From Cystobacter ferrugineus (GTDB taxonomy: Bacteria > Myxococcota > Myxococcia > Myxococcales > Myxococcaceae), in contig NZ_MPIN01000002.1 of assembly GCF_001887355.1 (NCBI RefSeq), positions 744,001 to 808,000 on the forward strand: a stretch of DNA of 64,000 nucleotides, written 5' to 3'. A program made the translations under genes and the position numbers. A model generated the notes under the pieces. It made no database searches, was not told where the DNA came from, and saw only the letters and a program-made list of their open reading frames with translations. Positions 1 to 64,000 of the stretch are shown piece after piece (the first letter of the stretch is position 1; each line of letters starts with the position of its first letter).

Positions 1-1279
1 CCTCGCGCTCGATCTCCAGCTGGGTCATCTTGCGCCGGATGTCGTCGATCTCCGTGGGCATGGAGTCGATCTCGATGCGCAGGCGGCTGCACGCCTCGTC
101 CACGAGATCGATGGCCTTGTCGGGCAGGAAGCGGTCGGAGATGTAGCGGTTGGACAGCGTCGCCGCCGCCACGAGGGCCGAGTCCTGGATGCGCACGCCG
201 TGGTGCACCTCGTAGCGCTCCTTGAGGCCACGCAGGATGCTGATGGTGTCGTGCACCGTGGGCTCGCCCACCATCACCGGCTGGAAGCGCCGCTCGAGCG
301 CCGCGTCCTTCTCGATGTGCTTGCGGTACTCGTCGAGCGTGGTGGCGCCCAGGCAGTGCAGCTCACCGCGCGCGAGCGCCGGCTTGAGCATGTTGCCCGC
401 GTCCATGGAGCCCTCGGCCTTGCCCGCGCCCACCAGGGTGTGCAGCTCGTCGATGAAGAGGATGATCTCCCCCGCCGAGTCGGCCACTTCCTTGAGCACC
501 GCCTTGAGGCGCTCCTCGAACTCGCCGCGGAACTTGGCGCCGGCCACCATGGAGCCCAGGTCCAGCGTCACCAGGCGCTTGTTCTTGAGCCCCTCGGGCA
601 CGTCGCCGTCGACGATGCGCCGCGCGAGCCCCTCGGCGATGGCCGTCTTGCCCACGCCCGGCTCGCCGATGAGCACCGGGTTGTTCTTCGTGCGCCGGCT
701 GAGCACCTGGATGCAGCGGCGGATCTCCTCGTCACGGCCGATGACCGGATCCAACTTCCCGGAGCGGGCCGCCTCCGTCAGATCCCGCCCGTACTTCTCC
801 AGCGCCTGGTAGGTGGACTCGGCGTCCTGGCTCGTCACCCGGGCCGAACCGCGCACCTCCTTGAGGCTGGACAGCACGCGCTCGCGCGTCACTCCGGAGG
901 ACTTGAACACCTCGCCCGCGTTCCCCTTGTCCTGCGTGAGGGCGAGCAGCAGGTGCTCACTGGAGACGAAGTCGTCCTTGAGGGACTTCGCTTCGTCCTC
1001 CGCCTTGTCGAAAACCTTGGCCAATCGCTGGCGCACGACCGCGCTCTCGCCTCCCTGCATGCGGGGCAGCTTCTGGAGCGCCTCACCCAGGCGAGAAGCG
1101 AAGAGCTTCACGTCCACGCCGATCTTGCGCAGCAGCGGCTCGACGATGCCGTCCTTCTGTTCGAGCAGCGCCGCCGCGAGATGCTCTGGCTCGTAGTCCG
1201 GGTTGTCGGCACGCCGGGCCAGAGACTGACCTTCCTGAATGGCCTCCTGGGCCTTCACCGTATACTTGTCGAGTCGCAT
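1..1279 (-). CDS. clpB: ATP-dependent chaperone ClpB, N-terminal part (truncated by window edge)
   Basis: Disaggregase of the Hsp100 class that works with DnaK to rescue aggregated proteins in the cytoplasm. The 426 residues visible start at the ATG whose complement is 1277-1279 ([13 protein letters not shown]). They contain the double Clp-N repeat (about 1-145), then AAA domain 1 with Walker A GEPGVGKT (205-212), Walker B IILFIDE (about 272-278) and the pore-loop region. The frame leaves the window at position 1 in the start of the middle coiled-coil domain ([18 protein letters not shown]), so the second AAA domain lies outside. The ClpB identity rests on that middle domain, which ClpA lacks. 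A 199-bp divergent gap separates it from the plus-strand gene at 1479. Confidence 0.96.
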
Positions 1280-1478
1280 GCCACCAACGTAAGGGCCGTG
1301 GTCCCCTTGGCAAGGAAGCCGGGTACGGCGCTCTTTCACTCCCTGTGGGTGAATTTCACGGATTTCCTGGCTCTTCGGGAGTTGCCTTCCCCCACCCGGT
1401 CCAGGTATATGCCCGCGCGAACACCCTGGGGGGCTCCCACTGGAATCGCACGGCGGTTACCTCATTCGAGTCGAGTCG

Positions 1479-2000
1479 TTGGGCAGCCTGCCGTTGAGGG
1501 CGCTCGCCCAGCAGGCGCTCGTCGAGGACGGTGCCCCGGCGGACACCGTGCTCACCGTGTCCGTCTATCCGCGGCGGAAGATCGTCCGCCTGGCCTTGGA
1601 CTCGGCCCTCACGGCGGGGCGCCGAGGCGCCCACTGGTACAGTACCCATCACGCGCTCGCCCGCGGCCTGTCACGTGCCACCGGCGTCACCGTGCACACC
1701 TACGTGTATGACCCGCAGGAGTACGAGGAAGTGCTCGCCTTTGGCCGGGGACAGCACGTGGGCGGAGAGCGGCTGTTCTACGACACGGTGGATCTGCCCG
1801 AGTGCGTGGACGGTGAGTTCGACGACGCGGCGTTCGCGCGGATGCAGTCCCGCTGGCCCCTGGGGCACCTGGCGTGGGTCTTCGGGGTGGAGCGGGAGCT
1901 GTTGCTGCAGCTACACCAGATGAAGCCGACGCGGCTGAGCCTCCAGGCCTCGGAGCCGGAGCTGTCCCTGGAGCACCTGCTGCGCGGCATCGCCGCCTGA
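1479..2000 (+). CDS. Conserved hypothetical protein, uncertain non-ATG start
   Basis: I do not recognise the family. The 173-residue product is soluble, without signal peptide or membrane segment. It ends in a leucine-rich stretch (LEHLLRGIAA). No ATG begins the frame. The TTG at 1479 is the first usual start codon, but the frame stays open upstream and reads [12 protein letters not shown] just before it, which looks coding. A G-rich ribosome-binding-like stretch (1428-1433) sits 6 nt before an in-frame CTG at 1440, so translation may begin there. It faces clpB divergently and converges on the membrane-protein gene at 2020. Function unknown. Confidence 0.7.
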   Translation: MGSLPLRALAQQALVEDGAPADTVLTVSVYPRRKIVRLALDSALTAGRRGAHWYSTHHALARGLSRATGVTVHTYVYDPQEYEEVLAFGRGQHVGGERLFYDTVDLPECVDGEFDDAAFARMQSRWPLGHLAWVFGVERELLLQLHQMKPTRLSLQASEPELSLEHLLRGIAA

Positions 2001-2019
2001 GCCAGCCGCCCCCGAGGGC

Positions 2020-2664
2020 TTAGTCCTCGTTGGCGAAGCGCCCGTCGCGCAGGCTGATGGCCTGACGCACCCGCTCACTCTGGAAGTACTGGCCGAGCAC
2101 GGCGAAGGAGCCGGCGATGAGGGCCGTGAAGCCAATGGTGGTGGCGGGCAGCAGCCAGGCCATCACCTCCAGGGGAGCGGCGGTGGGGCCCTGGAACTCG
2201 GGGAGGGTCTTCAGGGCGTCGGCGATGATGGGGCCCATGCGCCGGGCGATCACGGCGTTCTGGGCCCCGTCGATGGTGCGCAGCAGGGCCGCGGCGATGG
2301 TGGAGCCCGCGAGCATCCGGCGCATGCGCTCCAGGGGGAGCCCGTCGGGCCGGAGCAGCCGGCCGGCGGACACGAAGGCGAGCGAGCACACCACCGAGAG
2401 GGCCCCGAGGAAGAGCGCGCGCGACTCGCGCTGCGACTGGAGCGCGGAGAGCTGGGCCTTGGCGATGCGGGCGTCGAGCTCCGGGACTCCCACGAGGGAG
2501 AAGTGGGCGGCGCTCCGGGTGTCCTCGAGCTGGCTGAGCCCCAGGCACTCACTGAGGGCGAAGAAGCCCGTGAAGGCGGAGAGCACGAGACAGACGAAGG
2601 CCGCGAAGCGCAGGCCTCGCGGCAGGGGGCTCCGCTGGGGAGCGGGTGCGGCCGGGGGGGTCAC
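2020..2664 (-). CDS. Hypothetical four-helix membrane protein
   Basis: A 214-residue inner-membrane protein of no family I can name. Hydrophobic segments are visible at about 17-40 (LRFAAFVCLVLSAFTGFFAL), 83-103, 112-130 and 167-190, with a charged helical stretch between the first two and a hydrophilic C-terminus ending in FANED. Its ATG overlaps the TGA of the DUF1844 gene by 4 nt (2661-2664), so it is the last gene of a three-gene minus-strand unit and is probably translationally coupled. This suggests that it works with the DUF1844 protein, but that is inference. Confidence 0.75.
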   Translation of the reverse strand: MTPPAAPAPQRSPLPRGLRFAAFVCLVLSAFTGFFALSECLGLSQLEDTRSAAHFSLVGVPELDARIAKAQLSALQSQRESRALFLGALSVVCSLAFVSAGRLLRPDGLPLERMRRMLAGSTIAAALLRTIDGAQNAVIARRMGPIIADALKTLPEFQGPTAAPLEVMAWLLPATTIGFTALIAGSFAVLGQYFQSERVRQAISLRDGRFANED

Positions 2665-2972
2665 CGTTTGCTCGCCTCCACGAAACGCAGGCGCAGGTCG
2701 GCGAGGAGGTTGTCGAAGAGCTGCTTCTCCTCGCCCGTGAGGTTGCCGCGGGTCTTCTCCTGCAGCATCCCCAGCAGATCCAGGCTCTGGCGCGCGAGCA
2801 CCAGGTCCCGCTCGGCCTTGCCCGTCTCCGGGTTGGGGGCCTCGCCCAGGTGGATGAGGGCGCTGGACGCGAGGCCGATGAGGAAGGTGCTGAAGGTGAT
2901 GGGGGCCTCGGGCGCGCCCGGCTTCGGCTCGCCCCGCATCACGAAGGTCTCTCCGCGCTTCTCATCGCTCAT
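2661..2972 (-). CDS. DUF1844 family protein
   Basis: A small protein of 103 residues with the DUF1844 pattern: ITFSTFLIGLASSALIHLG near the N-terminus, then a predicted helical region around RQSLDLLGMLQEKTRGNLT and ending LLADLRLRFVEA. The family is widespread in Deltaproteobacteria, Planctomycetes and Acidobacteria and has no settled function. I chose the internal ATG at 2970-2972 (MSDEKRGETF) because the upstream extension is antisense to the acidic repeat of the preceding gene. It lies 4 nt after that gene and overlaps the downstream membrane-protein gene, so all three are one transcript. Confidence 0.85.
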   Translation of the reverse strand: MSDEKRGETFVMRGEPKPGAPEAPITFSTFLIGLASSALIHLGEAPNPETGKAERDLVLARQSLDLLGMLQEKTRGNLTGEEKQLFDNLLADLRLRFVEASKR

Positions 2973-2976
2973 GGGC

Positions 2977-3234
2977 TCACTCGTTCGATTCGGCGTCCTC
3001 GTCGCCCTCGTCCTCGATGTCGTCGTCATCGTCCTCGATGTCGTCGTCATCGTCCTCGATGTCGTCGTCGAGGTCCTCGTCCTGCATCAACGTTTCCACG
3101 GGCACGGACTTCTCGGCCACGTCCGGCAGGCCCTCGATGTGGCGCTTGTACGCCGCCTCGTCCAGCTGACCGCTGCGCAGGTAGCGCTCGAACGTGCGCT
3201 TGTCGAGGTGCTTGGGGTCCATCGTGTCTGCCAT
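2977..3234 (-). CDS. Small protein with acidic heptad-repeat tail
   Basis: An 85-residue soluble protein, first gene of the 3234-2020 unit. The N-terminal half (MADTMDPKHLDKRTFERYLR) is basic and helical; TFERYLRSGQLDEAAYKRHIEGLPD resembles a short helix-turn-helix-like or structural-protein motif. The C-terminal third consists almost only of Asp/Glu, built from three 21-nt repeats (3011-3073) encoding the heptad IEDDDDD. An AGGAG ribosome-binding site lies 7-8 nt upstream of the ATG at 3232-3234. Such acidic tails often bind basic partners, but no function can be assigned. Confidence 0.78.
   Translation of the reverse strand: MADTMDPKHLDKRTFERYLRSGQLDEAAYKRHIEGLPDVAEKSVPVETLMQDEDLDDDIEDDDDDIEDDDDDIEDEGDEDAESNE
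3011..3073. repeat. Three tandem 21-bp coding repeats
   Basis: Two perfect copies (3011-3031, 3032-3052) and a third that diverges in its last 4 nt (3053-3073). They encode the Asp-rich heptads of the acidic-tail protein. In-frame length suggests growth by slippage or unequal crossing-over, so copy number may vary between strains. Confidence 0.9.
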
Positions 3235-3473
3235 GCTCAACTCCTCGGAATCTCTTGGAAAAGGGCGCGCCACCTTATAGCAGGGCTCCCCCCTGTCAAC
3301 GCCGCTCAACCCCCCGCCCCTCCCGTGCCGATGAACGTCCCCCTTCCCCCCCGACTTCCACGACCTTCGTCCATCCCGGGTGACGGCGCGCAACAGGTGT
3401 CCGAGCAGGTGCGGCGGCCGGTCGCCGCTTTTGACAGGGGCGCCCAGGGGGCTAGCCTCGACGGGAGAGGCGT

Positions 3474-4235
3474 ATGATTCACAAGACCCATGGTCAGGCT
3501 CCACGCCGGCCCAACATCGGCATCACCCCGGATTTCAGCGCGAGCCGGCCGGATTCGGTCTTCCCCAGTTACGAGCTGAGGGCGGCCTACCCGGAGGCCG
3601 TGCTGCGGGCGGGGGGGCTGCCCCTGGTGCTGCCGTACTCGGACGACGCGGCGTGCGTGGAGGCCTACCTGGACCGCATCTCCGGGCTGATGGTCACCGG
3701 AGGCGCCTTCGACATTCCCCCGGAAGCCTATGGCGAGACGGCGCGCGAGGGCCTGGGGCCGATGAAGCCGTCGCGTACGGCGTTCGAGACGGCGCTGATG
3801 CGCGGGGCCCTCAAGCGCAACATGCCGGTGCTGGGCATCTGCGGGGGCATGCAGCTGCTCAACGTGGTGCTGGGCGGCACGCTGTTCCAGGACATCGGCC
3901 TCGAGGTGCCCGGCGCGAATTCGCACCAGCAGACGCATGACCGCACCCAGCCGCAGCACCCCGTGGACGTGCGCGACGGCACGCAGCTAGCGGAGGCGCT
4001 CGGCCGGGGTCAGCTCATGGTGAATTCCACCCATCACCAGGCGGTGTCGAAGCTTGGAGAGCAGGTGGTGGTGAGCGCGACGGCGCCCGATGGGGTGGTG
4101 GAAGCCATCGAGTCGCCGCAGCACGTCTTCGCGCTGGGGGTGCAATGGCACCCGGAGCTGCTGCTCCAGACGATTCCCTTGAGCGCGGGCATCTTCCGGC
4201 TGCTGGTGCAGAAGTCGCGCGAGCACCGGCGCTGA
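3474..4235 (+). CDS. Gamma-glutamyl-gamma-aminobutyrate hydrolase family protein (peptidase C26)
   Basis: A class I glutamine-amidotransferase-fold hydrolase of the PuuD type. In characterised members it cleaves gamma-glutamyl amides such as gamma-Glu-GABA in putrescine breakdown. The 253-residue protein has the nucleophile elbow GICGGMQ (Cys at about residue 123), the VNSTHHQ motif, and the catalytic His/Glu in VQWHPE near the C-terminus. A strong ribosome-binding site (GGAGAGG) lies 4 nt before the ATG at 3474. No other putrescine genes adjoin it, so the substrate is unproven. Confidence 0.9.
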   Translation: MIHKTHGQAPRRPNIGITPDFSASRPDSVFPSYELRAAYPEAVLRAGGLPLVLPYSDDAACVEAYLDRISGLMVTGGAFDIPPEAYGETAREGLGPMKPSRTAFETALMRGALKRNMPVLGICGGMQLLNVVLGGTLFQDIGLEVPGANSHQQTHDRTQPQHPVDVRDGTQLAEALGRGQLMVNSTHHQAVSKLGEQVVVSATAPDGVVEAIESPQHVFALGVQWHPELLLQTIPLSAGIFRLLVQKSREHRR

Positions 4236-4301
4236 GCGCGCCTCTCTCCGTGCTGTCAGACCTGCATGGCAGACATGCGGGGCCGAGCATGGTGAGAGGA
4301 C

Positions 4302-4976
4302 ATGGCCCCGAAAGAACAACGCCTGCGCGAGCTGCTCCAACTGCCGCCCGCCGTCGCCGTTCCCCCCACGGACGTCTCCTGGCCCGATGAGTACTGGGAC
4401 GAGACCTTCATGCGCCTGGGACGCGGGTATGCGTTCGAGCCCAACGCGGGCGAGTTTCCCGTCGATCACTCCCTCCTGATGGAGGAGCTGCTGCTGTTCG
4501 TCTCGCCGTGGCTGGCCGGGGCGCGCTTCTCCCAGGTGCTGCCGGGCCAGGGAGACCTGGCGGGGGAGGGCTGGGGCCCGTCCTTCGGGGAGGAGGACCG
4601 GGAGGGCAGGGGCGTGGCGTCCCGGTACACGCTGCGCCTCACCCATGGGGGGCAGCGCTACGGGGTCACCTTCCACGACAGCTCCGAGTACTACAACCTC
4701 AACGCCGTGCTGGCCCTGTTGAACGCGGCGCTGGAGACGTGTGGCACGCCCCTGCGGCTCTTTGGCCTGGGCAACGTGGTGCTCCTCGGGCCGCTCGGGG
4801 GTCTGCAGCAGGCCATCCGCGAGGGCTTCATCCCCGGCTTCGAGGGGGAGGGCATCTACGAGGACTGGGAGCTGGAGGCCATCGACGCCTGGTGTGAGGC
4901 CGGAGACACGCCCGAGTCCCTGGCTCGACAACTCGAGAAGGGGCTGCGGCGGGTCCAGGTGTCGCTCGTGGTATGA
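4302..4976 (+). CDS. Conserved hypothetical protein
   Basis: I do not recognise this 224-residue soluble protein. It is acidic and aromatic-rich, with no signal peptide. Features include FHDSSEYYNLNAVLALLNAAL in the middle and the C-terminal IYEDWELEAIDAWCEAGD. A GAGAGGAC ribosome-binding site precedes the ATG. It stands alone between the C26 hydrolase and the convergent dnaB, from which it is separated by only 7 nt. Confidence 0.75.
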   Translation: MAPKEQRLRELLQLPPAVAVPPTDVSWPDEYWDETFMRLGRGYAFEPNAGEFPVDHSLLMEELLLFVSPWLAGARFSQVLPGQGDLAGEGWGPSFGEEDREGRGVASRYTLRLTHGGQRYGVTFHDSSEYYNLNAVLALLNAALETCGTPLRLFGLGNVVLLGPLGGLQQAIREGFIPGFEGEGIYEDWELEAIDAWCEAGDTPESLARQLEKGLRRVQVSLVV

Positions 4977-4983
4977 GAAGCCC

Positions 4984-6354
4984 TTATTCCACGCGCGCCC
5001 GGCTCTCGAAGCGCGTGTACTCGGCGAGGAAGACGAGATCGATGTCCCCGATGGGACCGTTGCGCTGCTTGGCGATGACGAGCTGCACGGGGATGGCGCT
5101 GCTGGTGCGCACCTCGCCTCCGCCCTCGCCCTCGCCCTGATTCTCGCGGTGGATGAACATCACCACGTCGGCGTCCTGCTCGATGGCGCCCGACTCGCGC
5201 AGGTCCGAGAGCATGGGCTTGCCGTCCTTGCGCTCCTCCACCTTACGGCTGAGCTGTGAGAGGGCGATGATGGGCACCTCCAGCTCCTTGGAGAGCTGCT
5301 TGAGCGAGCGGGAGATTTCCGAGATTTCGAGCTGGCGGCTCTCCACCTTGCCCTTCTGGTGCATGAGCTGGAGGTAGTCGATGATGATGAGCGACAGCCG
5401 GGGATCCCTCTGCTTGAGCCGCCGTGCCTTGGCGCGCAGGTCGAACGGAGACAGACCGCCCGAGTCGTCGATGTAGAGCGGGGCGTTGTAGAGCTTGCCC
5501 GCCATCTCCTGGAACTTCTCCTCGTCGTGAGGGGTGAGCCGGCCGCCGCGCAGCTTCTTCATGTCCACGCGCGCGCACGAGGCGAGCAGACGCATGAGGA
5601 GCTGGTCCGCGGGCATTTCCAGGCTGAAGATGGCCGCCGCCCTGGCTTCCTCCTGGAGCGCCACGTGGGTGGCGATGTTCATCGCGAAGGACGTCTTGCC
5701 CACGCCGGGGCGCGCCGCGAGGATGATGAGCTCGCCGGGGTGCAGGCCCGTGAGCTGGTTGTCCAGGTCGACGTAGCCCGTGGACAGGCCGGTGATGCCC
5801 GTCGTCGCGGTCTTCATCTTGTCGAGCAGATCGAGCGTGTGCTCCATCAGCTCGCTCACGGGCCGCAAGTCGCCCTCGCGCTTCTTCTCCGCCAGGAGGA
5901 AGACCTTGCGCTCGGCCTCGTCGAGCAGCACGTCCAGCTCGCCCGTCTCCTGGCTGGCCAGCTCCTGGATCTCCCGGCCCACGCCCGCCAGGCGCCGCCG
6001 GATGGCCTGATCCTTGACGATCTTCGCGTACTGGATGGCGTTGCCCGGCACGGGCACCACTTGATCCAGACTCATCAGGTACGCGGGCCCACCCACCGCG
6101 GCGAGCTGGCCGAGCACCTTGAGCTCCTCGGCCAGGGTGAGGTGATCCACCTGGCGGCTGGAGCCATCCAGCTTGATCATCGCCGCGAAGATCTGGGCGT
6201 GCGCGGGACTGGCGAAGTCGTCCGTGCTCACCACCTCCGCGAGGCTGGCGAAGATGCTGTTGTCCGCGAGCACGGCGCCCAGCACCGCGCGCTCGGCGGC
6301 CAGGTCCTCGTGACCCCGCCGCGCTCCCGTCCGAATGTCGAGGATGTTGTCCAT
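4984..6354 (-). CDS. dnaB: Replicative DNA helicase DnaB
   Basis: Hexameric 5'-3' helicase that unwinds DNA at the replication fork. The 456-residue protein has the N-terminal DnaB domain (about 18-120, AAERAVLGAVLADNSIF) and the RecA-like C-terminal domain with Walker A ARPGVGKT (about 214-221), Walker B LIIIDYLQLM (about 319-328) and the conserved DLRESGAIEQDADVV segment. I started it at MDNILDIRTG (ATG 6352-6354), matching normal DnaB length; the open frame continues 45 codons upstream without homology. It follows rplI, the usual myxobacterial arrangement, but the rplI terminator lies between them, so it probably has its own promoter. Confidence 0.97.
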   Translation of the reverse strand: MDNILDIRTGARRGHEDLAAERAVLGAVLADNSIFASLAEVVSTDDFASPAHAQIFAAMIKLDGSSRQVDHLTLAEELKVLGQLAAVGGPAYLMSLDQVVPVPGNAIQYAKIVKDQAIRRRLAGVGREIQELASQETGELDVLLDEAERKVFLLAEKKREGDLRPVSELMEHTLDLLDKMKTATTGITGLSTGYVDLDNQLTGLHPGELIILAARPGVGKTSFAMNIATHVALQEEARAAAIFSLEMPADQLLMRLLASCARVDMKKLRGGRLTPHDEEKFQEMAGKLYNAPLYIDDSGGLSPFDLRAKARRLKQRDPRLSLIIIDYLQLMHQKGKVESRQLEISEISRSLKQLSKELEVPIIALSQLSRKVEERKDGKPMLSDLRESGAIEQDADVVMFIHRENQGEGEGGGEVRTSSAIPVQLVIAKQRNGPIGDIDLVFLAEYTRFESRARVE

Positions 6355-6441
6355 GATGTCCCGGCCAGTCTCCGCGCTACAGACGTGTGGCGCAACCCTG
6401 ACAGCCACCCCTGACACATGCCCGGGTGCCCGCTCCCGCAA

Positions 6442-6480
6442 AAGCGGAGGGCCGCCCGGGAGTGAACCCGGACGGCCCTC
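6442..6480 (-). terminator. Intrinsic terminator after rplI
   Basis: On the minus strand a 14-bp stem (6467-6480 with 6447-6460, one G-U pair) around a 6-nt loop is followed by CGCTTTTGCGG, so a U-run follows the hairpin. It sits 26 nt past the rplI stop and should end the rpsF-rpsR-rplI transcript before dnaB. Confidence 0.85.
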
Positions 6481-6505
6481 GTGCTTCACACGGCGTCAGC
6501 CGGGC

Positions 6506-6952
6506 TCACGCCTCGGGCTGGACCTCGACCTTGATCTTCGCCGTCACCTCGCGGTGCAGGCGCAGCTCCACCTCGTACTGACCGGTGGCCTTGATGGGCT
6601 CGGCCAGGTGAAGCTGGCGGCGGTCCACCGTCTGGCCCTGGGCGGCGAGCGCCTCGGCGATGTCCAGCACGGTGACGGAGCCGTACAGCTTGTCCTGCTC
6701 ACCCACCTTGCGGCGGATGGTGACCTTCACCGCGCCGAGCTTCTTGGCCTGCTCCTCGGCGGCGCCCTTGAGCTTGACGTTGCGCGCCGCGATGACCGCG
6801 CGCTCGTGCTCGAGCTGACGCACGTTCTGCTCGGTGGCCAGCACCGCCATCTTGCGCGGCAGCAGGTAGTTCCGGCCGAAGCCGTCCTTCACCGTCACGA
6901 GCTCACCGGACTTGCCCAGGTTCGCAACGTCCTCACGAAGAATGACCTTCAT
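6506..6952 (-). CDS. rplI: 50S ribosomal protein L9
   Basis: Large-subunit protein that binds 23S rRNA near the L1 stalk. The 148-residue sequence has the normal bL9 length, the N-terminal signature ([19 protein letters not shown], then [13 protein letters not shown]), the connecting helix and the C-terminal rRNA-binding domain. It is the third gene of the rpsF-rpsR-rplI unit, 30 nt after rpsR, and is followed by an intrinsic terminator. Confidence 0.98.
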
Positions 6953-6982
6953 TGAATGTCTCCGTTGGTGCGGGCGAGGGGA

Positions 6983-7324
6983 CTAGCCGACCATCGCGTT
7001 ATAGGGGAGCAACGCCAGACCGCGGGCGCGCTTGATGGCCGTGGCCACCTCGCGCTGGTGCTTGGCGCAGTTGCCGGAGATGCGGCGGGGGATGATCTTG
7101 CCGCGCTCGGTGACGAAGTACTTCAGCGTCGCCTGATCCTTGAAGTCCACCTGGGCGTTCTTCTCGGCGCAGAAGCGGCACACCTTCTTGCGGCCAAAGC
7201 CGCGGCCACCACCGCGCTTCTCGTCATCGCCCCCGGCGCCACCGCGGCCGCCGCCATCCCGATCCCTGTCCCGATCCCGGTCGCCACCACCGCGGGACGC
7301 ATTCCTGTCGCTGTTGCCAATCAT
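6983..7324 (-). CDS. rpsR: 30S ribosomal protein S18 with zinc motif and Arg/Asp/Gly-rich N-terminal extension
   Basis: Small-subunit protein pairing with S6 on the platform. The canonical bS18 core is at about 44-113 ([17 protein letters not shown] through ARGLALLPY). It keeps CxxC and CxxH pairs (CRFC and CAKH), the zinc-binding 'C+' form. The N-terminal 40 or so residues are an alternating RD and Gly-rich tract ([18 protein letters not shown]), unusual for S18 and probably disordered. Start ATG is 7322-7324. It lies 47 nt after rpsF in the conserved S6-S18-L9 order. Confidence 0.96.
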
Positions 7325-7371
7325 TGAGCGTTCTCTCTTCTCTGGTAGGGGTCCGTGGAGGACCAAGGGGC

Positions 7372-7833
7372 TCACGCCTCCTCGGTGCTCTCCTCCTCAA
7401 CCTCGCCCGCATCCTCGGCCACGCCGCGATCCTGCGCGGGGGCCACGCCCGGACGGGTCTCCTCGACGTCACCGGCGAGCTTCACGTCCTCGAGCACCGG
7501 ACGGGTCTCGGGATCCACCTCGTCCGCCAGCTTCGTGGACAGGTAGCGCGTGACCTCGTCGAAGATGCGCAGGTTGCGCTCCACCTCGGCCACCATCTTG
7601 GTGCCGCCCAGGTAGTGGGCGTGGATGTAGATGGCGCGGGGCTGCTTGGCGATGGGGTAGAGCGTCTTCTTCTTGCCCCACACGGTGAAGCGGATGACCT
7701 TGCCGCCCTCACGTCCGACGATGCCGCGCACGCGCTCCTTGAGCTTGTCCACGTTGTCGTCGGTGAGGTCCGGCTTGACCAGGAAGATGGTCTCGTACTC
7801 ACGAAGCCGCTTGGCGGCCTGCGTCTCAGCCAT
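7372..7833 (-). CDS. rpsF: 30S ribosomal protein S6 with acidic C-terminal tail
   Basis: Small-subunit platform protein forming a heterodimer with S18. The bS6 core is residues 1-110 ([42 protein letters not shown]). After it comes a low-complexity tail of about 45 residues ending [12 protein letters not shown]6 often carries an acidic tail that is glutamylated in E. coli by RimK. I started at [10 protein letters not shown] (ATG 7831-7833), preceded by a GGGGAGAG ribosome-binding site. First gene of the S6-S18-L9 unit. Confidence 0.97.
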
Positions 7834-8006
7834 GTTTCTCTCCCCTTGGGGTTGAGTGCCCCCCGGGAACACCGAGGAGCGGGGAAACGGTCGGAGGGTC
7901 CAAGGGGGATCCTCCGCCGGGGACGGGAAACCGCGCGCCCGTCACCCTCGCGCTTTGAAAAAGAACGATGAAGAGGGGGCCTTCTAAGGGCGCCCCGGCC
8001 CGGAAG

Positions 8007-8585
8007 TCAAGGCGCCCGCTTGTTGTAACGGTTCATCGCCGTGGCCAATCCGTCCCGCACCCACGTCTCGGCCGCGTCCGCCGCCTGGGCGAGCAGCTCG
8101 TCGAGCCTCCGGCGCTCTCCGTCGTCGAAGTTGGAGAGCACGTAGCCGGCCACCCGCTCCTTGGCATTGGGGCCCTGCGGCTTGCCAATGCCGAAGCGCA
8201 GGCGGATGAAGCCGTCCTCCCCCAGGCTGGACACCGTGCTCTTGAGTCCATTGTGGCCCCCGCTGCCGCCCCCCGCCTTGAGCTGCAGGCGGCCGAAGTC
8301 CAGGTCCAGCTCGTCGTGGATGATGAGCACGTCCTCCACCGCCACCTTGTAGAAGCGCGCCGCCTCGGCCACCGAGCGGCCCGACAGGTTCATGTACGTC
8401 TGCGGCTCGAGGAAGACGATCTTCTCGCCCCCCAGGGAGCCCTGGCCCACGCGGGCCTGGAACTTCCCCTGGTGGAGCTCGGCGCGCGCGCGCGGCAGCA
8501 GCGCCTCCACCACCATGAAACCCACGTTGTGCCGGTGGCGCTCGTACTCGCGCCCGGGGTTGCCCAGTCCACAGATGATCTTCAT
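8007..8585 (-). CDS. pth: Peptidyl-tRNA hydrolase
   Basis: Releases tRNA from peptidyl-tRNA dropped by the ribosome. The 192-residue protein has the family motifs [18 protein letters not shown] (catalytic His19, Asn9), [19 protein letters not shown]-type segment ([12 protein letters not shown]) and [12 protein letters not shown]. Length and start fit the family. It follows rplY by 74 nt, the common rplY-pth pairing, but a terminator lies between them. Confidence 0.97.
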
Positions 8586-8596
8586 GGCGGAGGCTC

Positions 8597-8636
8597 CGGA
8601 AAACAGAAGGGGCCAGTCCCATGATGGACCGGCCCC
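8597..8636 (-). terminator. Intrinsic terminator after rplY
   Basis: Minus-strand stem of 11 bp (8626-8636 with 8609-8619, one G-U pair), loop of 6 nt, then TTCTGTTTTC. It lies between rplY and pth and should reduce read-through from the prs/rplY side. Confidence 0.8.
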
Positions 8637-8659
8637 ACGGGTGTGACAGGGAAGGGGGA

Positions 8660-9364
8660 CTACTTCTTCGCGCCAGCCGCGGGCTTGGCCGCACCGGCCG
8701 CGGGCTTGGCCGCCGCACCGGCCGCGGGCTTGGCCGCCGCACCGGCCGCGGGCTTGGCCGCCGCACCAGCCGCCGCCGCCGCGGGAGCCGCCTCGGCCAC
8801 ACCCTCGGGCGCGCTGACGACCGCCACGGTGTAGTTGACGTTCGACTTCACCGTCACGCCCTCGGGCATCTTCACGTCGTTGATGTGGAGCGCCTGGTTG
8901 ATCTTCATCGGCGTCACGTCCACCTCGATCTTCTCGGGGATGGCGGTCGGCTTGGCGTAGACCTCGATCTCGCGGCGGGCCTGGGTGAGCAGACCCCCGT
9001 CGGCGACGCCCTCGGCGCGGCCGGTGAGCACCAGCGGCACGTTCACCTTCACCTGCTCGCCCTCACGCACGGCGATGAAGTCCACGTGGAGCATCTGCCG
9101 GGTGACCGGATCCTGCTGGTAGTCCTTGAAGAGGACCTGGTGCTCGCCCCCCGCGCCCGTGAGCGTGAGCAGGGTGTTGAACTTGTGCGGGGTGTTGATG
9201 GCCTGGCGCACCGCCTTCGCGTCGACGGCGATGGACAGGGGCTTCTCCAGGTGCTTGCCGTAGACGACGGCGGGCACGAGACCCTGGGTGCGCAGGCGGC
9301 GGGCGGCGCCCTTGCCGGAACCCTCACGCGGCTTGACCTCGAGCGGGCGCTTGTCGATGGACAT
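8660..9364 (-). CDS. rplY: 50S ribosomal protein L25/general stress protein Ctc, with Ala/Lys/Pro/Gly repeat tail
   Basis: 5S rRNA-binding ribosomal protein of the long (Ctc) type. The 234 residues comprise the L25 domain (about 1-95, [29 protein letters not shown]), the Ctc C-terminal beta domain (about 100-185, [16 protein letters not shown]) and a tail made of repeats of about 7-8 residues (KPAAGAA) rich in Ala, Pro, Gly and Lys. Such basic Ala-rich tails are often nucleic-acid binding. Start ATG is 9362-9364. Upstream is prs, the usual myxobacterial neighbour. Confidence 0.96.
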
Positions 9365-9562
9365 GGATTTCCTCGGTATGGACTGCGATGTGTCCCCCGC
9401 CGACGTCCCGGCGCCTCTGGCATCCCGCCCCCGTGGCGGGCCCCAAGAGCAGCGCCTCGCTTTTCGGGCAAGGACCGGCAGGGTGTGCCCCGCCACATGC
9501 CAGCGCGCGCGCCCCGAGTCAAGGCGCATGGCGGGAGATGCAGCGGACCCTCCTTCGCCGGC

Positions 9563-10513
9563 CTACACGAAGAGCGAGCTGAGCGAGTCGGCGCGGTGGA
9601 TGCGCGCGATGGCCTCGCCGAAGAGGTGATCCGTGGTGATGACCCGGATCTTCCCGCACGCCTGGGCGGCGGGCGACAGGGGCACGGTGTCCGTGAAGAC
9701 GACCTCTTCCAGGGGCGAGTCCTGGATGCGCTGGATGGCGGGCCCGGAGAGGATGGGGTGGACGGCGTAGGCCACCACCCGGCGCGCTCCCCGCTCCTTG
9801 AGGGCGGCGGCGGCCTGGGTGAGCGTGCCCGCGGTGTCCACCATGTCGTCCACCAGCACCGCGTCCTTGCCCGCCACGTCGCCAATGAGGTTCATCACCT
9901 CGGAGGAGTTGGGCTTGGGCCGGCGCTTGTCGACGATGGCCAGGGTGCAGCCCAGCCGCTTGGAGTAGGCGCGCGCCCGCTCCACGCCGCCCGCGTCCGG
10001 CGACACGATGACGAGCTCCTGCGCGTCGGGGAACTGCTTGCGCGCGTCCTCCAGGAAGACGGGCGAGGCGTACAGGTGATCCGAGGGGATGTTGAAGAAG
10101 CCCTGGATCTGCCCGGCGTGCATGTCCATGGACACCACGCGCGTGGCTCCCGCGCCCTCGAGCAGGTCCGCGATCAGCTTCGCGGTGATGGGCGTGCGCG
10201 GCGCCACCTTCCGATCCTGCCGCGCATAGCCGTAGTACGGGATGACGGCGTTGATGGAGGCGGCGCTCGCTCGCTTGAGCGCGTCGCACATGATGAGCAG
10301 CTCCATCAGGTGATCATTGGCCGGTGGGCAGGTGGACTGGACGATGAAGATGTCCAGTCCGCGCACGTTCTCGCCGATCTCCACGTGGATCTCTCCATCG
10401 GAGAAGCGGCCCACGTGCGCCTTGCCCAGAGGCCTCTTGAGATAGTCGCAGATACGCTGGGCCAGGGCCGGGTTGGAACTCCCGGAGAACACCTTGAAAT
10501 CGCGCGGGCTCAT
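9563..10513 (-). CDS. prs: Ribose-phosphate pyrophosphokinase (PRPP synthetase)
   Basis: Makes PRPP from ribose 5-phosphate and ATP for nucleotide, His and Trp synthesis. The 316-residue protein has class I PRPP synthetase features: FSGSSNPALAQRICDYL, GRFSDGEIHVEI, YYGYARQDRK, the DMHAGQIQGFF flag region and the PRPP loop VLVDDMVDTAGTL. I started at MSPRDFKVF (ATG 10511-10513). It lies 69 nt after spoVG, in a spoVG-prs-rplY order common in bacteria. PRPP made here would feed the phosphoribosyltransferases at 12-13.5 kb. Confidence 0.97.
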   Translation of the reverse strand: MSPRDFKVFSGSSNPALAQRICDYLKRPLGKAHVGRFSDGEIHVEIGENVRGLDIFIVQSTCPPANDHLMELLIMCDALKRASAASINAVIPYYGYARQDRKVAPRTPITAKLIADLLEGAGATRVVSMDMHAGQIQGFFNIPSDHLYASPVFLEDARKQFPDAQELVIVSPDAGGVERARAYSKRLGCTLAIVDKRRPKPNSSEVMNLIGDVAGKDAVLVDDMVDTAGTLTQAAAALKERGARRVVAYAVHPILSGPAIQRIQDSPLEEVVFTDTVPLSPAAQACGKIRVITTDHLFGEAIARIHRADSLSSLFV

Positions 10514-10582
10514 GGGGCGCGCTCCTAGCGCGCCCCGTGGCGGAAGGGAAGATCCTTCCAACGCTACCGTGCGATCCCGGGC

Positions 10583-10885
10583 TCAGTCGGCCACGGCTTC
10601 CAGGTGGTACGAGCCCATCGCTCCCATGCTCGTCTGCTGGTGCCGCTCGTACTCCAGGAGGATGGCTCTCTCCATCTGCGTGCGGGTGTCCGCGTTGAGC
10701 GGGTGGGCGATGTCCTTGTACGTCCCGTCCTTGCGCCGCTTGGCGGGCATGGCGATGAACAGGCCCGAGGCTCCGTGGATCACCTTCAAGTCCCGAATGA
10801 CGAAGCAATGATCCAGGGTGATGGTCACGTAGGCCTTCAGTTTGTCTTCTTCAACCGGATATACCTTGACGTCGGTGATGTTCAT
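10583..10885 (-). CDS. spoVG: SpoVG family regulator
   Basis: A small RNA/DNA-binding regulator; in Bacillus, Listeria and Borrelia it affects sporulation, septation and gene expression. The 100-residue sequence starts MNITDVKVYPVEEDKLKAYV and carries the signature FVIRDLKVIHGASGLFIAMP and the KDIAHPLNADTR segment, all typical. A run of G precedes the ATG. Its position just upstream of prs is conserved across phyla. Confidence 0.95.
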   Translation of the reverse strand: MNITDVKVYPVEEDKLKAYVTITLDHCFVIRDLKVIHGASGLFIAMPAKRRKDGTYKDIAHPLNADTRTQMERAILLEYERHQQTSMGAMGSYHLEAVAD

Positions 10886-10932
10886 GGTCCCCCCAAGGAC
10901 CCTTCGGATCCAAGCTGGGGAGAAGCCTGAAA

Positions 10933-10962
10933 CAGACAGGCCAGGAAAAGCAAGTCTGTCTG
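10933..10962 (-). other. Inverted repeat between the DUF5658-like gene and spoVG
   Basis: CAGACAG at 10933-10939 and CTGTCTG at 10956-10962 form a 7-bp stem with a 16-nt loop. On the minus strand it is followed by TTTC, so it could be a weak terminator of the upstream gene or a regulatory hairpin/operator ahead of spoVG. Confidence 0.4.
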
Positions 10963-10975
10963 GACTGGTTGTGCG

Positions 10976-11344
10976 TCACGCGACGGTTTCGTGGACCAGA
11001 TGCGCCAGGAAGGCCAGGTGGTAGATGTCGATCACCGTATAGAGCGCCGCGCCCGCCTGGATGGCGCGCTGGCTCAACTGCATGGAGCGGTGCAGGCAGA
11101 GCAGGGCCAGGCCCAGGCTCACGATGGTGAGCTTCACCGCCATGAACGACAGCGGCGAGTGCATGTAGGCCACCCGCATCAGCGGGTTGAGTTCCTCGGC
11201 CACGTTCATCTGTAAAAAGGTCAGGGTGAAGAGCCCGTCCAGCAGGTTGAGCACCACCAGCAGCGCCGCCGCCGGAGTGATGTGGAACGAAGCTCCCTCG
11301 ATACCCGCCCAACCCGCTCCCCGTACCTGTGCTGTCGCCGCCAC
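10976..11344 (-). CDS. Small membrane protein, DUF5658-like
   Basis: A 122-residue integral membrane protein with three or four hydrophobic helices: about 22-46 (ITPAAALLVVLNLLDGLFTLTFL), 64-84 and 92-115. The pattern LNLLDGLFTLTFLQMNVAEELNPLM matches the DUF5658 family (N-D-x-x-x-T and A-x-E-x-N-P motifs). Function unknown. It lies just upstream of spoVG and is divergent from tdk. Confidence 0.75.
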   Translation of the reverse strand: MAATAQVRGAGWAGIEGASFHITPAAALLVVLNLLDGLFTLTFLQMNVAEELNPLMRVAYMHSPLSFMAVKLTIVSLGLALLCLHRSMQLSQRAIQAGAALYTVIDIYHLAFLAHLVHETVA

Positions 11345-11509
11345 CCGTCACCTCACCGTTTGAACCCGAAGCACTCCTTTTCAAGATGCTTGCCAGGGGC
11401 ACGGGAGCCGGGGGCGAGAGGGGGCTGGGTCCCCGGAAAGTTGACGTCCCGGGGGGGCCATGAAAGAGGTGGCGGTCGCTGTTGCCACCGCCCGGAACGA
11501 GCATCTCGC

Positions 11510-12112
11510 GTGTACCAATTTCCCAAAGACATCGGGTGGATAGAGGTCATCTGCGGCTCGATGTTCTCCGGCAAGACGGAGGAGTTGATTCGCCGCGTCA
11601 AGCGCGCCGTCTACGGCAAGCAGGCGGTCCAGGTCTTCAAGCCGAAGCTGGATAACCGCTACGACGAGACGCAGGTGGTCAGCCATTCCCAGTTGAAATT
11701 GACCTCCGTGGCCATCGAGCGGGCTGAAGAAATTTTCCATCACCTGTCCCCCCGCACCCAGGTGGTGGGAATCGACGAGGTGCAGTTCTTCGGCTCCGAG
11801 GTGGTGGCCGTGTGTGAGGCGCTGGCGCACCGTGGCCTGCGGGTCATTGTCGCGGGGCTGGATCAGGACTATCAGGGCCGTCCCTTCGAGCCCATGCCGC
11901 AGCTGCTCGCCGTCGCCGAGTACGTGACCAAGCAGCTCGCCATCTGCGTGGTGTGCGGCAACCCCGCCCATCGCTCCCAGCGTCTGGTGGATCGGGGCGA
12001 GCGCGTGGTGGTGGGCGCCGCCGGAGCCTACGAGGCGCGCTGCCGCAAGTGCCACCGCGCCGAGCCCACCGAGGCCACGCCTCCCCAGACGCTCGATCTG
12101 TTCAAGGACTGA
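11510..12112 (+). CDS. tdk: Thymidine kinase
   Basis: Type II thymidine kinase phosphorylating thymidine with ATP. The 200 residues include the P-loop GSMFSGKT (16-23), FKPKLDNRYD, the catalytic DEVQFF and a structural zinc site (CVVCGNPAHRSQR plus CRKCH). The frame is open upstream but homology starts here; I chose the GTG at 11510 (VYQFPKDIGWIEVICG), there being no in-frame ATG near. First of three nucleotide-salvage genes. Confidence 0.93.
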   Translation: MYQFPKDIGWIEVICGSMFSGKTEELIRRVKRAVYGKQAVQVFKPKLDNRYDETQVVSHSQLKLTSVAIERAEEIFHHLSPRTQVVGIDEVQFFGSEVVAVCEALAHRGLRVIVAGLDQDYQGRPFEPMPQLLAVAEYVTKQLAICVVCGNPAHRSQRLVDRGERVVVGAAGAYEARCRKCHRAEPTEATPPQTLDLFKD

Positions 12113-12132
12113 GCCCCAAAGGCCCGAGCGCC

Positions 12133-12954
12133 ATGGCCATGCACGACCCGCTCTACTCCCACATCCCCTTTCAGTTGAATGAGCAACCCCACCACTACGG
12201 GCCCCAGGTCCATCTGGTGGGCAATCCGTTCCTGCTCTCCCAGCTCGCCCGGCTGTGTGCCAAGGGGACGACCCAGCCAGACATCAACCGGCTGGTGGCC
12301 CTGCTCTACACGGACCTGATGAAGACGGTCCTCAACGCGGAGTTCCCCCGCACGCGCGTGGCCGTGGCCACGCGGATGATCGACTCCACGCCCCAGGGCA
12401 TCTACCAGGGCGAGGTGCTCGACCCCGCCGTGCGCGCGGTGACGGTCAACATCGCCCGGGCCGGTACGCTGCCCTCCCAGGTGGCGTACGATCTGCTCAA
12501 CACCACCCTGGACCCCGCGCGCGTACGCCAGGATCACATCATGATGAGCCGGACGACGGACTCCCGGGACATCGTGGTGGGCTCGAACATCGGCGGGGCG
12601 AAGCTGGGCGGAGACGTCGACGATGCGTTCCTCCTGTTTCCGGACCCCATGGGCGCCACCGGCGGCAGCCTGAGCACCGCGGTGAACCTGTACAAGAACC
12701 AGGTGGCCGGCACCCCCCGGCGCATCCTCAGCCTCCACCTCATCGTCACCCCGGAATTCCTGCGGCGCGTCACCCGCGAGCACCCCGACGTGGGCGTGTA
12801 CGCCCTGCGCCTGGACCGGGGCCTGTCCCCGCCGGAAGTGTTCGGCACGGTGCCCGGGGAGTTGTGGGAGAAGGAGCGGGGGTTGGATGATCACCAGTAC
12901 ATCGTCCCCGGTGGCGGCGGCTTCGGGGAGATCATGAACAACGCGTACGTGTAG
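12133..12954 (+). CDS. Uracil phosphoribosyltransferase-like protein
   Basis: Probably a pyrimidine-salvage phosphoribosyltransferase. The PRTase loop region LLFPDPMGATGGSLSTA (about 174-190) closely resembles the DPMLATGGS motif of UPRTases. The conserved flanks GSNIGGAKLGGDV and the C-terminal VPGGGGFGEIMNNAYV fit a related fold. At 273 residues it is longer than classical Upp (about 210), with an N-terminal region of about 60 residues unlike Upp. Placement between tdk and hpt supports a salvage role, but substrate specificity is inferred. Confidence 0.75.
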   Translation: MAMHDPLYSHIPFQLNEQPHHYGPQVHLVGNPFLLSQLARLCAKGTTQPDINRLVALLYTDLMKTVLNAEFPRTRVAVATRMIDSTPQGIYQGEVLDPAVRAVTVNIARAGTLPSQVAYDLLNTTLDPARVRQDHIMMSRTTDSRDIVVGSNIGGAKLGGDVDDAFLLFPDPMGATGGSLSTAVNLYKNQVAGTPRRILSLHLIVTPEFLRRVTREHPDVGVYALRLDRGLSPPEVFGTVPGELWEKERGLDDHQYIVPGGGGFGEIMNNAYV

Positions 12955-12964
12955 AGGTCGGACC

Positions 12965-13498
12965 GTGGCTTTCTTCGAGCAGGACGTCGGCATCCACATC
13001 GATGAGCAGAAGCTCCAGGCGCGCGTGCGCGAACTGGGCGCGCAGATCACCCGCGACTACCAGGGCAAGGATCTCACGCTCGTCTGCGTGCTCAAGGGCT
13101 CGGCGTTCTTCGCCATGGACCTGGCGCGCTACGTGGACCTGCCGCTGACGATCGAGTTCCTCGGAGTGTCCTCCTACCAGGGCGGCACCGAGACGACGGG
13201 CGAGGTGCGCATCACCACCGACGTGAGCAAGCCCATGGCGGGCAAGCACCTGCTCATCATCGAGGACATCATCGACACGGGGCTCACCATGAGCTTCCTG
13301 CTCGAGAACCTCAACGCCCGGCACCCGGCGTCGCTCAAGGTGTGCACGCTCCTGGAGAAGCCCTCGCGCGCCCGCGCGAAGATCCCCATCGACTACAAGG
13401 GCTTCGTCATCGACGACGTCTTCGTCGTGGGCTACGGCCTCGACTACGCCGAGCGCTACCGCAACCTGCCCTTCATCGGCGTGATGAAGGGCAAGTAG
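12965..13498 (+). CDS. hpt: Hypoxanthine phosphoribosyltransferase
   Basis: Purine-salvage enzyme converting hypoxanthine/guanine and PRPP to IMP/GMP. The 177-residue protein has LVCVLKGSAFFAMDLARY, the SSYQGGT loop and the PRPP loop LLIIEDIIDTGLTM, followed by the base-binding VGYGLDYAERYRNLPFIGV. Start is GTG at 12965, 10 nt after the UPRT-like gene, so they are likely cotranscribed. It converges with the YjbR gene 10 nt away. Confidence 0.96.
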   Translation: MAFFEQDVGIHIDEQKLQARVRELGAQITRDYQGKDLTLVCVLKGSAFFAMDLARYVDLPLTIEFLGVSSYQGGTETTGEVRITTDVSKPMAGKHLLIIEDIIDTGLTMSFLLENLNARHPASLKVCTLLEKPSRARAKIPIDYKGFVIDDVFVVGYGLDYAERYRNLPFIGVMKGK

Positions 13499-13508
13499 GA
13501 GCGGCCGG

Positions 13509-14039
13509 CTACCGCTTCCCCGGTGCCTTCCGGGCCGCGATCTTCTTCGTGGCGGCCTTCTTCACCGGTGCCTTCCCGGCCGCGCTCTTCCTCGCGGCGG
13601 TCTTCGTCGCGGGCGCCTTCTTCGCCGGGGCCGCCGGGCGCGGCGTGTCCGTGCCCCCCGTCAACCGGTCCACCAGCTTCTTGGGCGCCACGGCGCGGTA
13701 GCTCTCGTCGAGCCACCGCCGCAGCATGTCCACGGGAGGCGTGTCCTTCGCGCCGAAGCGCGCGGTGACCCAGCCGCTCTTGCCCAGCCCGTACCCGGTC
13801 GGCTCGGCGAAGGGCAGCATCAGCGCCGCGCCGTGCGACTGGGGCAACTTCACGGACAGCGAGAGGCCCTCCGCGCTCAACGAGAAGAAGACGAACGCCT
13901 TGCCCTTCACCTTCAGCGTCGGATGGCCCCAGGGAAAGTCCTCGGTGACTTCCGGGTAGCTCCGTCCCGCCTCACGCAGGCTCTTCTCGAACGGCTCGAG
14001 TCTCTTCATCTCCGGGGGAACAACCAGGGTCATCGTCAT
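13509..14039 (-). CDS. MmcQ/YjbR family protein with histone-like Ala/Lys tail
   Basis: Residues 10-130 match the MmcQ/YjbR fold (DFPWGHPTLKVKGKAFVFFSL, SGWVTARFG, LRRWLDESYRAVAPKKLVD), a small alpha/beta family of unclear biochemical role. The last 48 residues are a repeated Ala/Lys/Pro tract (AAPAKKAPATKTAARK and so on) like the tails of histone H1-like proteins, which suggests DNA or RNA binding. The start could be the ATG at 14039 or the internal Met11. Confidence 0.82.
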   Translation of the reverse strand: MTMTLVVPPEMKRLEPFEKSLREAGRSYPEVTEDFPWGHPTLKVKGKAFVFFSLSAEGLSLSVKLPQSHGAALMLPFAEPTGYGLGKSGWVTARFGAKDTPPVDMLRRWLDESYRAVAPKKLVDRLTGGTDTPRPAAPAKKAPATKTAARKSAAGKAPVKKAATKKIAARKAPGKR

Positions 14040-14090
14040 GTCGCGCGCCTCCTCGGACCCGGTGGTTATACCGCTCGCGCGGCCACGCGC

Positions 14091-14906
14091 TCAGCGCGCC
14101 GTGCCGGTCGCGGGTGGGGCCTCGCCGGTGGTGCCCGGGGCCGGCCCGGTGGGCGGCGGAGTCCCGGCCGGTGTTCCCTGGCTCCCGGGAGCGGGGGAGG
14201 GCGCCGGGGTGGGAAGCTCGGCCCCCTCGAAGCTCGCGTCCACCGCCCGCAGGGCCTTCTCCAGCGCCTGCGCGGCCGGCCCCACGGTGGTGAGCATCTG
14301 GTTGGCCCGATGCGTGTTCCGGTTGCGGCTCTCCGCCGCCAGCTTGAGCTGCGTGAGCGCCTCGGTCACCCCCCGCCGTGCCTCCTCCAGCTTCTGCTTC
14401 GCCTGGAAGAAGGCCACCTCCGTCTTCATCGCCGCCAGCGAGCGCCGCTGCTCCTCCGTCAGCCCCGTGAGCAGCTCCGCGCGCCGCAGGTAGTACAGCC
14501 CCTTCTCCAGCACGGCCGGATCATCCGACTGCACCTTGGGCTGGGCGAGCGACTCCAGGAGCGGGAAGAGCGCCCGGTCCAGCTCGTCCCGCTCGGTGAA
14601 CTTGCGCTCCACCAGCATGCTCACGTCCCGGCCCTCCACCCCCAGGGGGGCATAGGCATCCGCCAGGCGCGCGTCCCCGGGCCGGTAGGGCACCGCCCCC
14701 GTGGGCAACAGCCGGCCCTTCATCACCACCAACTGCCCGTTCTCCTGGGCCAGCGAGAAGGTGCGCGCGTTGAGCTGCGACAGCAGGAAGACCACCGCCG
14801 CCCCCAGGCCGAGCAGGAGCAGGGTGACCAGCAGCCGCGTGAAGGCGCTCGTGGCCCGGCGGCCGAGGCTCGGCCGGTGCTGGGAGGGACTCATCGGGGG
14901 ACTCAT
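14091..14906 (-). CDS. Hypothetical membrane-anchored protein with Pro/Gly-rich tail
   Basis: I do not recognise the family. The 271-residue protein has one N-terminal transmembrane segment (about 22-43, FTRLLVTLLLLGLGAAVVFLL), a mainly helical soluble region (LTEEQRRSLAAMKTEVAFFQAKQKLEEARRG suggests coiled coil) and a low-complexity Pro/Gly/Thr C-terminus (about 230-271). The soluble part should lie outside the cytoplasm. It is divergent from the coiled-coil protein at 15008, with 101 bp between them. Confidence 0.7.
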   Translation of the reverse strand: MSPPMSPSQHRPSLGRRATSAFTRLLVTLLLLGLGAAVVFLLSQLNARTFSLAQENGQLVVMKGRLLPTGAVPYRPGDARLADAYAPLGVEGRDVSMLVERKFTERDELDRALFPLLESLAQPKVQSDDPAVLEKGLYYLRRAELLTGLTEEQRRSLAAMKTEVAFFQAKQKLEEARRGVTEALTQLKLAAESRNRNTHRANQMLTTVGPAAQALEKALRAVDASFEGAELPTPAPSPAPGSQGTPAGTPPPTGPAPGTTGEAPPATGTAR

Positions 14907-15007
14907 GGCGCTTGCTCTCCCTTCATCCAGGCAGCGAGGCGACCTCCTGGCCCCGGTGCTTTGCTTGGGACAATCCTCCCCGGGGCTATACTCGGCCGCT
15001 GGACCTC

Positions 15008-18000
15008 ATGCACCCTACATTCCGCCGCCTGGGCAGCAGTGAGCTGTTGCCCCGGTACATCTTCGCGGAGAGCCTCTTCGCCCGCCGCCGTGTGCTGGAA
15101 GTGGACGCGGTCTCCACCACGGGTGGGGAGAGCGCGCGCTTCCTGCTGGAGCGCGGGGCCCGGACCGTGGTGGCCTGCGATGCCGATGTCGCCGCCGTGG
15201 AGGCCGCCCACAAGGCCCATGGTGGCCCCTCGCTGCGCTTCCGCGCCAACGTCTACGACGACCTCGAGCCCGGCAGCTTCGATCTGGTGCTCGTGGCCGA
15301 CCTCGCCCCCTACGTGCGCGCGCCCACGCTGCTCGCCGAGCTGACGCGGCTGGTGAGCCGGCAGGGCCATCTGGTGGGGGGCTTGCGCAACGGCGCGGGG
15401 CTCGCCCTCTGGCAACTCATGGAGGTGGAGGAGGAGGCGCCGCCCACGTACGGGCAACTGCTCGACGCGCTCTCGCCCCACTTCCCCCACGTGGAGGTGG
15501 CCACCCAGTCCCCCGTGCTGGGCTACCAGCTCGCCTTCGAGAAGGGAGATGGGCTCCAGGTCGACGGCACCCTCATCCACGGAGGCGAGGCCGCCTACTT
15601 CCTCGTGGTCGCGGGGCAGGATCCCGCGCGCATCGTGGACCCCACCTGGGTGCAACTGCCCCCCGAGCCGCTCGCCTTCACCCGAGGCAAGCTCGATGAA
15701 GTGGCCCAGCGCGGCAAGAGCTGGGAGGAGCGCGCCGGCAAGTTCAAGGAGTCCCTCGCCCGGGCACGCGTGGAGCTGGCGGATCGCGAGGCCCAGGTGA
15801 TCGCCCTCCAGCCCGCCCTGGAGTCCGCCCGGAGCGACGTGGCCCGCCTCACCGCGCAACTGGAGCAGGCGCGCGGCACCCCCGACTCCGCCCGCGAGCG
15901 CGATGAGCTCGCCTCGCGCCTGCGCCGCACGAGCCTGGAGCTCCAGGTGGCCATGGAGCGTCTGGCGGACGCGGACAAGCGCCTCACCCAGCAGCGCCTG
16001 GAGGTGGAGTCCGCCGAGCGCGCCCGCAAGGAATTCGAGGCCCAGGCCCTGGGCGCCCAGGAGGCGATGCGGCTGGAGCGCGCGCGCCTCGAGGAGCTGA
16101 ACACCTCCCTGGAGGAGGCCCGCGGGCGCCTGGCCCAGGCCTACGCCGATCAGCGCGAGCTGCGCGACGAGCTGGCCAGCGTGCGCGTCGAGCGCGAGAA
16201 GGATCGGCTCGCGGCCGAGCGCTCGCGCGAGTACTCCGAGGACTCGCGGCGGCAGTTGGAGGCGGCGCGGGAGCGCGAGGTGCGCCTCGCCGAGCAGCAC
16301 TCGACGGCACTCGCCGCCGTGGAGCTGCTCAAGGCGGACGTGGCCCGGGCCGAGCATGCACGCGAGGCGGCGGAGAAGTCCCTGCGCATGCAGGACGCCG
16401 ACCTGTCGCGCGTGAACCGGGAGCTGGAGGCCCATTCCCGGCGGGTCTCGGCCGCGGAGGCGGCACGGCGCGACGCGGAGCTGCGCCTCACCGCGCGCGA
16501 GGCCGAGTTGCGAGGCCTGGGCACCGAGCTCACCGCGGCACGCGCCGAGGTGCAGCGCCTCAACGCCGAGGGCGAGGAGCACTCCCGTGCCCAGGAGCAG
16601 CTCCGGGCGGCGGCGGCGCGTCTCGAGCAGGAGCTCGCCGAGGCACGCGACCAGTTGTCGTCGATGGAGCAGGAGCGGGTGCGTGCCGCGGTGGAGCTGG
16701 AGGAGTCCATCGAGGAGGAGCGCCGGCTCGCCGAGGAGCGGCTGGAGCGCGCCGTGGCCCAGGAGCGCGAGCGCACCGAACAGGCCACGGCCGAGGCGGC
16801 GCGGGAGCGGGCCGAGCGCGAGGACCAGGAGCGGCGGCTCGGAGAGCTGGAGCACCAGGTGCGCATGGAGGAGGCCGCGCGGCGCGACGCCCAGCGCGCC
16901 CTCTCCAGCCTGGAGGCGCAACGTCAGCAGTGGGCCGATGAGCGCGGGGCCCTGCGGCGGCGCGTGACGGAGGTCGAGGAGTCCCTCGCGGAGCTGGAGC
17001 GCGTGCGGGCCTCGGACATCGAGTCCATCTCCCGGCTCGAGGAGGAGCTGAAGGCGACCCACGGCTCCATCGCGGCCGAGCAGCAGGCGCGGGTCCGGGC
17101 CGACGAGGAGCGGGAGCGGACGCTCGTGGAGCTCGGGCTGGAGCGCGAGGCGCGGCTCCGGTTGAAGGAGTCCCTCGCCCTGGCCGAGTCCGGACTCATG
17201 GCCGAGCAGCAGCGTCTGGCGGAGACCCAGGAGGCGCTCGCCCAGGCCCACGAGCAACTCGCTCAGGCGGCGCGCGAAGGGGCCCGGACTCAGGAGGAAC
17301 TCGAGGCGGAGCGCCAGCAGCGGGCCCAGGTGGAAGAGGCCCTGGCCGAGACCCGGATCGCACTCGAGGCCGAGCAACGGGCACGGGATCTCTCCGATGA
17401 GGCGCTCGCGCGGCTCCAGGCCGAGTCGGAGGCCGAACGCGCCCGGAGCGCCGTGCTCGAGGAGAGCCTGGCCTCGGAGCGCGAGGGCCGGGAACAGGCC
17501 GAGCAGTCGCTGGCGCGGACCGAGGAGGCACGGGCCGCCGAGCAGCAGCAGCGGACCGAGGTGGACACGTCCCTGGCGGCCCTCGAGGAGCAGCTCGCCG
17601 AGGAGCGGCTGGCGAGGTCCAGTCTCGAGTCCTCCCTCGCGAGCGTCCAGGAGGAGCTGGACACCGAGCGGGCCAGGCGCGCCGAGGCGGACGAGTCGCT
17701 CACCGACATGAGCGCGGCCTGGGAAGTGGAACGCGACGGCCGGGCGGCCATCGAGGCCTCGCTGGCACGCGTGCAGTCGGAGCTCGAGGCCGAGCGGACG
17801 AGGCACGCCGAGGTGGCCGCGTCGCTCGTGGCGGCCGAGGCCGGACTGGAGTCCGAGCGCGAGGCCCGTGCCCAGGCCGAGGAGTCGTTGGGCATCCTCC
17901 AGGCGGAGATGGCGGCCGAGCAGCGGCAGCGCGCCGAGGTGGAAGGCCTGCTCGCCGCGGAGCGTCAGGAGGCGGACGCGGTCCTCGCCGAGGTGCGCGA

Positions 18001-19039
18001 GTCCCTGGAAGCGGCGCTGGCGTCGGCCCGGGAGGAAGGGGAGGCGCAACGCGGCCGTGTCGAGGCCCTCGAGGCGCGTCTGGAGGAGGAGCAGCGCTCG
18101 TTCGCCGAGCTGTCCGCCACCGCCCAGGCGCACGAGGCCGAGCTGCACTCGGCACGTGAGTCGCTCGAGGACGCCGAGGCCCGGCTCGTCGAGGCCCAGG
18201 CGCGTGAAGCCGCTGCCTCCGCCGAGCGCGAGGCCCGCAAGCGCGAGGCCGTGGAGAGCCGGGTGGAGCTGGATGGTCTCCGGGACGAGTTGGAGGCCGC
18301 GCGCGCCCGGTTGGTCACCCTCGAGGCCGTCCAGGTCCAGGCACAGCAGGACGCGGTGGCACTCGAAGGGGCTCGCTCGGAACTCCAGGATCGGGAGGTC
18401 CTCGTGGACAATCTGCGCGAGGAGCTCGACCAGACGCGCGACCGGCTCGCCTCCGAGCGCGAGCAGCAGGAGCTGCTCACCGTGCAGCTCGAGTCGGCGC
18501 GGCGTATCGCGGGCAAGGTCACCTCGCTCGAATCCTCCCTCCAGGAGGAGCGGGCCCAGCGCGAGGCCATCCGTGACGAGCTGGAGTCCACCCGTGCCGA
18601 GCGCGAGGATGTCCGGGCCGAGCTGGAGTCCACCCGTGCCGAGCGCGAGGACGTCCGGGCCGAACTCGAGTCCGTCCGTGAAGAGCTGGAGTCCGTCCGC
18701 GACGAGCTGGAGACGGCGAGGGAGCGGGTGGCCGAGCTGGAGAAACAGAACGATCCCGCCGAGAAGGCCCGCCTCTTGTCCGAGCGGGAGCGCCTGGCCT
18801 CGGACCTCACCGTGGCCCGAGCGGCCCGCGTGCGCCTGGAAGGCCGGGTGTCGACGTTGGAGGCCGAACTGGCCACCCTCAAGGCCGGAGCCGCGCGGAA
18901 GGAACCAGATTCCGTCCAACACATCTATGCTCGTGCCCACGCCGAGCTGAACGCGGTAAAAAACGACTTGCTGCGCCGTCCCAAGCCCAGCGCATCGGCG
19001 CCCACCGCCTCACCCTCCAAGCCCGATGAGCCGGGCTGA
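15008..19039 (+). CDS. Methyltransferase-like domain fused to a very long coiled coil
   Basis: A 1343-residue cytoplasmic protein. Residues 1-230 look like a Rossmann methyltransferase: VLEVDAVSTTGGESARFLLERGARTVVACDAD resembles motif I and strand 2, and FDLVLVADLAPYV the motif IV region, although the Gly-rich loop is atypical. From about 265 to 1300 the sequence is almost unbroken heptads rich in Glu, Arg, Ala, Leu and Gln (for example RAEREDVRAELESTRAERED), with near-tandem repeats around 18583-18680. A short Ser/Pro/Ala tail ends it. It could be a filament, scaffold or polarity-type protein. It ends 14 nt before dapF. The start ATG at 15008 is favoured because the 32 upstream codons show no homology. 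Confidence 0.85.
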   Translation: MHPTFRRLGSSELLPRYIFAESLFARRRVLEVDAVSTTGGESARFLLERGARTVVACDADVAAVEAAHKAHGGPSLRFRANVYDDLEPGSFDLVLVADLAPYVRAPTLLAELTRLVSRQGHLVGGLRNGAGLALWQLMEVEEEAPPTYGQLLDALSPHFPHVEVATQSPVLGYQLAFEKGDGLQVDGTLIHGGEAAYFLVVAGQDPARIVDPTWVQLPPEPLAFTRGKLDEVAQRGKSWEERAGKFKESLARARVELADREAQVIALQPALESARSDVARLTAQLEQARGTPDSARERDELASRLRRTSLELQVAMERLADADKRLTQQRLEVESAERARKEFEAQALGAQEAMRLERARLEELNTSLEEARGRLAQAYADQRELRDELASVRVEREKDRLAAERSREYSEDSRRQLEAAREREVRLAEQHSTALAAVELLKADVARAEHAREAAEKSLRMQDADLSRVNRELEAHSRRVSAAEAARRDAELRLTAREAELRGLGTELTAARAEVQRLNAEGEEHSRAQEQLRAAAARLEQELAEARDQLSSMEQERVRAAVELEESIEEERRLAEERLERAVAQERERTEQATAEAARERAEREDQERRLGELEHQVRMEEAARRDAQRALSSLEAQRQQWADERGALRRRVTEVEESLAELERVRASDIESISRLEEELKATHGSIAAEQQARVRADEERERTLVELGLEREARLRLKESLALAESGLMAEQQRLAETQEALAQAHEQLAQAAREGARTQEELEAERQQRAQVEEALAETRIALEAEQRARDLSDEALARLQAESEAERARSAVLEESLASEREGREQAEQSLARTEEARAAEQQQRTEVDTSLAALEEQLAEERLARSSLESSLASVQEELDTERARRAEADESLTDMSAAWEVERDGRAAIEASLARVQSELEAERTRHAEVAASLVAAEAGLESEREARAQAEESLGILQAEMAAEQRQRAEVEGLLAAERQEADAVLAEVRESLEAALASAREEGEAQRGRVEALEARLEEEQRSFAELSATAQAHEAELHSARESLEDAEARLVEAQAREAAASAEREARKREAVESRVELDGLRDELEAARARLVTLEAVQVQAQQDAVALEGARSELQDREVLVDNLREELDQTRDRLASEREQQELLTVQLESARRIAGKVTSLESSLQEERAQREAIRDELESTRAEREDVRAELESTRAEREDVRAELESVREELESVRDELETARERVAELEKQNDPAEKARLLSERERLASDLTVARAARVRLEGRVSTLEAELATLKAGAARKEPDSVQHIYARAHAELNAVKNDLLRRPKPSASAPTASPSKPDEPG

Positions 19040-19053
19040 AGCGACTCCTCCGC

Positions 19054-19905
19054 ATGAGCACCACAGAGTTCTTTCACAAGTACCACGGCCTCGGTAACGA
19101 CTTCATCGTCCTGGATCGCCGCCAGACGGGCGAGGACGTGGATGCCCAGACCGCCCAGTGGCTGTGCGACCGGCGCCTGGGCATCGGCGCGGACGGAGTG
19201 CTCAGCCTGCTGCCCTCGGAGACGGGCATGGCGCGCATGGTGGTGCACAACTCCGATGGCAGCATCGCCGAGATGTGTGGCAACGGCCTGCGCTGCGCCG
19301 TGAAGTACCTGGTGGACAACTCGGGCGAGAAGCCCGATCGCATCGACGTGGAGACGGGCGCGGGCCTGCTCTCATGCGTGCCCGGCTATGGCCAGGATGG
19401 GGTCGCCCAGGTGGAGATCTCCATGGGGCCCGCGCGGCTCGTGGAGCCGAACCTGCCCTCGGGCCCCACCCAGCGGCCCTTCCTCGACGAGCCCGTGCCG
19501 GGCCACGCCGGCCTGCGCGGCCATGCCATCAGCATGGGCAACCCGCACCTCGTGCTGCTCGATCAGCCCCTGGAGGCGGCCAGCCGGCTGGGCCCCGTGC
19601 TCGAGCACCACCCCGGCTTCCCCGAGCGCACCAACGTCGAGTTCGTCCGCGTGGACGCGGATGGCCTCACGGTGGTGGTGTGGGAGCGCGGGTGTGGTCT
19701 CACCCAGGCCTGTGGCACCGGCGCCTGCGCGGCGGCCGTGGCGGCGGTGCTGGCCAGGCGCCGCCCGGCGGAGGACTGGTCGCGCGTCCGCCTGCCCGGT
19801 GGGGACCTGTTCATCTGGGTCGCCTCGGATCTGTCCGATGTCCGCCTGCGCGGTCCCGCCGCCTTCGTCTTCACCGGCGTTGTCCCGGATGCTCCGGGCC
19901 GCTAA
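19054..19905 (+). CDS. dapF: Diaminopimelate epimerase
   Basis: Converts LL- to meso-diaminopimelate for lysine and peptidoglycan. The 283-residue protein has FHKYHGLGNDFIVLD, the first catalytic Cys in NSDGSIAEMCGNGLRC, and the second in ACGTGACAAAVAA, the two-cysteine racemase mechanism. It lies 14 nt after the coiled-coil gene. No other lysine genes are adjacent. Confidence 0.96.
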   Translation: MSTTEFFHKYHGLGNDFIVLDRRQTGEDVDAQTAQWLCDRRLGIGADGVLSLLPSETGMARMVVHNSDGSIAEMCGNGLRCAVKYLVDNSGEKPDRIDVETGAGLLSCVPGYGQDGVAQVEISMGPARLVEPNLPSGPTQRPFLDEPVPGHAGLRGHAISMGNPHLVLLDQPLEAASRLGPVLEHHPGFPERTNVEFVRVDADGLTVVVWERGCGLTQACGTGACAAAVAAVLARRRPAEDWSRVRLPGGDLFIWVASDLSDVRLRGPAAFVFTGVVPDAPGR

Positions 19906-19950
19906 CCTTCACTCCTTCCACTCCTTTCCCGTCCCGAGTTCCCCCCCGCC

Positions 19951-21801
19951 GTGGCCGGTCCCATCCTCGTCGTCGACGACGACCCATTCTTCCGGCAGCT
20001 CGCCTCCGACATGCTCTCCCGGCGGGGCTACCGCGTCGTCACGGTGGAGAGCGCCGCCCAGGCCCTGGAAGAAGTGGGCCGCGCTTCCTACGACCTGGTC
20101 ATCACCGACGTGGTGATGCCGGGCATGGATGGCATCACCCTCACCGAGAAGCTGCGCGAGCGTGACCCCGCCCAGGAGGTCATCCTCGTGAGCACGCGCA
20201 CGGACGTGAAGGGCTCGGCCATGGCGCTGAAGGTGGGGGTGGCGGTCGTCCTCCCCAAGCCCGTGGACGAGACGGACCTGCTCCTGGCCACCGAGCGCGC
20301 CCTGGAGCGCGCCCAGCTCCGCCACGAGCGCGCCAAGCTCCAGAACGAGAACCTGGAGTTCGCCCGCTACCAGCACCTGCACCAGCGCTGCCTGGAGTTC
20401 CTCTCCCAGCCGGACCTCGAGTGGCTCCAGGAGCGCGTGGCCGCCGAGCTCGCCTCGGTGTGCGACGCCCAGAGCGCCGCCCTGTGGATCTCCGATGACC
20501 GGGGCCAGCTCGTCCTGCGCGCCTACCGGGGTCTGCTCGACCGGCACTTCCTCGCGGATCGCATCAGCCCCGAGGGGCCGCTCGGCCCCTATATGCGCGA
20601 GGGACATCCCTGGGTGGCGCACGAGCAGCGCTCGCCCATCCTCTACGTCCCCTTCGTCAACAACGGCGAGCTGCTGGGCCTGGCGCAGTTGTCGGATCCG
20701 CTCGCGGGTGACTTCCGCGCCGAGCACCTGCACTACGCGAAGATCCTCGGCGACTCGGCCGCGGTGGGCGTCAAGAACGGCCGCAAGATGCTGGCGCTGC
20801 AGCGGCTCGGGCTGCGCGACCGGGACACCGCCGCCTACAACCTCAGCTACTTCACCGACTACGCCTCCAAGGAAATCTACAAGGCGCGGCGCTACGGGCG
20901 CATGTTCTCGCTGCTGACCTTCAGCGTGGACAACCTGCCCCTGGTGCGCATGCGCCTGGGCGCCACCGAGGCCCGGCTCGCGGTGCGCGGCATCATCAAG
21001 GCGTTCTCGCGCATCGTCCGCGACTCGGACGTCATCGCCAAGGCGAGCGATCAGGAGTTCTACCTCCTCTTGCCGGAGACGGACTTCTTCGGCGCCATGA
21101 TGTTCGTGCGCCGCGCCCTGGCCGCCGTGCGCGAGGAGCCGGAGGCCCAGGAGGTGGAGGCTCGGCTGCCGCTCGGGCTCGTGGGCGGGGCGAGCACCTT
21201 CCCCAAGGACGGCGAGGACTTCGACGAGCTGATGTACCGCTGCCGTCGGCGCATGGACGAGCGCCGCGCGTCCCTGCAGCGCAAGCTGATGCTCGACACG
21301 CTGCCCTTCTGGGACGAGGTGGATCTGCTGCTCGGCAACGCCTCCAGTCCCCGGCTGCCCGTGGAGGAGAACGCCGAGCCCTCGCGCCGCGGCAAGGTGT
21401 CCGATGCGCTCTTCGACGAGCTGCAGGTGGAGATCGCGCGCGAGCTGATGCGCGACCCGGCCTCGCGCGGGCTGTTGTACGTGGGCAGTCCGGAGATCCG
21501 CTCCGAGCTGCCCATCGTGCAGGGGCTGGAGTCGGCCTCGCCCGACATGGCCTCGCGCATCTACCTGCTCGGCCGGCGCATGGATCTGGAGTCGCACCGG
21601 GCCCTCACGCCCGTCTTCCTGGAAGGGGACGAGCGCATGAGCCGGCACGAGTTCATCCTCTGGCTGTCGGAGAACGCCGCCTACGCGCTCATCCAGCGCC
21701 GGGGGCTTGGCGCCACCTGGGGCTTCCATTCATCGGACACCGCCGTGGTGGATGGGCTCATCACCCGCCTGCAGGCCGAATACGATCTGCAGCCGTACTG
21801 A
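19951..21801 (+). CDS. Response regulator with GAF-like domain and degenerate GGDEF domain
   Basis: A 616-residue cytoplasmic signalling protein. Receiver at 1-120 with acidic pocket D9-D11, phospho-acceptor Asp53 (ITDVVMPGMDG) and Lys103. A GAF-like region is at about 150-290. A diguanylate-cyclase-like domain is at about 300-440, where the active-site motif is A365-S-D-Q-E-F370 in place of GGDEF, so cyclase activity is probably lost. The C-terminal 170 residues are unassigned. It starts at GTG 19951 and lies 19 nt before the next receiver gene, so the two are one operon. It may bind c-di-GMP or act as a phosphorylation-controlled scaffold (inference). Confidence 0.85.
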   Translation: MAGPILVVDDDPFFRQLASDMLSRRGYRVVTVESAAQALEEVGRASYDLVITDVVMPGMDGITLTEKLRERDPAQEVILVSTRTDVKGSAMALKVGVAVVLPKPVDETDLLLATERALERAQLRHERAKLQNENLEFARYQHLHQRCLEFLSQPDLEWLQERVAAELASVCDAQSAALWISDDRGQLVLRAYRGLLDRHFLADRISPEGPLGPYMREGHPWVAHEQRSPILYVPFVNNGELLGLAQLSDPLAGDFRAEHLHYAKILGDSAAVGVKNGRKMLALQRLGLRDRDTAAYNLSYFTDYASKEIYKARRYGRMFSLLTFSVDNLPLVRMRLGATEARLAVRGIIKAFSRIVRDSDVIAKASDQEFYLLLPETDFFGAMMFVRRALAAVREEPEAQEVEARLPLGLVGGASTFPKDGEDFDELMYRCRRRMDERRASLQRKLMLDTLPFWDEVDLLLGNASSPRLPVEENAEPSRRGKVSDALFDELQVEIARELMRDPASRGLLYVGSPEIRSELPIVQGLESASPDMASRIYLLGRRMDLESHRALTPVFLEGDERMSRHEFILWLSENAAYALIQRRGLGATWGFHSSDTAVVDGLITRLQAEYDLQPY

Positions 21802-21820
21802 TCCGGCGAGGAACACCCCC

Positions 21821-23329
21821 ATGGCCCAGGTCCGAAAGATCCTCATCGCCGACCCCGACCTCGAGTCCGTGCGGCCGCTCTCGCGGGCCCTGCGCACGAA
21901 GGGTTACCAGGTACACTACGCACCGGACGGCTCGCGCGCCCTGGAGGTGGCCGTGCTGCGCCATCCGGACCTCATCCTCTTCGATGAGGCGTGCCGGATG
22001 CTCGACGCGCGCACCTTCATCAACATCCTGCACACCAACCCCCGCACGGACGACATCCCCGTGGTGGTGTCCACCAGCCAGTTCGAGGCGGACAAGCTGC
22101 GCGGCCTGCGCGATGGCTTCCTGCGCAAGCCCTTCAACCTCGACGAGGTGCTCTCGCGCATCGAGCACGTCTTCCGCCGCAGCGAGGCCGCCAAGGATCT
22201 CAAGAGCGAGGCGCAGGAAATCGAAGGCTCGCTCAGCCAGCTCGGCATTCCGGACTTGATGCAGATCCTCGGGATGAACAAGCGCAGCGGCAAGCTGACG
22301 CTGGAGCGGGGCAACGAGCGCGGGGAGATCGTCGTCGTGGAGGGCCGCCCGTGGAATGCCCGGGTGGGCCGCGCGGAAGGGGAGAAGGCCCTGTTCCGGC
22401 TGCTCGTGTGGACCGAGGGCACGTTCACCTTCGCGCCCGGCAACACGAGCGGCAAGCCCCGCATCCAGCGCCCCATGGACAGCGCCCTCCTGGAGGCCAT
22501 GCGCCAGGCGGACGAGGTGAACCGGCTGCTGCCCGGACTGCCGCCGCGCCACACCCGGCTGGTGCTCGCCCCGGAAGCGGACCTCACCCAGGACCAGCAC
22601 CCGGTGACGGCGCAGGTGGTGGACCTGCTGCGCCAGCCCCGATCGCTGGGCGAGGTGTTGGACCTGGCGCCGGCCACGGACCTGGACGTGGTGGGTGTGC
22701 TGCACACGCTGCTTCAGAAGGGTGTGGCCCGCATGACCGACGGTGACTCGGACGATGGCACCCAGGCGCCGCTGTTGGGGACCGCGGAGCTGCACGCGCT
22801 GCGCGGGCGCATCCTCCGGGGCCGGGGCTCCTCGCGCGAGGCCGTGGCGAAGATCTTCGTCTGTGGCAGTGGGCCCGCGGTGGCGCGGCGGCTGCTCTCC
22901 CAGCTCGCGGACATCGCCGCCGTGGCGGCCGAGCCCCCCGCGGTGCGCAGTGGGTTCGGCACGCTCGGGCGGCTGGCCCTCAACGAGCTGCTGAGCCTGG
23001 ACTTCTGCGTCCTGCCCCCGGCGGAGGCGGCGCGGCCCCTGTGGCGGCCCTTCAGCGCGGGCGCGGTGGGCGCGCTGCTCTTCGACGCCACGGAGGCGGC
23101 CGTGAAGCTGGCCCACTTCCTGACGTGGGACATCCGCCTGCCCCTGGTGGTGGTCGGCCAGCCCGTGCCCCCGGAGCTTCAGGGCGCTCCCTCGGGCTCG
23201 GCCAGCGTGGGCGAGGACCTCAAGGAGGCTATGCGCAGCCTGCTCGTCCTGGCACTCAACCCCGCGCCCCTGGTGTCCGGCATGCCCACCCCCCCGCGCT
23301 CCAGCGCCTCGACTTCTCCCTCGCCCTAG
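21821..23329 (+). CDS. Receiver + DUF4388 protein with degenerate GTPase-like C-terminus
   Basis: A 502-residue protein. The receiver (1-120) has acidic residues IADPD at the start and a putative phospho-Asp in LILFDEACRMLD, and ends with the conserved LRKPFN Lys. DUF4388 (about 135-240: GSLSQLGIPDLMQILGMNKRSGKLTLERG) is common in myxobacterial signalling proteins. Residues about 340-475 (KIFVCGSGPAVARRLL, VGALLFDATEAAV, LPLVVVGQP) resemble the layout of a Ras-like GTPase, but the P-loop lacks the GxxxxGK[ST] lysine, so GTP binding is unlikely. ATG 21821 is chosen. Cotranscribed with the preceding regulator and the TPR lipoprotein. Confidence 0.83.
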   Translation: MAQVRKILIADPDLESVRPLSRALRTKGYQVHYAPDGSRALEVAVLRHPDLILFDEACRMLDARTFINILHTNPRTDDIPVVVSTSQFEADKLRGLRDGFLRKPFNLDEVLSRIEHVFRRSEAAKDLKSEAQEIEGSLSQLGIPDLMQILGMNKRSGKLTLERGNERGEIVVVEGRPWNARVGRAEGEKALFRLLVWTEGTFTFAPGNTSGKPRIQRPMDSALLEAMRQADEVNRLLPGLPPRHTRLVLAPEADLTQDQHPVTAQVVDLLRQPRSLGEVLDLAPATDLDVVGVLHTLLQKGVARMTDGDSDDGTQAPLLGTAELHALRGRILRGRGSSREAVAKIFVCGSGPAVARRLLSQLADIAAVAAEPPAVRSGFGTLGRLALNELLSLDFCVLPPAEAARPLWRPFSAGAVGALLFDATEAAVKLAHFLTWDIRLPLVVVGQPVPPELQGAPSGSASVGEDLKEAMRSLLVLALNPAPLVSGMPTPPRSSASTSPSP

Positions 23330-23351
23330 CGTGTCCGCTCCCTTCTCCGCG

Positions 23352-24674
23352 ATGCCCTCGAGACTCCTTCGCCCACTCTGGGCCCTCCCCTTGCTGCTGT
23401 CGCTCGCCTGCAAGGACTCCGACACGCTCTCCGCCCGGAACCAGGAACAGCGCTTCCAGGCGAAGATGAACGAGGGCCATGCCCTGCTGAACGAGAACCA
23501 GCCCGAGCTGGCCGCGCGCGCCTTCAGCGCGGCCTCGAGCCTGGCGCCCGACCGCACCGAGCCGCTGATCCAGCTCTCCGAGGCCCAGCGCCGCGCGGGC
23601 AACTCGGGCGCGGCCATCCTGGCGCTCAAGCAGGCCATGACGCTCAATCCCTCCGAGGCGCCCGACATCAAGCGCAGGCTGGCCGAGCGCTACGAGCGTG
23701 ACGGGCTCATCCGGCAGGCCATCGCGGTGCTGCTGGAGCTGCGCGACGCGGATCATCTCCGGGATTCGGAGATCCTCCGGCTCGCCCACCTCCAGACGAT
23801 GGTGGGCCAGCACGAGGAGGCCTTCAAGACGCTGGAGAGCATCCAGAAGGAGCGTCCCGACGACCTGGACGCCAAGGTCGTGGAAGCGGAGATCCTCCTG
23901 GCCAAGGGCGAGGAGGTGCTCGCCGCGAAGTTGATGGATCGGCTGCTGGAGGAGCAACCGGGGCTCACGTCCGCGCGGGTGCTGCGCGCGCGCTACTTCC
24001 TGCACAACGGCTACGCGGAGTACGCCGAGCAGGACCTGTCGCGGATTCCCCCCGAGGAGGTGCTGCAGCCGGAGTACGTCGCCCTGCGGGTGCGGGTGCT
24101 GACGGAGCTCGATCGCCGCGCGGACGCGGAGAAGCTGCTCACCCAGGCGGTGGAGCAGAACCCGCGCAACGCGGACCTGATCGCCCGGCTCGCCGAGCTG
24201 CGGTGGGAGGCGGGCAACAAGGTCGAGGCGCAGACGCTCGTGGAGCAGGCGCTCAAGACACAGTCGGACTCGGCCCGGGCGCTGTATGTCCGGGGCCTCA
24301 TCCTGGAGGGCTCGGGCAACGCCCAGCGCGCGAGGGAGGACTACGGCTTCGCCCTCACCGAGGACCCCCGGTTCGCCCCGGCGCTCTCGCGGTTGTGGCG
24401 CTTGCAGGCGCGCGCGGCCGCGGACGACGCGGCCATCGCCTCCCTGGAGCGGCTGCTGGCGTTGGGCGAGGCCTCCCTGGAGGAGAAGGTGGCGCTCGCC
24501 GATCTCTACGCGCGCACCCGGACGAAGCCCGAGCAGGGCTTGAAGCTCATCGCCGAGGCGCTCAAGCAGGACGCGCGCAATGAGGAGTACCTGGAGATCC
24601 AGAAGGCGCTGAAGGGCATCCTCCCCAAGAAGAAGGCCGCGGGGCCGTTCATCATGCGAGGGGGGCGCCGCTGA
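23352..24674 (+). CDS. TPR-repeat lipoprotein
   Basis: A 440-residue envelope lipoprotein. The signal peptide MPSRLLRPLWALPLLLSLAC ends in a lipobox (LSLAC, Cys20). The rest is a helical array of tetratricopeptide repeats, for example GHALLNENQPELAARAFSAA and VLRARYFLHNGYAEYAEQDL. It is probably an assembly or scaffold factor at the membrane; the specific role is unknown. A GTG at 23331, directly after the preceding stop, is an alternative start that adds 7 residues; the ATG at 23352 gives the cleaner signal peptide. Confidence 0.87.
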   Translation: MPSRLLRPLWALPLLLSLACKDSDTLSARNQEQRFQAKMNEGHALLNENQPELAARAFSAASSLAPDRTEPLIQLSEAQRRAGNSGAAILALKQAMTLNPSEAPDIKRRLAERYERDGLIRQAIAVLLELRDADHLRDSEILRLAHLQTMVGQHEEAFKTLESIQKERPDDLDAKVVEAEILLAKGEEVLAAKLMDRLLEEQPGLTSARVLRARYFLHNGYAEYAEQDLSRIPPEEVLQPEYVALRVRVLTELDRRADAEKLLTQAVEQNPRNADLIARLAELRWEAGNKVEAQTLVEQALKTQSDSARALYVRGLILEGSGNAQRAREDYGFALTEDPRFAPALSRLWRLQARAAADDAAIASLERLLALGEASLEEKVALADLYARTRTKPEQGLKLIAEALKQDARNEEYLEIQKALKGILPKKKAAGPFIMRGGRR

Positions 24675-24686
24675 GGGCCTCGTGCC

Positions 24687-25649
24687 TCACGCGTGGGCGA
24701 GCACCACGACGTGGCCGATGACGGGCTGGCCCGCCTGCCGGCGCAGCGTCTCCTCGCGCTCCACCACCGGACGCAGGCCCGCCGCGTGGGCGCAGTGCTG
24801 GACGTAGTCGAGGTGGTGCGCGTAGCGCGCGCTCGGCTGGAGCCGGTAGCCCGGCTCGGTGCTCTTCTCCACGGTGAAGGCGAACAGGCCCTCGGGCGCG
24901 AGCCGCCGGGCCACCTGCGCGAAGAGCGGCTCCAGCGCGCCGAAGTAGACCAGCACGTCCACGGCGACGATGAGATCCGGGCGCGCGGAGGAGGTGGTGA
25001 GCCACGCGGTGAGCTCTCCGGCGTGCAGGGCGTCGTACACGCCGCGCTCGCGTGCCTTGTCCAGCATGCCCGTCGAGAGATCGATTCCCTCCAGGTTGCG
25101 GGCGAGGGGCTTGAGCAGCGGACCGGCGAGCCCCGTGCCACAGCCCAGGTCCAGCACCTCGAGCCCTCGTCGGGAGCCGAGCACGGAGTGCACCGCGTCC
25201 AGGAGGAGCTCCGGCGCGCGGTAGGCGAGGAAGCCCCGCAGGCTGTCATCGAAGGTGGGGGCGTAGAGATCGAACAGCGCGCTCACGTACGCGTCGGCCG
25301 AGCGCTCGGGCGGAGGGGAGCCGGTCTCGGCGGCCTCGAGGTAGGAGATCACCGTGTCGAGGGCGTGCTCGGGGACGCGCAGCTCCTGGCAGCGCCGCTC
25401 CTGGAGCTGGCGGCGCAGGGGGAGCTCCTCGTCGCCGCGGCCCTGCTCCCGGAGCAGGGCGATGAGCGTCTTGAGGGCGTCCTTGTCCTCGGGCTGTTGC
25501 TGGAGTTGCTCGCGCAGGGCGGCCTCGGCGGCGAGCGGCTCGCGCCAGGAGCGCAGCACGTGGGCCGCGTAGCCGGGGGGGACGTCCCGCGCCCCTTCGA
25601 ATCCACAGGCTTCCAGGCGCGCGCGCCAATCCACGGAGGAGGGCTTCAT
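24687..25649 (-). CDS. SAM-dependent methyltransferase with N-terminal TPR-like helices
   Basis: A 320-residue enzyme. The N-terminal 90 residues look like a helical TPR pair (EAALREQLQQQPEDKDALKTLIALL). The class I methyltransferase domain follows, with motif I VLDLGCGTGLAGPLL, the acidic loop IDLSTGMLDKA and motif IV LIVAVDVLVYFGAL. The region YVSALFDLYAPTFDDSL is typical of the YjiC/UbiE-like family. The substrate is unknown. It is convergent with the TPR lipoprotein and 8 nt downstream of the DUF2378 gene. Confidence 0.87.
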   Translation of the reverse strand: MKPSSVDWRARLEACGFEGARDVPPGYAAHVLRSWREPLAAEAALREQLQQQPEDKDALKTLIALLREQGRGDEELPLRRQLQERRCQELRVPEHALDTVISYLEAAETGSPPPERSADAYVSALFDLYAPTFDDSLRGFLAYRAPELLLDAVHSVLGSRRGLEVLDLGCGTGLAGPLLKPLARNLEGIDLSTGMLDKARERGVYDALHAGELTAWLTTSSARPDLIVAVDVLVYFGALEPLFAQVARRLAPEGLFAFTVEKSTEPGYRLQPSARYAHHLDYVQHCAHAAGLRPVVEREETLRRQAGQPVIGHVVVLAHA

Positions 25650-25657
25650 GAGGGGGC

Positions 25658-26263
25658 TCAGTCCTTGCGGTGCAGCACGAAGACGGTGTGCTGGAGGCCG
25701 GACTGTTCCGGCTGATACTCACCCGAGCGGAACGGCGCACCGACGAGCGCCATCATCGCGTCCATGCTGCCGTTCATGAAGTGGGGCTCGATGCCGGACT
25801 GGTTGCCCAGGGCGGCGTGGAACTCGGGCAACACCTCGAAGCGCACCTCGAGCGCGCCCCCCTCCAGGAACCGGGTGTGGGCCGACAGGAAGTTGGTCCC
25901 CGACTGGAGCCCCCGGGTGATGCGTGACAGCGAGGACTGCCACCCGAGCATCCGGAAGAGCTGGAGCACGGCGCTGCCCATGGTGGTCCTCCCATAGGCG
26001 TCCGTGAGCGCGTAGCCGATGCGGTAGCGTGCCTGATCCAGCGAAAGGTGGGGGTGGAGGAGCTCCGCGCAGACCCCGACGGTGGCGCGCCAGGTGGGCA
26101 CCGAATAGGCGACCAGCAGCGGTTGATCCATGTCGACGCCAATGGCCTTGAGCCGCTTGCGGGTGTCCGCGTCGAAGCGCTGCCTGCCGGTGAGCCGGAA
26201 GAGGGAGTCCACCACCTGACTGAAGACGACGGGTTGTCGTGGTCCCTCGACCGCGTTCATCAT
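25658..26263 (-). CDS. DUF2378 family protein (Myxococcales-specific)
   Basis: A 201-residue protein with the pattern of the myxobacterial paralogous family DUF2378/TIGR02265: QVVDSLFRLTGRQRFDADTRKRLKAIGVD, then LHPHLSLDQARYRIGYALTDAY and LVGAPFRSGEYQPEQSGLQ. Its function is unknown; dozens of paralogues per genome suggest a regulatory role in development. Three ATGs cluster at 26272, 26263 and 26260. I prefer 26263 because the G-rich ribosome-binding site directly abuts the first. Possibly cotranscribed with the methyltransferase. Confidence 0.85.
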   Translation of the reverse strand: MMNAVEGPRQPVVFSQVVDSLFRLTGRQRFDADTRKRLKAIGVDMDQPLLVAYSVPTWRATVGVCAELLHPHLSLDQARYRIGYALTDAYGRTTMGSAVLQLFRMLGWQSSLSRITRGLQSGTNFLSAHTRFLEGGALEVRFEVLPEFHAALGNQSGIEPHFMNGSMDAMMALVGAPFRSGEYQPEQSGLQHTVFVLHRKD

Positions 26264-26361
26264 TTGCCGCATCCCCCGATGGTCGGGCGTCTTCGTGGGC
26301 GAGGGTATAAGGCGGGAGGGGATGGCGGCTAGCGCGTGGGCTCGATGAGTCCCGCACATCG

Positions 26362-27657
26362 TCAAGTGGCGGATGGCAGGCCCTCGGCCGTCTCCACCAC
26401 CTTCTCCAAGGCCTTGATTCCCTTGCGTTGGCCCACGGCCACCACGGTGAGGTTGTCCCGGGCGAAGTAGCGCCGGGCCACGTCGCGCACCTGGGCCGTG
26501 CTGGCCGCGTCCACCAGGTCCGCGCGCAGGCTGAAGGACTCGGGACGCCGGAACAGCTCGGTTCCCGCGAACCACCCGGACAGCTCTCCTGGAGAATCCT
26601 GGGAAAATTCCAGGAGCATGCGGTGCCGCCGCTTGGCGCGCGCCAGCTCTTCCTCGGCCACCGGCGTGTCGGCCAGTTCACCGAGGACGCGGAACATCTC
26701 GCCCACCACGAGCGAGGCCCGCTCCGGCGCGCTCGCGGCCTCGATCTCGAAGATGCCCGCGTCGTGGAAGGCCTCGAGCGAGGCGTGCACGGAGTAGGCG
26801 AGGCCCCGCTTCTCGACGATCTCGAAGGGCAGCCGGGAGCTCAGCCCGTCGTCGAGGAAGCGGCGCAGCAGTTGGAGGGCGGGCCAGTCCGGGTGGTGCT
26901 CGGGCACGGTGCGGAAGGACAGGCGGAACTCGGTCTGGGCCTCGTCGTGGGTGACGACGTGCAGGCGTGGGCCCCGGGGGGTGAGGGGCGGAGGGAGATC
27001 CTGGCTCTCGGGGCCCTGGGGCAGGCGCGCGAAGTGACGCTCCACGAGCGCGAGCACCTCGTCGCGCTTGACGCGGCCCGCGGCGGACACCACGAGGTTG
27101 CCGGTGACGTAGTGGCGCGCGAAGTGCTCGAGCACCTGCGCATGGGTGAGGGCGGAGACGGACTCGCGCGTGCCGGCGATCTTGAAGGACAGCGGGTGCT
27201 CCGGGAAGAGCAGGCGCTTGGACAGGTTGTCGATGTCGATGTCGCGGCCCTTCTCGTCCACCTCGTCGAGCATCTCCTCGAGGATGATGCTGCGCTCCAC
27301 CTCCATGTCGGTGAGGCGGGGGCGGGTGAGCATGTCGCCGAGGATGGCCAGGCCCACGTCCAGGTGCGCGGGGTGCAGGGGCGTGTAGTAGTAGCCGTGG
27401 TCTCGGGTGGTGACGCCGTTGAGGTTGCCGCCCACCTCCTCCACGGCGGAGTTCATCCGCACGGTGTCGGGCCAGCCCTCGCTGCCGCGGAAGAAGAGGT
27501 GCTCGAGGAAGTGGCTGACGCCGTTGCTGTGCACGGACTCGTGGCGGCTGCCGGTGCGCACGTACACGGCGAGCAGCGCGGTGTGCAGGTGCGGGGTCTC
27601 GATGGTGACGACGCGCAGGCCATTGGGGAGCACGTCGCGGTGGTAGGTGAAGCTCAT
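26362..27657 (-). CDS. M16 family zinc metallopeptidase
   Basis: A pitrilysin-family peptidase of 431 residues. The inverted zinc motif HFLEH (in SNGVSHFLEHLFFRGSEG) and the distal Glu region (MEVERSIILEEMLDEVDEKG) are present, so it should be active. The second, inactive half-domain is at about 215-431. There is no signal peptide, so it is probably cytoplasmic, like the mitochondrial-processing-peptidase-type family. Its ATG (27655-27657) overlaps the TGA of the sensor kinase, so the two are translationally coupled. Confidence 0.92.
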   Translation of the reverse strand: MSFTYHRDVLPNGLRVVTIETPHLHTALLAVYVRTGSRHESVHSNGVSHFLEHLFFRGSEGWPDTVRMNSAVEEVGGNLNGVTTRDHGYYYTPLHPAHLDVGLAILGDMLTRPRLTDMEVERSIILEEMLDEVDEKGRDIDIDNLSKRLLFPEHPLSFKIAGTRESVSALTHAQVLEHFARHYVTGNLVVSAAGRVKRDEVLALVERHFARLPQGPESQDLPPPLTPRGPRLHVVTHDEAQTEFRLSFRTVPEHHPDWPALQLLRRFLDDGLSSRLPFEIVEKRGLAYSVHASLEAFHDAGIFEIEAASAPERASLVVGEMFRVLGELADTPVAEEELARAKRRHRMLLEFSQDSPGELSGWFAGTELFRRPESFSLRADLVDAASTAQVRDVARRYFARDNLTVVAVGQRKGIKALEKVVETAEGLPSAT

Positions 27658-29195
27658 GCGCGGGGAAGCCTGACGAAGAAGGTCGTGCCCCGGCCGGGCT
27701 CGCTCTGACACGAGAGCTCCCCGCCGTGGGCCTGGAGGATCTGCTGACAGACGGCGAGGCCGAGGCCCGTGCCGTCTTCCTTGGTGGTGAAGAAGGGTTC
27801 GAAGATGCGGGAGAGCACCGCCTCGGTCATGCCGCGGCCGGTGTCGCGCAGGGCGACCACCACGTCGCGCGCCTGCACCTGGGTGGCGATGGTGAGCCGT
27901 CCTCCGCCGAGCATGGCCTCGCGGGCGTTGCGCAGGAGGTTGAGGAACACCTGGCGAAGCTGGCCCTCGTCGGCGAGGGCGCGGGGTGGCTCGGGGGACA
28001 GCTCGCGCACCACCTCCACCCCGGCGCGCTCCAGCTCCTCGCGGGAGAAGTCGAGCACGCTGGCGAGCACCTCGGTGACGTCGGTGGGCTCGAGGCTGGG
28101 CCGGGGTGGGCGGGCCATGCGCAGGTACTGCTCGGTCACCTCGGTGAGCCGGTCCACCTGGCGGGTGACGGCGGCGAGGATCTCCCGCGCCTCGCGGGCC
28201 TCTTCGGGCGAGTCGAAGGTGGCGTGCTCGAAGGCGTCCTGCATGAGCTCCACGTTGAGGCCGATGGAGGAGAGGGGATTGCGCACCTCGTGGGCGACCT
28301 GGGCGGAGATGCGGCCCACGGCGGCGAGCTGCTCGGCGCGCATGAGGGCCTCGGCCTGGGCCTTGAGCTGGGCCTCGCGTGCCTGGAGCGAGCGCGCCAT
28401 GGCGTCGAACTCGCGGGCGAGCACGGCCACCTCGTCGTCACCGCGCACGCCCAGTTGGGCGCTGTAGTCGCCGCGGCCGATGCGCGACACGCCCTCGATG
28501 AGGGTGCGTACCGGGCGCAGCGTGCGCGCCGACCAGGCGGTGGCCACGAGGCCCACGATGATGGCGAGCACGGACAGGGTGATGATGGCCAGGCCCGTGC
28601 GGCGCTCGCGATCCTCGGCCCCGTCCACGCGCTCGCGGATGCGGTTGGTGAGGGCGGCGCGCAGGAAGCGGATGTCGCGGCCGATGGCGTTCTCCTGCTG
28701 GCGCAGCTCGGTGGCGGCGCGTGCCACCTCGTCCGCGGGGGGTGACTCGCTGGCGAGCACCGTGAAGACGGCCTCCGCCGCCCGGCCATAGGTGGGGTAG
28801 CGATGGGCCAGCTCGCCCAGGCGCGACTCCAGATCCTGCACGAAGGGCACCTCTCCGGGGGGCGCCAGGGCGCGCACCTCGCGGGCCCGGACGAGCGCGT
28901 CGTTGAGCCGCTCGGACATGAGCGAGGGGACATAGAGCCGGGCGAGCCGGATGAGGGCGCGCCGGGTCTCCGCGTTGCCTTCCTCCAGCAGCCGCTCGGT
29001 GTCCTTCTCCTGGTTGGTGTGGAAGGAGTCGAGCGCGGCGGCGTCCTGGGACAGTTGGAGGTAGCCCTGACTGACCAGACGGATCTCCAGTTGGTTGCGG
29101 TGCAGCTCGGCGACGCTGAACAGGGACACCGCGCCGAAGGTGACGAGCACCACCGCGTAGCCCAGGAAGATGCGGGTGGCGAGTGAGAGCTTCAT
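27654..29195 (-). CDS. HAMP-domain sensor histidine kinase
   Basis: A 513-residue inner-membrane kinase. Transmembrane helix 1 is at about 8-30, followed by a periplasmic four-helix-bundle-like sensor (about 31-200), helix 2 at about 203-223 (AIITLSVLAIIVGLVATAW), HAMP (about 224-275), DHp with H-box VAHEVRNPLSSIGLN, and an ATPase domain with N-box LRNAREAM, G1 DTGRGM and G2 GTGLGLAV. No response regulator is adjacent, so the partner is elsewhere. It overlaps the start of the M16 gene by 4 nt, an unusual kinase-protease coupling. Confidence 0.93.
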   Translation of the reverse strand: MKLSLATRIFLGYAVVLVTFGAVSLFSVAELHRNQLEIRLVSQGYLQLSQDAAALDSFHTNQEKDTERLLEEGNAETRRALIRLARLYVPSLMSERLNDALVRAREVRALAPPGEVPFVQDLESRLGELAHRYPTYGRAAEAVFTVLASESPPADEVARAATELRQQENAIGRDIRFLRAALTNRIRERVDGAEDRERRTGLAIITLSVLAIIVGLVATAWSARTLRPVRTLIEGVSRIGRGDYSAQLGVRGDDEVAVLAREFDAMARSLQAREAQLKAQAEALMRAEQLAAVGRISAQVAHEVRNPLSSIGLNVELMQDAFEHATFDSPEEAREAREILAAVTRQVDRLTEVTEQYLRMARPPRPSLEPTDVTEVLASVLDFSREELERAGVEVVRELSPEPPRALADEGQLRQVFLNLLRNAREAMLGGGRLTIATQVQARDVVVALRDTGRGMTEAVLSRIFEPFFTTKEDGTGLGLAVCQQILQAHGGELSCQSEPGRGTTFFVRLPRA

Positions 29196-29308
29196 CGGGA
29201 AGAGGGCCGCGTTGACCCCGGCCAGAGGGCATCGCTACGCTCGCGCCGGTCCGAGCGCAAGCCCTCTTTCGTGTGAGCCGGGGCCAGCGGACAGCGAAAG
29301 GGTACCTC

Positions 29309-30868
29309 ATGGGGCGGAGCAACAACCGGTGGAACTGGACCGCCGGGAGGAGCGTCGGGCGGGGAAGGGGACGGCGGCTGGGTTGGGGGGCGTTGGCCGT
29401 CGCGGCGCTGGGCGTGCTGGGCGGGTGTGAGACACGTCCTCCCGTGGAACTGCGCACCGAGGCATGCTCCGGGACCCCGGCCCTGCAGGGGGTGTCCTAC
29501 CTGCGCTGGCGCGTCACGGGCGAGGGCATGCCGCCCCGCGAGCACTTCACCCCCGTGGAGGTGGGCGCGTCGGGCGTCCCCGCCCTTCCTCCGGGAAAGG
29601 GCCGGGTGGTGGAGGTGCGGGGGTACACGGCCATGCCGCGGCAGGGGGGACGAGTGGTCGCGGTGGGGCGCTCGCACCCCTTCGAGGTGCCGGGGAGCGG
29701 TGAGGTGCCGACGGTGGCCATCGCCCTGCGCCGGGTGGGGGAGTTCGTTCGGCCGCGGCTCGGCCAGGGCTGCGGGGGACTCGGTGAGGCGCGCGCGGGA
29801 CACACGGCGACGCTGCTGGAGGACGGACGGGTGTTGCTGGCCGGGGGCGTGCGGCTCGGCGCGGATGGGAAGCCCGCCACGGTGTCCACGGTGGAGGTGT
29901 TCGAGCCGGCCACGGGCAGCCTGGAGCGCGTGCCCGCGTTGGACTCGGCCCGGGCCTTCCACACGGCGACGCGGCTGCCGGGAGGCAAGGTGCTGCTGGT
30001 GGGCGGCGAGGAGGAGACACCGGAAGGCACGAGGCCCCTGGCGAGCGCCCGGGTGCTGGATGTGACGGCGGGCACGACGACGCCCGTGGAGGGCTTTCAG
30101 GCGCGTGGCCACCACGCCGCGGCGGCGGATGCGAGTGGGCGGGTGCTCGTGGTGGGGGGCGTGGGGGTGAACGGCGAGGTCGTGTCCGAGGCGGAGGGGT
30201 ATGACGCCGCGACGGGCCGGAGCTTCCAGGTGGGCACGCCGGTGCGGCGGGTGGGGATGGGGGTGCTGCCGGTGGGAGACGGGCGGCGCATCGCCGTGGT
30301 GGGCGGCTCGGATGGGACGACGTTGGTTCCGGAGGTGCTGTACTTCTCGTACCAGGGGGACACCTTCGTCGCGGAGGACACGGGCGAGCGGCTGCGCGAG
30401 CCCCGGCGTGACGCGGCGCTCGTGCCTTTTGGCGGGCCCGGGCGGTTGCTGTACGTGGGGGGCCATTCCTCCGCGGGGGCCGCGAGGACGGACACGCTGT
30501 TGGCCTCCTCGCAGATCGTCTCTCCGGACGCGGCCTCGCGTCAGGGCCAGGGCCCCCAGATCTTCGCCCGGAGCGGACCGTGCGCGGTGGCCCTCCAGGA
30601 TGGACGGGTGCTGACGCTGGGCGGATGGGGCAACTCGCGCCTGGGCGAACTCGCGAGCGACGCCCGTGGAGAGCTGTTCGTGCCTGGCCCGGAAGGGGGC
30701 GCGGCGGGGTTGCTCGGGCTGCCTGGCCTGGAGCGCTCGCGGCACCAGCACACGTGCACGGCGCTGGATGATGGCTCGGTGCTCATCGCGGGCGGGCTGG
30801 AGGAGGAGGGCACCCGGCGCACGACGCTGGATGACCTGCTCCTCTACATGCCCGTGCCGCTGGACTGA
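29309..30868 (+). CDS. Kelch-like beta-propeller lipoprotein
   Basis: A 519-residue secreted lipoprotein. The signal peptide ends in GVLGGC (lipobox Cys about residue 40) after a basic n-region. Residues about 165-510 contain repeated kelch-type blades: GHTATLLEDGRVLLAGG, FHTATRLPGGKVLLVGG, HHAAAADASGRVLVVGG, and a last one near QHTCTALDDGSVLIAGG. Such propellers mediate protein or glycan binding at the surface. The ATG at 29309 is preceded by GAAAGGGT. Single-gene unit, divergent from the histidine kinase. Confidence 0.86.
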   Translation: MGRSNNRWNWTAGRSVGRGRGRRLGWGALAVAALGVLGGCETRPPVELRTEACSGTPALQGVSYLRWRVTGEGMPPREHFTPVEVGASGVPALPPGKGRVVEVRGYTAMPRQGGRVVAVGRSHPFEVPGSGEVPTVAIALRRVGEFVRPRLGQGCGGLGEARAGHTATLLEDGRVLLAGGVRLGADGKPATVSTVEVFEPATGSLERVPALDSARAFHTATRLPGGKVLLVGGEEETPEGTRPLASARVLDVTAGTTTPVEGFQARGHHAAAADASGRVLVVGGVGVNGEVVSEAEGYDAATGRSFQVGTPVRRVGMGVLPVGDGRRIAVVGGSDGTTLVPEVLYFSYQGDTFVAEDTGERLREPRRDAALVPFGGPGRLLYVGGHSSAGAARTDTLLASSQIVSPDAASRQGQGPQIFARSGPCAVALQDGRVLTLGGWGNSRLGELASDARGELFVPGPEGGAAGLLGLPGLERSRHQHTCTALDDGSVLIAGGLEEEGTRRTTLDDLLLYMPVPLD

Positions 30869-30916
30869 CCGCGGGCGCCCCCCTCCCTGGTGCGGAAGGG
30901 GGACGCCGGGCGGGGA

Positions 30917-32011
30917 CTACGGCGTGGCCGGCTTCTCTTCCGGAGCGGAGCCGGTGGCGGCCGGCTCTCCGGAGGCGTCACCGGACGCCGGGGCGGCGGA
31001 CTCGGACGCCGGGGCGGCGGCCTGCTGCTGGGCGGCCTCGGCGGCGGCGCGGGCCCGGGCGGCCTCCTCCACCTTCTGATCGCTGGCGGCCATCTCGTCC
31101 GGCGTCAGCTCGGTGCGCTCGGCCAGCATGCCCGTCTTCTTCTCGAGATCCTTGATGGCCCGGCGCAGCAGATCCCGCTCGAGCAGCGTGCGGTTGAGCC
31201 GCTTCTCCAGGGCCTTGTACTTGTCCTTCACCAGCTCCAGCTCGCTCTTGCTGGCGGAGAAGATGCGCTGCTGCGAATCGGCGCGGCCACGCACGCGCTT
31301 GAGCTCGCGCTCCAGCTCCGCGGCCCGGCTGCGCTCCTTGTTCGCCGTGGCCTCCAGCCGCTCCATCTTCTCGCGGTCGGCGTCGTTCAGCTCGCGGTAG
31401 CGGCGGGCGGCCTTCTCGGGGGCGGCCTCGGCCGAGGCGGCGGCGGGCACCACGGTCGTGGACACGGCCACCACCGGCTCATTCGCCTGGGCCGGAGCGG
31501 AGATCGGCTGCGCGGGAGCGGTCGTGGCGGGAGCGGGGGCGGGCGACGGAGCGGGAGCGGCGCCGCGGCGGCCACCGCGGCCCATCTCCAGCTCGGAGCG
31601 CAACCGCGCGATCTCCGTCTGGGCATCGGCCAGCTCGCCCCGGACCACCTCGAGCTGCAGGGACGCGTTGCGCTCCACCTCGGCGCGCGCCCGGGCCAGG
31701 TCCTTCTCGCCCTTCTCGGCCTCGCGCTGCTCGTAGTTCTTGCGCTTGGCCTGCTTGAGCTGCTCCTTCAGATCCTGGAGCTGCGCGCGCTGCTCCTCCA
31801 GTTCCTTGCGCTTGCGATCCAGATCCGACTCCAGACGCGCACGCACCTTGGCATCCGACTCCGCCAGCTCACCCCTGGCCTTGTTGGCCTGGGGCGCGGC
31901 GATGGCCGGGGCGCCCGTGGGGCGGAAGAGCAGCAGGCCGAGCGTGATCAGGAAGCCCACTGAGACGACGATGAGGAGTGCTACCAGCACGAGGGTGACC
32001 TCCGGGGACAA
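30917..32011 (-). CDS. Membrane-anchored coiled-coil protein
   Basis: A 364-residue protein with one N-terminal transmembrane helix (about 6-29, TLVLVALLIVVSVGFLITLGLLLF). Two coiled-coil blocks follow (about 45-140 and 200-320), separated by a Pro/Ala/Gly-rich linker (APAPSPAPAPATTAPAQP). The C-terminus is low-complexity Ala/Ser/Pro/Glu. The layout resembles TolA-like or scaffold proteins, without a recognisable TolA C-terminal domain. Function unknown. Confidence 0.75.
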   Translation of the reverse strand: MSPEVTLVLVALLIVVSVGFLITLGLLLFRPTGAPAIAAPQANKARGELAESDAKVRARLESDLDRKRKELEEQRAQLQDLKEQLKQAKRKNYEQREAEKGEKDLARARAEVERNASLQLEVVRGELADAQTEIARLRSELEMGRGGRRGAAPAPSPAPAPATTAPAQPISAPAQANEPVVAVSTTVVPAAASAEAAPEKAARRYRELNDADREKMERLEATANKERSRAAELERELKRVRGRADSQQRIFSASKSELELVKDKYKALEKRLNRTLLERDLLRRAIKDLEKKTGMLAERTELTPDEMAASDQKVEEAARARAAAEAAQQQAAAPASESAAPASGDASGEPAATGSAPEEKPATP

Positions 32012-32242
32012 TGCAAAAAGCGGCGCAGCCTAGCGTCACGAAGCGGGACGTCAATAGATGTCATGGGTCGTCCTTCCAGGGGGGGACCCGGCGCCACCCC
32101 GCTCGCATCCCCCTGGAGGCGGCGGGCGAGAGGGTTGGATGACGCGGTGCGGCTCGGAGCGGGAAGGACGGCGGGGGGTTTTGCCGGGGAGCGGAACACG
32201 CGATGCTGGAGGACCGTCTCTTCGTGAAGGAACCCCCGCCTC

Positions 32243-33124
32243 ATGGCTCACCTGGAGCTCAGTCCCAAGGACAACATCTCGAGCTTCCGCAAGCTCGCCA
32301 TCGGAAGCTGGAAGACCGCGTACGACCCGACCGTGTACGGGACGATGACGCTGCGGATGGAGAAGGCGCTGGCCTACATCGAGGCCTTCCGCCAGAAGAC
32401 GGGCATCCGCCTCACCGTCACGCACCTGCTGGCGCGCGCCATGGCCGAGGCCCTGCGCCGCTGCCCCGAGGCCAATGCCATCCTGCGCTTCAACAAGATC
32501 TACCTGCGCAAGCGCATCACCATCTCCATGCTGGTGGTGCAGACGGACGGCGGCAAGGTGGACCTCACCTCGGCGAAGATCGACGACGCGGAGCGCAAGA
32601 CCCTGCGGGAGATCGCCACCGAGCTGGAGATCGCTGTGCAGCGGGTGCGCCAGCGCAAGGACACGATGATGGAGAAGGGCAAGGGGACGGTGCAGAAGGT
32701 GCCCTACCTGCTGCTCAACCTCTTCACCTGGATGATGTCCTTCTTCATGTACACGCTGAACTGGAACATGACGTGGGCGGGCATGCCCTACGACGCGTTC
32801 GGCTCGGCCATCCTCACCAACGTGGGCTCGCTGGGCCTGGACACGGCGTACGTGCCGCTCGTGCCCTACAGCCGCGTGCCCATCCTCATCGCGCCGGGCG
32901 CGGTGAAGGACGCGCCCGTGGTGGAGAACGGCCAGGTGGTGGCGGGGAAGATCATGAACGTGAACGCCACGTTCGATCACCGCTTCATCGACGGGTTCCA
33001 CGCGAGCATCCTCTCCACCACGCTGCGCGAGATGATGGAGGACCCGTTCAAGCACTTCGATCCGCTCGACGAGCTGCCCGTCGAGGGCACCCAGGCTCCC
33101 GCATCCCAGGAGGCCTCGGGGTAG
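32243..33124 (+). CDS. Stand-alone 2-oxoacid dehydrogenase acyltransferase (E2)-like protein
   Basis: A 293-residue protein resembling only the catalytic domain of E2 acyltransferases (CAT superfamily). The active-site motif FDHRFIDG (about 252-259) is intact. The lipoyl and subunit-binding domains are missing, and no E1/E3 genes adjoin. A hydrophobic stretch (about 154-176, PYLLLNLFTWMMSFFMYTLNW) is inserted before the conserved NVGSLGLD segment, unlike classical E2. It could therefore be a membrane-associated acyltransferase with a different acceptor (inference). Start ATG 32243 with an AAGGA upstream. Confidence 0.85.
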   Translation: MAHLELSPKDNISSFRKLAIGSWKTAYDPTVYGTMTLRMEKALAYIEAFRQKTGIRLTVTHLLARAMAEALRRCPEANAILRFNKIYLRKRITISMLVVQTDGGKVDLTSAKIDDAERKTLREIATELEIAVQRVRQRKDTMMEKGKGTVQKVPYLLLNLFTWMMSFFMYTLNWNMTWAGMPYDAFGSAILTNVGSLGLDTAYVPLVPYSRVPILIAPGAVKDAPVVENGQVVAGKIMNVNATFDHRFIDGFHASILSTTLREMMEDPFKHFDPLDELPVEGTQAPASQEASG

Positions 33125-33161
33125 GGCCCCCTCCCGGGGAAGGGGCCCTTCGAGCCCGGGC

Positions 33162-34124
33162 CTACGCCCAGACGCTGCGCCAGGCGCGCGGCGAGCGCGA
33201 GGTGTGGGCGCCCATCTCGCGCAGGCGGCGCACCCGCTCGGGGATGGGCGGGTGCGTGGAGAACAACCCCATGATGGCGCCGCCGGACAGCGGGTTGACG
33301 ATGAACAGGTGCGAGGTGGCCGGCGCCCGGTCATAGGGCATCAGCTCCGCGCCGCGCTCCAGCTTCAGCAACGCGTCCGCCAGGGCATCCGGATCTCCAC
33401 AGAGCTGCGCGCCGGTGGCGTCCGCGCCGTACTCACGCGAGCGGCTCACCGCGAGCTGCAGCAGCGTGGCGGCGATGGGCGCCACGAGCAGCACGCCCAG
33501 GTTGCCGAGCGTGTGGGCGAGCCCGTCCTCGTCATCGTCGCGGCTGAGCAGCGAGCCGCCGAAGAAGAAGAGCATCTGCGCCGCGTAGCTGATGACGCCC
33601 GCGAGCGTGGCCGCCACGGTGCCGATGAGCGTGTCGCGGTTCTTCACGTGCGCCAGCTCGTGCGCGAGCACGCCCTCCAGCTCGCGCTGATCCAGGATGT
33701 CCATGAGGCCCGCCGTCACCGCCACCGCGGCGTGCTCCGGGTTGCGGCCCGTGGCGAACGCGTTGGGCGTCCGGGTGGGCAACAGGTAGATCGCCGGCTT
33801 GGGCATGCCCCCGCGCGCCGCGAGCCGCTCGACCATGGCGTGCAGCCAGGGCGCCTCGGCGTACGACAGCGGCTGCGCCCCGTGCATGGCCAGGGCGATG
33901 CGGTCGCTGAACCAGTACGAGGCGAAGTTCATCACCACGACGAAGAAGCCCGCCACGACGAGCCCCTGGGGCCCGCCCAGCCGCTCACCCACCACGAGCA
34001 GGAGCGCGGTGAGTCCGGCCAGCAGCACCGTCGTCTTCAACGCGTTGCCCAGCCGGTGGCCCCATCCGCCACCGCCCGTGCCCATGGGGGGCAACGACGT
34101 GTTTCGCATCTCTCCAGCACGCAT
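33162..34124 (-). CDS. htpX: HtpX-like M48 zinc metalloprotease
   Basis: Inner-membrane endopeptidase for quality control of membrane proteins. The 320-residue protein has transmembrane helices at about 29-47 and 53-72, the zinc motif VLAHELAHVKNRD, further helices at about 166-190 and 205-228, and the third ligand region SREYGADATGAQL. Family length and layout are normal. It converges on the E2-like gene, and the long non-coding stretch before the mevalonate operon lies behind its start. Confidence 0.94.
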   Translation of the reverse strand: MRAGEMRNTSLPPMGTGGGGWGHRLGNALKTTVLLAGLTALLLVVGERLGGPQGLVVAGFFVVVMNFASYWFSDRIALAMHGAQPLSYAEAPWLHAMVERLAARGGMPKPAIYLLPTRTPNAFATGRNPEHAAVAVTAGLMDILDQRELEGVLAHELAHVKNRDTLIGTVAATLAGVISYAAQMLFFFGGSLLSRDDDEDGLAHTLGNLGVLLVAPIAATLLQLAVSRSREYGADATGAQLCGDPDALADALLKLERGAELMPYDRAPATSHLFIVNPLSGGAIMGLFSTHPPIPERVRRLREMGAHTSRSPRAWRSVWA

Positions 34125-34480
34125 GATGTGGCCTCGTCTTTCCTTTCCCTGGACTCAAGGGGTCTCGAAAGAACGTAAACAGGCGACAGGACGCGTCAAA
34201 TCAGGGGAAAGACGAGAGAGAAGCGATCCACCTGCCTGGCCATCGACCCCTCCGTTGCTCGCCCGCCCCTCGCTCCACCCGGCCCCGAGCAACTCCGCGC
34301 GGTTCGAGGATTCAGAGGATTCATAGGGGCGGCGTACCTTTCCCCTCCTGCCCCGTGGGGCCGGGGCGTGCACGTCGCTTGCGCCTGCCTGCCCGCCTTG
34401 GTAGGGATTCGCGGTCCAGGATAGGCTTGGCGTAATTGTATTTTTTTCAGACCATGGTTCCAAATCAGGGCAGGCGGCAC
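34125..34480. other. Gene-free region upstream of the mevalonate operon
   Basis: No credible gene. It contains a tandem 9-bp repeat (GAGGATTCA twice, 34306-34323) and an AT-rich stretch (34434-34448) just before the operon, the likely site of a promoter. The stretch GTAATTGTATTTTTTT could hold a -10 element, but no convincing -35 can be fixed by eye. The start of htpX is at the left edge, so divergent promoters are expected here. Confidence 0.5.
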
Positions 34481-35542
34481 GTGACGGACGAGGAGGCGAC
34501 AGCGAAGCGCAAGGACGCCCACCTTGATCTGTGTGCGACCGGGGACGTCGAGCCGTTGGGAAACAGCACGTTGCTGGAGGACGTGCGGTTGGTGCACTGC
34601 GCGATGCCGGAGCTTTCGGTGGACGAGGTCGACCTCTCCACGGAGTTCCTGGGCAAGACGCTGCGCTACCCACTGCTCATCACGGGGATGACGGGAGGGA
34701 CGGAGCGGGCCGGGGTGGTGAACCGGGATCTGGCTCTGCTGGCCGAGCGGCATGGGTTGGCCTTTGGCGTGGGCAGTCAGCGCGCCATGGCGGAGAACCC
34801 CCAGGCGGCCGAGTCCTTCCAGGTGCGACGGGTGGCGCCCACGGTGCCGCTGCTCGGCAACATCGGGTTGTACCAGGCCGTGCGCATGGGCGTGGACGGG
34901 GTGCGGCGGCTGGCGGACGCCATTGGCGCCGACGGGATGGCGCTGCACCTCAACGCGGGGCAGGAGCTCACCCAGCCCGAGGGCGACCGGGACTTCCGGG
35001 GCGGCTATCAGATCGTGGAGCAGCTCGTCCGGGCCTTTGGCGCGCGTCTGCTGGTGAAGGAGACGGGGTGCGGCATCGGTCCCGACGTGGCGCGCCGGCT
35101 GGTGGAGCTGGGCGTGCGCAACCTGGACGTGTCGGGTCTGGGGGGCACGTCCTGGGTGCGCGTGGAGCAGCTGCGCGCCGAGGGAGTCCAGGCCCAGGTG
35201 GGCGCCGAGTTCTCCAATTGGGGCATTCCCACCGCGGCGGCCATCGCCTCGGTGCGCCGCGCCGTGGGCTCCGGGACCCGGCTGGTGGCCTCGGGCGGAC
35301 TGCGCACGGGACTGGACGCGGCCAAGGTGATCGCCCTGGGCGCGGACGTGGCCGGCATGGCCCTGCCCCTGTTCCGGGCGCAGCAGGCCGGTGGCGTGGA
35401 GGGGGCGGAGAAGGCTCTCGCCGTCATCCTGGCGTCGCTGCGGCAGGCATTCGTCCTCACGGGCAGCGCGAGCTGTGCGGACCTCCAACGTAAACCCCGA
35501 ATCATCGGGGGGCAGTTGAAGGACTGGCTCGCGACGCTGTAG
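34481..35542 (+). CDS. fni: Isopentenyl-diphosphate delta-isomerase, type 2 (FMN-dependent)
   Basis: Interconverts IPP and DMAPP using FMN and NADPH. The 353-residue protein has AKRKDAHLDL at the N-terminus, LITGMTGGTERAG (FMN-binding), FGVGSQRAM, the HLNAGQEL..PEGDRDF region, VKETGCGIGPDVARRL, DVSGLGGTSW and ASGGLRTGLDAAK. I chose the GTG at 34481 because an AGGCGG ribosome-binding site lies 3 nt upstream. The ATG at 34454 has none, but it is possible. First gene of the mevalonate operon, 47 nt before HMG-CoA reductase. Confidence 0.93.
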   Translation: MTDEEATAKRKDAHLDLCATGDVEPLGNSTLLEDVRLVHCAMPELSVDEVDLSTEFLGKTLRYPLLITGMTGGTERAGVVNRDLALLAERHGLAFGVGSQRAMAENPQAAESFQVRRVAPTVPLLGNIGLYQAVRMGVDGVRRLADAIGADGMALHLNAGQELTQPEGDRDFRGGYQIVEQLVRAFGARLLVKETGCGIGPDVARRLVELGVRNLDVSGLGGTSWVRVEQLRAEGVQAQVGAEFSNWGIPTAAAIASVRRAVGSGTRLVASGGLRTGLDAAKVIALGADVAGMALPLFRAQQAGGVEGAEKALAVILASLRQAFVLTGSASCADLQRKPRIIGGQLKDWLATL

Positions 35543-35589
35543 GAATCTGTTGGGTTTCGCGCAAATGCCGCGTGGAGAAGAGAGAAAGA

Positions 35590-36918
35590 ATGTCTGACAC
35601 GTTGACGTCCCGGCTGGCGGGTTTCCACAAGCTCTCGATGGTTGCGCGGCACGAGAAGCTCGCCGAGATGCTGAACCTGAGCGAGGAAGACCTGGCGCAA
35701 CTGCAGGGCATCAGCGCGCTGCAGCCGGGCCTGGCCAACCAGATGATCGAGAACGCGGTGGGCACGTTCTCGCTGCCGCTCGGGCTGGGGCTCAACCTCC
35801 AGGTCAATGGCAAGGACTACCTGGTGCCCATGGCGGTGGAGGAGCCGTCGGTGGTGGCGGCGGTGTCGTTCGCGTCGAAGATCGTCCGCGAGGCGGGCGG
35901 CTTCACCGCGGAGACGGACGAGCCCATCATGATCGGCCAGGTGCAGCTCACGCGCTATGGCGATCCCACCGAGGCGACGCAGAAGATCCTCGCGGCGCGC
36001 GAGGCCATCCTGGCGCTGGCCAACAGCTTCCACCCCTCGATGGTCAAGCGCGGCGGCGGGTGCAAGGACATCGAGGTGCGCGTGCTCCCGGCCCCCGAGG
36101 GTCCGCGGGGCGAGCCGCTGCTCGTGGTGCACCTGGTCATCGACACCCAGGACGCCATGGGGGCCAACCTCATCAACACCATGGCCGAGGGCGTGGCGCC
36201 GCTCATCGAGCAGCTCACCGGCGGCAAGGTGTACCTGCGCATCCTGTCGAACCTGGCGGACCGGCGGCTGGCGCGCGCCATGTGCCGCATCCCGCTGGAG
36301 GCGCTGTCGGACTTCGACATGCCCGGCGCGTCCATCGCCGAGGGCATCTACCAGGCCAGCCGCTTCGCCCTGGCGGACCCGTACCGGGCGGCCACGCACA
36401 ACAAGGGCATCATGAATGGCATCGACTCGGTGGCGATCGCCACCGGTCAGGACTGGCGCGCCATCGAGGCCGGAGCGCATGCCTTCGCGTGCCGGGACGG
36501 GCAGTACCGGCCGCTGTCGACGTGGCACGTGGAGGGTGGCCACCTGGTGGGCCGCATCGAGCTGCCCATGGCGCTGGGCACGGTGGGCGGTCCCATCAAG
36601 GTCCACCCGGGCGTGCAGATCGCCATGAAGCTGGTGAACATCTCGTCCGCGCGAGAGCTGTCCATGGTGTTCGCGGCGGTGGGACTGGCGCAGAACTTCG
36701 CGGCGGTGCGGGCGCTGGGCTCCATCGGCATCCAGAAGGGGCACATGGCGCTGCACGCGCGCTGCGTGGCGGTGACGGCGGGCGCGCGCGGGGACTGGGT
36801 GGAGAAGATCGCCGAGCTGCTGGTGACCGCGGGTCACGTGAAGGTGGAGAAGGCGCGCGAGCTGATCGCCTCGCTCTCGGAAGAGGACTTCCGCGCCGCC
36901 ACGGGCACCGAAGGCTGA
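35590..36918 (+). CDS. mvaA: Hydroxymethylglutaryl-CoA reductase (class II type)
   Basis: Interconverts HMG-CoA and mevalonate. The 442-residue protein matches class II bacterial HMGR: ENAVGTFSLPLGLGLNL near the N-terminus, the catalytic/binding segment VDTQDAMGANLINTMAEG-type (here IDTQDAMGANLINTMAEG), NKGIMNGIDSVAIATGQDWR and GHMALHARCVAV with the conserved His. In this operon it must run in the reductive, biosynthetic direction. Start ATG 35590 (MSDTLTSRLAGF) rather than the longer frame from 35572. Confidence 0.95.
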   Translation: MSDTLTSRLAGFHKLSMVARHEKLAEMLNLSEEDLAQLQGISALQPGLANQMIENAVGTFSLPLGLGLNLQVNGKDYLVPMAVEEPSVVAAVSFASKIVREAGGFTAETDEPIMIGQVQLTRYGDPTEATQKILAAREAILALANSFHPSMVKRGGGCKDIEVRVLPAPEGPRGEPLLVVHLVIDTQDAMGANLINTMAEGVAPLIEQLTGGKVYLRILSNLADRRLARAMCRIPLEALSDFDMPGASIAEGIYQASRFALADPYRAATHNKGIMNGIDSVAIATGQDWRAIEAGAHAFACRDGQYRPLSTWHVEGGHLVGRIELPMALGTVGGPIKVHPGVQIAMKLVNISSARELSMVFAAVGLAQNFAAVRALGSIGIQKGHMALHARCVAVTAGARGDWVEKIAELLVTAGHVKVEKARELIASLSEEDFRAATGTEG

Positions 36919-36926
36919 AAGACACA

Positions 36927-37877
36927 ATGGACTCGAACAACACATTGGTGGGTTTTGGTGCCGGCAAGGTCATCCTGCTGGGCGAGCACAGCGTGGTGTA
37001 CGGCTACCCGGCGCTGGCCGGGCCGCTGTCGCGCGGCGTGACGGCTCGCGGTGAGGTGTCCAACAAGTGCCAGCTCGTCATCCCCGACGCCCTGACGCCC
37101 GAGCAGCGCAAGGTGCTCAAGGCCGCCTTCGGCCGGGCGATGGCCGCGTGTGACGAGCCGGGAGTCCGTGTGTCGTTCAACACGGATCTGCCCCTGTCCA
37201 TGGGCCTGGGCAGCTCCGGCGCGCTGTCGGTGGCGTGCGCGCGCGTGCTCCTGCAGGCCGCGGGGCGCAAGGCCTCGGCGATGGACGTGGCCAACGTGGC
37301 CTGGGAGATGGAGCAGGAGTTCCACGGCACTCCGTCCGGCGTGGATCACACCACGAGCGCCATGGAGCAGCTCATCCTCTACCGCCGCAAGCCGGGGGCC
37401 GAGTCGGGCCGCTCGAAGGTGGTGGAGAGCCCCAAGCCCGTGCGGCTGGTGGTGGTGATGGCCGGCGCGCGCAGCCCGACGAAGATGACGGTGGGCGCGC
37501 TGCGTGAGCGCCAGAAGCGCTGGAGCGAGCGCTACCAGCGCGTGTTCCGGGAGATCGGCCTGTTGGCCTCCGAGGGCGCCGAGGCGGTGGAGGAGGGTGA
37601 CCTGGAGGCGCTGGGTGACGTGATGAACGTCAACCACGGCCTGCTCGCGGCGCTGGGCCTGTCCTCGCCGGGCCTGGACGACATGGTGCACCGGCTGCGC
37701 AGCATGGGCGCGCTGGGCGCCAAGCTCACGGGCGCGGGCGGCGACGGCGGGGCCGTCATCGGCCTGTTCCACGACACGGCGCCCGCGGTGCACGAGCTCA
37801 CGCGCCAGGGCTTCCGTTGCTTCGACAGCCAGCTCGCGGGACCGCGAGAAGAGGGCGCGACCCGGGGCGCGGCATGA
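36927..37877 (+). CDS. mvk: Mevalonate kinase
   Basis: GHMP-family kinase phosphorylating mevalonate at C5. The 316-residue protein has the N-terminal GAGKVILLGEHSVVYGYPALA, ATP loop PLSMGLGSSGALSVA (motif 2), GTPSGVDHTTS and motif 3 KLTGAGGDGGAVIGL. It lies 8 nt after mvaA, and its TGA overlaps the ATG of the decarboxylase gene (37874-37877), which indicates translational coupling. Confidence 0.95.
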   Translation: MDSNNTLVGFGAGKVILLGEHSVVYGYPALAGPLSRGVTARGEVSNKCQLVIPDALTPEQRKVLKAAFGRAMAACDEPGVRVSFNTDLPLSMGLGSSGALSVACARVLLQAAGRKASAMDVANVAWEMEQEFHGTPSGVDHTTSAMEQLILYRRKPGAESGRSKVVESPKPVRLVVVMAGARSPTKMTVGALRERQKRWSERYQRVFREIGLLASEGAEAVEEGDLEALGDVMNVNHGLLAALGLSSPGLDDMVHRLRSMGALGAKLTGAGGDGGAVIGLFHDTAPAVHELTRQGFRCFDSQLAGPREEGATRGAA

Positions 37878-38866
37878 AGGCGACCGCTCTCGCGCATCCG
37901 AACCTCGCGCTGGTGAAGTACTGGGGCAAGCGGGATGACGCGCTCATCCTGCCCCATCAATCGAGTCTGTCCCTGACGCTCTCGCCCCTGTCGGTGCGCA
38001 CCACGGTGGCCTTCGGGGTGGGCAGCGCCGACGCGGTGGAGCTCAACGGCTACGTGGCCAAGGGCAGCGAGCGCGACCGGGTCCTGCGCGTGCTGGACAC
38101 GGTGCGCGCCGAGGCGAAGGAGCGCTCGCTCGGCCCGGCGAAGATGGTGTCACGCGGGGACTTCCCGGCGTCGGCGGGACTGGCGAGCAGCGCGGCGGGC
38201 TTCGCGGCCCTGGCGGTGGCGGCGCGCGCGGCCGCGGGGCTGCCGGCGGATCCCCGGGCATCGAGCCTCCTGGCGCGGCTGGGCAGCGGCTCGGCGTGCC
38301 GCAGCGTGCAGGGCGGCCTGTGCGAGTGGATGCGCGGCGAGCGCCCGGACGGCTCGGACAGCTACGCGGTGCAGCGCTTCGACGAGAAGCACTGGCCGGA
38401 GCTGCGCATGGTGGTGGCCATCGTCAGCCGCGACGAGAAGGAAGTGAAGTCGCGTGACGGCATGAAGAACGCCGTGGAGACGAGCCCCTACTACCCGGCG
38501 TGGATCAAGGACGCCGAGGCCGAGGTGGTGCGCGCGCGCGACTACATCGCCCGGAAGGATCTCCAGGCCCTCGGGGAGATGTGCGAGCGCAACGCGTGGC
38601 GGATGCATGCCACGTCGCTCGCGGCGGATCCTCCGCTCTGCTACCTCATGCCGGGCACGCTGGCGCTCATCCACTCGCTGCGCGAGCAGCGCAAGAAGGG
38701 CGTGCCGGTGTGGTTCACCCTGGATGCGGGCCCCAACCCGTGCATCCTGACGGACGCGGCGCACGAGGTGGCGGCCGAGGCGGTCGCGCGGGCCTGTGGC
38801 GCCACCGAGGTGGTGCGGTGCGTGCCGGGTGGGGACGCGCGGCTGCTCACGGAGCACCTGTTCTGA
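37874..38866 (+). CDS. mvaD: Diphosphomevalonate decarboxylase
   Basis: Converts mevalonate 5-diphosphate to IPP with ATP, releasing CO2. The 330-residue protein starts MKATALAHPNLALVKYWGKRD, the family signature, and has SLSLTLSPL, ASAGLASSAAGFAALA (ATP loop), GSGSACRSVQGG and VWFTLDAGPNPCIL. It overlaps the neighbours on both sides (ATGA with mvk, TGATG with the next gene). Confidence 0.95.
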   Translation: MKATALAHPNLALVKYWGKRDDALILPHQSSLSLTLSPLSVRTTVAFGVGSADAVELNGYVAKGSERDRVLRVLDTVRAEAKERSLGPAKMVSRGDFPASAGLASSAAGFAALAVAARAAAGLPADPRASSLLARLGSGSACRSVQGGLCEWMRGERPDGSDSYAVQRFDEKHWPELRMVVAIVSRDEKEVKSRDGMKNAVETSPYYPAWIKDAEAEVVRARDYIARKDLQALGEMCERNAWRMHATSLAADPPLCYLMPGTLALIHSLREQRKKGVPVWFTLDAGPNPCILTDAAHEVAAEAVARACGATEVVRCVPGGDARLLTEHLF

Positions 38867-39945
38867 TGGAGCGCGCCCTCTCGGCTCCGGGGAAGTTGTT
38901 CGTGTCCGGCGAGTACGCCGTGCTGTGGGGTGGCCTGTCGCGCGTGGCGGCGGTGGGTCCCCGCACGGCGGCGCTGGTGCGGCGGCGGGCCGACTCCCAG
39001 GTGCACATCTGCCTGGACGAGGGGACGCTGGCGGGGCGGACGACGCCCCGGGGCGTGAAGTGGGAGCGCGAGGTGCCCCCGGGTTTCTCCTTCGTGGCGC
39101 GCACGCTGGACGAGGCGCTGCGGCTGCACGGGCGCGAGTCGGTGGGCTTCGATCTGGCCCTGGCTCCCTCGGCGGTGGGCCCCAACGGGCTCAAGCTGGG
39201 CATGGGCGGCAGCGCGTGCGCCACGGTGCTGGCGGCCGACGCGGTGCGCTTCGTCCTGGAGGAGCGCTTCGACGCGCTGAAGCTGGCGCTCGTGACGCAC
39301 GCGGCGGCCCAGGGCGGCAAGGGCAGCGGCGGCGACGTGGCCACGAGTCACGCGGGTGGCGTGGTGCGCTACCGGCGCTATGAGGTCTCGGGGCTCATCG
39401 AGGCGTCGAGCGCCGGGGGCTACCGCGCGGCGGTGGATGCGTCGCCTCCGGTGGACGTGTGGCGGCTGCCCACGCCCCGGGTCTCCCTGGGCTATGCCTT
39501 CACGGGCGAGAGCGCGTCCACGCGCGTGCTCATCTCCCAGGTGGAGGCGAAGTGGGGCGAGCAGGGCCGCCGCTCCTTCGTGGAGCGCTCGGACGCGCTG
39601 GGGCGGGAAATCGAGGCCGGACTCGAGGGAGGTGACTTCCGCTCCTTCGCCGAGGCCGTGCGCGAGCAGCACGCGCTGCTCCAGGAGTTGGGCCCGCTGG
39701 AGACCGAGCCGATGCGGCGGGTGCTGGGTCTGGCCGCGTCCTATGGGTGCGCGGGCAAGCAATCCGGAGCCGGGGGAGGGGATGGGTGCATCCTGTTCGC
39801 CCCGGATGCCGAGCAGCGTGCGGCGCTGCTGGAGGGCATCCGCGCGCGGGGCTTCCACACGTTGGAGCTCACCGTGGAGCCCGGCGTGCGGAGCGAGGCC
39901 GTGGCGGACTCCCGGCTGCGCGCCTGGCTCGACGCCTGTTCCTGA
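38866..39945 (+). CDS. Phosphomevalonate kinase
   Basis: GHMP kinase making mevalonate 5-diphosphate, completing the operon. The 359-residue protein has SAPGKLFVSGEYAVLWGG, the ATP loop LKLGMGGSACATVLAAD, QGGKGSGGDVATSHAGG and motif 3 KQSGAGGGDGCILF. Within the operon this leaves phosphomevalonate as the only unassigned step, which supports the call. The ATG at 38866 shares one base with the mvaD stop. Confidence 0.92.
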   Translation: MERALSAPGKLFVSGEYAVLWGGLSRVAAVGPRTAALVRRRADSQVHICLDEGTLAGRTTPRGVKWEREVPPGFSFVARTLDEALRLHGRESVGFDLALAPSAVGPNGLKLGMGGSACATVLAADAVRFVLEERFDALKLALVTHAAAQGGKGSGGDVATSHAGGVVRYRRYEVSGLIEASSAGGYRAAVDASPPVDVWRLPTPRVSLGYAFTGESASTRVLISQVEAKWGEQGRRSFVERSDALGREIEAGLEGGDFRSFAEAVREQHALLQELGPLETEPMRRVLGLAASYGCAGKQSGAGGGDGCILFAPDAEQRAALLEGIRARGFHTLELTVEPGVRSEAVADSRLRAWLDACS

Positions 39946-39959
39946 GCCGAGAGGGCCCC

Positions 39960-40823
39960 ATGCGCCGCTTCCCCACGTGGAGACTCCCCATGCTCGCCCT
40001 GCTGCTGGGGGCTTGCCTCGCCGGGGCTTCCGATCCTCGCGCGCCCACCCGGCAGGAGCGGGCCCGCTACCCCTGGCTGTCCGCGGAGCGCTCCATCCGT
40101 CCGCTCGCCGAGGCCCTGCCGCCTCCGGAGGGCTACACGCGCGTCGCGCTCGAGGAGGGCTCCTTCGGCGCCTGGCTGCGAGGCCTGCCGCTGCGGCCGG
40201 AGGGCACCCCGGTCCTCGACTTCCGGGGGCAGACCATCCTGGACGCGAAGGATGCCTCCCTCGCGGCGGTGGCCGAACTGGACGTGGGGCGGGCGGATCT
40301 CCAGCAGTGCGCGGACTCCCTCATCCGCCTCCACGCCGAGTGGCTCTGGTCCCGTGGCGAGAAGGAACGCATCGCCTACCGCTTCACGAGTGGACACCTC
40401 GCCTCCTGGCCGCGCTACGCCCAGGGGGAGCGCGCGCGCGTGTCCGGCTCGAAGGTGACGTGGGAGAAGCGCGGGCCGGTGGATGGCTCGCGCGCCGCGT
40501 TCCAGAAGTACCTGGACCTGGTGTTCACCTACGCGGGCACGCTGTCCCTCGCCGCCGGAAAGCGGCGGCCCTCACGCGAGGACGTGCGCCCGGGAGACTT
40601 CTTCGTGCTGGGCGGCAGTCCGGGCCACACGGTGATGGTGCTGGACGTGGCGCGGGATGCGGAGGGCCGGCGGGTGGCGTTGCTCGGCCAGGGCTTCACG
40701 CCCGCGCAGGACTTCCACGTGCTGTCCCCGGGCGAAGCGGGGCCCTGGTTCTCGCTGGAGGGTGACACGGTGGCGACGCCCTTCTGGGCCCCCTTCCCCT
40801 GGTCCTCTCTTCGCCGGTGGTGA
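39960..40823 (+). CDS. DUF4846 family lipoprotein
   Basis: A 287-residue exported lipoprotein: signal MRRFPTWRLPMLALLLGAC with lipobox Cys19. The body matches DUF4846 (LDFRGQTILDAKDASLAAVAELDVGRADLQQCADSLIRLHAEWLW, then RPGDFFVLGGSPGHTVMVLDVA and ILG/LLGQGFTPAQDFHVL). The biochemical role of the family is unknown. It lies 14 nt after the phosphomevalonate kinase gene and may be a last operon member. Confidence 0.85.
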   Translation: MRRFPTWRLPMLALLLGACLAGASDPRAPTRQERARYPWLSAERSIRPLAEALPPPEGYTRVALEEGSFGAWLRGLPLRPEGTPVLDFRGQTILDAKDASLAAVAELDVGRADLQQCADSLIRLHAEWLWSRGEKERIAYRFTSGHLASWPRYAQGERARVSGSKVTWEKRGPVDGSRAAFQKYLDLVFTYAGTLSLAAGKRRPSREDVRPGDFFVLGGSPGHTVMVLDVARDAEGRRVALLGQGFTPAQDFHVLSPGEAGPWFSLEGDTVATPFWAPFPWSSLRRW

Positions 40824-40962
40824 GCGGTACCCGATTGCCGGCGTCGCCTTCATGGCCGTGGTCGGCGCTTCAGGTGGGGCTGCGCTCGTCTTCGTACCGG
40901 TCGTGTTGGTGGCTTCCTCAGGCAACTCCTCGGGGTTCGAGCTGATGCCGGAGACACCGTGA
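40824..40962 (+). pseudogene. Possible remnant of a hydrophobic lipoprotein/toxin N-terminal segment
   Basis: The frame ending at TGA 40960-40962 reads GERYPIAGVAFMAVVGASGG, then a hydrophobic ALVFVPVVLVASS stretch and SGNSSGFELMPETP. The composition is that of a real membrane or lipoprotein segment, but it has no credible start beyond a short 36-codon ATG frame (40852). It ends inside the start region of the gene at 40959, whose ribosome-binding site it contains. It may be the end of a deleted upstream gene that once formed an operon with that gene. Low certainty. Confidence 0.3.
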
Positions 40963-41771
40963 CGATCTCCGAACTGCTCTCCGCCTCGGAAGCACTGGTG
41001 GCCGACCAGTGGCGGAAGCTCCAGCCGCCTGGCGACTCCAAGGCATTCCATCTCCTGAAAGAGGCAGGCTTCTTCATCTGGCGAACAGGCCAGCTCTATC
41101 GCTTCGAGGACTATCTCGCACGCCCCGCGGCAGACCGTGCTGTCGATGTGAGAACCTCCTGGCGTGGCGAGAATGGCGAGGAGGCCAGCGAGGCCTGGCA
41201 GACTCTCTCTCGAATCGGCGACACCCTGCGATCCGCGGAGAAAAAGAAGCTCATCCAGGTCGCCAGGGCTCAGCTCGAATTCATTGCTTCAACAGGTCAA
41301 TGCGGGGAATTTCACGACTACTTGAAAACCTTCTACCGCAATCCTCCTCCAGTCATCGCCCGATTCGAGACTCGTGACGAGGCGGAGTCCTGGCTGAGGA
41401 GCCTCCCCGAGCCGCCCAGCAGCGCATACATCTTGGTGGGGAATGACTATCTGGAGGTCTCCTATTCTCGTGAGAGAGGCGTGCGTGCCCTCCGCCGCGA
41501 TTACGCACTGGAACGATTCATCGAGGCTGTCACGACACGCGGGTTGCCTGCCTCGGCGGCCTCGTTCGACACCCTCGAGGAGGCAGCGGTCTGGTGGAAG
41601 AGTCACCCTGTTCCGCCCATGTCGGTCTTCGTGCAGATCGTGGGCGAGCACCATCTCGCGCTGTATCACAAGAAGATTGATTACCGCTCGCTGCACCCTA
41701 TCTCCATTTTGGAAGACTGGCGGAGGGAGCAGGAGAGAATTGCAGCGCAGGGGAAGGCGCAGAGCAGGTGA
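40959..41771 (+). CDS. Hypothetical protein adjacent to the island boundary
   Basis: I do not recognise this 270-residue soluble protein. Two related-looking segments are seen: VIARFETRDEAESWLRSLPEPPSSAYILVGNDYLEVSYSRE and AASFDTLEEAAVWWKSHPVPPMSVFVQIVGEHHLALYHKKI, suggesting an internal duplication of a small alpha/beta unit. GTG start at 40959 with GGAGAC 6 nt upstream. Codon usage is less GC-biased than in the core genes. It ends 39 nt before the left 26-bp island repeat. An immunity-type role is possible given myxobacterial toxin neighbourhoods, but this is speculation. Confidence 0.72.
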   Translation: MTISELLSASEALVADQWRKLQPPGDSKAFHLLKEAGFFIWRTGQLYRFEDYLARPAADRAVDVRTSWRGENGEEASEAWQTLSRIGDTLRSAEKKKLIQVARAQLEFIASTGQCGEFHDYLKTFYRNPPPVIARFETRDEAESWLRSLPEPPSSAYILVGNDYLEVSYSRERGVRALRRDYALERFIEAVTTRGLPASAASFDTLEEAAVWWKSHPVPPMSVFVQIVGEHHLALYHKKIDYRSLHPISILEDWRREQERIAAQGKAQSR

Positions 41772-41810
41772 TTGTCCATTCCGGAAGCTGAGCCTTTTCG
41801 GGAGATATGG

Positions 41811-41836
41811 AGTGGAGGCGGCGGGAATCGAACCCG
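41811..41836. other. Left attachment-site repeat (attL-like) of the tmRNA island
   Basis: A 26-bp perfect copy of 58225-58250, the sequence of the ssrA T-arm/acceptor 3' end read on the minus strand. Sequences to the left resume core-like or border genes; sequences to the right are accessory. This is the expected scar of site-specific integration at a tmRNA gene. Confidence 0.85.
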
Positions 41837-41962
41837 TGAACGAGGCGATAGAAAACCCTAGGCCGGACGCGCTGTTACCCGCTAACGCCTTGTTTCTCCT
41901 CGGGTTCGTCATCCCGTCCCGTCCCACCCCGTGCCCTCGTGTTCCGCCCCTTTCCCCGCTGG

Positions 41963-41985
41963 AGGGGCACACTGAGGGCACATGC
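41963..41985. repeat. 23-bp direct repeat, left copy (putative integrase arm site)
   Basis: Perfect 23-bp match to 54544-54566, same orientation. In the excised circle the two copies would flank the att core on either side, at roughly 130 and 60 bp, which is the geometry of arm-type integrase-binding sites. Function is inferred. Confidence 0.6.
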
Positions 41986-42169
41986 TGGCAGCCCAGTGGC
42001 CACACGCATCATGGCTACCGCCCGAGGGAGCTGCCCCCCCGCAGCAAGAATTTTCGGCACCAAGCACGTACCGAGTCGATACGCGGTCTCAAGCAGAATG
42101 CAGCAGAGACAAAGTGGTGGTAATCGTCAGGAGCGCAGTTGCCGGGTGTTCTTGATTCTTGAGGGATGC

Positions 42170-42979
42170 ATGCACGTGACGCCTGATGGACTAGATGCTG
42201 TGATGAAGGACTGGGACGCTAATGGCGAACTGATGCCGCAGAGACATTACGCATCACTTGCCGCCTTCATTCGCATTTGCGACGAGCTTGAGCCGCACTT
42301 GTCGCCAGGGGCATTGGCTCCTCGCTTGGCGGAGTGGATAGCAGCAATCGAGGGCGCGCGGGGATTCTTGGCGGAATGGAGAAATATCGGAACGGTCTTC
42401 CAGCCGCTCAAAGCTGCGCCTCTATTCAACGCCGCTAGCATTGCGCGAGAAGCATGGCGTGGCCCACAAACTGGCCCTGTCCGACAACTGTCTTTCATTC
42501 ACGACACAAAGCTTCGCCGAATTGCCGAGCGCGATTACGCAACCCTTCAGGAAGCACTACGTCTTCGCACGCCCAAGGTTGCTCTTGTCTTCGCCGGCTG
42601 TGTAGTCGAAGCAATCCTCGTCGACCTGTTGGAAACGGAGCAAAAACGCCTTGAGACAATCGACATAAAGAAGGCCAGCAAGAGCTTGGCTGGGAAAATC
42701 GAAAATAGAAGAAAGTCACTTGAATTGCCAAATGAGTGGGAACTTGTCGACATGATAGCCATGTGCGGTCCTAATGGACTGAACATACTGGATGCGACCA
42801 ATGTTACCGCTGCAACTCTGTCACGAATCGAGCGCAACTTGGTTCATCCGAATGTAGAGCGACAGGAAACTGCCGAGCTTTCCTATAGTGATGCCGTGAT
42901 AGCAGCCGGTGTCGCCGAGAAAGTCGTTGAGGCGGCTCAGTCATTTCGTGCTCAGACACAAGCTGGCGCCGCGCTCTGA
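42170..42979 (+). CDS. Hypothetical protein with HEPN-like motif
   Basis: A 269-residue soluble helical protein. Near the C-terminus it has TAATLSRIERNLVHPNVERQE, with R-x6-H and an adjacent RN pair as in the RNase motif of HEPN domains; the helix VALVFAGCVVEAILVDLLETE precedes it as in DUF4145-type HEPN proteins. HEPN proteins are often defence or toxin RNases. Codon usage is clearly more AT-rich than the core. Start ATG 42170 with GAGGGA 3-4 nt upstream. It lies 14 nt before the toxin gene and could be part of that unit. The HEPN assignment is motif-level only. Confidence 0.72.
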   Translation: MHVTPDGLDAVMKDWDANGELMPQRHYASLAAFIRICDELEPHLSPGALAPRLAEWIAAIEGARGFLAEWRNIGTVFQPLKAAPLFNAASIAREAWRGPQTGPVRQLSFIHDTKLRRIAERDYATLQEALRLRTPKVALVFAGCVVEAILVDLLETEQKRLETIDIKKASKSLAGKIENRRKSLELPNEWELVDMIAMCGPNGLNILDATNVTAATLSRIERNLVHPNVERQETAELSYSDAVIAAGVAEKVVEAAQSFRAQTQAGAAL

Positions 42980-42993
42980 ACCACGATCCGGCC

Positions 42994-43980
42994 ATGCGTC
43001 TCCGAGCGTGCATCGCACTTCTTCTCTTTGTCTCGTCCTGCGCTACGTCAGCGCCCAGCCCAAAAGAGCCAGCGGCCCGAGACCCGAGGCTCGCCAACCT
43101 CCAGCGAGCGGCGAAGCTGCCCTGGACGGACGGGGGGCGGTGCGCCGTCCGCGAAGCTTCCGAGCCCTGGCCCGTGCTGGCGGAGCGGTGCTATCAGGCC
43201 CTCGACCATGACCGGCTCGAGTTTCACGACATCACGGGACGATGCGCGGTGGCCTCTGCTGGCGCCGCTGCCGTGGGGCTCGGGGTTTGCGTCCTCGCGG
43301 CTCCGGAGATCGTCGTGGGAGCAGTAGTTGTGGCGGGCGTGGTGGTGGTGGGCTTCGCCATCAAAGAGGCGCTGGAGGCTTACGAGAAGAAGGGCCGTCC
43401 CCAGGTTCGGCCGCCTACGCTGCCGCCGCCTACGCTGCCGGTGCCGGAGACGCGGCCTGAGCCGGAAGCGCGGCCGGTGCCTGAAGTGAAGCCCGTGCCT
43501 ATAACGAAGCCCGCCCCGCAGAAACCCTCGCCGACAAAAAGACCCAAGCCGGAGCCAAAGGGGCCGGATTTTTTCCCGCCTCTGGATCCACCCGAAACTT
43601 CGGAGCGAGATCGCAACAGGTGCGAGCCCATACCGAAAAATTATCACCGTGGCGGTAATAAATTGCACAACAAGTGCGCCGACAGAATTCCGAATAACAT
43701 TAACCCAGGTGGGGATGTGTTCGTGAATGGGAAGGACTTCGACGCGCTGCAACTGGCCACGCGCACGCTGTGGGAGGTCAAGACCGACAACTTCGACACG
43801 TACCCGCCCGAACTTCGCGAGTTCGTGCTCGTCGACCAATTGCCGAAATTGCAGCACGAGCGCGCCCTTGCTCTGGCCTGCGGCTTTGACTTCAAGGTCG
43901 GCGTGCGCAGCGCCGCGCATAAAGCCGCCTTGCTCGCCCAGGATATCACCCTCGATATTGTCGTCATGAATTGGTGCTGA
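42994..43980 (+). CDS. Lipoprotein toxin candidate with PD-(D/E)xK-like nuclease domain (DUF6310)
   Basis: A 328-residue modular protein. The signal peptide has lipobox VSSC (Cys16). Then comes a Gly/Ala/Val-rich hydrophobic region (about 85-125), a Pro-rich linker (about 130-200, PETRPEPEARPVPEVKPVP) and a compact C-terminal domain (about 208-328) with HRGGN..HNKCAD, GKDFDALQ and LWEVKTDNFD. The D...ExK pattern is that of PD-(D/E)xK nucleases. I recognise the C-terminal domain as DUF6310 of myxobacteria. The design matches polymorphic lipoprotein toxins such as the Sit toxins transferred between kin cells. The stop is 1 nt before the presumed immunity gene. Confidence 0.8.
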   Translation: MRLRACIALLLFVSSCATSAPSPKEPAARDPRLANLQRAAKLPWTDGGRCAVREASEPWPVLAERCYQALDHDRLEFHDITGRCAVASAGAAAVGLGVCVLAAPEIVVGAVVVAGVVVVGFAIKEALEAYEKKGRPQVRPPTLPPPTLPVPETRPEPEARPVPEVKPVPITKPAPQKPSPTKRPKPEPKGPDFFPPLDPPETSERDRNRCEPIPKNYHRGGNKLHNKCADRIPNNINPGGDVFVNGKDFDALQLATRTLWEVKTDNFDTYPPELREFVLVDQLPKLQHERALALACGFDFKVGVRSAAHKAALLAQDITLDIVVMNWC

Positions 43981-43981
43981 A

Positions 43982-44743
43982 ATGGCAAACCCGCAGAGTC
44001 CCCTCGTCCTTACCGTTTATGCGCCTGCTCTCGCGGATGACGACAGCCGCCCTTTGGCAGTCATTCGTGGAATGGAGCGAGCGCTTCCCGGCTTGCGCCT
44101 GGAGTCGACGATCTCCAGCGAGGGGAAACTGGTCCCGCTACCGCAGCGCGAGGCATGGCTCGCCCAAGGGAGACCAAACGGAAGGGGGGTTCGGCTCATT
44201 TGCAATAGCGATGAGAGCTACCGGGTAACGGTTTCTGGATGGGAAAGACCGGCGGGGGTCTCCCCGAGAGGACAGTCACAGCTTGAAGTCCATGCAAAAC
44301 TGCCGCTGCATGTAGTGGGGAGCGCAGCGGCGGCGGATGTGTTTGAGAGCATGGGGGAGGCCACGCGCGCGTTTTGGGGGCGTGCGACGCCAGAAAGCGT
44401 AGCGGCTGAGATGGCGCAGCAAGTGCGCCATTCCGTGCGCCAGCCGCATGTGCCGCCACGAGGGCTGCCGACGCTCAAGCTCACAGAGGAAATCCGGTCG
44501 CCCGAGATTCCGCATCACCTGGGGTGGCTGAACTACTGGTCGGACGCTGCCGCACGGGCCATCGGCTTTCCGGACCCCGCGCGTGATGCGGAGCTGCTGT
44601 CACGCTCACGGCGTACCGCGACGGGTGGGTGGGTCGTGCAGCTCACTGATGCGCCGCTCGACCTGGACAACCCCGCCCACCTGGACGCGCTCAAACGGGC
44701 CTACGAGCGCTTCCCGGAGATTGGCGGGCGCGCAGCCCCTTGA
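43982..44743 (+). CDS. DUF5953 family protein, presumed immunity partner
   Basis: A 253-residue cytoplasmic protein, ATG 1 nt after the toxin stop. I recognise the myxobacterial DUF5953 pattern (VYAPALADDDSRPLAVIRGMERALPGLRLE, EIPHHLGWLNYWSDAAARAIGFPDPARDAELL). The family commonly follows DUF6310-type genes, so an antitoxin/immunity role is likely, though I know of no direct experiment. The last 40 residues are very regular (DAPLDLDNPAHLDALKRAYERFPEIGG). A short hairpin (44750-44771) lies between it and the convergent DUF2381 gene. Confidence 0.8.
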   Translation: MANPQSPLVLTVYAPALADDDSRPLAVIRGMERALPGLRLESTISSEGKLVPLPQREAWLAQGRPNGRGVRLICNSDESYRVTVSGWERPAGVSPRGQSQLEVHAKLPLHVVGSAAAADVFESMGEATRAFWGRATPESVAAEMAQQVRHSVRQPHVPPRGLPTLKLTEEIRSPEIPHHLGWLNYWSDAAARAIGFPDPARDAELLSRSRRTATGGWVVQLTDAPLDLDNPAHLDALKRAYERFPEIGGRAAP

Positions 44744-44749
44744 GACTCG

Positions 44750-44771
44750 GCACGGCTCGCGCTGGCCGTGC
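44750..44771. other. Hairpin between convergent genes
   Basis: GCACGGC (44750-44756) pairs with GCCGTGC (44765-44771) around an 8-nt loop in the 28-bp gap between the DUF5953 and DUF2381 genes. There is no T-run on either side, so it is only a candidate bidirectional terminator or 3'-end stabiliser. Confidence 0.4.
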
Positions 44772-45725
44772 TCAGGGCCCCTTCGCTTTCCCCTCGGGGA
44801 AGGTGACGTTCTCAAGGGTGAAGGTGCGCGGCCCCTGTGCTTCCCATAGCTTGAGGGTGCAGGGGCAGCCGAGCTGCGCGCGCGCCCCCTCGATGCCCAC
44901 CACGACGGCACCGGCCCCATTCGCGGGGATGGGCGCCAGTGGCCAACGGGCAAGCTCCACCTGTTCCCCCGCCGAGTCCACCAGCGCCGCCCCCGCCAGC
45001 GTCCAGGGCTCCGCGCCGGGGTTTAAGAGGAGCAGCCGCACAGCCACGCTTGCCGGGCGAGTCTCCTTGGTGCGTGTGTAGCTGTAGCTCCAGGCTTCAT
45101 CGATCCCGAGCGCGTTGGTTGGCCGCTTCCTGACCTGCGAGAGAATATCCTTGGGCGCCACGACTCCGGCCCCCTCCAGCCACGCGGCTTCCATGAGTCC
45201 GCCCGGTCCCTCACGCTCGGCCAGAATCCGCGCCTTGTCCTCTTGACACTGGCGCGCTTCGGCCTGTGCTTCGTCACGCTCCTTCTTGAGCACCTCGGGC
45301 GGGCGCGGCTGCCGGAACACCTCCACCCGGCGCGTCCCCTTTGACGCATGACCCACGAGCCAAAAGCTCGCGGTTGCCGGAAGCGCGCCATCCGCGAAGC
45401 GCACCGTCACACGAACCCGTTCCCCCGGCAGATAACCCGCCTTGGGAATGACGTTGAGGCTCAGGCCCTCTTTACCTACGGACCAATCCGCAAGGCGGTT
45501 CTCTGGCTGAAACTCCACCGCTCCCACGGCGAGGCGGGAGTCAAAGAAGAACGTCGTCGGCTCGTCCGCGCTAGCGCACACTTCCAGCGCTCCCTCCGGA
45601 GAGCCTGCGGCCAAGTCAAAACGCGCCGTCGCGACGCAGGGGGGGACGGGGGGCGGCTCTGCGGCTTGCGCAGCACCAGCGAGCAGGGCGGCCAGCAAGA
45701 CGGCACCGGGAGAGGGGGGCAGCAC
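44772..45725 (-). CDS. DUF2381 family protein (myxobacterial, kinase-associated)
   Basis: A 317-residue exported protein with signal peptide VLLAALLAGAAQAA. The body matches the Myxococcales paralogous family DUF2381/TIGR02268: GSPEGALEVCASADEPTTFFFDSRL, then a helical charged segment (PPEVLKKERDEAQAEARQCQEDK) and a C-terminal beta domain. Genes of this family regularly follow Ser/Thr kinase genes, as here (32 nt downstream). GTG start at 45725 has GGAGG 10 nt upstream. Probably a periplasmic or surface partner of the kinase pathway. Confidence 0.85.
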   Translation of the reverse strand: MLPPSPGAVLLAALLAGAAQAAEPPPVPPCVATARFDLAAGSPEGALEVCASADEPTTFFFDSRLAVGAVEFQPENRLADWSVGKEGLSLNVIPKAGYLPGERVRVTVRFADGALPATASFWLVGHASKGTRRVEVFRQPRPPEVLKKERDEAQAEARQCQEDKARILAEREGPGGLMEAAWLEGAGVVAPKDILSQVRKRPTNALGIDEAWSYSYTRTKETRPASVAVRLLLLNPGAEPWTLAGAALVDSAGEQVELARWPLAPIPANGAGAVVVGIEGARAQLGCPCTLKLWEAQGPRTFTLENVTFPEGKAKGP

Positions 45726-45757
45726 GGAAACTCAACCTCCAAAGGGCAAGGTAATAA

Positions 45758-47848
45758 TCAGGGCTGCCCGACAGGCTCAATGAGATAAACGCGCGTGTGT
45801 GTCTTGACGTTGCCGGGCGTGCTTCCGGGATCGAGGCACACGCCCAAGCCGGAGGGGCAATCAAAATTCTTGCCGTGCTCGTCCACGTAGCCCGTGAGGA
45901 CTTTCAGGCCAGCAACCAAACACACGGGGACAGTCCCCACGCCTGGAATCTTCGCCTCGGTGAAGGTGCCGAAAAGGCGGTTGTCGCCGAGCTGCCACTG
46001 TCCAAGTAGCAGGGTGCCGACAGGCAGCTTGCCCACGCGCCCGGAGATACCAACTTGGAGGGTAACACGGCCATCCTTCACCCTGACCACCTCTCCGGGC
46101 TCACCCTTGTACCTTTTGACCGTGGCGATATTGGTGCCGAACTCAACGTCGAACTGCTCGTGGGTCTTCCGCCAATCCTGGGGGCAGGAAATCGCGGGGG
46201 GCTCGGGGCGTACCTGGTTGTTGGTCGCGGTGCACCCAACACCCGTACAGCCTGCGAGCAACGCTGCCGCCATGGTTCCGCCCTTGAGTGGGAGGCGAAG
46301 GCCCGTTCGCTGCTTCTGGCTCCTGGAAGTCTCGGTCGTCGTCGGAGTGGACATAGCGTTGACGGCAAGCTTGGGAGGTTGAGCCCGAACGGGCGCCACG
46401 CTGGCCTGGACAACAGATTGCAACGGCTCCCATGGGATCGCCACTTCGTTCCCCCGAAAATCCCAGTCGGTAGAGAGGGTCCAGGCCAACTCCGGAGATG
46501 GTCTTTCCAGGCCAACCATCCCGGTCGTTCCTCCTGCGCCATCTCCGAGCCTCCAGAACCCGAGATTCACGGCCACCGCGCCCACCGTCACCAGGGCCGC
46601 CACGAGCCCCAGCAACCACCGGGCGCGACGCGGGTGGGTAGCCATGGACGGGGCGAGCTGCTCACGTCCTGGGAGCACTGGGGGCGCTACGGCGGGCGGC
46701 TCTTGCTCCCCCAGCGGCGCCACGTCACGCGGAGCGTCCACCGTTGGGGTTCGGTCCTGGTCCTCATCCATGGCGACGGGCTCGGCGTGCTCGGCCTGTT
46801 CGGAGGACGGAGGGTCATCCTTCGGGGGCACCTGTCCACGGCGCGGACGCCACTTCCCGGCCTTGTTGTACGCGCGCAGCACCTCGTTAGGTTCCCTCAA
46901 TGCCGGGTCATCAACCGTGGTGGTGAGCTGGGCATCGTTGGGATCGAACAGCGGCACATCCCACGCCGGGTCATCATCAGCCGCCTTTAGAGCACCTTCC
47001 AACGCCGCGCACAGCTCGGGGACATTTGGGTAGCGCTCAGCAGGCCATTCCGACAGCATCTTCATGCACACGCGCGAAAGGGCCACCGGCACACGAGGGT
47101 TGACCACGTGGGGAGCCGGGGGGCGCTGGTGAAGGATCCTTTCGTGTAGTTCCTTCCGTTCGCCGCTGGGGGGAAGCTCACCAAAAGGAAGCTCGTCTGT
47201 CAGGATCCAATAAAGTGTCACCCCCAAGGCCCAAAGCTCGTCAAGCACTCCGAATTCGTAACGTTCCGCGCCGTTCGGGTTGCCACGCTCAAAGCGCAGC
47301 GGCTCAGGCGCCCTGAACTCTTCGGTTCCCGGTGGGATACGTGAGCCCGTTAGACAGACAGCGCCAACCAGCGAGGCAATCCCAAAATCAATCAGGACAG
47401 GCCGCTCTGCCGCGCCACGAATGATGATGTTTGAGGGCTTCAAATCCCGATGAAATACCCCCTCCGCGTGAACCTCACCAAGGGTCCGTGCCACATCCAG
47501 AATGATCCGCGTGGCCTTGCGTGCCGATGGATTGTGTTTCAGGGCGTATGCGTCCAACGTGGGGCCCGGCACGTGTTCCATGATGATGAACGGGTGACCG
47601 GTCACCGGGTCGGGCCAATAATCAGAGCCGATGTAACGCACAACGCAAGGATGGGTCAGGTGGTTGAGGATCGCGATCTCGCGCTTTGCCCGGCCGTCCA
47701 GGCGATCAACCGACAGAAACTTCATGGCGAAAGCCCGGCCCGCGCGCTCCACCTTGAACACAACTCCAAGGCCCCCCACGCCGAGCAGCTCGACCACCTT
47801 GTACTCGCCTATTGTCTCGCCGATCCCCGGATGCCGTGCCACGTGCAA
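45758..47848 (-). CDS. Transmembrane Ser/Thr protein kinase
   Basis: A 696-residue eukaryotic-type (Hanks) kinase. The kinase domain is at 12-290, with glycine loop GVGGLGVV (23-30), Lys43 in FAMKFL, catalytic HRDLKPSN (133-140) and DFG (154-156), all intact. A charged linker, one transmembrane segment (about 412-433, LLGLVAALVTVGAVAVNLGFW) and an extracytoplasmic C-terminal domain (about 545-696, SCPQDWRKTHEQF through LLGQWQLGDNRLFG) follow. TTG start at 47848 is supported by GGAGG 8 nt upstream; the GTG two codons later is possible. It forms an operon with the DUF2381 gene and may share a transcript with the upstream XRE/pseudokinase genes (180-nt gap). Confidence 0.92.
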   Translation of the reverse strand: MHVARHPGIGETIGEYKVVELLGVGGLGVVFKVERAGRAFAMKFLSVDRLDGRAKREIAILNHLTHPCVVRYIGSDYWPDPVTGHPFIIMEHVPGPTLDAYALKHNPSARKATRIILDVARTLGEVHAEGVFHRDLKPSNIIIRGAAERPVLIDFGIASLVGAVCLTGSRIPPGTEEFRAPEPLRFERGNPNGAERYEFGVLDELWALGVTLYWILTDELPFGELPPSGERKELHERILHQRPPAPHVVNPRVPVALSRVCMKMLSEWPAERYPNVPELCAALEGALKAADDDPAWDVPLFDPNDAQLTTTVDDPALREPNEVLRAYNKAGKWRPRRGQVPPKDDPPSSEQAEHAEPVAMDEDQDRTPTVDAPRDVAPLGEQEPPAVAPPVLPGREQLAPSMATHPRRARWLLGLVAALVTVGAVAVNLGFWRLGDGAGGTTGMVGLERPSPELAWTLSTDWDFRGNEVAIPWEPLQSVVQASVAPVRAQPPKLAVNAMSTPTTTETSRSQKQRTGLRLPLKGGTMAAALLAGCTGVGCTATNNQVRPEPPAISCPQDWRKTHEQFDVEFGTNIATVKRYKGEPGEVVRVKDGRVTLQVGISGRVGKLPVGTLLLGQWQLGDNRLFGTFTEAKIPGVGTVPVCLVAGLKVLTGYVDEHGKNFDCPSGLGVCLDPGSTPGNVKTHTRVYLIEPVGQP

Positions 47849-48027
47849 AAGCTCTACCTCCTAGATGGGGAGCTTAGCACGACCGCGCACGACGGGCTCG
47901 AACAGCGGGACCGGGGTGGTGAGTGGGCCCCTCGCTGCATGACGACCGCTCCAAGGTCGGCCGTCCCCACCACCCCCAGCAAACATCCCACGACCACCAC
48001 CACCCCAGTCCCCAACTTGAGACGGTA

Positions 48028-48387
48028 CTACTCATCACGAGTAGCGACACCGTGGAGGACGCGCAGCAGCTCGCATCCTGCCCTGACCTTCGATTCTGGC
48101 CACTCGCGCATGAGGAGCACGGCGCGTTGTACCTCCGGTGAACGGTTCGTCTCCAAAGCTGCGCCGTCCTGGTTCATGCCGAGCAACGCATTTGCATCAG
48201 TGCAGAGCGCCCGCGCGATCCTCACGAACGCTCCCACTGATGGCATCAAGTGGCCTCGCTCAATGCGGCCGTAAACCTGAGCGCTCAAATCCGCCTGGGC
48301 TGCCACCTCAGCTTGCGTGAGCCCCAGTGCATTGCGAGCCTTCCGCGCGCCAGCACCTATGTTCTTCCGCAGAACGTCATCATCCAC
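48028..48387 (-). CDS. XRE-family helix-turn-helix regulator (second of pair)
   Basis: A 119-residue protein with an N-terminal HTH_3/Cro-C1 domain (ARKARNALGLTQAEVAAQADLSAQVYGRIERGHLMPSVGAFVRIARAL, about 10-60) and a helical C-terminal segment. I place the start at the GTG 48387 because GGAGG lies 7 nt before it; the longer frame from 48441 would overlap the upstream gene by 50 nt. The site overlaps the TGA of the first XRE gene, so the two are coupled. It is homologous to that gene (same IERGH..P.V..FV..A pattern), indicating tandem duplication. Confidence 0.85.
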   Translation of the reverse strand: MDDDVLRKNIGAGARKARNALGLTQAEVAAQADLSAQVYGRIERGHLMPSVGAFVRIARALCTDANALLGMNQDGAALETNRSPEVQRAVLLMREWPESKVRAGCELLRVLHGVATRDE

Positions 48388-48391
48388 CGCA

Positions 48392-48817
48392 TCACCTCCC
48401 GCGTTCTTCTCTGCGCCTGCGGCGCTCGGCCTTCGCCTCAATAAGATGGCAGCCAGTCTTCGTTATCAGCTTTATCTGCTCAGGCTTGAGTTCTCGCACA
48501 CTCCTGAGCACAGGTCGAGCGTCAGGCGGCAAATCATCTTCGCTTGACCTTATGGCAACGGGAGTGCTGCGAGGGACATCCATCCCCAGCAAGACATCGA
48601 CGGAAACCTTAAGCACCAACGCCAGTTTCACCAGCGTTCTAACGCGCGGAAGCCTGTGGCCCCGCTCGATCTTGCCGTACACCTCAATAGCAATTCCGAT
48701 TCGCTCGGCAACGTCGGCTTGACTCAGCTTGGCCCGATTGCGCGCGGGTTTCAGATTCTGCCGAAGCACATTCTGTGCTTTCACCCTCCATTCTTGGTCT
48801 GCCGCCGAACCCCTCAC
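48392..48817 (-). CDS. XRE-family helix-turn-helix regulator (first of pair)
   Basis: A 141-residue regulator. The HTH domain is at about 18-75 (ARNRAKLSQADVAERIGIAIEVYGKIERGHRLPRVRTLVKLALVL), with a hydrophilic C-terminus ending RRRREERGR. The GTG start at 48817 is 2 nt after the pseudokinase stop, with GAGGAGGG 9 nt upstream. A C-terminal segment (LKPEQIKLITKTGCHLIEA) matches the position of KVRAGCELLRVLHG in the second regulator. It probably autoregulates the operon, perhaps by heterodimerising with its paralogue (inference). Confidence 0.87.
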   Translation of the reverse strand: MRGSAADQEWRVKAQNVLRQNLKPARNRAKLSQADVAERIGIAIEVYGKIERGHRLPRVRTLVKLALVLKVSVDVLLGMDVPRSTPVAIRSSEDDLPPDARPVLRSVRELKPEQIKLITKTGCHLIEAKAERRRRREERGR

Positions 48818-48819
48818 GA

Positions 48820-49965
48820 TCAGCCCTCCTCGTCGTCCAGGTCTGAAAGCGCGGTGCGCTCGATAGGACTTCCAAGCAAGCGCCGCGCGCTCTTTGCCGC
48901 ACCGTAGATGCCGGACAACTCAGCACCCGCAGCCTTGTCGTCAAAGGGACTCTGGAGCTTCGCCAAGTATTCGCGCAGTCCATCGCGCATCTGAGCCGCG
49001 GTAAGACGCTCGCTCGGATCAGGCTGAAGGGCTCGGCGCACGATCTCGCCCAGACCTTTGGGCAACTGGTCAAGCCTATCCTTGAGCTGGGCAACGTCAA
49101 ACCGAAGTGCGCGGTCGGCCAGGACCCCGGGATCCGTCCACACGTGCTGTTCCGTTGTAACCTTACGGGCAACGCGGGGTTTCTGGACATCCTCGGGAAT
49201 GTCTACCGGGTCAAGCGCATACAGCGCCCACAACGTTTCCAACAGAGTGAGACCAAGGGAGAAAACATCCGCCCGTCCGTCAACCTTACGCGCTATGAGC
49301 GAGTCGCCAACAGGCCCCGAAGAGTCCATCACAGCCCGCCACAGCTCAGGCGCAGCATAGGCCGCGTCACCTCGAAGGATACCCGGAGGCGTCTTCAAGC
49401 GGTCGCGCAGCTCGGAGTATGCCGACCCGAAGTTCACCAGCTTGACCCGGCCGTCAAAGCCGACCCGTATACGCATCGGGCCCACGCCACGGTGAATGAT
49501 GTGGAGGGGGGTCCCCTGTTTATCCGCCTGCATGTGTGCATGGTCGAGCGCGTCAGCCACCAGTGACGCAACATGGGCGGCAAAAGCGGGGGAGACCCTG
49601 CGGCCAACCAGAAGGCTAAAATCCAATGCCGTCGCCAAGTAAAGCCCTGGCATGGACTCCGTGACAACATAAGTTGCGCGGTCAGGCGCAACCGTAATCC
49701 CGTGCACCTTGGCGATATGGGGGTGTTCCAAGTGCAAAGCCAGTTGAACCTCTTCCCAGTATCGCCCCCGTTGCTCGCCATCCCCGGAAACCGCAACAGG
49801 TTTCAATAGGACTTGGGTGCGCTCACCGTTCGCGACAGTGGTGCGCCACGCCTGATAAAGCGTGTCATAATCGCGATCCTCGACCTGGGTTGCATAGATC
49901 TGGTAGCGGAAGCCGTCCAGAGTGAAGTGACGATGTTTTACCCTTGGCAGCTCGGGCTTAGACAT
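48820..49965 (-). CDS. Ser/Thr kinase-fold protein, predicted pseudokinase
   Basis: A 381-residue cytoplasmic Hanks-fold protein with no transmembrane segment. The fold is recognisable (RYWEEVQLALHLEHPHIAKVHGI, AAYAAPELWRAVM, ADVFSLGLTLLETLWAL), with the ATP-site Lys probably K55 (VLLKPV). Key catalytic residues are replaced: HRGVGPMRI at 158-166 instead of HRDxKxxN, and NFG at 178-180 instead of DFG. Phosphotransfer should be absent or very weak. ATG 49965 has GGAGACG upstream. It is 14 nt after the lipoprotein gene and 2 nt before the first XRE gene. Confidence 0.88.
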   Translation of the reverse strand: MSKPELPRVKHRHFTLDGFRYQIYATQVEDRDYDTLYQAWRTTVANGERTQVLLKPVAVSGDGEQRGRYWEEVQLALHLEHPHIAKVHGITVAPDRATYVVTESMPGLYLATALDFSLLVGRRVSPAFAAHVASLVADALDHAHMQADKQGTPLHIIHRGVGPMRIRVGFDGRVKLVNFGSAYSELRDRLKTPPGILRGDAAYAAPELWRAVMDSSGPVGDSLIARKVDGRADVFSLGLTLLETLWALYALDPVDIPEDVQKPRVARKVTTEQHVWTDPGVLADRALRFDVAQLKDRLDQLPKGLGEIVRRALQPDPSERLTAAQMRDGLREYLAKLQSPFDDKAAGAELSGIYGAAKSARRLLGSPIERTALSDLDDEEG

Positions 49966-49979
49966 TGCACGTCTCCAGG

Positions 49980-50579
49980 TCAATTTCGGTCGAGCTTGGG
50001 CGCGTCAGCCTGGGGCCAGTTGACTCCGGAATTGCGGTAGTACCTACCCAGCTCGTAACCTCCCACCCCGGCACTGGTTGGCGAAACCTGCACTGCGCCA
50101 ACACAGTAGGCGGGAACGCCCGTAAGCGCTGCGGCGAGATAGCCTTCTGGAGTGAGCACGAACAGGTCGCGATACTCCTGCACCATCATGCCCAGGCCCA
50201 CTCTCGAAACGCTGGCCCCCTTGGTCTCGACGTACCGCAGTAGCTCGTCAGCCACGAAGCGCGGGGCATACTGGCGCGGCACGGATGGGAGGATCGCCAG
50301 ACTGCGGCGCAACATCGTGGCCTGTTCTGGAGACACCTCGCGGATCTGGGGGATACTGCTCGCGGACAGCCCGGCCCCCAGCAGCAGGGCGCCGAACTCA
50401 TCCAGACCCGCCAGCGTGTCCCGCGTAGCGGCGAGGGCCAGCGGCGGCGGCTGACTGGCGCAAGCACATGGACCAATGACGACAAGCAGGGTCAGGACGA
50501 CAGCCAGGCCACGAGACAAAAGCAATCTCTCAAAGGCAATACGAATCCAGAACCGCAGAGTGTAGAACTCAGCAGGCAT
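49980..50579 (-). CDS. Hypothetical exported protein/lipoprotein, first gene of pseudokinase operon
   Basis: A 199-residue protein of unknown family. The N-terminus has a basic region and hydrophobic helix (about 24-38, GLAVVLTLLVVIGPCAC) with Cys residues that could form a late lipobox. The mature part contains ATMLRRSLAILPSVPRQYAPRFVADELLRYVETKG, and ends in a Tyr/Asn-rich region. It stands 14 nt upstream of the pseudokinase gene, so they are probably cotranscribed. The insertion element at 50598 lies immediately upstream and may have replaced the native promoter. Confidence 0.72.
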   Translation of the reverse strand: MPAEFYTLRFWIRIAFERLLLSRGLAVVLTLLVVIGPCACASQPPPLALAATRDTLAGLDEFGALLLGAGLSASSIPQIREVSPEQATMLRRSLAILPSVPRQYAPRFVADELLRYVETKGASVSRVGLGMMVQEYRDLFVLTPEGYLAAALTGVPAYCVGAVQVSPTSAGVGGYELGRYYRNSGVNWPQADAPKLDRN

Positions 50580-50597
50580 GGGAACCTCGTGCAGTCA

Positions 50598-51909
50598 GGT
50601 AAGGCATTGGAAAAGTATAAGTTGACCAACTTCACTTGGCGCGACGCGGCTCCAAGCAATAATTCCAGTCGCCATGGAACTCATCCTTGCGCAGCGCCAA
50701 TCGCTTCATTTCCGCCTTCGTGATCTCGATGCCCGTCGGATACTTCTTCTTGTCCAAGCGCGCCCTGACGCGCAGACCCTTTTTAGTTTGCGTTCTGCCG
50801 ATGAGGTTGACGACTGTCTCAAAACTGGTCAGTGGCTTGCCCCTCCAGTTCTGGGTGATGTGACAGAAGAGCCGATGTTCGATCTTGTTCCACTTGCTCG
50901 TTCCTGGCGGGAAGTGGCACACATGAATATTCAGTCCCGTGTCATCGGCCAGCTCTTGTAGTTCTTTCTTCCAGGCGCGTGTGCGATACCCGTTGCTACC
51001 GCCAGCATCTGCCGTGATGAGAAGTTCCGTCGCATTCGGATAGGCTGGCAAACCCATCGTTCTCCACCATTGGCGAATCGATGCGACGGCAAAAGCCGGT
51101 GTGTCATGATCGCGCCCGACACTCACCCACGCCTCGTTGCGGGTCATGTCGAAGACTCCGTAGGGGATCGCCTTGCCCACCGCATCGTCGGGAAAGTCGT
51201 GGACGTTGACCTCTTCCGGTTGCCCCTTCGGTTCCCACTCACGGCCTGCGTTCCTGAAGTTCCCGACGAGTTCCTTCTTCTTCGTATCGACGGAGATGAC
51301 GGGTTGGTTTCGCGCCTGGAAGTCCTCCACCATCGCGCTGATGTGCTCGAATTGCGCGTTGCGATCCACATGGTCCGTGCCCTCATGGCTCTTGCGCAAT
51401 GCGTGGAGGCTATAGCCCAGCTCGTGCAGCTTCTTTCCGACACTCGTGTGACTGACGATGAACCCCTGGTTGCGCAACTCCACGGCCAGAATCCGCGTGC
51501 TTTTGCATGTCCATCGCAGCGGCGACATCGGATCCCCTCTCGTGGTCGGCGCAACCAGACGCTCGAGTGCCTCGACCCATCCTCCCTGCACCAAGGCCAA
51601 CGCCTTGCGGCCACCGCCAGGCCGACGCTGACGTCCAATGACTACTTCGCCTTTCTTCAACTCCTCGCGGCCTGCTCGGATCGTCGCCCGCGCCAAACCA
51701 GTCGCGCTCGCAACCACCGCGTCGCCACCGTAGCCTATCGTGCGTGACTCCGTCGCTGCCCACAATCGACGTGCCCTCTCATTCAGGACGCCTTCAAGAG
51801 CGAGATACTTGGCACGGAGGGCCGCTTCCAGTTTCGAGTCGTGCCTCATGAAGTAGCCAGATCACAGATCGTGGAAGTTGGCAACGTTATTGTTTTCCAG
51901 TGCCTTACC
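50598..51909 (-). mobile_element. ISAzo13-type insertion sequence with terminal inverted repeats
   Basis: A 1312-bp element with imperfect inverted repeats of about 36 bp, 50598-50633 and 51874-51909; the outer 17 bp match at 16 positions and the inner CCAACTTC is identical. The single transposase gene fills it. No target-site duplication is evident. The right end interrupts the phage prohead-protease fragment at 51910. Confidence 0.8.
50632..51849 (-). CDS. ISAzo13 family transposase
   Basis: A 405-residue DDE transposase. Recognisable segments: TGLARATIRAGREEL, RRPGGGRKAL, the first catalytic Asp region VISVDTKKKELVGNFRNAGREW, the second ITADAGGSNGYRTRAWK, and the Glu region KWNKIEHRLFCHITQNWRG. 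The C-terminus (FHGDWNYCLEPRR) is typical. It appears intact, so the element may be active. Confidence 0.92.
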   Translation of the reverse strand: MRHDSKLEAALRAKYLALEGVLNERARRLWAATESRTIGYGGDAVVASATGLARATIRAGREELKKGEVVIGRQRRPGGGRKALALVQGGWVEALERLVAPTTRGDPMSPLRWTCKSTRILAVELRNQGFIVSHTSVGKKLHELGYSLHALRKSHEGTDHVDRNAQFEHISAMVEDFQARNQPVISVDTKKKELVGNFRNAGREWEPKGQPEEVNVHDFPDDAVGKAIPYGVFDMTRNEAWVSVGRDHDTPAFAVASIRQWWRTMGLPAYPNATELLITADAGGSNGYRTRAWKKELQELADDTGLNIHVCHFPPGTSKWNKIEHRLFCHITQNWRGKPLTSFETVVNLIGRTQTKKGLRVRARLDKKKYPTGIEITKAEMKRLALRKDEFHGDWNYCLEPRRAK

Positions 51910-52167
51910 AATGGGCAGCGCGGGCTCGGCTCCCGTGCTCGCTGCCTGCGCGCCGTCGTCGTGATTGAACAGAACGACGCCGTTCGCGTTGTAGCCCTCG
52001 ACGCGCCAACCCTTGACGCTCAGGCGATCCGAGTAGCGATCGAAGTCACCGTCGCTCGCCTTGAACGTATAGACACGTTGACCGCTCCCAGCCTCGACGG
52101 CGGTTAGCGCAGCCGCATCCTTCCGAACGGCTGCAAGCTGAAGAGAGCGTGTGATCGCATTGGGCAT
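51910..52167 (-). pseudogene. Phage HK97-type prohead protease, truncated by the insertion sequence
   Basis: The ATG at 52165-52167 (GGGAGCG ribosome-binding site directly upstream) starts MPNAITRSLQLAAVRKDAAA. It continues into FKASDGDFDRYSDRLSVKGW and GVVLFNHD, the N-terminal signature of caudoviral prohead proteases. About 85 residues remain, and the frame then runs into the IS end. The catalytic His/Ser part is missing and no continuation is seen beyond the element. Confidence 0.7.
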
Positions 52168-52203
52168 CGCTCCCGCTAAATGGGTGCGGTTTTTGTCCGT
52201 GGC

Positions 52204-52590
52204 TCAATCGCCGCTGACGGCGTCGGCGCTCACTTCTGCCGAGCTGCCTGCGGAAGGCGTCGGCGTCTGTTGGGGCGCGCTTGGTTGCTGGCCGGGCAAA
52301 AGCCGGGCATTGGAGCCACCAGACGCGAGAGACAGCACGGCGGGCCTGTGGAGGGGCTCCAGGAGCGCGGCAGCCGACGCTCGGGCGAGTGCGGTGCCAA
52401 GGGCGGGCAGCGGCACCTCGGGACCGTGGAGCGTGGCGGGGTGTGCCTGCTCAGCCCGTAGCCGACGCAGCGGCATCCAGCCGGTTATGGGGGTCGTTTC
52501 GGCAAGATTTCGGGGGGGACGGACGGCAAAACCCAACCGAGCCCGCGAGTTTTTTTGGAAATTTTCTGAGCGTGTGCGACCTCCGAGCAA
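52204..52590 (-). pseudogene. Possible 3' end of a phage portal gene (weak)
   Basis: The frame ends 36 nt before the prohead-protease start, the normal portal-protease order of HK97-type phages. Its last 60 residues (LASGGSNARLLPGQQPSAPQ then TPTPSAGSSAEVSADAVSGD) have the Pro/Ala/Ser-rich composition of portal C-termini. The upstream part is not convincing, and no core portal motif is seen. Reported as a possible remnant only. Confidence 0.25.
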
Positions 52591-52740
52591 GGTTGAGAGC
52601 GGCCCCGCATCGGAAAAGCTTGCCGGGGGGGCACCCTTCCAGGCGCGGCAGACTCAGGGCGCGCGGCCCCCAACCCTTTCAGGCGTCAACTGGCTTATGA
52701 CTCACGAGCCATCACAAACTTATAACCCCATAGAGAACTG

Positions 52741-52996
52741 ATGTAGGAGTAGTATATAAGAGTATATGAACATATATGAGGTAGACGGCTATAGAAGTTT
52801 AGAAACCAGCTCAAAGCCGATTGACGTGAGCCACTTCTCCCCGGCGAGGCTGCCTGCCGTTCAAGGAACCAAGCCCCCAGACCCGGCAAGGTGTCACGCT
52901 GTCAAGCCGTCAAGCCTTGAATCTATAAACTCCTATAGAAAAAGCTCATGTAGGAGTAGTATATAGGTATACATGAGGTATAGGGCTATAGGATTG
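52741..52996. repeat. AT-rich direct repeat of about 50 bp, two copies
   Basis: Copy 1 at 52741-52795 and copy 2 at 52948-52993 begin with the same 18 bp (52741-52758, 52948-52965) and end with related ATGAGGTA..GGCTATAG sequence. They are 207 bp apart in the same orientation. TATATA-type elements within each could be promoters. Confidence 0.8.
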
Positions 52997-53030
52997 TTGG
53001 AACAGCCCAATTGACGCTTGACGGTTGACA
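52901..53030. repeat. Tandem GTCAAGCC and TTGAC heptamer motifs (iteron-like)
   Basis: GTCAAGCC occurs twice head to tail at 52901-52916. TTGACGC, TTGACGG and TTGACAC are tandem at 53011-53031 (7-bp period). A further TTGACG is at 52821 and CGTCAA at 52684. The shared GTCAA/TTGAC core suggests one binding protein. They lie directly before the excisionase-like gene. Confidence 0.65.
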
Positions 53031-53093
53031 CCCGCCGCTCCGCTGCCGCTGCTGGCCTGGGCCACGTCAAGAATCCGCACCCATTTAGGCGTT

Positions 53094-53348
53094 GTGGAAC
53101 AGCCCATCTTGTCGCCAGCCCCGAGCCTGCCCGCGCCCACCGAAGCGGGCTTCAACGCGTCTGAATTCCTAACCGTTGATGAAGCCGCAGCTTTGCTGCG
53201 CGTGAACCGGAAAACGCTCTATGAGTCGATCCGGCGCGGCGAGGTGCCGGGAGTTCTCCACCTCGGTCGATCTGTCCGACTTCGCCGGAGCGTTCTGCTA
53301 TCCTGGACGCCGGGTAACAGCAGTCCCGCGCTTGGAAAAAAGCCATGA
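53094..53348 (+). CDS. Excisionase-like helix-turn-helix protein
   Basis: An 84-residue DNA-binding protein with the MerR/excisionase-type winged helix FLTVDEAAALLRVNRKTLYESIRRGEVPGVLHLGRSVRL (about 24-65). I chose the GTG at 53094; a TTG at 53025 lies within the TTGAC repeats and would extend it by 23 residues. Its TGA overlaps the integrase ATG (53345-53348). It is likely the recombination directionality factor of the element. Confidence 0.85.
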   Translation: MEQPILSPAPSLPAPTEAGFNASEFLTVDEAAALLRVNRKTLYESIRRGEVPGVLHLGRSVRLRRSVLLSWTPGNSSPALGKKP

Positions 53349-54556
53349 GCGTCAGACTGCGGAAGTGGAAGACGAAGGAGGGCAAGGTGCAAGAGGCGTG
53401 GTGGGTTGACGTGAAGTACCAGCACCCAAGCGGGAGGGTGGAGCGCGTGCGCAAGGCATCGCCCATCAACACCCGTCGCGGCGCTGAAGAGTACGAGCGT
53501 CAGATCCGGCACGCACTCCTCACGGGTTCCTTCGGAAAGGAAAAGCAGAGCGAGGCGGGCCGGATTCCTACGGTTGAAGAGTTTGTCCCGCGCTTCCTCA
53601 CGTACAGCGAGAACAACAACAAATATTCAAGCGTTGTTTCCAAGCGCCAAATCCTCGATCAGCACGTCATTCCGGCTCTTGGTCGTATGCCGTTGGACTC
53701 CATCGGTCTGGCTGAGATCGAGGATTTCAAAGCGGCTATGCGCAAGAAGACGTCGGGAGCCCGCGCCCGGAAGGATGCCCCCACGAAGGCAGCCATTCGC
53801 AAGCGTAAGGACATCCAGCCCGCGCTTCTGAGCCTCAAGACCATCAACAACGCGCTAACGGTGGTTCGCAAGATGCTGTCGCTCGCACAGGAGCACGGCA
53901 TCATCACGCACGTTCCGCGCGTTAAGCTCTTCAAGACTGCGAAGGCGGCGTTTGACTTTCTCAGCTTTGATGAAGCCGAGCGGGTTGTCGCCGCTGCGGC
54001 CCCTGAATGGCGCCCGGTTGTGCTCGTGGCGCTCAAGACGGGACTGCGGCAAGGCGAGCTGATCGGGCTCCAGTGGGGCGACGTGGACTTGCAGCGCGGC
54101 AAGCTGCACGTCCGGCGCACCATCTGGCGCGGCGTGACGGGGCTCCCCAAGGGTGGGCGCGAGCGGACGGTCGATCTCCCGGGCTCGGCCCTGGAAGCGC
54201 TCAAGGCACACCGGCATCTGCGCGGCCCCTACGTGTTCTGTCAGGCGGACGGACAGCCGCACACGAACGGCACCATGAAGGGCCCTCTTGAGCGTGCGCT
54301 TCGCGAGGCGGACATCTGCCGCGAGCAGGGGCGCATCGGCTGGCACGACCTGCGGCACACCTACGGGAGTCACCTCGCGATGCGTGGCGTGCCGCTCAAG
54401 GCGATCCAGGAGCTGATGGGGCACGCGACCATCGAGATGACAGAGCGCTATGCCCACCTGTCACCCGAGGTACGGGCGAGCGCCGTGCAGCAGCTCGATC
54501 TCCCTGTGCCCCAGCTCCAAGCCGCTCCGGCCAGAAGCGCCGAAGGGGCACACTGA
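53345..54556 (+). CDS. Tyrosine-type site-specific integrase
   Basis: A 403-residue phage-type integrase. An N-terminal arm-binding-like domain (1-60), a SAM-like core-binding domain (about 75-185) and a catalytic domain with R235 (TGLRQGEL), H334/R337 (HDLRH), H360 (LMGHATIEMT) and nucleophile Y369 (ERYAHLS) are intact. It is coupled to the upstream excisionase-like gene and ends 67 nt before the 21-bp att repeat at 54624, the usual position for a tmRNA/tRNA-targeting integrase. Confidence 0.95.
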   Translation: MSVRLRKWKTKEGKVQEAWWVDVKYQHPSGRVERVRKASPINTRRGAEEYERQIRHALLTGSFGKEKQSEAGRIPTVEEFVPRFLTYSENNNKYSSVVSKRQILDQHVIPALGRMPLDSIGLAEIEDFKAAMRKKTSGARARKDAPTKAAIRKRKDIQPALLSLKTINNALTVVRKMLSLAQEHGIITHVPRVKLFKTAKAAFDFLSFDEAERVVAAAAPEWRPVVLVALKTGLRQGELIGLQWGDVDLQRGKLHVRRTIWRGVTGLPKGGRERTVDLPGSALEALKAHRHLRGPYVFCQADGQPHTNGTMKGPLERALREADICREQGRIGWHDLRHTYGSHLAMRGVPLKAIQELMGHATIEMTERYAHLSPEVRASAVQQLDLPVPQLQAAPARSAEGAH

Positions 54557-54566
54557 GGGCACATGC
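54544..54566. repeat. 23-bp direct repeat, right copy, spanning the integrase stop codon
   Basis: Identical to 41963-41985. It overlaps the last codons and TGA of the integrase gene and lies 58 bp from the att repeat. See the left copy for interpretation. Confidence 0.7.
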
Positions 54567-54578
54567 GGAAATGAGGGC

Positions 54579-54612
54579 AAAGAAAAAGCCCAGCAACCCC
54601 TCGGGATTGCTG
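54579..54612 (-). terminator. Minus-strand intrinsic terminator next to the internal att repeat
   Basis: CAGCAA (54591-54596) pairs with TTGCTG (54607-54612), with a further CCC/GGG inner pairing. On the minus strand it is followed by GGGCTTTTTCTTT. It lies on the 3' side of the ssrA-like fragment, as the true terminator does at 58174, and may be a fossil tmRNA terminator or protect the integrase from antisense transcription. Confidence 0.75.
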
Positions 54613-54623
54613 AGCTTCTGAGT

Positions 54624-54644
54624 GTGGAGGCGGCGGGAATCGAA
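54624..54644. other. Internal attachment-site repeat (21 bp of ssrA 3' end)
   Basis: Perfect 21-bp match to the core of 41811-41836 and 58225-58250. It lies 68 nt downstream of the integrase stop, so the integrase-bearing element is best defined as 41811-54644, with a second element or remnant from 54624 to 58250. Confidence 0.8.
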
Positions 54645-54953
54645 GCCGCCGCCGGAGGCTTCCGGCGAGAGCGCTCCAGAGCGGTTGAGAGCGGTTTTCG
54701 TAGGAGTTCCAGCCGATTACGCTGCTCCCTGCTCCGCGCCGACGTGTGTTGAGAGCGCTTCAGCGCGGGTCTGCTGTAGCAATGTAGGCGAGAGTTGCAA
54801 GAACGAGCGTCTCGTCGCCTTCTCGTGCAAGGGCTGAGCGGGCGGCGGCACGGGCACGCGGGCCTGACGGCGCCTCCCCTGCCTCCAGACAGGCGCGCAG
54901 CGCGTTGGCCAGCTCGCGCCAGCGGGCCTCGGCGTCTCCGGGTGCACGCTCGG

Positions 54954-56099
54954 CTACTCCTTCTTCGGGACCTTCTGCTCGATCTCCGCGAGGACAGCGT
55001 CCCTGTCGAGCCGGATCTGTGTGTCCCGGAGGTTCTCCTTCAGGGTACGCCTGCTGGCCTCCACGGTCTTGGAATCCGCATGACCCGGGCGCGCGTAGTA
55101 GGGATCGCTCATGACCTTTTCCATGTCCGCGTCCGGATGGTACTGGTAAAGCTGTACGTTGTTCTTGGCTCCCGGCTTGGGCTCCATGACCATGGGAATC
55201 TTATACCCAGCCTTCGTGGTGGACACGCCGCTCACCACCACATGGTCATTCGGATTCCGTGGTGCTCCCTTGGAATGATTGGAGGGGGGGGCTTGCTCCA
55301 GCTCGAGCTTGCCATCCTTGGACTCTTTCGCCCCGAGGGCCGCCCAGAAACTGGTGGCGGTGTTGTTGATGGTGTCCCCCTGGTTCACCTTCTGCGCCAG
55401 GCCATGGAACGCGGTCCCGGGCGTCGCCTTGATAGGGTTCTCGTTATAATTGTCTTTGTCATCATTCCAGTCGAACTGCTCGCGCTCCTGGGCGGTCAAC
55501 ACCTCCACCTTCGACCCAATGGCCTTCCCCACCGTCCACGCGCCGGCACAGACGCCCGTGATGCTGGCTTTGTTGGCCTTGTCATTCAACGCCGCCTCCA
55601 GAAGCGTCTCCTCGTACTCCGTCCGGCTCGTGTGCTCGAGCTTGTTCAGCTCTTCCTTTTCGTTGGTGGGGTTCTGTTTGACACGATTGAAATCCTTGTC
55701 CGCGGGATCCTGACTGCGCTTCGACTTCACCTGCGCGTCGTTCGCGGTCAAGGAACCGAATACGAAGAGATGGTTGATCCCCTTGAGGGCCCCATTGGGA
55801 TCCTTCTGACTCTCTTTGCGCTGCCTTGCCAACTCCGGGATGCTCTTGCCATCCGCGCCCGCGGGCAGGAGTTTGACGAGCGGCTTGGGATTTCCCTCTG
55901 GGACGGAGATGCTATCAATGACGTTCTTGTCGTATTTGAGCGCCTTGCCGTCATACCCTCCCCGAACGAACACGCCGATGACCGGGACGGGGCTGTCTTC
56001 GGGCCTGGGCGGACGCTTCCACTCCTTCTTGGGCGCTCCCCGGGTCTGCGAGGTGCTCGGCGGCTCCATGGGAGGGGGCTTCGGTCCAATCTTGGGCAT
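54954..56099 (-). CDS. Hypothetical protein with divergent class I glutamine-amidotransferase-like motifs
   Basis: A 381-residue soluble protein of no assigned family. The order of motifs recalls peptidase C26/GATase1: VPVIGVFVRGGYDG near residue 40, INHLFVFGSL, a nucleophile-elbow-like ITGVCAGAWTVG (about 180), DHVVVSGVST and LYQYHPDAD (compare GVQWHPE) near 310. If so, the Cys in GVCAGAW and the His in YHPD would be catalytic. N- and C-terminal regions are charged and Pro-rich, without signal peptide. Lys- and Asn-rich composition differs from the core genes, suggesting transfer. Assignment is pattern-based only. Confidence 0.68.
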   Translation of the reverse strand: MPKIGPKPPPMEPPSTSQTRGAPKKEWKRPPRPEDSPVPVIGVFVRGGYDGKALKYDKNVIDSISVPEGNPKPLVKLLPAGADGKSIPELARQRKESQKDPNGALKGINHLFVFGSLTANDAQVKSKRSQDPADKDFNRVKQNPTNEKEELNKLEHTSRTEYEETLLEAALNDKANKASITGVCAGAWTVGKAIGSKVEVLTAQEREQFDWNDDKDNYNENPIKATPGTAFHGLAQKVNQGDTINNTATSFWAALGAKESKDGKLELEQAPPSNHSKGAPRNPNDHVVVSGVSTTKAGYKIPMVMEPKPGAKNNVQLYQYHPDADMEKVMSDPYYARPGHADSKTVEASRRTLKENLRDTQIRLDRDAVLAEIEQKVPKKE

Positions 56100-56334
56100 G
56101 GCGGCTCTTCCAGCAGGGGAGAGAACAGCAGAGCTGTAAAAAAACGCTATGAACGTATCATGACCCCATCGAACCGCCCCGTCAACACAATCAGGATTTT
56201 CCCGGAAATTGAGAAGCGGAAGGGGTGTCAGCGGAAGGGGTGTCAGACGATTCGTAGGAAACGTTTGACACCTTCTATGGGGTCCCTGGTGGAAGCGTAG
56301 GGGTCAGGCTCCGGCCGCGCGGGTCTGAACGATT
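56100..56334. repeat. Tandem 15-bp repeat with inverted partner
   Basis: Two perfect tandem 15-bp units (56216-56230, 56231-56245) ending in GGTGTCA are followed by an inverted TGACACCTT (56266-56274). They can fold into a stem around a 20-nt loop. The arrangement resembles REP-type elements or a protein-binding operator. It lies upstream of the GATase-like gene and downstream of the HxlR gene. Confidence 0.7.
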
Positions 56335-56748
56335 TTATCGCTCAGCATCGTCGTAAGCGCGGCGGCATTCCTCGACGCGGGACAAGTTGTTCCTGATCCA
56401 GAAGTTGAGGCCTTCGAGGGCGCGCAACATGCCCACGCCCATCTCGGTCAATTCGTATTCGACTCGCGGCGGCACTTCGGGAAAGTAATGGCGTGCCACA
56501 AGGCCATCTCGCTCCAGATTTCGCAGCGTAAGCGTCAGCATGCGCTGGGTGATCCCGTCAAGCTCACTCTTGAGCACCGAGAAGCGGAGCCGACGCCCAC
56601 TCGCGATCGATAGGCGCCAGATGACCTGGACAGTCCATTTGTCGCCGAGCCGCGTGCAGATCCCGTTCGCCGGATACGGTCTGAAGTGCGGACTCCCCTC
56701 CGTCTCCTCATCGGACTGACCATAGATCGGTTTGTCCAAGCGTATCAT
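56335..56748 (-). CDS. HxlR-family winged-helix regulator
   Basis: A 137-residue transcription factor. HxlR pattern: GDKWTVQVIWRLSIASGRRLRFSVLKSELDGITQRMLTLTLRNLERDGLVARHYFPEVPPRVEYELTEMG, nearly full length. I started it at MIRLDKPIYG (ATG 56746-56748). It is divergent from an NmrA-type oxidoreductase gene with 89 bp between, the classic arrangement for an HxlR sensor controlling its neighbour. Such regulators often sense quinones or aldehydes. Confidence 0.92.
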   Translation of the reverse strand: MIRLDKPIYGQSDEETEGSPHFRPYPANGICTRLGDKWTVQVIWRLSIASGRRLRFSVLKSELDGITQRMLTLTLRNLERDGLVARHYFPEVPPRVEYELTEMGVGMLRALEGLNFWIRNNLSRVEECRRAYDDAER

Positions 56749-56801
56749 CCTTGTGCCCGAGGCTGGGAAATGTGCCGTCTTCCGGCGGCTTTCCAGCTCA
56801 T

Positions 56802-56811
56802 ATACCAGTAT
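56802..56811. promoter_or_regulatory. Candidate HxlR operator
   Basis: ATAC-CA-GTAT, a 10-bp palindrome in the 89-bp divergent promoter region, 27 nt before the NmrA ATG. HxlR-family dimers bind short GTAC/GTAT-type inverted repeats in such positions. Assignment is inferred. Confidence 0.4.
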
Positions 56812-56837
56812 CCCATGATCAAATACGAGGGTGGACA

Positions 56838-57743
56838 ATGAGGGATACGCAACGGACTATCCTGGTCTTCGGCGCGACCGGCCAACAGGGAGGAGCGGTC
56901 GCCAGAGCCCTCCTGCGGGCGCAGTGGGCCGTTCGCGCACTCGTGCGAGATCCCGCGGCACCCAAGTCGATTGCGCTGCGCGAGGCGGGCGTCGAACTCG
57001 TGCGGGGATCGTTCGCCGACATCGACGTGCTCCGCGCCGCGATGAAGGATGCCTATGGCGTCTTCAGCGTGGTGCCGAGTTCGCCCAGCGGCGCCGTGAC
57101 CGATGAGGAGGAAGTTCGTTTCGGGACCGCGATCGCGGACCTGGCCTCCGAGAGCGGCATCGCGCATCTCGTCTATTCCTCGGGAGCCAGCGTCGGGGAG
57201 AAGCCGACGGGTGTAGCACGTTTCGACACCAAGGCTCGCATCGAGGCGCACATCCGAGAACTGCCAGTCACCGCGACCATTGTCAGGCCTGTGATATTCA
57301 TGGAGATGCTCGTAAGACCCGGGTTCGGCCTGGACAAAGGTCGGTTCACATTTTTCCTCAGACCCAACCAGTCGATGCAGCTCATCGCCGTGGACGACAT
57401 CGGAAAATTCGTCACCGCGATCTTCGCCGACAAGATGCGGTTCAGTGGGGAGACGTTGAAGATCGCGAGCGATACCGTTACAGGCCGCGAATTGGAAACC
57501 ATCTTGACCGAAGCCGCCGGCCGGCCTATCGCCTATGCGCGCTTTCCCGATGAGGTCCTCGCGGCCAATCCCTATCTCAGACAGTTGGCCGCGAGTCTGG
57601 ACGAAGGCCCACTTGCGGACCACGTGGATCTGAACGTCATGCGTGAGCTCAATCCGGAGATTCTCTCATTCCGGTCCTGGCTTGCCGGGAGCGGTCGCAA
57701 GGCCCTCGACGAAGCCCTTGGGACAACCGGTCTCGGTTTATGA
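56838..57743 (+). CDS. NmrA-type NAD(P)-binding oxidoreductase
   Basis: A 301-residue short-chain-dehydrogenase-like protein. The N-terminal Rossmann motif VFGATGQQGGAVARALL (about 10-26), RALVRDP, then VVPSSPSG and LVYSSGASVGEKPTGV, and VRPVIFMEML fit the NmrA/HSCARG subgroup, which senses or reduces NAD(P)/quinones. It is driven divergently from the HxlR gene. Function probably in electrophile/quinone response (inference). Confidence 0.9.
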   Translation: MRDTQRTILVFGATGQQGGAVARALLRAQWAVRALVRDPAAPKSIALREAGVELVRGSFADIDVLRAAMKDAYGVFSVVPSSPSGAVTDEEEVRFGTAIADLASESGIAHLVYSSGASVGEKPTGVARFDTKARIEAHIRELPVTATIVRPVIFMEMLVRPGFGLDKGRFTFFLRPNQSMQLIAVDDIGKFVTAIFADKMRFSGETLKIASDTVTGRELETILTEAAGRPIAYARFPDEVLAANPYLRQLAASLDEGPLADHVDLNVMRELNPEILSFRSWLAGSGRKALDEALGTTGLGL

Positions 57744-57870
57744 CTTCACGACCCAGATGAGGTCGGGGTGGGCGGCGATGGCCCTGCCGAGTTCGGCGCC
57801 GTCGAACATGGCCAGGTTGGCGCCGTTACCGAGGCCTCCATGCTTTCCACCGGGAGGTTGGTCACGCTCA
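57741..57870 (-). pseudogene. C-terminal remnant of an FAD-dependent monooxygenase
   Basis: The minus strand at 57741-57834 reads GNGANLAMFDGAELGRAIAA then HPDLIWVVKS and a stop, matching the conserved C-terminal region of TetX/PHBH-like FAD monooxygenases (GEGANLAMLDGAELG). The upstream part is frameshifted and no N-terminal FAD domain remains. It overlaps the stop of the NmrA gene on the other strand. A relic of gene loss within the island. Confidence 0.5.
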
Positions 57871-58173
57871 TGAAGTGAGGCATCAGCCGCCCCGCGCCCA
57901 GCACTCCGCCCGGTTCGAAGTCATTGCGCTCCGTCCGCGGGAAGGCGGACTCGTCCTTCGCCTTGAAGCCCTCCACCGCGTCCGCTTCGGCTGGCCGCAC
58001 GAGAGAAGCTTGCCTGCCCGCAGCAGGAGGAGCACTTAAAGTGCGGAAGAGCCACGCAACCGGGCAAGCCCACCACGTTCCCGTGGGAGGCCCTCTGCGC
58101 CGAGGTGGCGAAGCTCCAGGTGCAGCGCCACGAGCGAGGCCAGCTCGCCCGGCTGCCGCTGGCGGCTTCAGCG
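57871..58173. other. Degenerate stretch before the ssrA terminator
   Basis: No intact gene. A plus-strand reading near 58047-58170 (GKPTTFPWEALCAEVAKLQV, then QRHERGQLARLPLAAS) looks like protein but has no start, and is probably a fragment of a deleted gene. Short minus-strand coding-like text at 57880-58000 is also incomplete. Confidence 0.4.
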
Positions 58174-58211
58174 GAAAAAGAAAACCCCGGGTCGCCTGCT
58201 GGCGCCCGGGG
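58174..58211 (-). terminator. Intrinsic terminator of ssrA
   Basis: Minus-strand stem CCCCGGG-C-GCC type: 58205-58211 pairs with 58185-58191 and 58201-58204 with 58193-58196 around TGCT-type loop, followed by TTTTCTTTTTC (58174-58184). It starts 16 nt downstream of the mature tmRNA 3' end. Confidence 0.9.
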
Positions 58212-58224
58212 CTCTACTACATCC

Positions 58225-58250
58225 AGTGGAGGCGGCGGGAATCGAACCCG
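58225..58250. other. Right attachment-site repeat within the ssrA 3' end
   Basis: 26 bp identical to 41811-41836. It includes the tmRNA acceptor/T-arm 3' strand, so integration preserves the functional ssrA gene. It marks the right boundary of the island. Confidence 0.85.
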
Positions 58251-58587
58251 CGTCCGAAAGCCTTCCGCTCTTCGACCCTACGTGCGTAGTCCGCGCTTTG
58301 TTACGTCCCACGGGCTTCCACGGACGGAATCCTGTGAGCCGGTCCTGGAAGATCTCACCGCCGAGAGCCCAGGCTCCCTCGTCGGCCAGCCCGCATTATG
58401 ACGGCCCTATCCCACCCCACGGGCCGAGGGCGAGAGGACCGCGCACTAGGAAACTGCTAGTTAGGCAGCCAGCGCGAGCTCAACGTTGTCGTTGGCTTTT
58501 GTGTCTGTGTTGGCGTTTTTACGAGCGACCAACGTGCTCGGCACGCGTCTCGAACTTCCATGCCCCCGTCGAAACCAGGTCGCCCCC
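58227..58587 (-). ncRNA. ssrA: Transfer-messenger RNA
   Basis: A 361-nt tmRNA. The 5' end GGGGGCG (58581-58587) pairs with CGCCTCC at the 3' end to form the 7-bp acceptor stem; the T-arm GGTTCGATTCCC is present and CCA is not encoded. The resume region encodes the tag ANDNVELALAA followed by TAA (58461-58496). It rescues stalled ribosomes and adds the degradation tag. The 3' end is the attachment site of the neighbouring island. Confidence 0.97.
58461..58496 (-). CDS. tmRNA proteolysis tag reading frame
   Basis: Eleven codons plus stop within ssrA: A-N-D-N-V-E-L-A-L-A-A. The C-terminal LAA is the usual ClpXP recognition end. Translated only after trans-translation onto tmRNA, so it has no start codon. 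Confidence 0.93.
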   Translation of the reverse strand, partial: ANDNVELALAA

Positions 58588-58636
58588 GGTTCAGGGTACT
58601 GCTCACTCACTGCTTCACCACGTCACGGCTTCACCT

Positions 58637-58664
58637 ACATTAACCGCCGACGGGTCCACGTCAA
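58637..58664 (-). promoter_or_regulatory. Likely sigma-70-type promoter of ssrA
   Basis: On the minus strand TTGACG (58659-58664) and TAATGT (58637-58642) are 16 bp apart. They lie about 50 nt upstream of the mature 5' end, leaving a leader for RNase P to remove. The match to -35/-10 consensus is good. Confidence 0.6.
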
Positions 58665-58781
58665 TCCTCCTGACGTCCCTCCCCGTTGATTCTCCAGCCC
58701 CCTCTCCCGCTCGCTCCCTCCCGGGAATAGCGGCCGAGCCGTGGGGTTCGGGGGCACCCACCTCGTGGGTGCTTCAGCCAC

Positions 58782-60152
58782 ATGAGGAACTGCATGCATC
58801 GATGGCTCATTTCCCTTCTGCTCCTCCTGTTGGGCGCGGCGCTTCCCGCCTCGGCCGCCGAGCAGCCCGCTTCCCCCTTCTTCCCCTACCCCATGAAGGT
58901 CGACCGGCTGCCCAACGGGCTCACGGTCATCCGGGTGCCCTTCAACTCGCCCGGGCTCGTCGCCTACCAGACGGTGGTGCGCGTGGGCTCGCGCAACGAG
59001 GTGGAGCCGGGCCGCACGGGCTTCGCCCACTTCTTCGAGCACATGATGTTCAAGGGCACGAAGAACTTCCCCGAGGGTGAGCGCGAGAAGGTCATCGCCG
59101 CCTACGGCTACGACGACAACGCCTTCACCTCGGACGACATCACCGTCTACCACTCGTACGGCCCCACCGCCGGGCTGCTCAAGCTGGTGGAGATCGAGGC
59201 CGACCGCTTCCGCCACCTCGAGTACTCCGAGCCCTCCTTCAAGACCGAGGCGCTCGCCGTGCTGGGCGAGTACCACAAGAACGCCGCAATGCCCTGGCTG
59301 AAGATCGAGGAGGAACTCTCGCGCACCGTCTTCACCCGTCACCCCTACGGCCACACCACGCTCGGCTACTACGACGACATCAAGGCCATGCCCCAAGCCT
59401 ATGACTACAGCCGGGCCTTCTTCGAGCGCTGGTACACCCCCGACAACACCCTGCTCGTCATCGTCGGGGACTTCGATGACGCCGCGCTGATGGCCGCCGT
59501 GCAGAAGCACTACGGCCCCTGGGAGGGCAAGAGCGCCTCCATCCAACTGCCCAAGGAGCCGCCCCAGAAGCAGGAGCGCTTCGTCCACATCGACTGGCCC
59601 CAGAGCACCCAGCCCCAGCTCCTCTACGCCTGGCGCACCCCGGCGGCGCGGCTCGACACCTCCGACGCCGCCGTCCAGTCCGTCCTCGGCACCTACCTCG
59701 CGGGCACCACCAGCCCGCTCTACAAGGATCTCGTCCTGGACAAGCAGCTCGCCCAGGACCTGGATGGCAACACCATGCCCCACCGGGATCCCTACGTCTT
59801 CGGCATCTCGGCCACCCTCCAGGAGGAGGCAAACCGCGCCGCCGTCCGCTCCGCCCTCAACGCCGCGGTGAAGGAGCTCGTCACCGGCAAGGTGGACGCC
59901 GCCCGCGTCGAGGCCATCAAGAGCCGCACCCGCTACGGGCTGCTCATGAACATGGAGACCGCCAAGGACGTGGCCCAGCAGCTCTCCTGGTACGCCGGCA
60001 TCTACGGCAGCCCGGACGCGCTCGCCCGCCATTCCCAGAAGATCTCCGAGGTGAAGCCCGGCGACCTCGTCGCCTTCGCCCGCCGCTACCTCACCGCCGC
60101 CAACCGCACCGTGCTCTCCCTCACTCCCAAGCAGGCCGGAGGTCAGAAGTGA
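58782..60152 (+). CDS. Exported M16 zinc metallopeptidase (catalytic partner)
   Basis: A 456-residue periplasmic or secreted pitrilysin-family protease. Signal peptide about 1-26 (LISLLLLLLGAALPASAA). Zinc motif HFFEH in GFAHFFEHMMFKGTKN and the downstream Glu in FKTEALAVLGEYHK are present. The C-terminal half-domain follows. It lies directly upstream of, and overlaps (TGATG), a second M16 gene lacking the zinc motif; the two likely form a heterodimer, like other bacterial M16 pairs. Confidence 0.93.
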   Translation: MRNCMHRWLISLLLLLLGAALPASAAEQPASPFFPYPMKVDRLPNGLTVIRVPFNSPGLVAYQTVVRVGSRNEVEPGRTGFAHFFEHMMFKGTKNFPEGEREKVIAAYGYDDNAFTSDDITVYHSYGPTAGLLKLVEIEADRFRHLEYSEPSFKTEALAVLGEYHKNAAMPWLKIEEELSRTVFTRHPYGHTTLGYYDDIKAMPQAYDYSRAFFERWYTPDNTLLVIVGDFDDAALMAAVQKHYGPWEGKSASIQLPKEPPQKQERFVHIDWPQSTQPQLLYAWRTPAARLDTSDAAVQSVLGTYLAGTTSPLYKDLVLDKQLAQDLDGNTMPHRDPYVFGISATLQEEANRAAVRSALNAAVKELVTGKVDAARVEAIKSRTRYGLLMNMETAKDVAQQLSWYAGIYGSPDALARHSQKISEVKPGDLVAFARRYLTAANRTVLSLTPKQAGGQK

Positions 60153-61774
60153 TGCGTCCGCTCCTCTCCCGCTCCCTCGCCCTCGGCGCAGCGCTGTACC
60201 TCGGCGGCTGCGCCACCGCGTCCCGCACCGCCCCCGCTCCCGAAGCGGCTCCGCCTCCCGCGCCGCCCGAGGCCCAGGCCCCCGCTCCCGCTCCCGCCGA
60301 GCCCCCCGCGCCCACGTCCGTCCCCGCCCGGCCCCTGCAACAGCCGGAGCCCGCGCGGCTCGTCGTCCAGGCGAACCCGAACAGCCCCATCGTCAGCTTC
60401 CGGCTCGTCTTCCGCGCGGGCTCGGTGGATGACCCCCAGGGCAAGGAAGGTCTCGGCGCCCTCACCGCGCAGCTCCTGGCCGAGGGAGGCACGCAGAGCC
60501 TCACCTCCGCTCAGCTCCTCGCGGCCCTCTTCCCCATGGCGGCCGAGCTGGACGCCTCCGCCGACAAGGAGTTCACGGTCTTCTCCGGCCGCGTCCACAA
60601 GGACTTCCTGCCGCGCTTCCTCGAGATCTTCACCGATGTGCTGCTCAAGCCCCGCTTCGATCCCCAGGAGTTCGAGCGGCTGCGCACCCGCGCCCTCAGC
60701 GATCTGCGCAACGGGCTGCGCAGCGAGAACGACGAGGCGCTGGGCAAGGTGGCGCTCGACGCGCTCATCTACGAGGGCCACCCCTACGCGCACTTCGTGG
60801 GCGGCACCGAGAAGGGCCTCCAGGCCATCACCCTCGAGGACGTGAAGGCCCACGCCGCACGCGTCTACACCCAGGATCGACTCGTCATCGGCCTGGCGGG
60901 CCCGGTGGATGAGCAGCTCCAGCGCACCGTCGTCTCGCGGCTGTCCGCGCTCCCCACCACCGGCGCGCCGCGTGTGGAACTGCCCGCCGTGCCCACCACG
61001 GGTGGCCGCGCCGTCGTCGTGCAGAAGCCCACCCTCTCCACGGCCATCTCCCTGGGCTACGTCACCCCGCTGCGCCGGGGGGATCCGGACTTCTTCCCCG
61101 TGGCCTTCGCCCTGTCGTACCTCGGAGAGCACCGCCAGCTCGGCGGCGTCCTCTTCAACGAGCTGCGCGAGAAGCGGGGCCTCAACTACGGCGACTACGC
61201 CTACGCCGAGCACTTCATCGAGGAGCCCGGCACCACGTACAACCGCACCAACATCGCGCGCACCCAGCAGGATCTCACCTTGTGGATCCGCCCCGTGGTG
61301 CCCGACAACGCGATGTTCGCCACCCGGGGCACGCTCTACTTCCTCGATCAGCTGGTGGCCCAGCCCATCCCCGCGGACCGTTTCGAGCGCAGCCGGAGCT
61401 TCCTCCTGGGCTACACGCGTCTGTGGGAGCAGACGGATCAACGCCGGTTGGGCTACGCCATCGACGCGCTCTTCCACGGCACGCCGGACTACCTGGAGCA
61501 GTACCGCGCCGCGCTCGCGAAGATGACGCCCGAGTCCGTGCACGCCGCCGTGCGCCGCCACGTGCGTCCCGAGGCCCTCAACTTCGCCTTCGTCACCCAG
61601 AACGCCGAGGGACTGGTGAAGCAGTTGAAGGAGCAGGCCCCCTCGCCCATCACCTACGCCTCGCCCAAGAGCCCCGAGCTGCTGGAGCAGGACAAGGCCA
61701 TTGGCGCGCGGCCCCTGCCCATCCGCCCCGACGCCATCCAGGTCGTCCCCGCGGACGCCTTCATGGAAAAATAA
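60152..61774 (+). CDS. M16 family lipoprotein lacking the zinc motif (partner subunit)
   Basis: A 540-residue protein. The signal peptide ends in a lipobox (LYLGGC, Cys20), followed by a Pro/Ala-rich spacer (about 30-65). The M16 fold begins at VQANPNSPIVSFRLVFRAGS; where active members have HxxEH it reads GLGALTAQLLAEGG, so it is catalytically inactive. It has the R/Y substrate-binding region in its C-terminal half (LNYGDYAYAEHF). Start ATG 60152, one base overlap with the upstream stop; the GTG at 60149 is also in frame. Confidence 0.92.
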   Translation: MRPLLSRSLALGAALYLGGCATASRTAPAPEAAPPPAPPEAQAPAPAPAEPPAPTSVPARPLQQPEPARLVVQANPNSPIVSFRLVFRAGSVDDPQGKEGLGALTAQLLAEGGTQSLTSAQLLAALFPMAAELDASADKEFTVFSGRVHKDFLPRFLEIFTDVLLKPRFDPQEFERLRTRALSDLRNGLRSENDEALGKVALDALIYEGHPYAHFVGGTEKGLQAITLEDVKAHAARVYTQDRLVIGLAGPVDEQLQRTVVSRLSALPTTGAPRVELPAVPTTGGRAVVVQKPTLSTAISLGYVTPLRRGDPDFFPVAFALSYLGEHRQLGGVLFNELREKRGLNYGDYAYAEHFIEEPGTTYNRTNIARTQQDLTLWIRPVVPDNAMFATRGTLYFLDQLVAQPIPADRFERSRSFLLGYTRLWEQTDQRRLGYAIDALFHGTPDYLEQYRAALAKMTPESVHAAVRRHVRPEALNFAFVTQNAEGLVKQLKEQAPSPITYASPKSPELLEQDKAIGARPLPIRPDAIQVVPADAFMEK

Positions 61775-61894
61775 CGTCTGGCGGACACGAAGGGCCGCGC
61801 CCCGGGGGGTTTTCTTCACCCCCTGGGGAGGCGGTGGTAAGAGCCGGACGGGTTCCAAGGCCCGAATTTCCGGGCCCCCACCCCGGAGCGGTCC

Positions 61895-63844
61895 TTGCGA
61901 AGCACAGCCATCCGACTCGTCGTGATGATCCTCCTGGTGGCCGGTGTCTCGGCGCGCGCGGAGGATCCCTTCGTGCGAGGCTTCGACGCCGTCCCCCTCA
62001 AGGCGACGCCCGCGCAGAACAGCGGCATCGCGCTCGAGGGCGCCACCCCGGAGACCGCCCAGAGCTTCCGGGCCGCCCTCCTCTTCGACTACGCCCACGG
62101 GGTGCTCGCCCTGAAGCTGGGCGAGGAGAAGCTGGGCAACCTGCTGCCCTACCGGCTCGATGCCCACGCGCTCTTCGCCTGGCAGTTGCACCGCCGGCTG
62201 GAGATCGGCGCGGACCTGCCCTTCACCCTCGTGCAGGGCGACAACTTCCAGTTGCTGCGCGACGCGCTCTCCGCGCAGAACTTCCCCGGGGCCGCGGGCG
62301 TGAGGCGCTGGGGGCTCGGCGACATCCGGCTGCAACCGCGCGCCTTCCTGCTGCTGCCCGACGAGTTCCCCGTGGGCCTCGCCCTGTCCGCCGAGGTGCG
62401 GCTGCCCACCGGTGATGGGCAGAGCTTCCTCGGAGAGCGCGGCGTGCTCGTGGCCCCGCGGCTCGCGGTGGAGCGCGCCTTCGGTCCGGTGCGGGTGCTC
62501 GGCAACGTGGGCGTGCGCCTGCGTCCCCAGCCCGCCCAGTACCTCAACCTCTACGCGGGCAACGAGGTGACGTTCGGCGCGGGCGCCATCGTGGACCTGC
62601 CGGACGTGGGCCCCCTCACCAACGTGCAGGGGCTCGCCGAGATGCACCTGGCCACGCCCATGTCCGCCCCGTTCAACTTCCACCAGGCCGCCTCCCTCAA
62701 GACGCCCTGGGGCGTGCTCGTCGGCGCGCGCACCCGCATCCATGGCCCCTGGGGGCTGGAGCTCGACGTGGGCCGCGGCGTGACGCTCGGCAGCGGCTAC
62801 GGCCGCGAGGACCTGCGTGTGATGCTCTCCGTGCGCTACGACCAGTCGTTCGTCGACTCCGATGGCGACGGCGTCCCCGACTCGCGCGACAAGTGCCCCA
62901 CCGAGGGAGAGGACGTGGATGGCTACCAGGACGACGACGGCTGCCCGGAGCCCGACAACGACGGGGATGGCATCACCGACGGCCAGGACACGTGCCCCAA
63001 CGGCCCGGATAGCTGCCTGGACTCGGACAACGATGGCGTGCCGGATGGCATGGACCAGTGCCCCAACAAGCCCGGCCCTCCGGGCTACGACGGCTGCCCG
63101 GATGCCGATGGGGACGAGGTGCCCGACAACGTGGACAAGTGCCCCGACCAGTCCGGCCCCCCCGAGAACGATGGCTGCCCCATCGACAGCCCGCCGTTCG
63201 TCGTCGTCGAGTCGGATCGCATCCGCATCAAGGGCAACATCCTCTTCGAGACCGGCTCGGCCAACATCCAGAAGCAATCCCTCAAGCTGCTCGACGAGGT
63301 GGCCACGGTGCTCGATCGCAATCCGTCGCTCGGACCCGTGCTCATCGAGGGACACACCGACAACGTCGGCTCGGACACCCTCAACCTGAACCTGTCCCAG
63401 CGCCGCGCCCAGTCCGTCATGGACTACCTCATCTCCAAGGACATCGAGGCCCATCGCCTGCGCGCCCAGGGCTTCGGTGAGTCCAGGCCCATCGCCACCA
63501 ACGGCACCCCGCTCGGACGCGCGAAGAACCGCCGCGTCGAGTTCCGCCTCATCAAGTCCGAGGTGGAAACGGCCCCGCGCATCGTCCCCCAGGACAAGAA
63601 GCCCGAGGGAGACACCAAGGCCAGGCCCGAGAGGGACACCAAGACGGAGACCAAGGCCAAGCCAGAGACGGCCACCAAGGCAAAGGCCGAGACGGCCACC
63701 AAGGCCAAGCCAGAGACGGCCACCAAGGCAAAGGCCGAGACGGCCACCAAGCCGGCCACCAAGGTAGAGGCCAAGACCAGGCCCGAGGCAGCCACCAAGG
63801 CCAAGCCCGAGGCGGCCCCCAAGGCCAGTGCCAACAAGCCCTGA
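61895..63844 (+). CDS. OmpA-family outer-membrane protein with thrombospondin type 3 repeats
   Basis: A 649-residue protein. Signal peptide about 1-23 (LVVMILLVAGVSARA). Residues 30-310 form an outer-membrane beta-barrel-like region. Residues about 322-430 hold calcium-binding TSP3 repeats (DSDGDGVPDSRDKCP, DNDGDGITDGQDTCP, DSDNDGVPDGMDQCP, DADGDEVPDNVDKCP). The OmpA C-terminal peptidoglycan-binding domain is at about 440-560 (ILFETGSANI, EGHTDNVGSDTLNLNLSQRRA). The tail is a Lys/Thr/Ala/Glu repeat (TKAKPETATKAKAETA). TTG start at 61895 with GGAG 8 nt upstream. Confidence 0.93.
   Translation: MRSTAIRLVVMILLVAGVSARAEDPFVRGFDAVPLKATPAQNSGIALEGATPETAQSFRAALLFDYAHGVLALKLGEEKLGNLLPYRLDAHALFAWQLHRRLEIGADLPFTLVQGDNFQLLRDALSAQNFPGAAGVRRWGLGDIRLQPRAFLLLPDEFPVGLALSAEVRLPTGDGQSFLGERGVLVAPRLAVERAFGPVRVLGNVGVRLRPQPAQYLNLYAGNEVTFGAGAIVDLPDVGPLTNVQGLAEMHLATPMSAPFNFHQAASLKTPWGVLVGARTRIHGPWGLELDVGRGVTLGSGYGREDLRVMLSVRYDQSFVDSDGDGVPDSRDKCPTEGEDVDGYQDDDGCPEPDNDGDGITDGQDTCPNGPDSCLDSDNDGVPDGMDQCPNKPGPPGYDGCPDADGDEVPDNVDKCPDQSGPPENDGCPIDSPPFVVVESDRIRIKGNILFETGSANIQKQSLKLLDEVATVLDRNPSLGPVLIEGHTDNVGSDTLNLNLSQRRAQSVMDYLISKDIEAHRLRAQGFGESRPIATNGTPLGRAKNRRVEFRLIKSEVETAPRIVPQDKKPEGDTKARPERDTKTETKAKPETATKAKAETATKAKPETATKAKAETATKPATKVEAKTRPEAATKAKPEAAPKASANKP
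63660..63790. repeat. Coding repeats in the OmpA C-terminal tail
   Basis: Near-identical 24-33-nt units (ACGGCCACCAAGGCAAAGGC-type) encode alternating TATKAKPE and TATKAKAE octapeptides. The charge pattern suggests an extended basic/acidic linker at the cell surface. The number of copies is likely variable. Confidence 0.85.
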
Positions 63845-63856
63845 GGGCGATCCGGT

Positions 63857-64000
63857 TCAGCGCGTGGGCTTGAGCGTGGAGAGCGAGCGCTCGACGCGCG
63901 CTGAACCCGGGCCGTAGTCCCGCTCGGCGGCCGTGTAGAGGACGAGCACGAAGCGATCCTCGCGGGGCAGCAAATAGACGAGCGTGCGGGAGGAACCCTG
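63857..64000 (-). CDS. Unidentified protein, C-terminal 47 residues (cut by window edge)
   Basis: The minus-strand frame entering from the right reads RTLVYLLPREDRFVLVLYTA then AERDYGPGSARVERSLSTLK and PTR before the stop at 63857-63859. It is convergent with the OmpA gene, 12 nt away. Coding composition is convincing. The family cannot be judged from this fragment. Confidence 0.6.
   Translation of the reverse strand, partial: QGSSRTLVYLLPREDRFVLVLYTAAERDYGPGSARVERSLSTLKPTR

Follow-up and report, generated by a model that had tools for sequence, protein, structure and literature searches.

A pseudokinase gene cassette from an integrase island that may connect an envelope signal to paired XRE repressors

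Results and Discussion

A gene set that recurs on mobile islands of some myxobacteria and encodes a lipoprotein (EXP), a pseudokinase (PK), two XRE regulators (XRE1 and XRE2), an active-type transmembrane Ser/Thr kinase (STPK) and a DUF2381 protein resembles a previously undescribed signalling switch. We give about even weight to the reading that it is a conserved cassette on integrase islands that conveys an envelope signal to a repressor, with STPK and DUF2381 as the sensor, PK as the relay and the XRE proteins as the switch. To our knowledge no bacterial pseudokinase has been described that gates a mobile element's transcriptional repressor, and none of the literature titles searched dealt with such a case. 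PK combines one apparent catalytic loss with strong purifying selection and constant XRE and active kinase partners; together these features make the role of a dead bacterial kinase testable within a six-gene cassette. The cassette also ties together kin-discrimination-type lipoproteins, integrase islands and kinase signalling. Bacterial pseudokinases are described in the abstract of PMC12599244 as a poorly explored class.

Organization of the cassette in the window

The window, the whole stretch of 64,000 nucleotides that was analysed, contains a four-gene minus-strand run (50579–48028) for the exported protein, the degenerate kinase and the two XRE proteins. The genes are separated by 14, 2 and 4 nt with purine-rich tracts ahead of the starts, in agreement with the four-gene operon with ribosome-binding sites proposed in a preliminary description made from the sequence alone. 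The features are as follows, with gene boundaries from a home-made gene caller, the ends of which may be off:

50602..51903, minus strand: ISAzo13-type insertion sequence (IS), ending ~20 bp before EXP begins
49980..50579, minus strand: EXP, predicted lipoprotein (Cys40), homologous as a separate protein to the N-terminus of SitA-like polymorphic toxins; 199 aa; PADLOC PDC-M17A, E = 2.8e-23
48820..49965, minus strand: PK, pseudokinase with HRG...NFG, beta3 Lys and alphaC Glu retained; 381 aa, ATG start
48392..48817, minus strand: XRE1, XRE/HTH_3 regulator; 141 aa, GTG start
48028..48387, minus strand: XRE2, XRE/HTH_3 regulator; 119 aa, GTG start
47885..48027, minus strand: a long hairpin may form here, in the XRE2–STPK gap; z −0.7 in the window copy, stronger in close relatives
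45758..47848, minus strand: STPK, transmembrane Ser/Thr kinase of the active type; intact HRD and DFG motifs and, at residue 412, a hydrophobic segment
44772..45725, minus strand: DUF2381 (TIGR02268) protein bearing a hydrophobic segment at its N-terminus

Both regulators match Pfam HTH_3 (E = 7.7e-14 for XRE1 and 8.6e-12 for XRE2), and their 42% identity over 69 aa (E = 2e-16) makes them paralogous in the HTH part, as the preliminary description had it. STPK and DUF2381 lie downstream of XRE2 on the same strand beyond a gap of 179 nt, and therefore probably belong to a second transcript. A single transcript running through DUF2381 was rejected given this gap, which holds the hairpin in relatives. 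In the hairpin alignment 92.7% of cells are paired, against 36–55% when slid, and four pairs show double changes; the covariation score equals that of its shuffles. Scans for sigma-70 promoters and terminators returned matches at shuffle level. Because the IS ends so close to the EXP start, the native promoter of the window copy has probably been lost. Beside the EXP gene of a class A island (defined below) of the L144 type, no IS was found.

Recurrence of the cassette in other genomes

Around homologues, 60 regions were fetched, and 24 loci in eight genomes of two genera (one of them Archangium) share a one-strand order, class A, in which PK is followed by XRE genes, an active membrane STPK and DUF2381. 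At every one of the 24, at least two XRE genes, STPK and DUF2381 lie downstream of PK on the same strand, so the neighbourhood, the conservation of which the preliminary description had made the touchstone of its reading, is not confined to the window. EXP leads the order at 18 class A loci and was not called at the other six, among them L089 (broken by an IS), L090 (near a contig end) and L097 (a weak remnant); no EXP was called at any locus of two sister layouts, classes B and C. All three layouts retain the same other partners despite an inverted XRE2 and a moved STPK-DUF2381 pair.

XRE1 is present at 41 of 48 non-HRD loci and none of 11 HRD loci (Fisher 1.1e-7), XRE2 at 41/48 versus 2/11, and STPK and DUF2381 each at 44/48 versus 3/11; since the regions were chosen from search hits, these loci are not independent and include cross-species orthologues and several HRD loci that are the same locus. 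The 48 include L123 (HRA, outside the clade described below), L157 (truncated by a contig end) and the two PK loci of L111 counted separately. EXP was not significantly linked to the non-HRD state (18/48 versus 1/11, P = 0.085). The co-occurrence of PK with paired XRE genes, which the preliminary description proposed as a check, exceeds chance and is borne out at 37 of the 48, where two XRE genes, STPK and DUF2381 lie within 8 kb. The same description had placed an active kinase and DUF2381 downstream on the same strand; position and strand stand, but both genes are cassette members rather than mere followers.

The cassette genes are co-inherited. Tree distances, calculated after excluding L111, L157, L100 and L106, correlate between PK and STPK (r = 0.90, 38 loci) and between PK and EXP (r = 0.95, 16 loci), with none of 1000 permutations as high in either case, and less so between DUF2381 and XRE2 (0.43). 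With 396 copies in 10 genomes, DUF2381 genes far outnumber the cassette. L172, an island whose integrase is 99% identical, has STPK-DUF2381 and no match to PK, XRE or EXP. A viral_contigs search returned no relatives of PK. As a general observation on such trees, linked genes yield correlated trees even without interaction.

The pseudokinase

PK matches Pfam Pkinase (E = 8.7e-14), and its structure model (pLDDT 79) has PknB as best PDB match, indicating a kinase fold. Other residues stand in place of the catalytic Asp, the loop Asn (now Arg) and the DFG Asp, and a glycine-rich loop cannot be seen. HRG for HRD and NFG for DFG, both reported in the preliminary description, are indeed present; HRG is, however, particular to the window, the only Gly among 63 homologues of which the norm is HRA. 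Apart from L123, the HRA/HRG homologues form one clade of 50 without the catalytic Asp (support 0.84, L157 excluded), and on this tree the residue looks to have been lost once. The DFG Asp is gone in classes A and B and retained in most of class C. The beta3 Lys and alphaC Glu are invariant in an alignment of 15 related pseudokinases (A1); the Lys is lost or changed to Arg in three of the four tandem second copies. Purifying selection is evident from dN/dS of 0.07–0.25 over 13 locus pairs. Judged by its residues, PK should be incapable of ordinary phosphotransfer. The bacterial Ser/Thr pseudokinase families reviewed in PMC12599244 (ActPs1-3, GLW, CP1, DYD and DLHK) likewise join a conserved kinase fold to lost catalytic motifs; the main text of that review has no word starting with myxo, XRE or Archangium, a comparison made at the level of the text.

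The membrane kinase and DUF2381

HRD and DFG are found in 42 of 43 STPK stretches, the remaining one being a fragment without that region. STPK changes faster outside its kinase domain: dN/dS is 0.08–0.26 in the kinase domain and 0.23–0.66 in the post-membrane part, higher there in 11/11 pairs, and in all 11 that part is also the least identical, with 98% identity in the kinase domain and 54% beyond the membrane between L141 and L146. The cytoplasmic linker exceeds the post-membrane part in dN/dS in four of the 11 (1.23 in one). Divergence of the post-membrane part, where dN/dS is below 1, could be due to relaxed constraint or recombination. In the window an active-type transmembrane STPK adjoins DUF2381, as in myxobacterial STPK-DUF2381 pairs, which have the same two genes, adjacent and in the same order; here the pair is joined to PK, two XREs and often a lipoprotein, whereas most DUF2381 genes lie elsewhere. 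A literature search for PDC-M17 and DUF2381 found no papers.

The lipoprotein EXP

The preliminary description listed EXP simply as an exported protein, which holds; more fully, it is a predicted lipoprotein whose relatives are the N-terminal portions of SitA-like polymorphic toxins, minus the toxin. EXP aligns with full-length toxins across the lipobox Cys and ~150 aa, stopping before the toxin remainder, and Cys40 does not vary in two alignments, of 15 and of 26 sequences. It ends after ~150 mature residues, with no C-terminal nuclease toxin, and no immunity gene adjoins it, the next called gene being PK wherever EXP is called in class A (18 loci). The homology was established with SitA-like proteins found in this analysis. 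EXP-like regions occur in lipoproteins mostly of 460–540 aa with variable C-termini, which end in Tox-REase-5 in two of eight SitA-like proteins scanned. NCBIfam gave no match for five SitA-like toxins and three EXP-like proteins. In a fold search with EXP no PDB entry scored below E = 0.9, and all that a plasmid search returned was a match covering 17% of one SitA-like toxin, close to its C-terminus.

With the SitA/SitB/SitI polymorphic lipoprotein toxin system of myxobacteria, described in PMC5562445 and PMC8546572, EXP shares a lipoprotein N-terminus; according to the introduction of PMC8546572, the published SitA families begin with an escort domain of ~375 aa. The sitB-sitA overlap described for that system has a counterpart at three of nine SitA-like loci here, where 11 bp are shared with the gene upstream. 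EXP differs from SitA-like toxins in having no toxin domain and no second conserved stretch, and in sitting in a regulatory operon.

The integrase island and its cargo

Carriage on a mobile island, also suggested in the preliminary description, is confirmed for the window copy, which lies inside an integrase island of 12.8 kb, located at the tmRNA gene and bounded by ssrA-end repeats:

41812..41836, plus strand: att-like repeat, 25 bases of the tmRNA 3' end, at the far end of the island
42994..43980, plus strand: DUF6310 lipoprotein-like protein, candidate island cargo toxin
43982..44743, plus strand: DUF5953 protein, which may be the partner (immunity?) of the DUF6310 gene
51862..52167, minus strand: prohead-protease-like gene remnant, ORF cut by the IS (low end inside the IS)
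53025..53348, plus strand: HTH_17 protein, excisionase-like (homologue in L098)
53345..54556, plus strand: tyrosine integrase
54624..54644, plus strand: att-like repeat beside the integrase, 21 shared bases
58226..58587, minus strand: tmRNA gene (ssrA), integration target

Copies of the ssrA 3' end lie on either side of 7/24 class A cassettes and occur in 0/8 class B and 2/15 class C regions. In related islands there are phage capsid genes, together with cargo that varies and is of toxin/immunity or defence type; some islands have Lamassu-, HEC-06- and TIR-like genes. An HK97 capsid and a prohead-protease-like gene are present in L098, L144 and L145, the window having only the protease remnant; the capsid has remote phage relatives only (167 records, all below 60% identity). 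Phage satellites of the PICI/cfPICI type have their own integrase and capsid genes. These 13–16 kb islands resemble them in having an integrase with att sites, an excisionase-like HTH_17 protein and, in three, capsid and protease; they differ in that no packaging genes were identified, terminase not having been specifically sought.

A model for the cassette and its alternatives

We infer the interactions, phosphorylation, DNA binding and controlled targets of the cassette as follows. STPK, with its exported partner DUF2381, would use its variable post-membrane part to detect an envelope signal, and its active kinase domain would phosphorylate PK, XRE1 or both. PK, being non-catalytic, would serve as a conformational adaptor, either holding XRE1 and XRE2 or letting them go, and these two may repress their own operon promoter and possibly island genes for cargo or excision. 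EXP would be the envelope output of the operon or a feedback ligand. A more speculative and unlikely extension is a contact-dependent switch for island recognition, in which EXP, an outer-membrane lipoprotein derived from a disarmed delivery domain of SitA type, announces the island to neighbours, the STPK ectodomain and DUF2381 read it as a polymorphic receptor, and the dead kinase relays to two XREs that decide weapons expression or movement. It is also possible, if doubtful, that EXP is itself the centre of the system, a toxin-less SitA relative placed in the outer membrane that may pass between cells, either as a decoy blocking entry of SitA-type toxins or to report an island-bearing neighbour, the kinase and XRE genes being regulatory only. 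Its alignment with full-length toxins, the Tox-REase-5 ends, the published escort domain and its first place in the class A operon would fit, but EXP was not called in classes B and C or at a quarter of class A loci. The genes might instead serve anti-phage defence or superinfection control, with STPK as the defence kinase, PK as a phage-sensing or regulatory subunit and the XREs holding it off. Both kinases match PD-T4-6 profiles, a resemblance to a kinase in a conflict island, yet such matches are expected for any Pkinase domain. PADLOC families matched number 117 in 134 class A flanking genes against 10 in 125 control genes, but PADLOC was used here without cut-off, counts are of models and not genes, control loci are partly orthologous, and six of ten flanking genes checked singly had no PADLOC match at 1e-6. 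The class A set comprised 134 of 143 genes (nine dropped, mostly at region edges) and the control set 125 of 159 (kinases, L121 and edge genes dropped); class A family lists give the best 25 of 131 and, for PADLOC, the best 25 of 117. Defence cargo beside the cassette, such as the Lamassu-like genes, does not make the cassette itself defence, and we regard this role as improbable.

Other readings concern the kinase fold and the linkage. The invariant Lys and Glu of alignment A1 and HRA..R and NFG motifs that are conserved rather than eroding could mean that PK retains an unconventional activity, such as Mg-independent phosphotransfer or another transfer, and modifies XRE1 directly; with three catalytic residues replaced, no glycine loop and the Lys lost or altered in most tandem second copies, this is decidedly improbable. 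Very unlikely is a HipBA-like addiction module with a kinase-like toxin and XRE antitoxins. A kinase-fold protein does adjoin small XRE proteins across a 2-nt gap, and TIGR03070 (HipB-like) and RstR-like matches were obtained below cut-off, but PK has lost its catalytic residues and matches protein-kinase families in Pfam and sub-cut-off kinase models in NCBIfam, with no HipA model among them, and two XREs, STPK and DUF2381 in a six-gene layout do not suit such a module. That the genes merely travel together as islands move in blocks, without functional link, would accord with the island context and the correlated trees that linkage alone predicts; it is very unlikely, with class B and C regions mostly without ssrA repeats and rearranged layouts that keep the same partners.

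Cassette architecture and conservation

The operon comprises four head-to-tail genes (minus strand, 50579-48028) separated by intergenic gaps of 14, 2 and 4 nt, with a kinase gene and a DUF2381 gene lying downstream.

Genes of the operon and the gene that follows
EXP, minus strand, 199 aa: predicted lipoprotein, no Pfam family
PK, minus strand, 381 aa: pseudokinase, Pfam Pkinase
XRE1, minus strand, 141 aa: XRE regulator, Pfam HTH_3
XRE2, minus strand, 119 aa: XRE regulator, Pfam HTH_3
STPK, 696 aa: active-type transmembrane Ser/Thr kinase, 179 nt beyond XRE2, followed by the DUF2381 protein

The two regulators share 42% identity over 69 aa. To describe the neighbourhood elsewhere, six profiles were mapped onto a sample of 60 regions around homologues (designated by L-numbers). 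In 24 loci (class A) the order EXP, PK, XRE1, XRE2, STPK, DUF2381 was found on one strand throughout; by the region lists, six of these lie in the genome of the window and 18 in seven other genomes. EXP was called in 18 of the 24 and a third XRE gene in nine, and at L100 the XRE2 profile was the best fit for every XRE call. Seven class B loci carry an inverted XRE2, and class C has the order STPK, DUF2381, PK and XRE1 with XRE2 convergent, both classes being without an EXP call.

Partner genes accompany homologues that lack the catalytic Asp of the HRD motif. Among these non-HRD loci (n = 48), XRE1 was present in 41, XRE2 in 41, STPK in 44, DUF2381 in 44 and EXP in 18, and the full set of PK, two XREs, STPK and DUF2381 in 37; for the HRD loci (n = 11) the counts were 0, 2, 3, 3 and 1, respectively. 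The cassette genes are shown to form a constant partnership. In a search of 96 family genomes, homologues scoring at least 540 bits were confined to two genera, occurring in all 10 of their genomes; across the remaining 86 genomes the top score was 391 bits. The 10 loci that a scan of named genomes found belong to Archangium lansinium, A. violaceum and Hyalangium versicolor. Among the matches listed from the open-licence literature, a scope outside which most subscription papers and bioRxiv fall, no title or abstract opening described this cassette, and the main text of a bacterial pseudokinase review has no word starting with myxo (PMC12599244).

Between XRE2 and STPK lies a possible long G+C-rich hairpin (window 47885-48027), as it does 5' of STPK in L089, L090, L096-L098, L104, L144 and L145. 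Its z-score was -2 or lower (to -6) in 8 of 18 folded class A stretches and -0.7 in the window; pairing is preserved, with limited covariation.

The pseudokinase

In the window PK, HRD is replaced by HRG, the loop Asn by Arg and DFG by NFG, and a glycine-rich loop is not visible, while the β3 Lys and αC Glu are retained. The structure model (pLDDT 79) has a kinase fold, with PknB nearest. Across 63 homologues the motifs form a gradient: the outermost carry the DFG Asp along with HRD, one group has HRA with the DFG Asp mostly retained, and groups of the operon type have HRA with NFG or a variant, HRG being found in the window only. All HRA/HRG sequences except L123 fall in a single clade of 50 (support 0.84). 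A tandem second pseudokinase, still more degenerate (THLG/THFG), adjoins EXP at L091, L092, L100 and L140. In spite of the motif loss, PK has a dN/dS of 0.07-0.25 (13 locus pairs), so the protein is maintained by selection. At the HRD loci L118 and L124, XRE, STPK and DUF2381 genes lie beside a kinase with both HRD and DFG, L124 also having EXP; the layout of the cassette may therefore predate the catalytic loss.

The proposed sensor side and EXP

A strong hydrophobic segment was present in 30 of 31 tested STPKs. Across 11 locus pairs, dN/dS was 0.08-0.26 in the kinase domain vs 0.23-0.66 beyond the membrane, the latter being higher in 11/11. Identity was likewise lowest beyond the membrane in all 11 pairs, falling to 54% where the kinase domain was 98% identical; the cytoplasmic linker had the higher dN/dS in 4/11. 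DUF2381 gave 0.22-0.51 (13 pairs). These values fit a variable recognition surface on the proposed STPK/DUF2381 sensor side, but recombination or relaxed constraint would give the same picture. For the reading of the cassette as an envelope-signal-to-repressor relay, in which we infer the signal flow, we consider the chances about even. DUF2381 itself is the subject of a large myxobacterial expansion, with 396 matches in 10 genomes of the two genera vs none in 14 control genomes.

Cys40 of EXP is invariant in the aligned sequences, at a lipobox-like position. The EXP model (pLDDT 87) gave no PDB fold match better than E 0.9, and PADLOC assigns the protein to PDC-M17A. Among the relatives found elsewhere in these genomes are lipoproteins, mostly of 460-540 aa, in which a lipobox is followed by the same ~150 aa, a second conserved stretch and variable C-termini; Tox-REase-5 was found in two of eight scanned. 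In architecture the longer relatives resemble SitA, described as a lipoprotein with a ~375-aa N-terminal escort domain and a variable nuclease (PMC8546572), and they may belong to its family. An 11-bp sitB-sitA overlap is reported in PMC5562445, and an upstream overlap of the same length occurs in three of nine toxin-like loci (L060, L038, L093). EXP differs from these toxin-like relatives in being their first part alone, the toxin missing.

Integrase islands and their cargo

Two tandem islands lie at the tmRNA gene, the first of which (12.8 kb) holds the operon and has the integrase at its end.

Features of the islands in the window
41812: repeat of the tmRNA 3' end, 25 bases
50602-51903: ISAzo13-type element, 1.3 kb
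54624: repeat of the tmRNA 3' end, 21 bases
58226-58587: tmRNA gene

The 13-base repeat core occurs in 12/24 class A regions, 0/8 class B regions (including L101), 2/15 class C and other regions, 0/11 HRD loci and 0/87 other short loci. Of the class A cassettes, six have it on both sides (window, L098, L099, L103, L144 and L145), and a variant pair flanks that of L097. The integrases of L098, L144 and L145, islands that also have HK97-type capsid and prohead-protease-like genes, are 98-99% identical to that of the window, with PK at just 55-57%. The cassettes of L124 and L139 adjoin an integrase and tRNA-Leu. Cassette-free islands with a near-identical integrase were also found, such as L172 (STPK-DUF2381 only). 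This 15.9-kb island (contig C10 of genome G000) has an integrase 99% and a DUF2381 92% identical to those of the window, and no match to PK, XRE or EXP. The second, small unit in the window, between the att-like repeat and the tmRNA gene (54624-58226), carries a 381-aa ORF (54954-56099) without a Pfam match.

The ISAzo13-type element, whose other genomic copies match it at 100% identity, has one terminus ~20 bp 5' of the EXP start and on the side away from EXP interrupts a protease gene. As the window copy has probably lost its native promoter, it may be either silent or IS-driven. A capsid gene, present in three sister islands, was not seen in the window island. Five full IS copies were counted, of which four adjoin genes of this island family, as do both partial copies at contig ends (G000 contigs C36, C33, C13, C3 and C2, and the ends of C30 and C13).

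The cargo carried on the stretch from DUF2381 to the far repeat varies among islands.

Cargo by island
Window, L090: DUF6310/DUF5953
L089, L096: lipoprotein and ankyrin protein
L144: TIR protein
L145: HEC-06-like
L097: Lamassu LmuB-like

PADLOC families with a match at E 1e-6, counted as models and not as genes, numbered 117 for 134 class A flanking genes vs 10 for 125 control genes. In the window, a lipoprotein-like DUF6310 gene is directly followed by DUF5953 (42994-44743), with counterparts in L090 (7154-8840) at 77% and 68% identity, and the two look like a toxin-immunity pair. At L105 a 1111-aa gene adjoining the cassette (3673-7008) has a weak SduA/DUF4263-like match.
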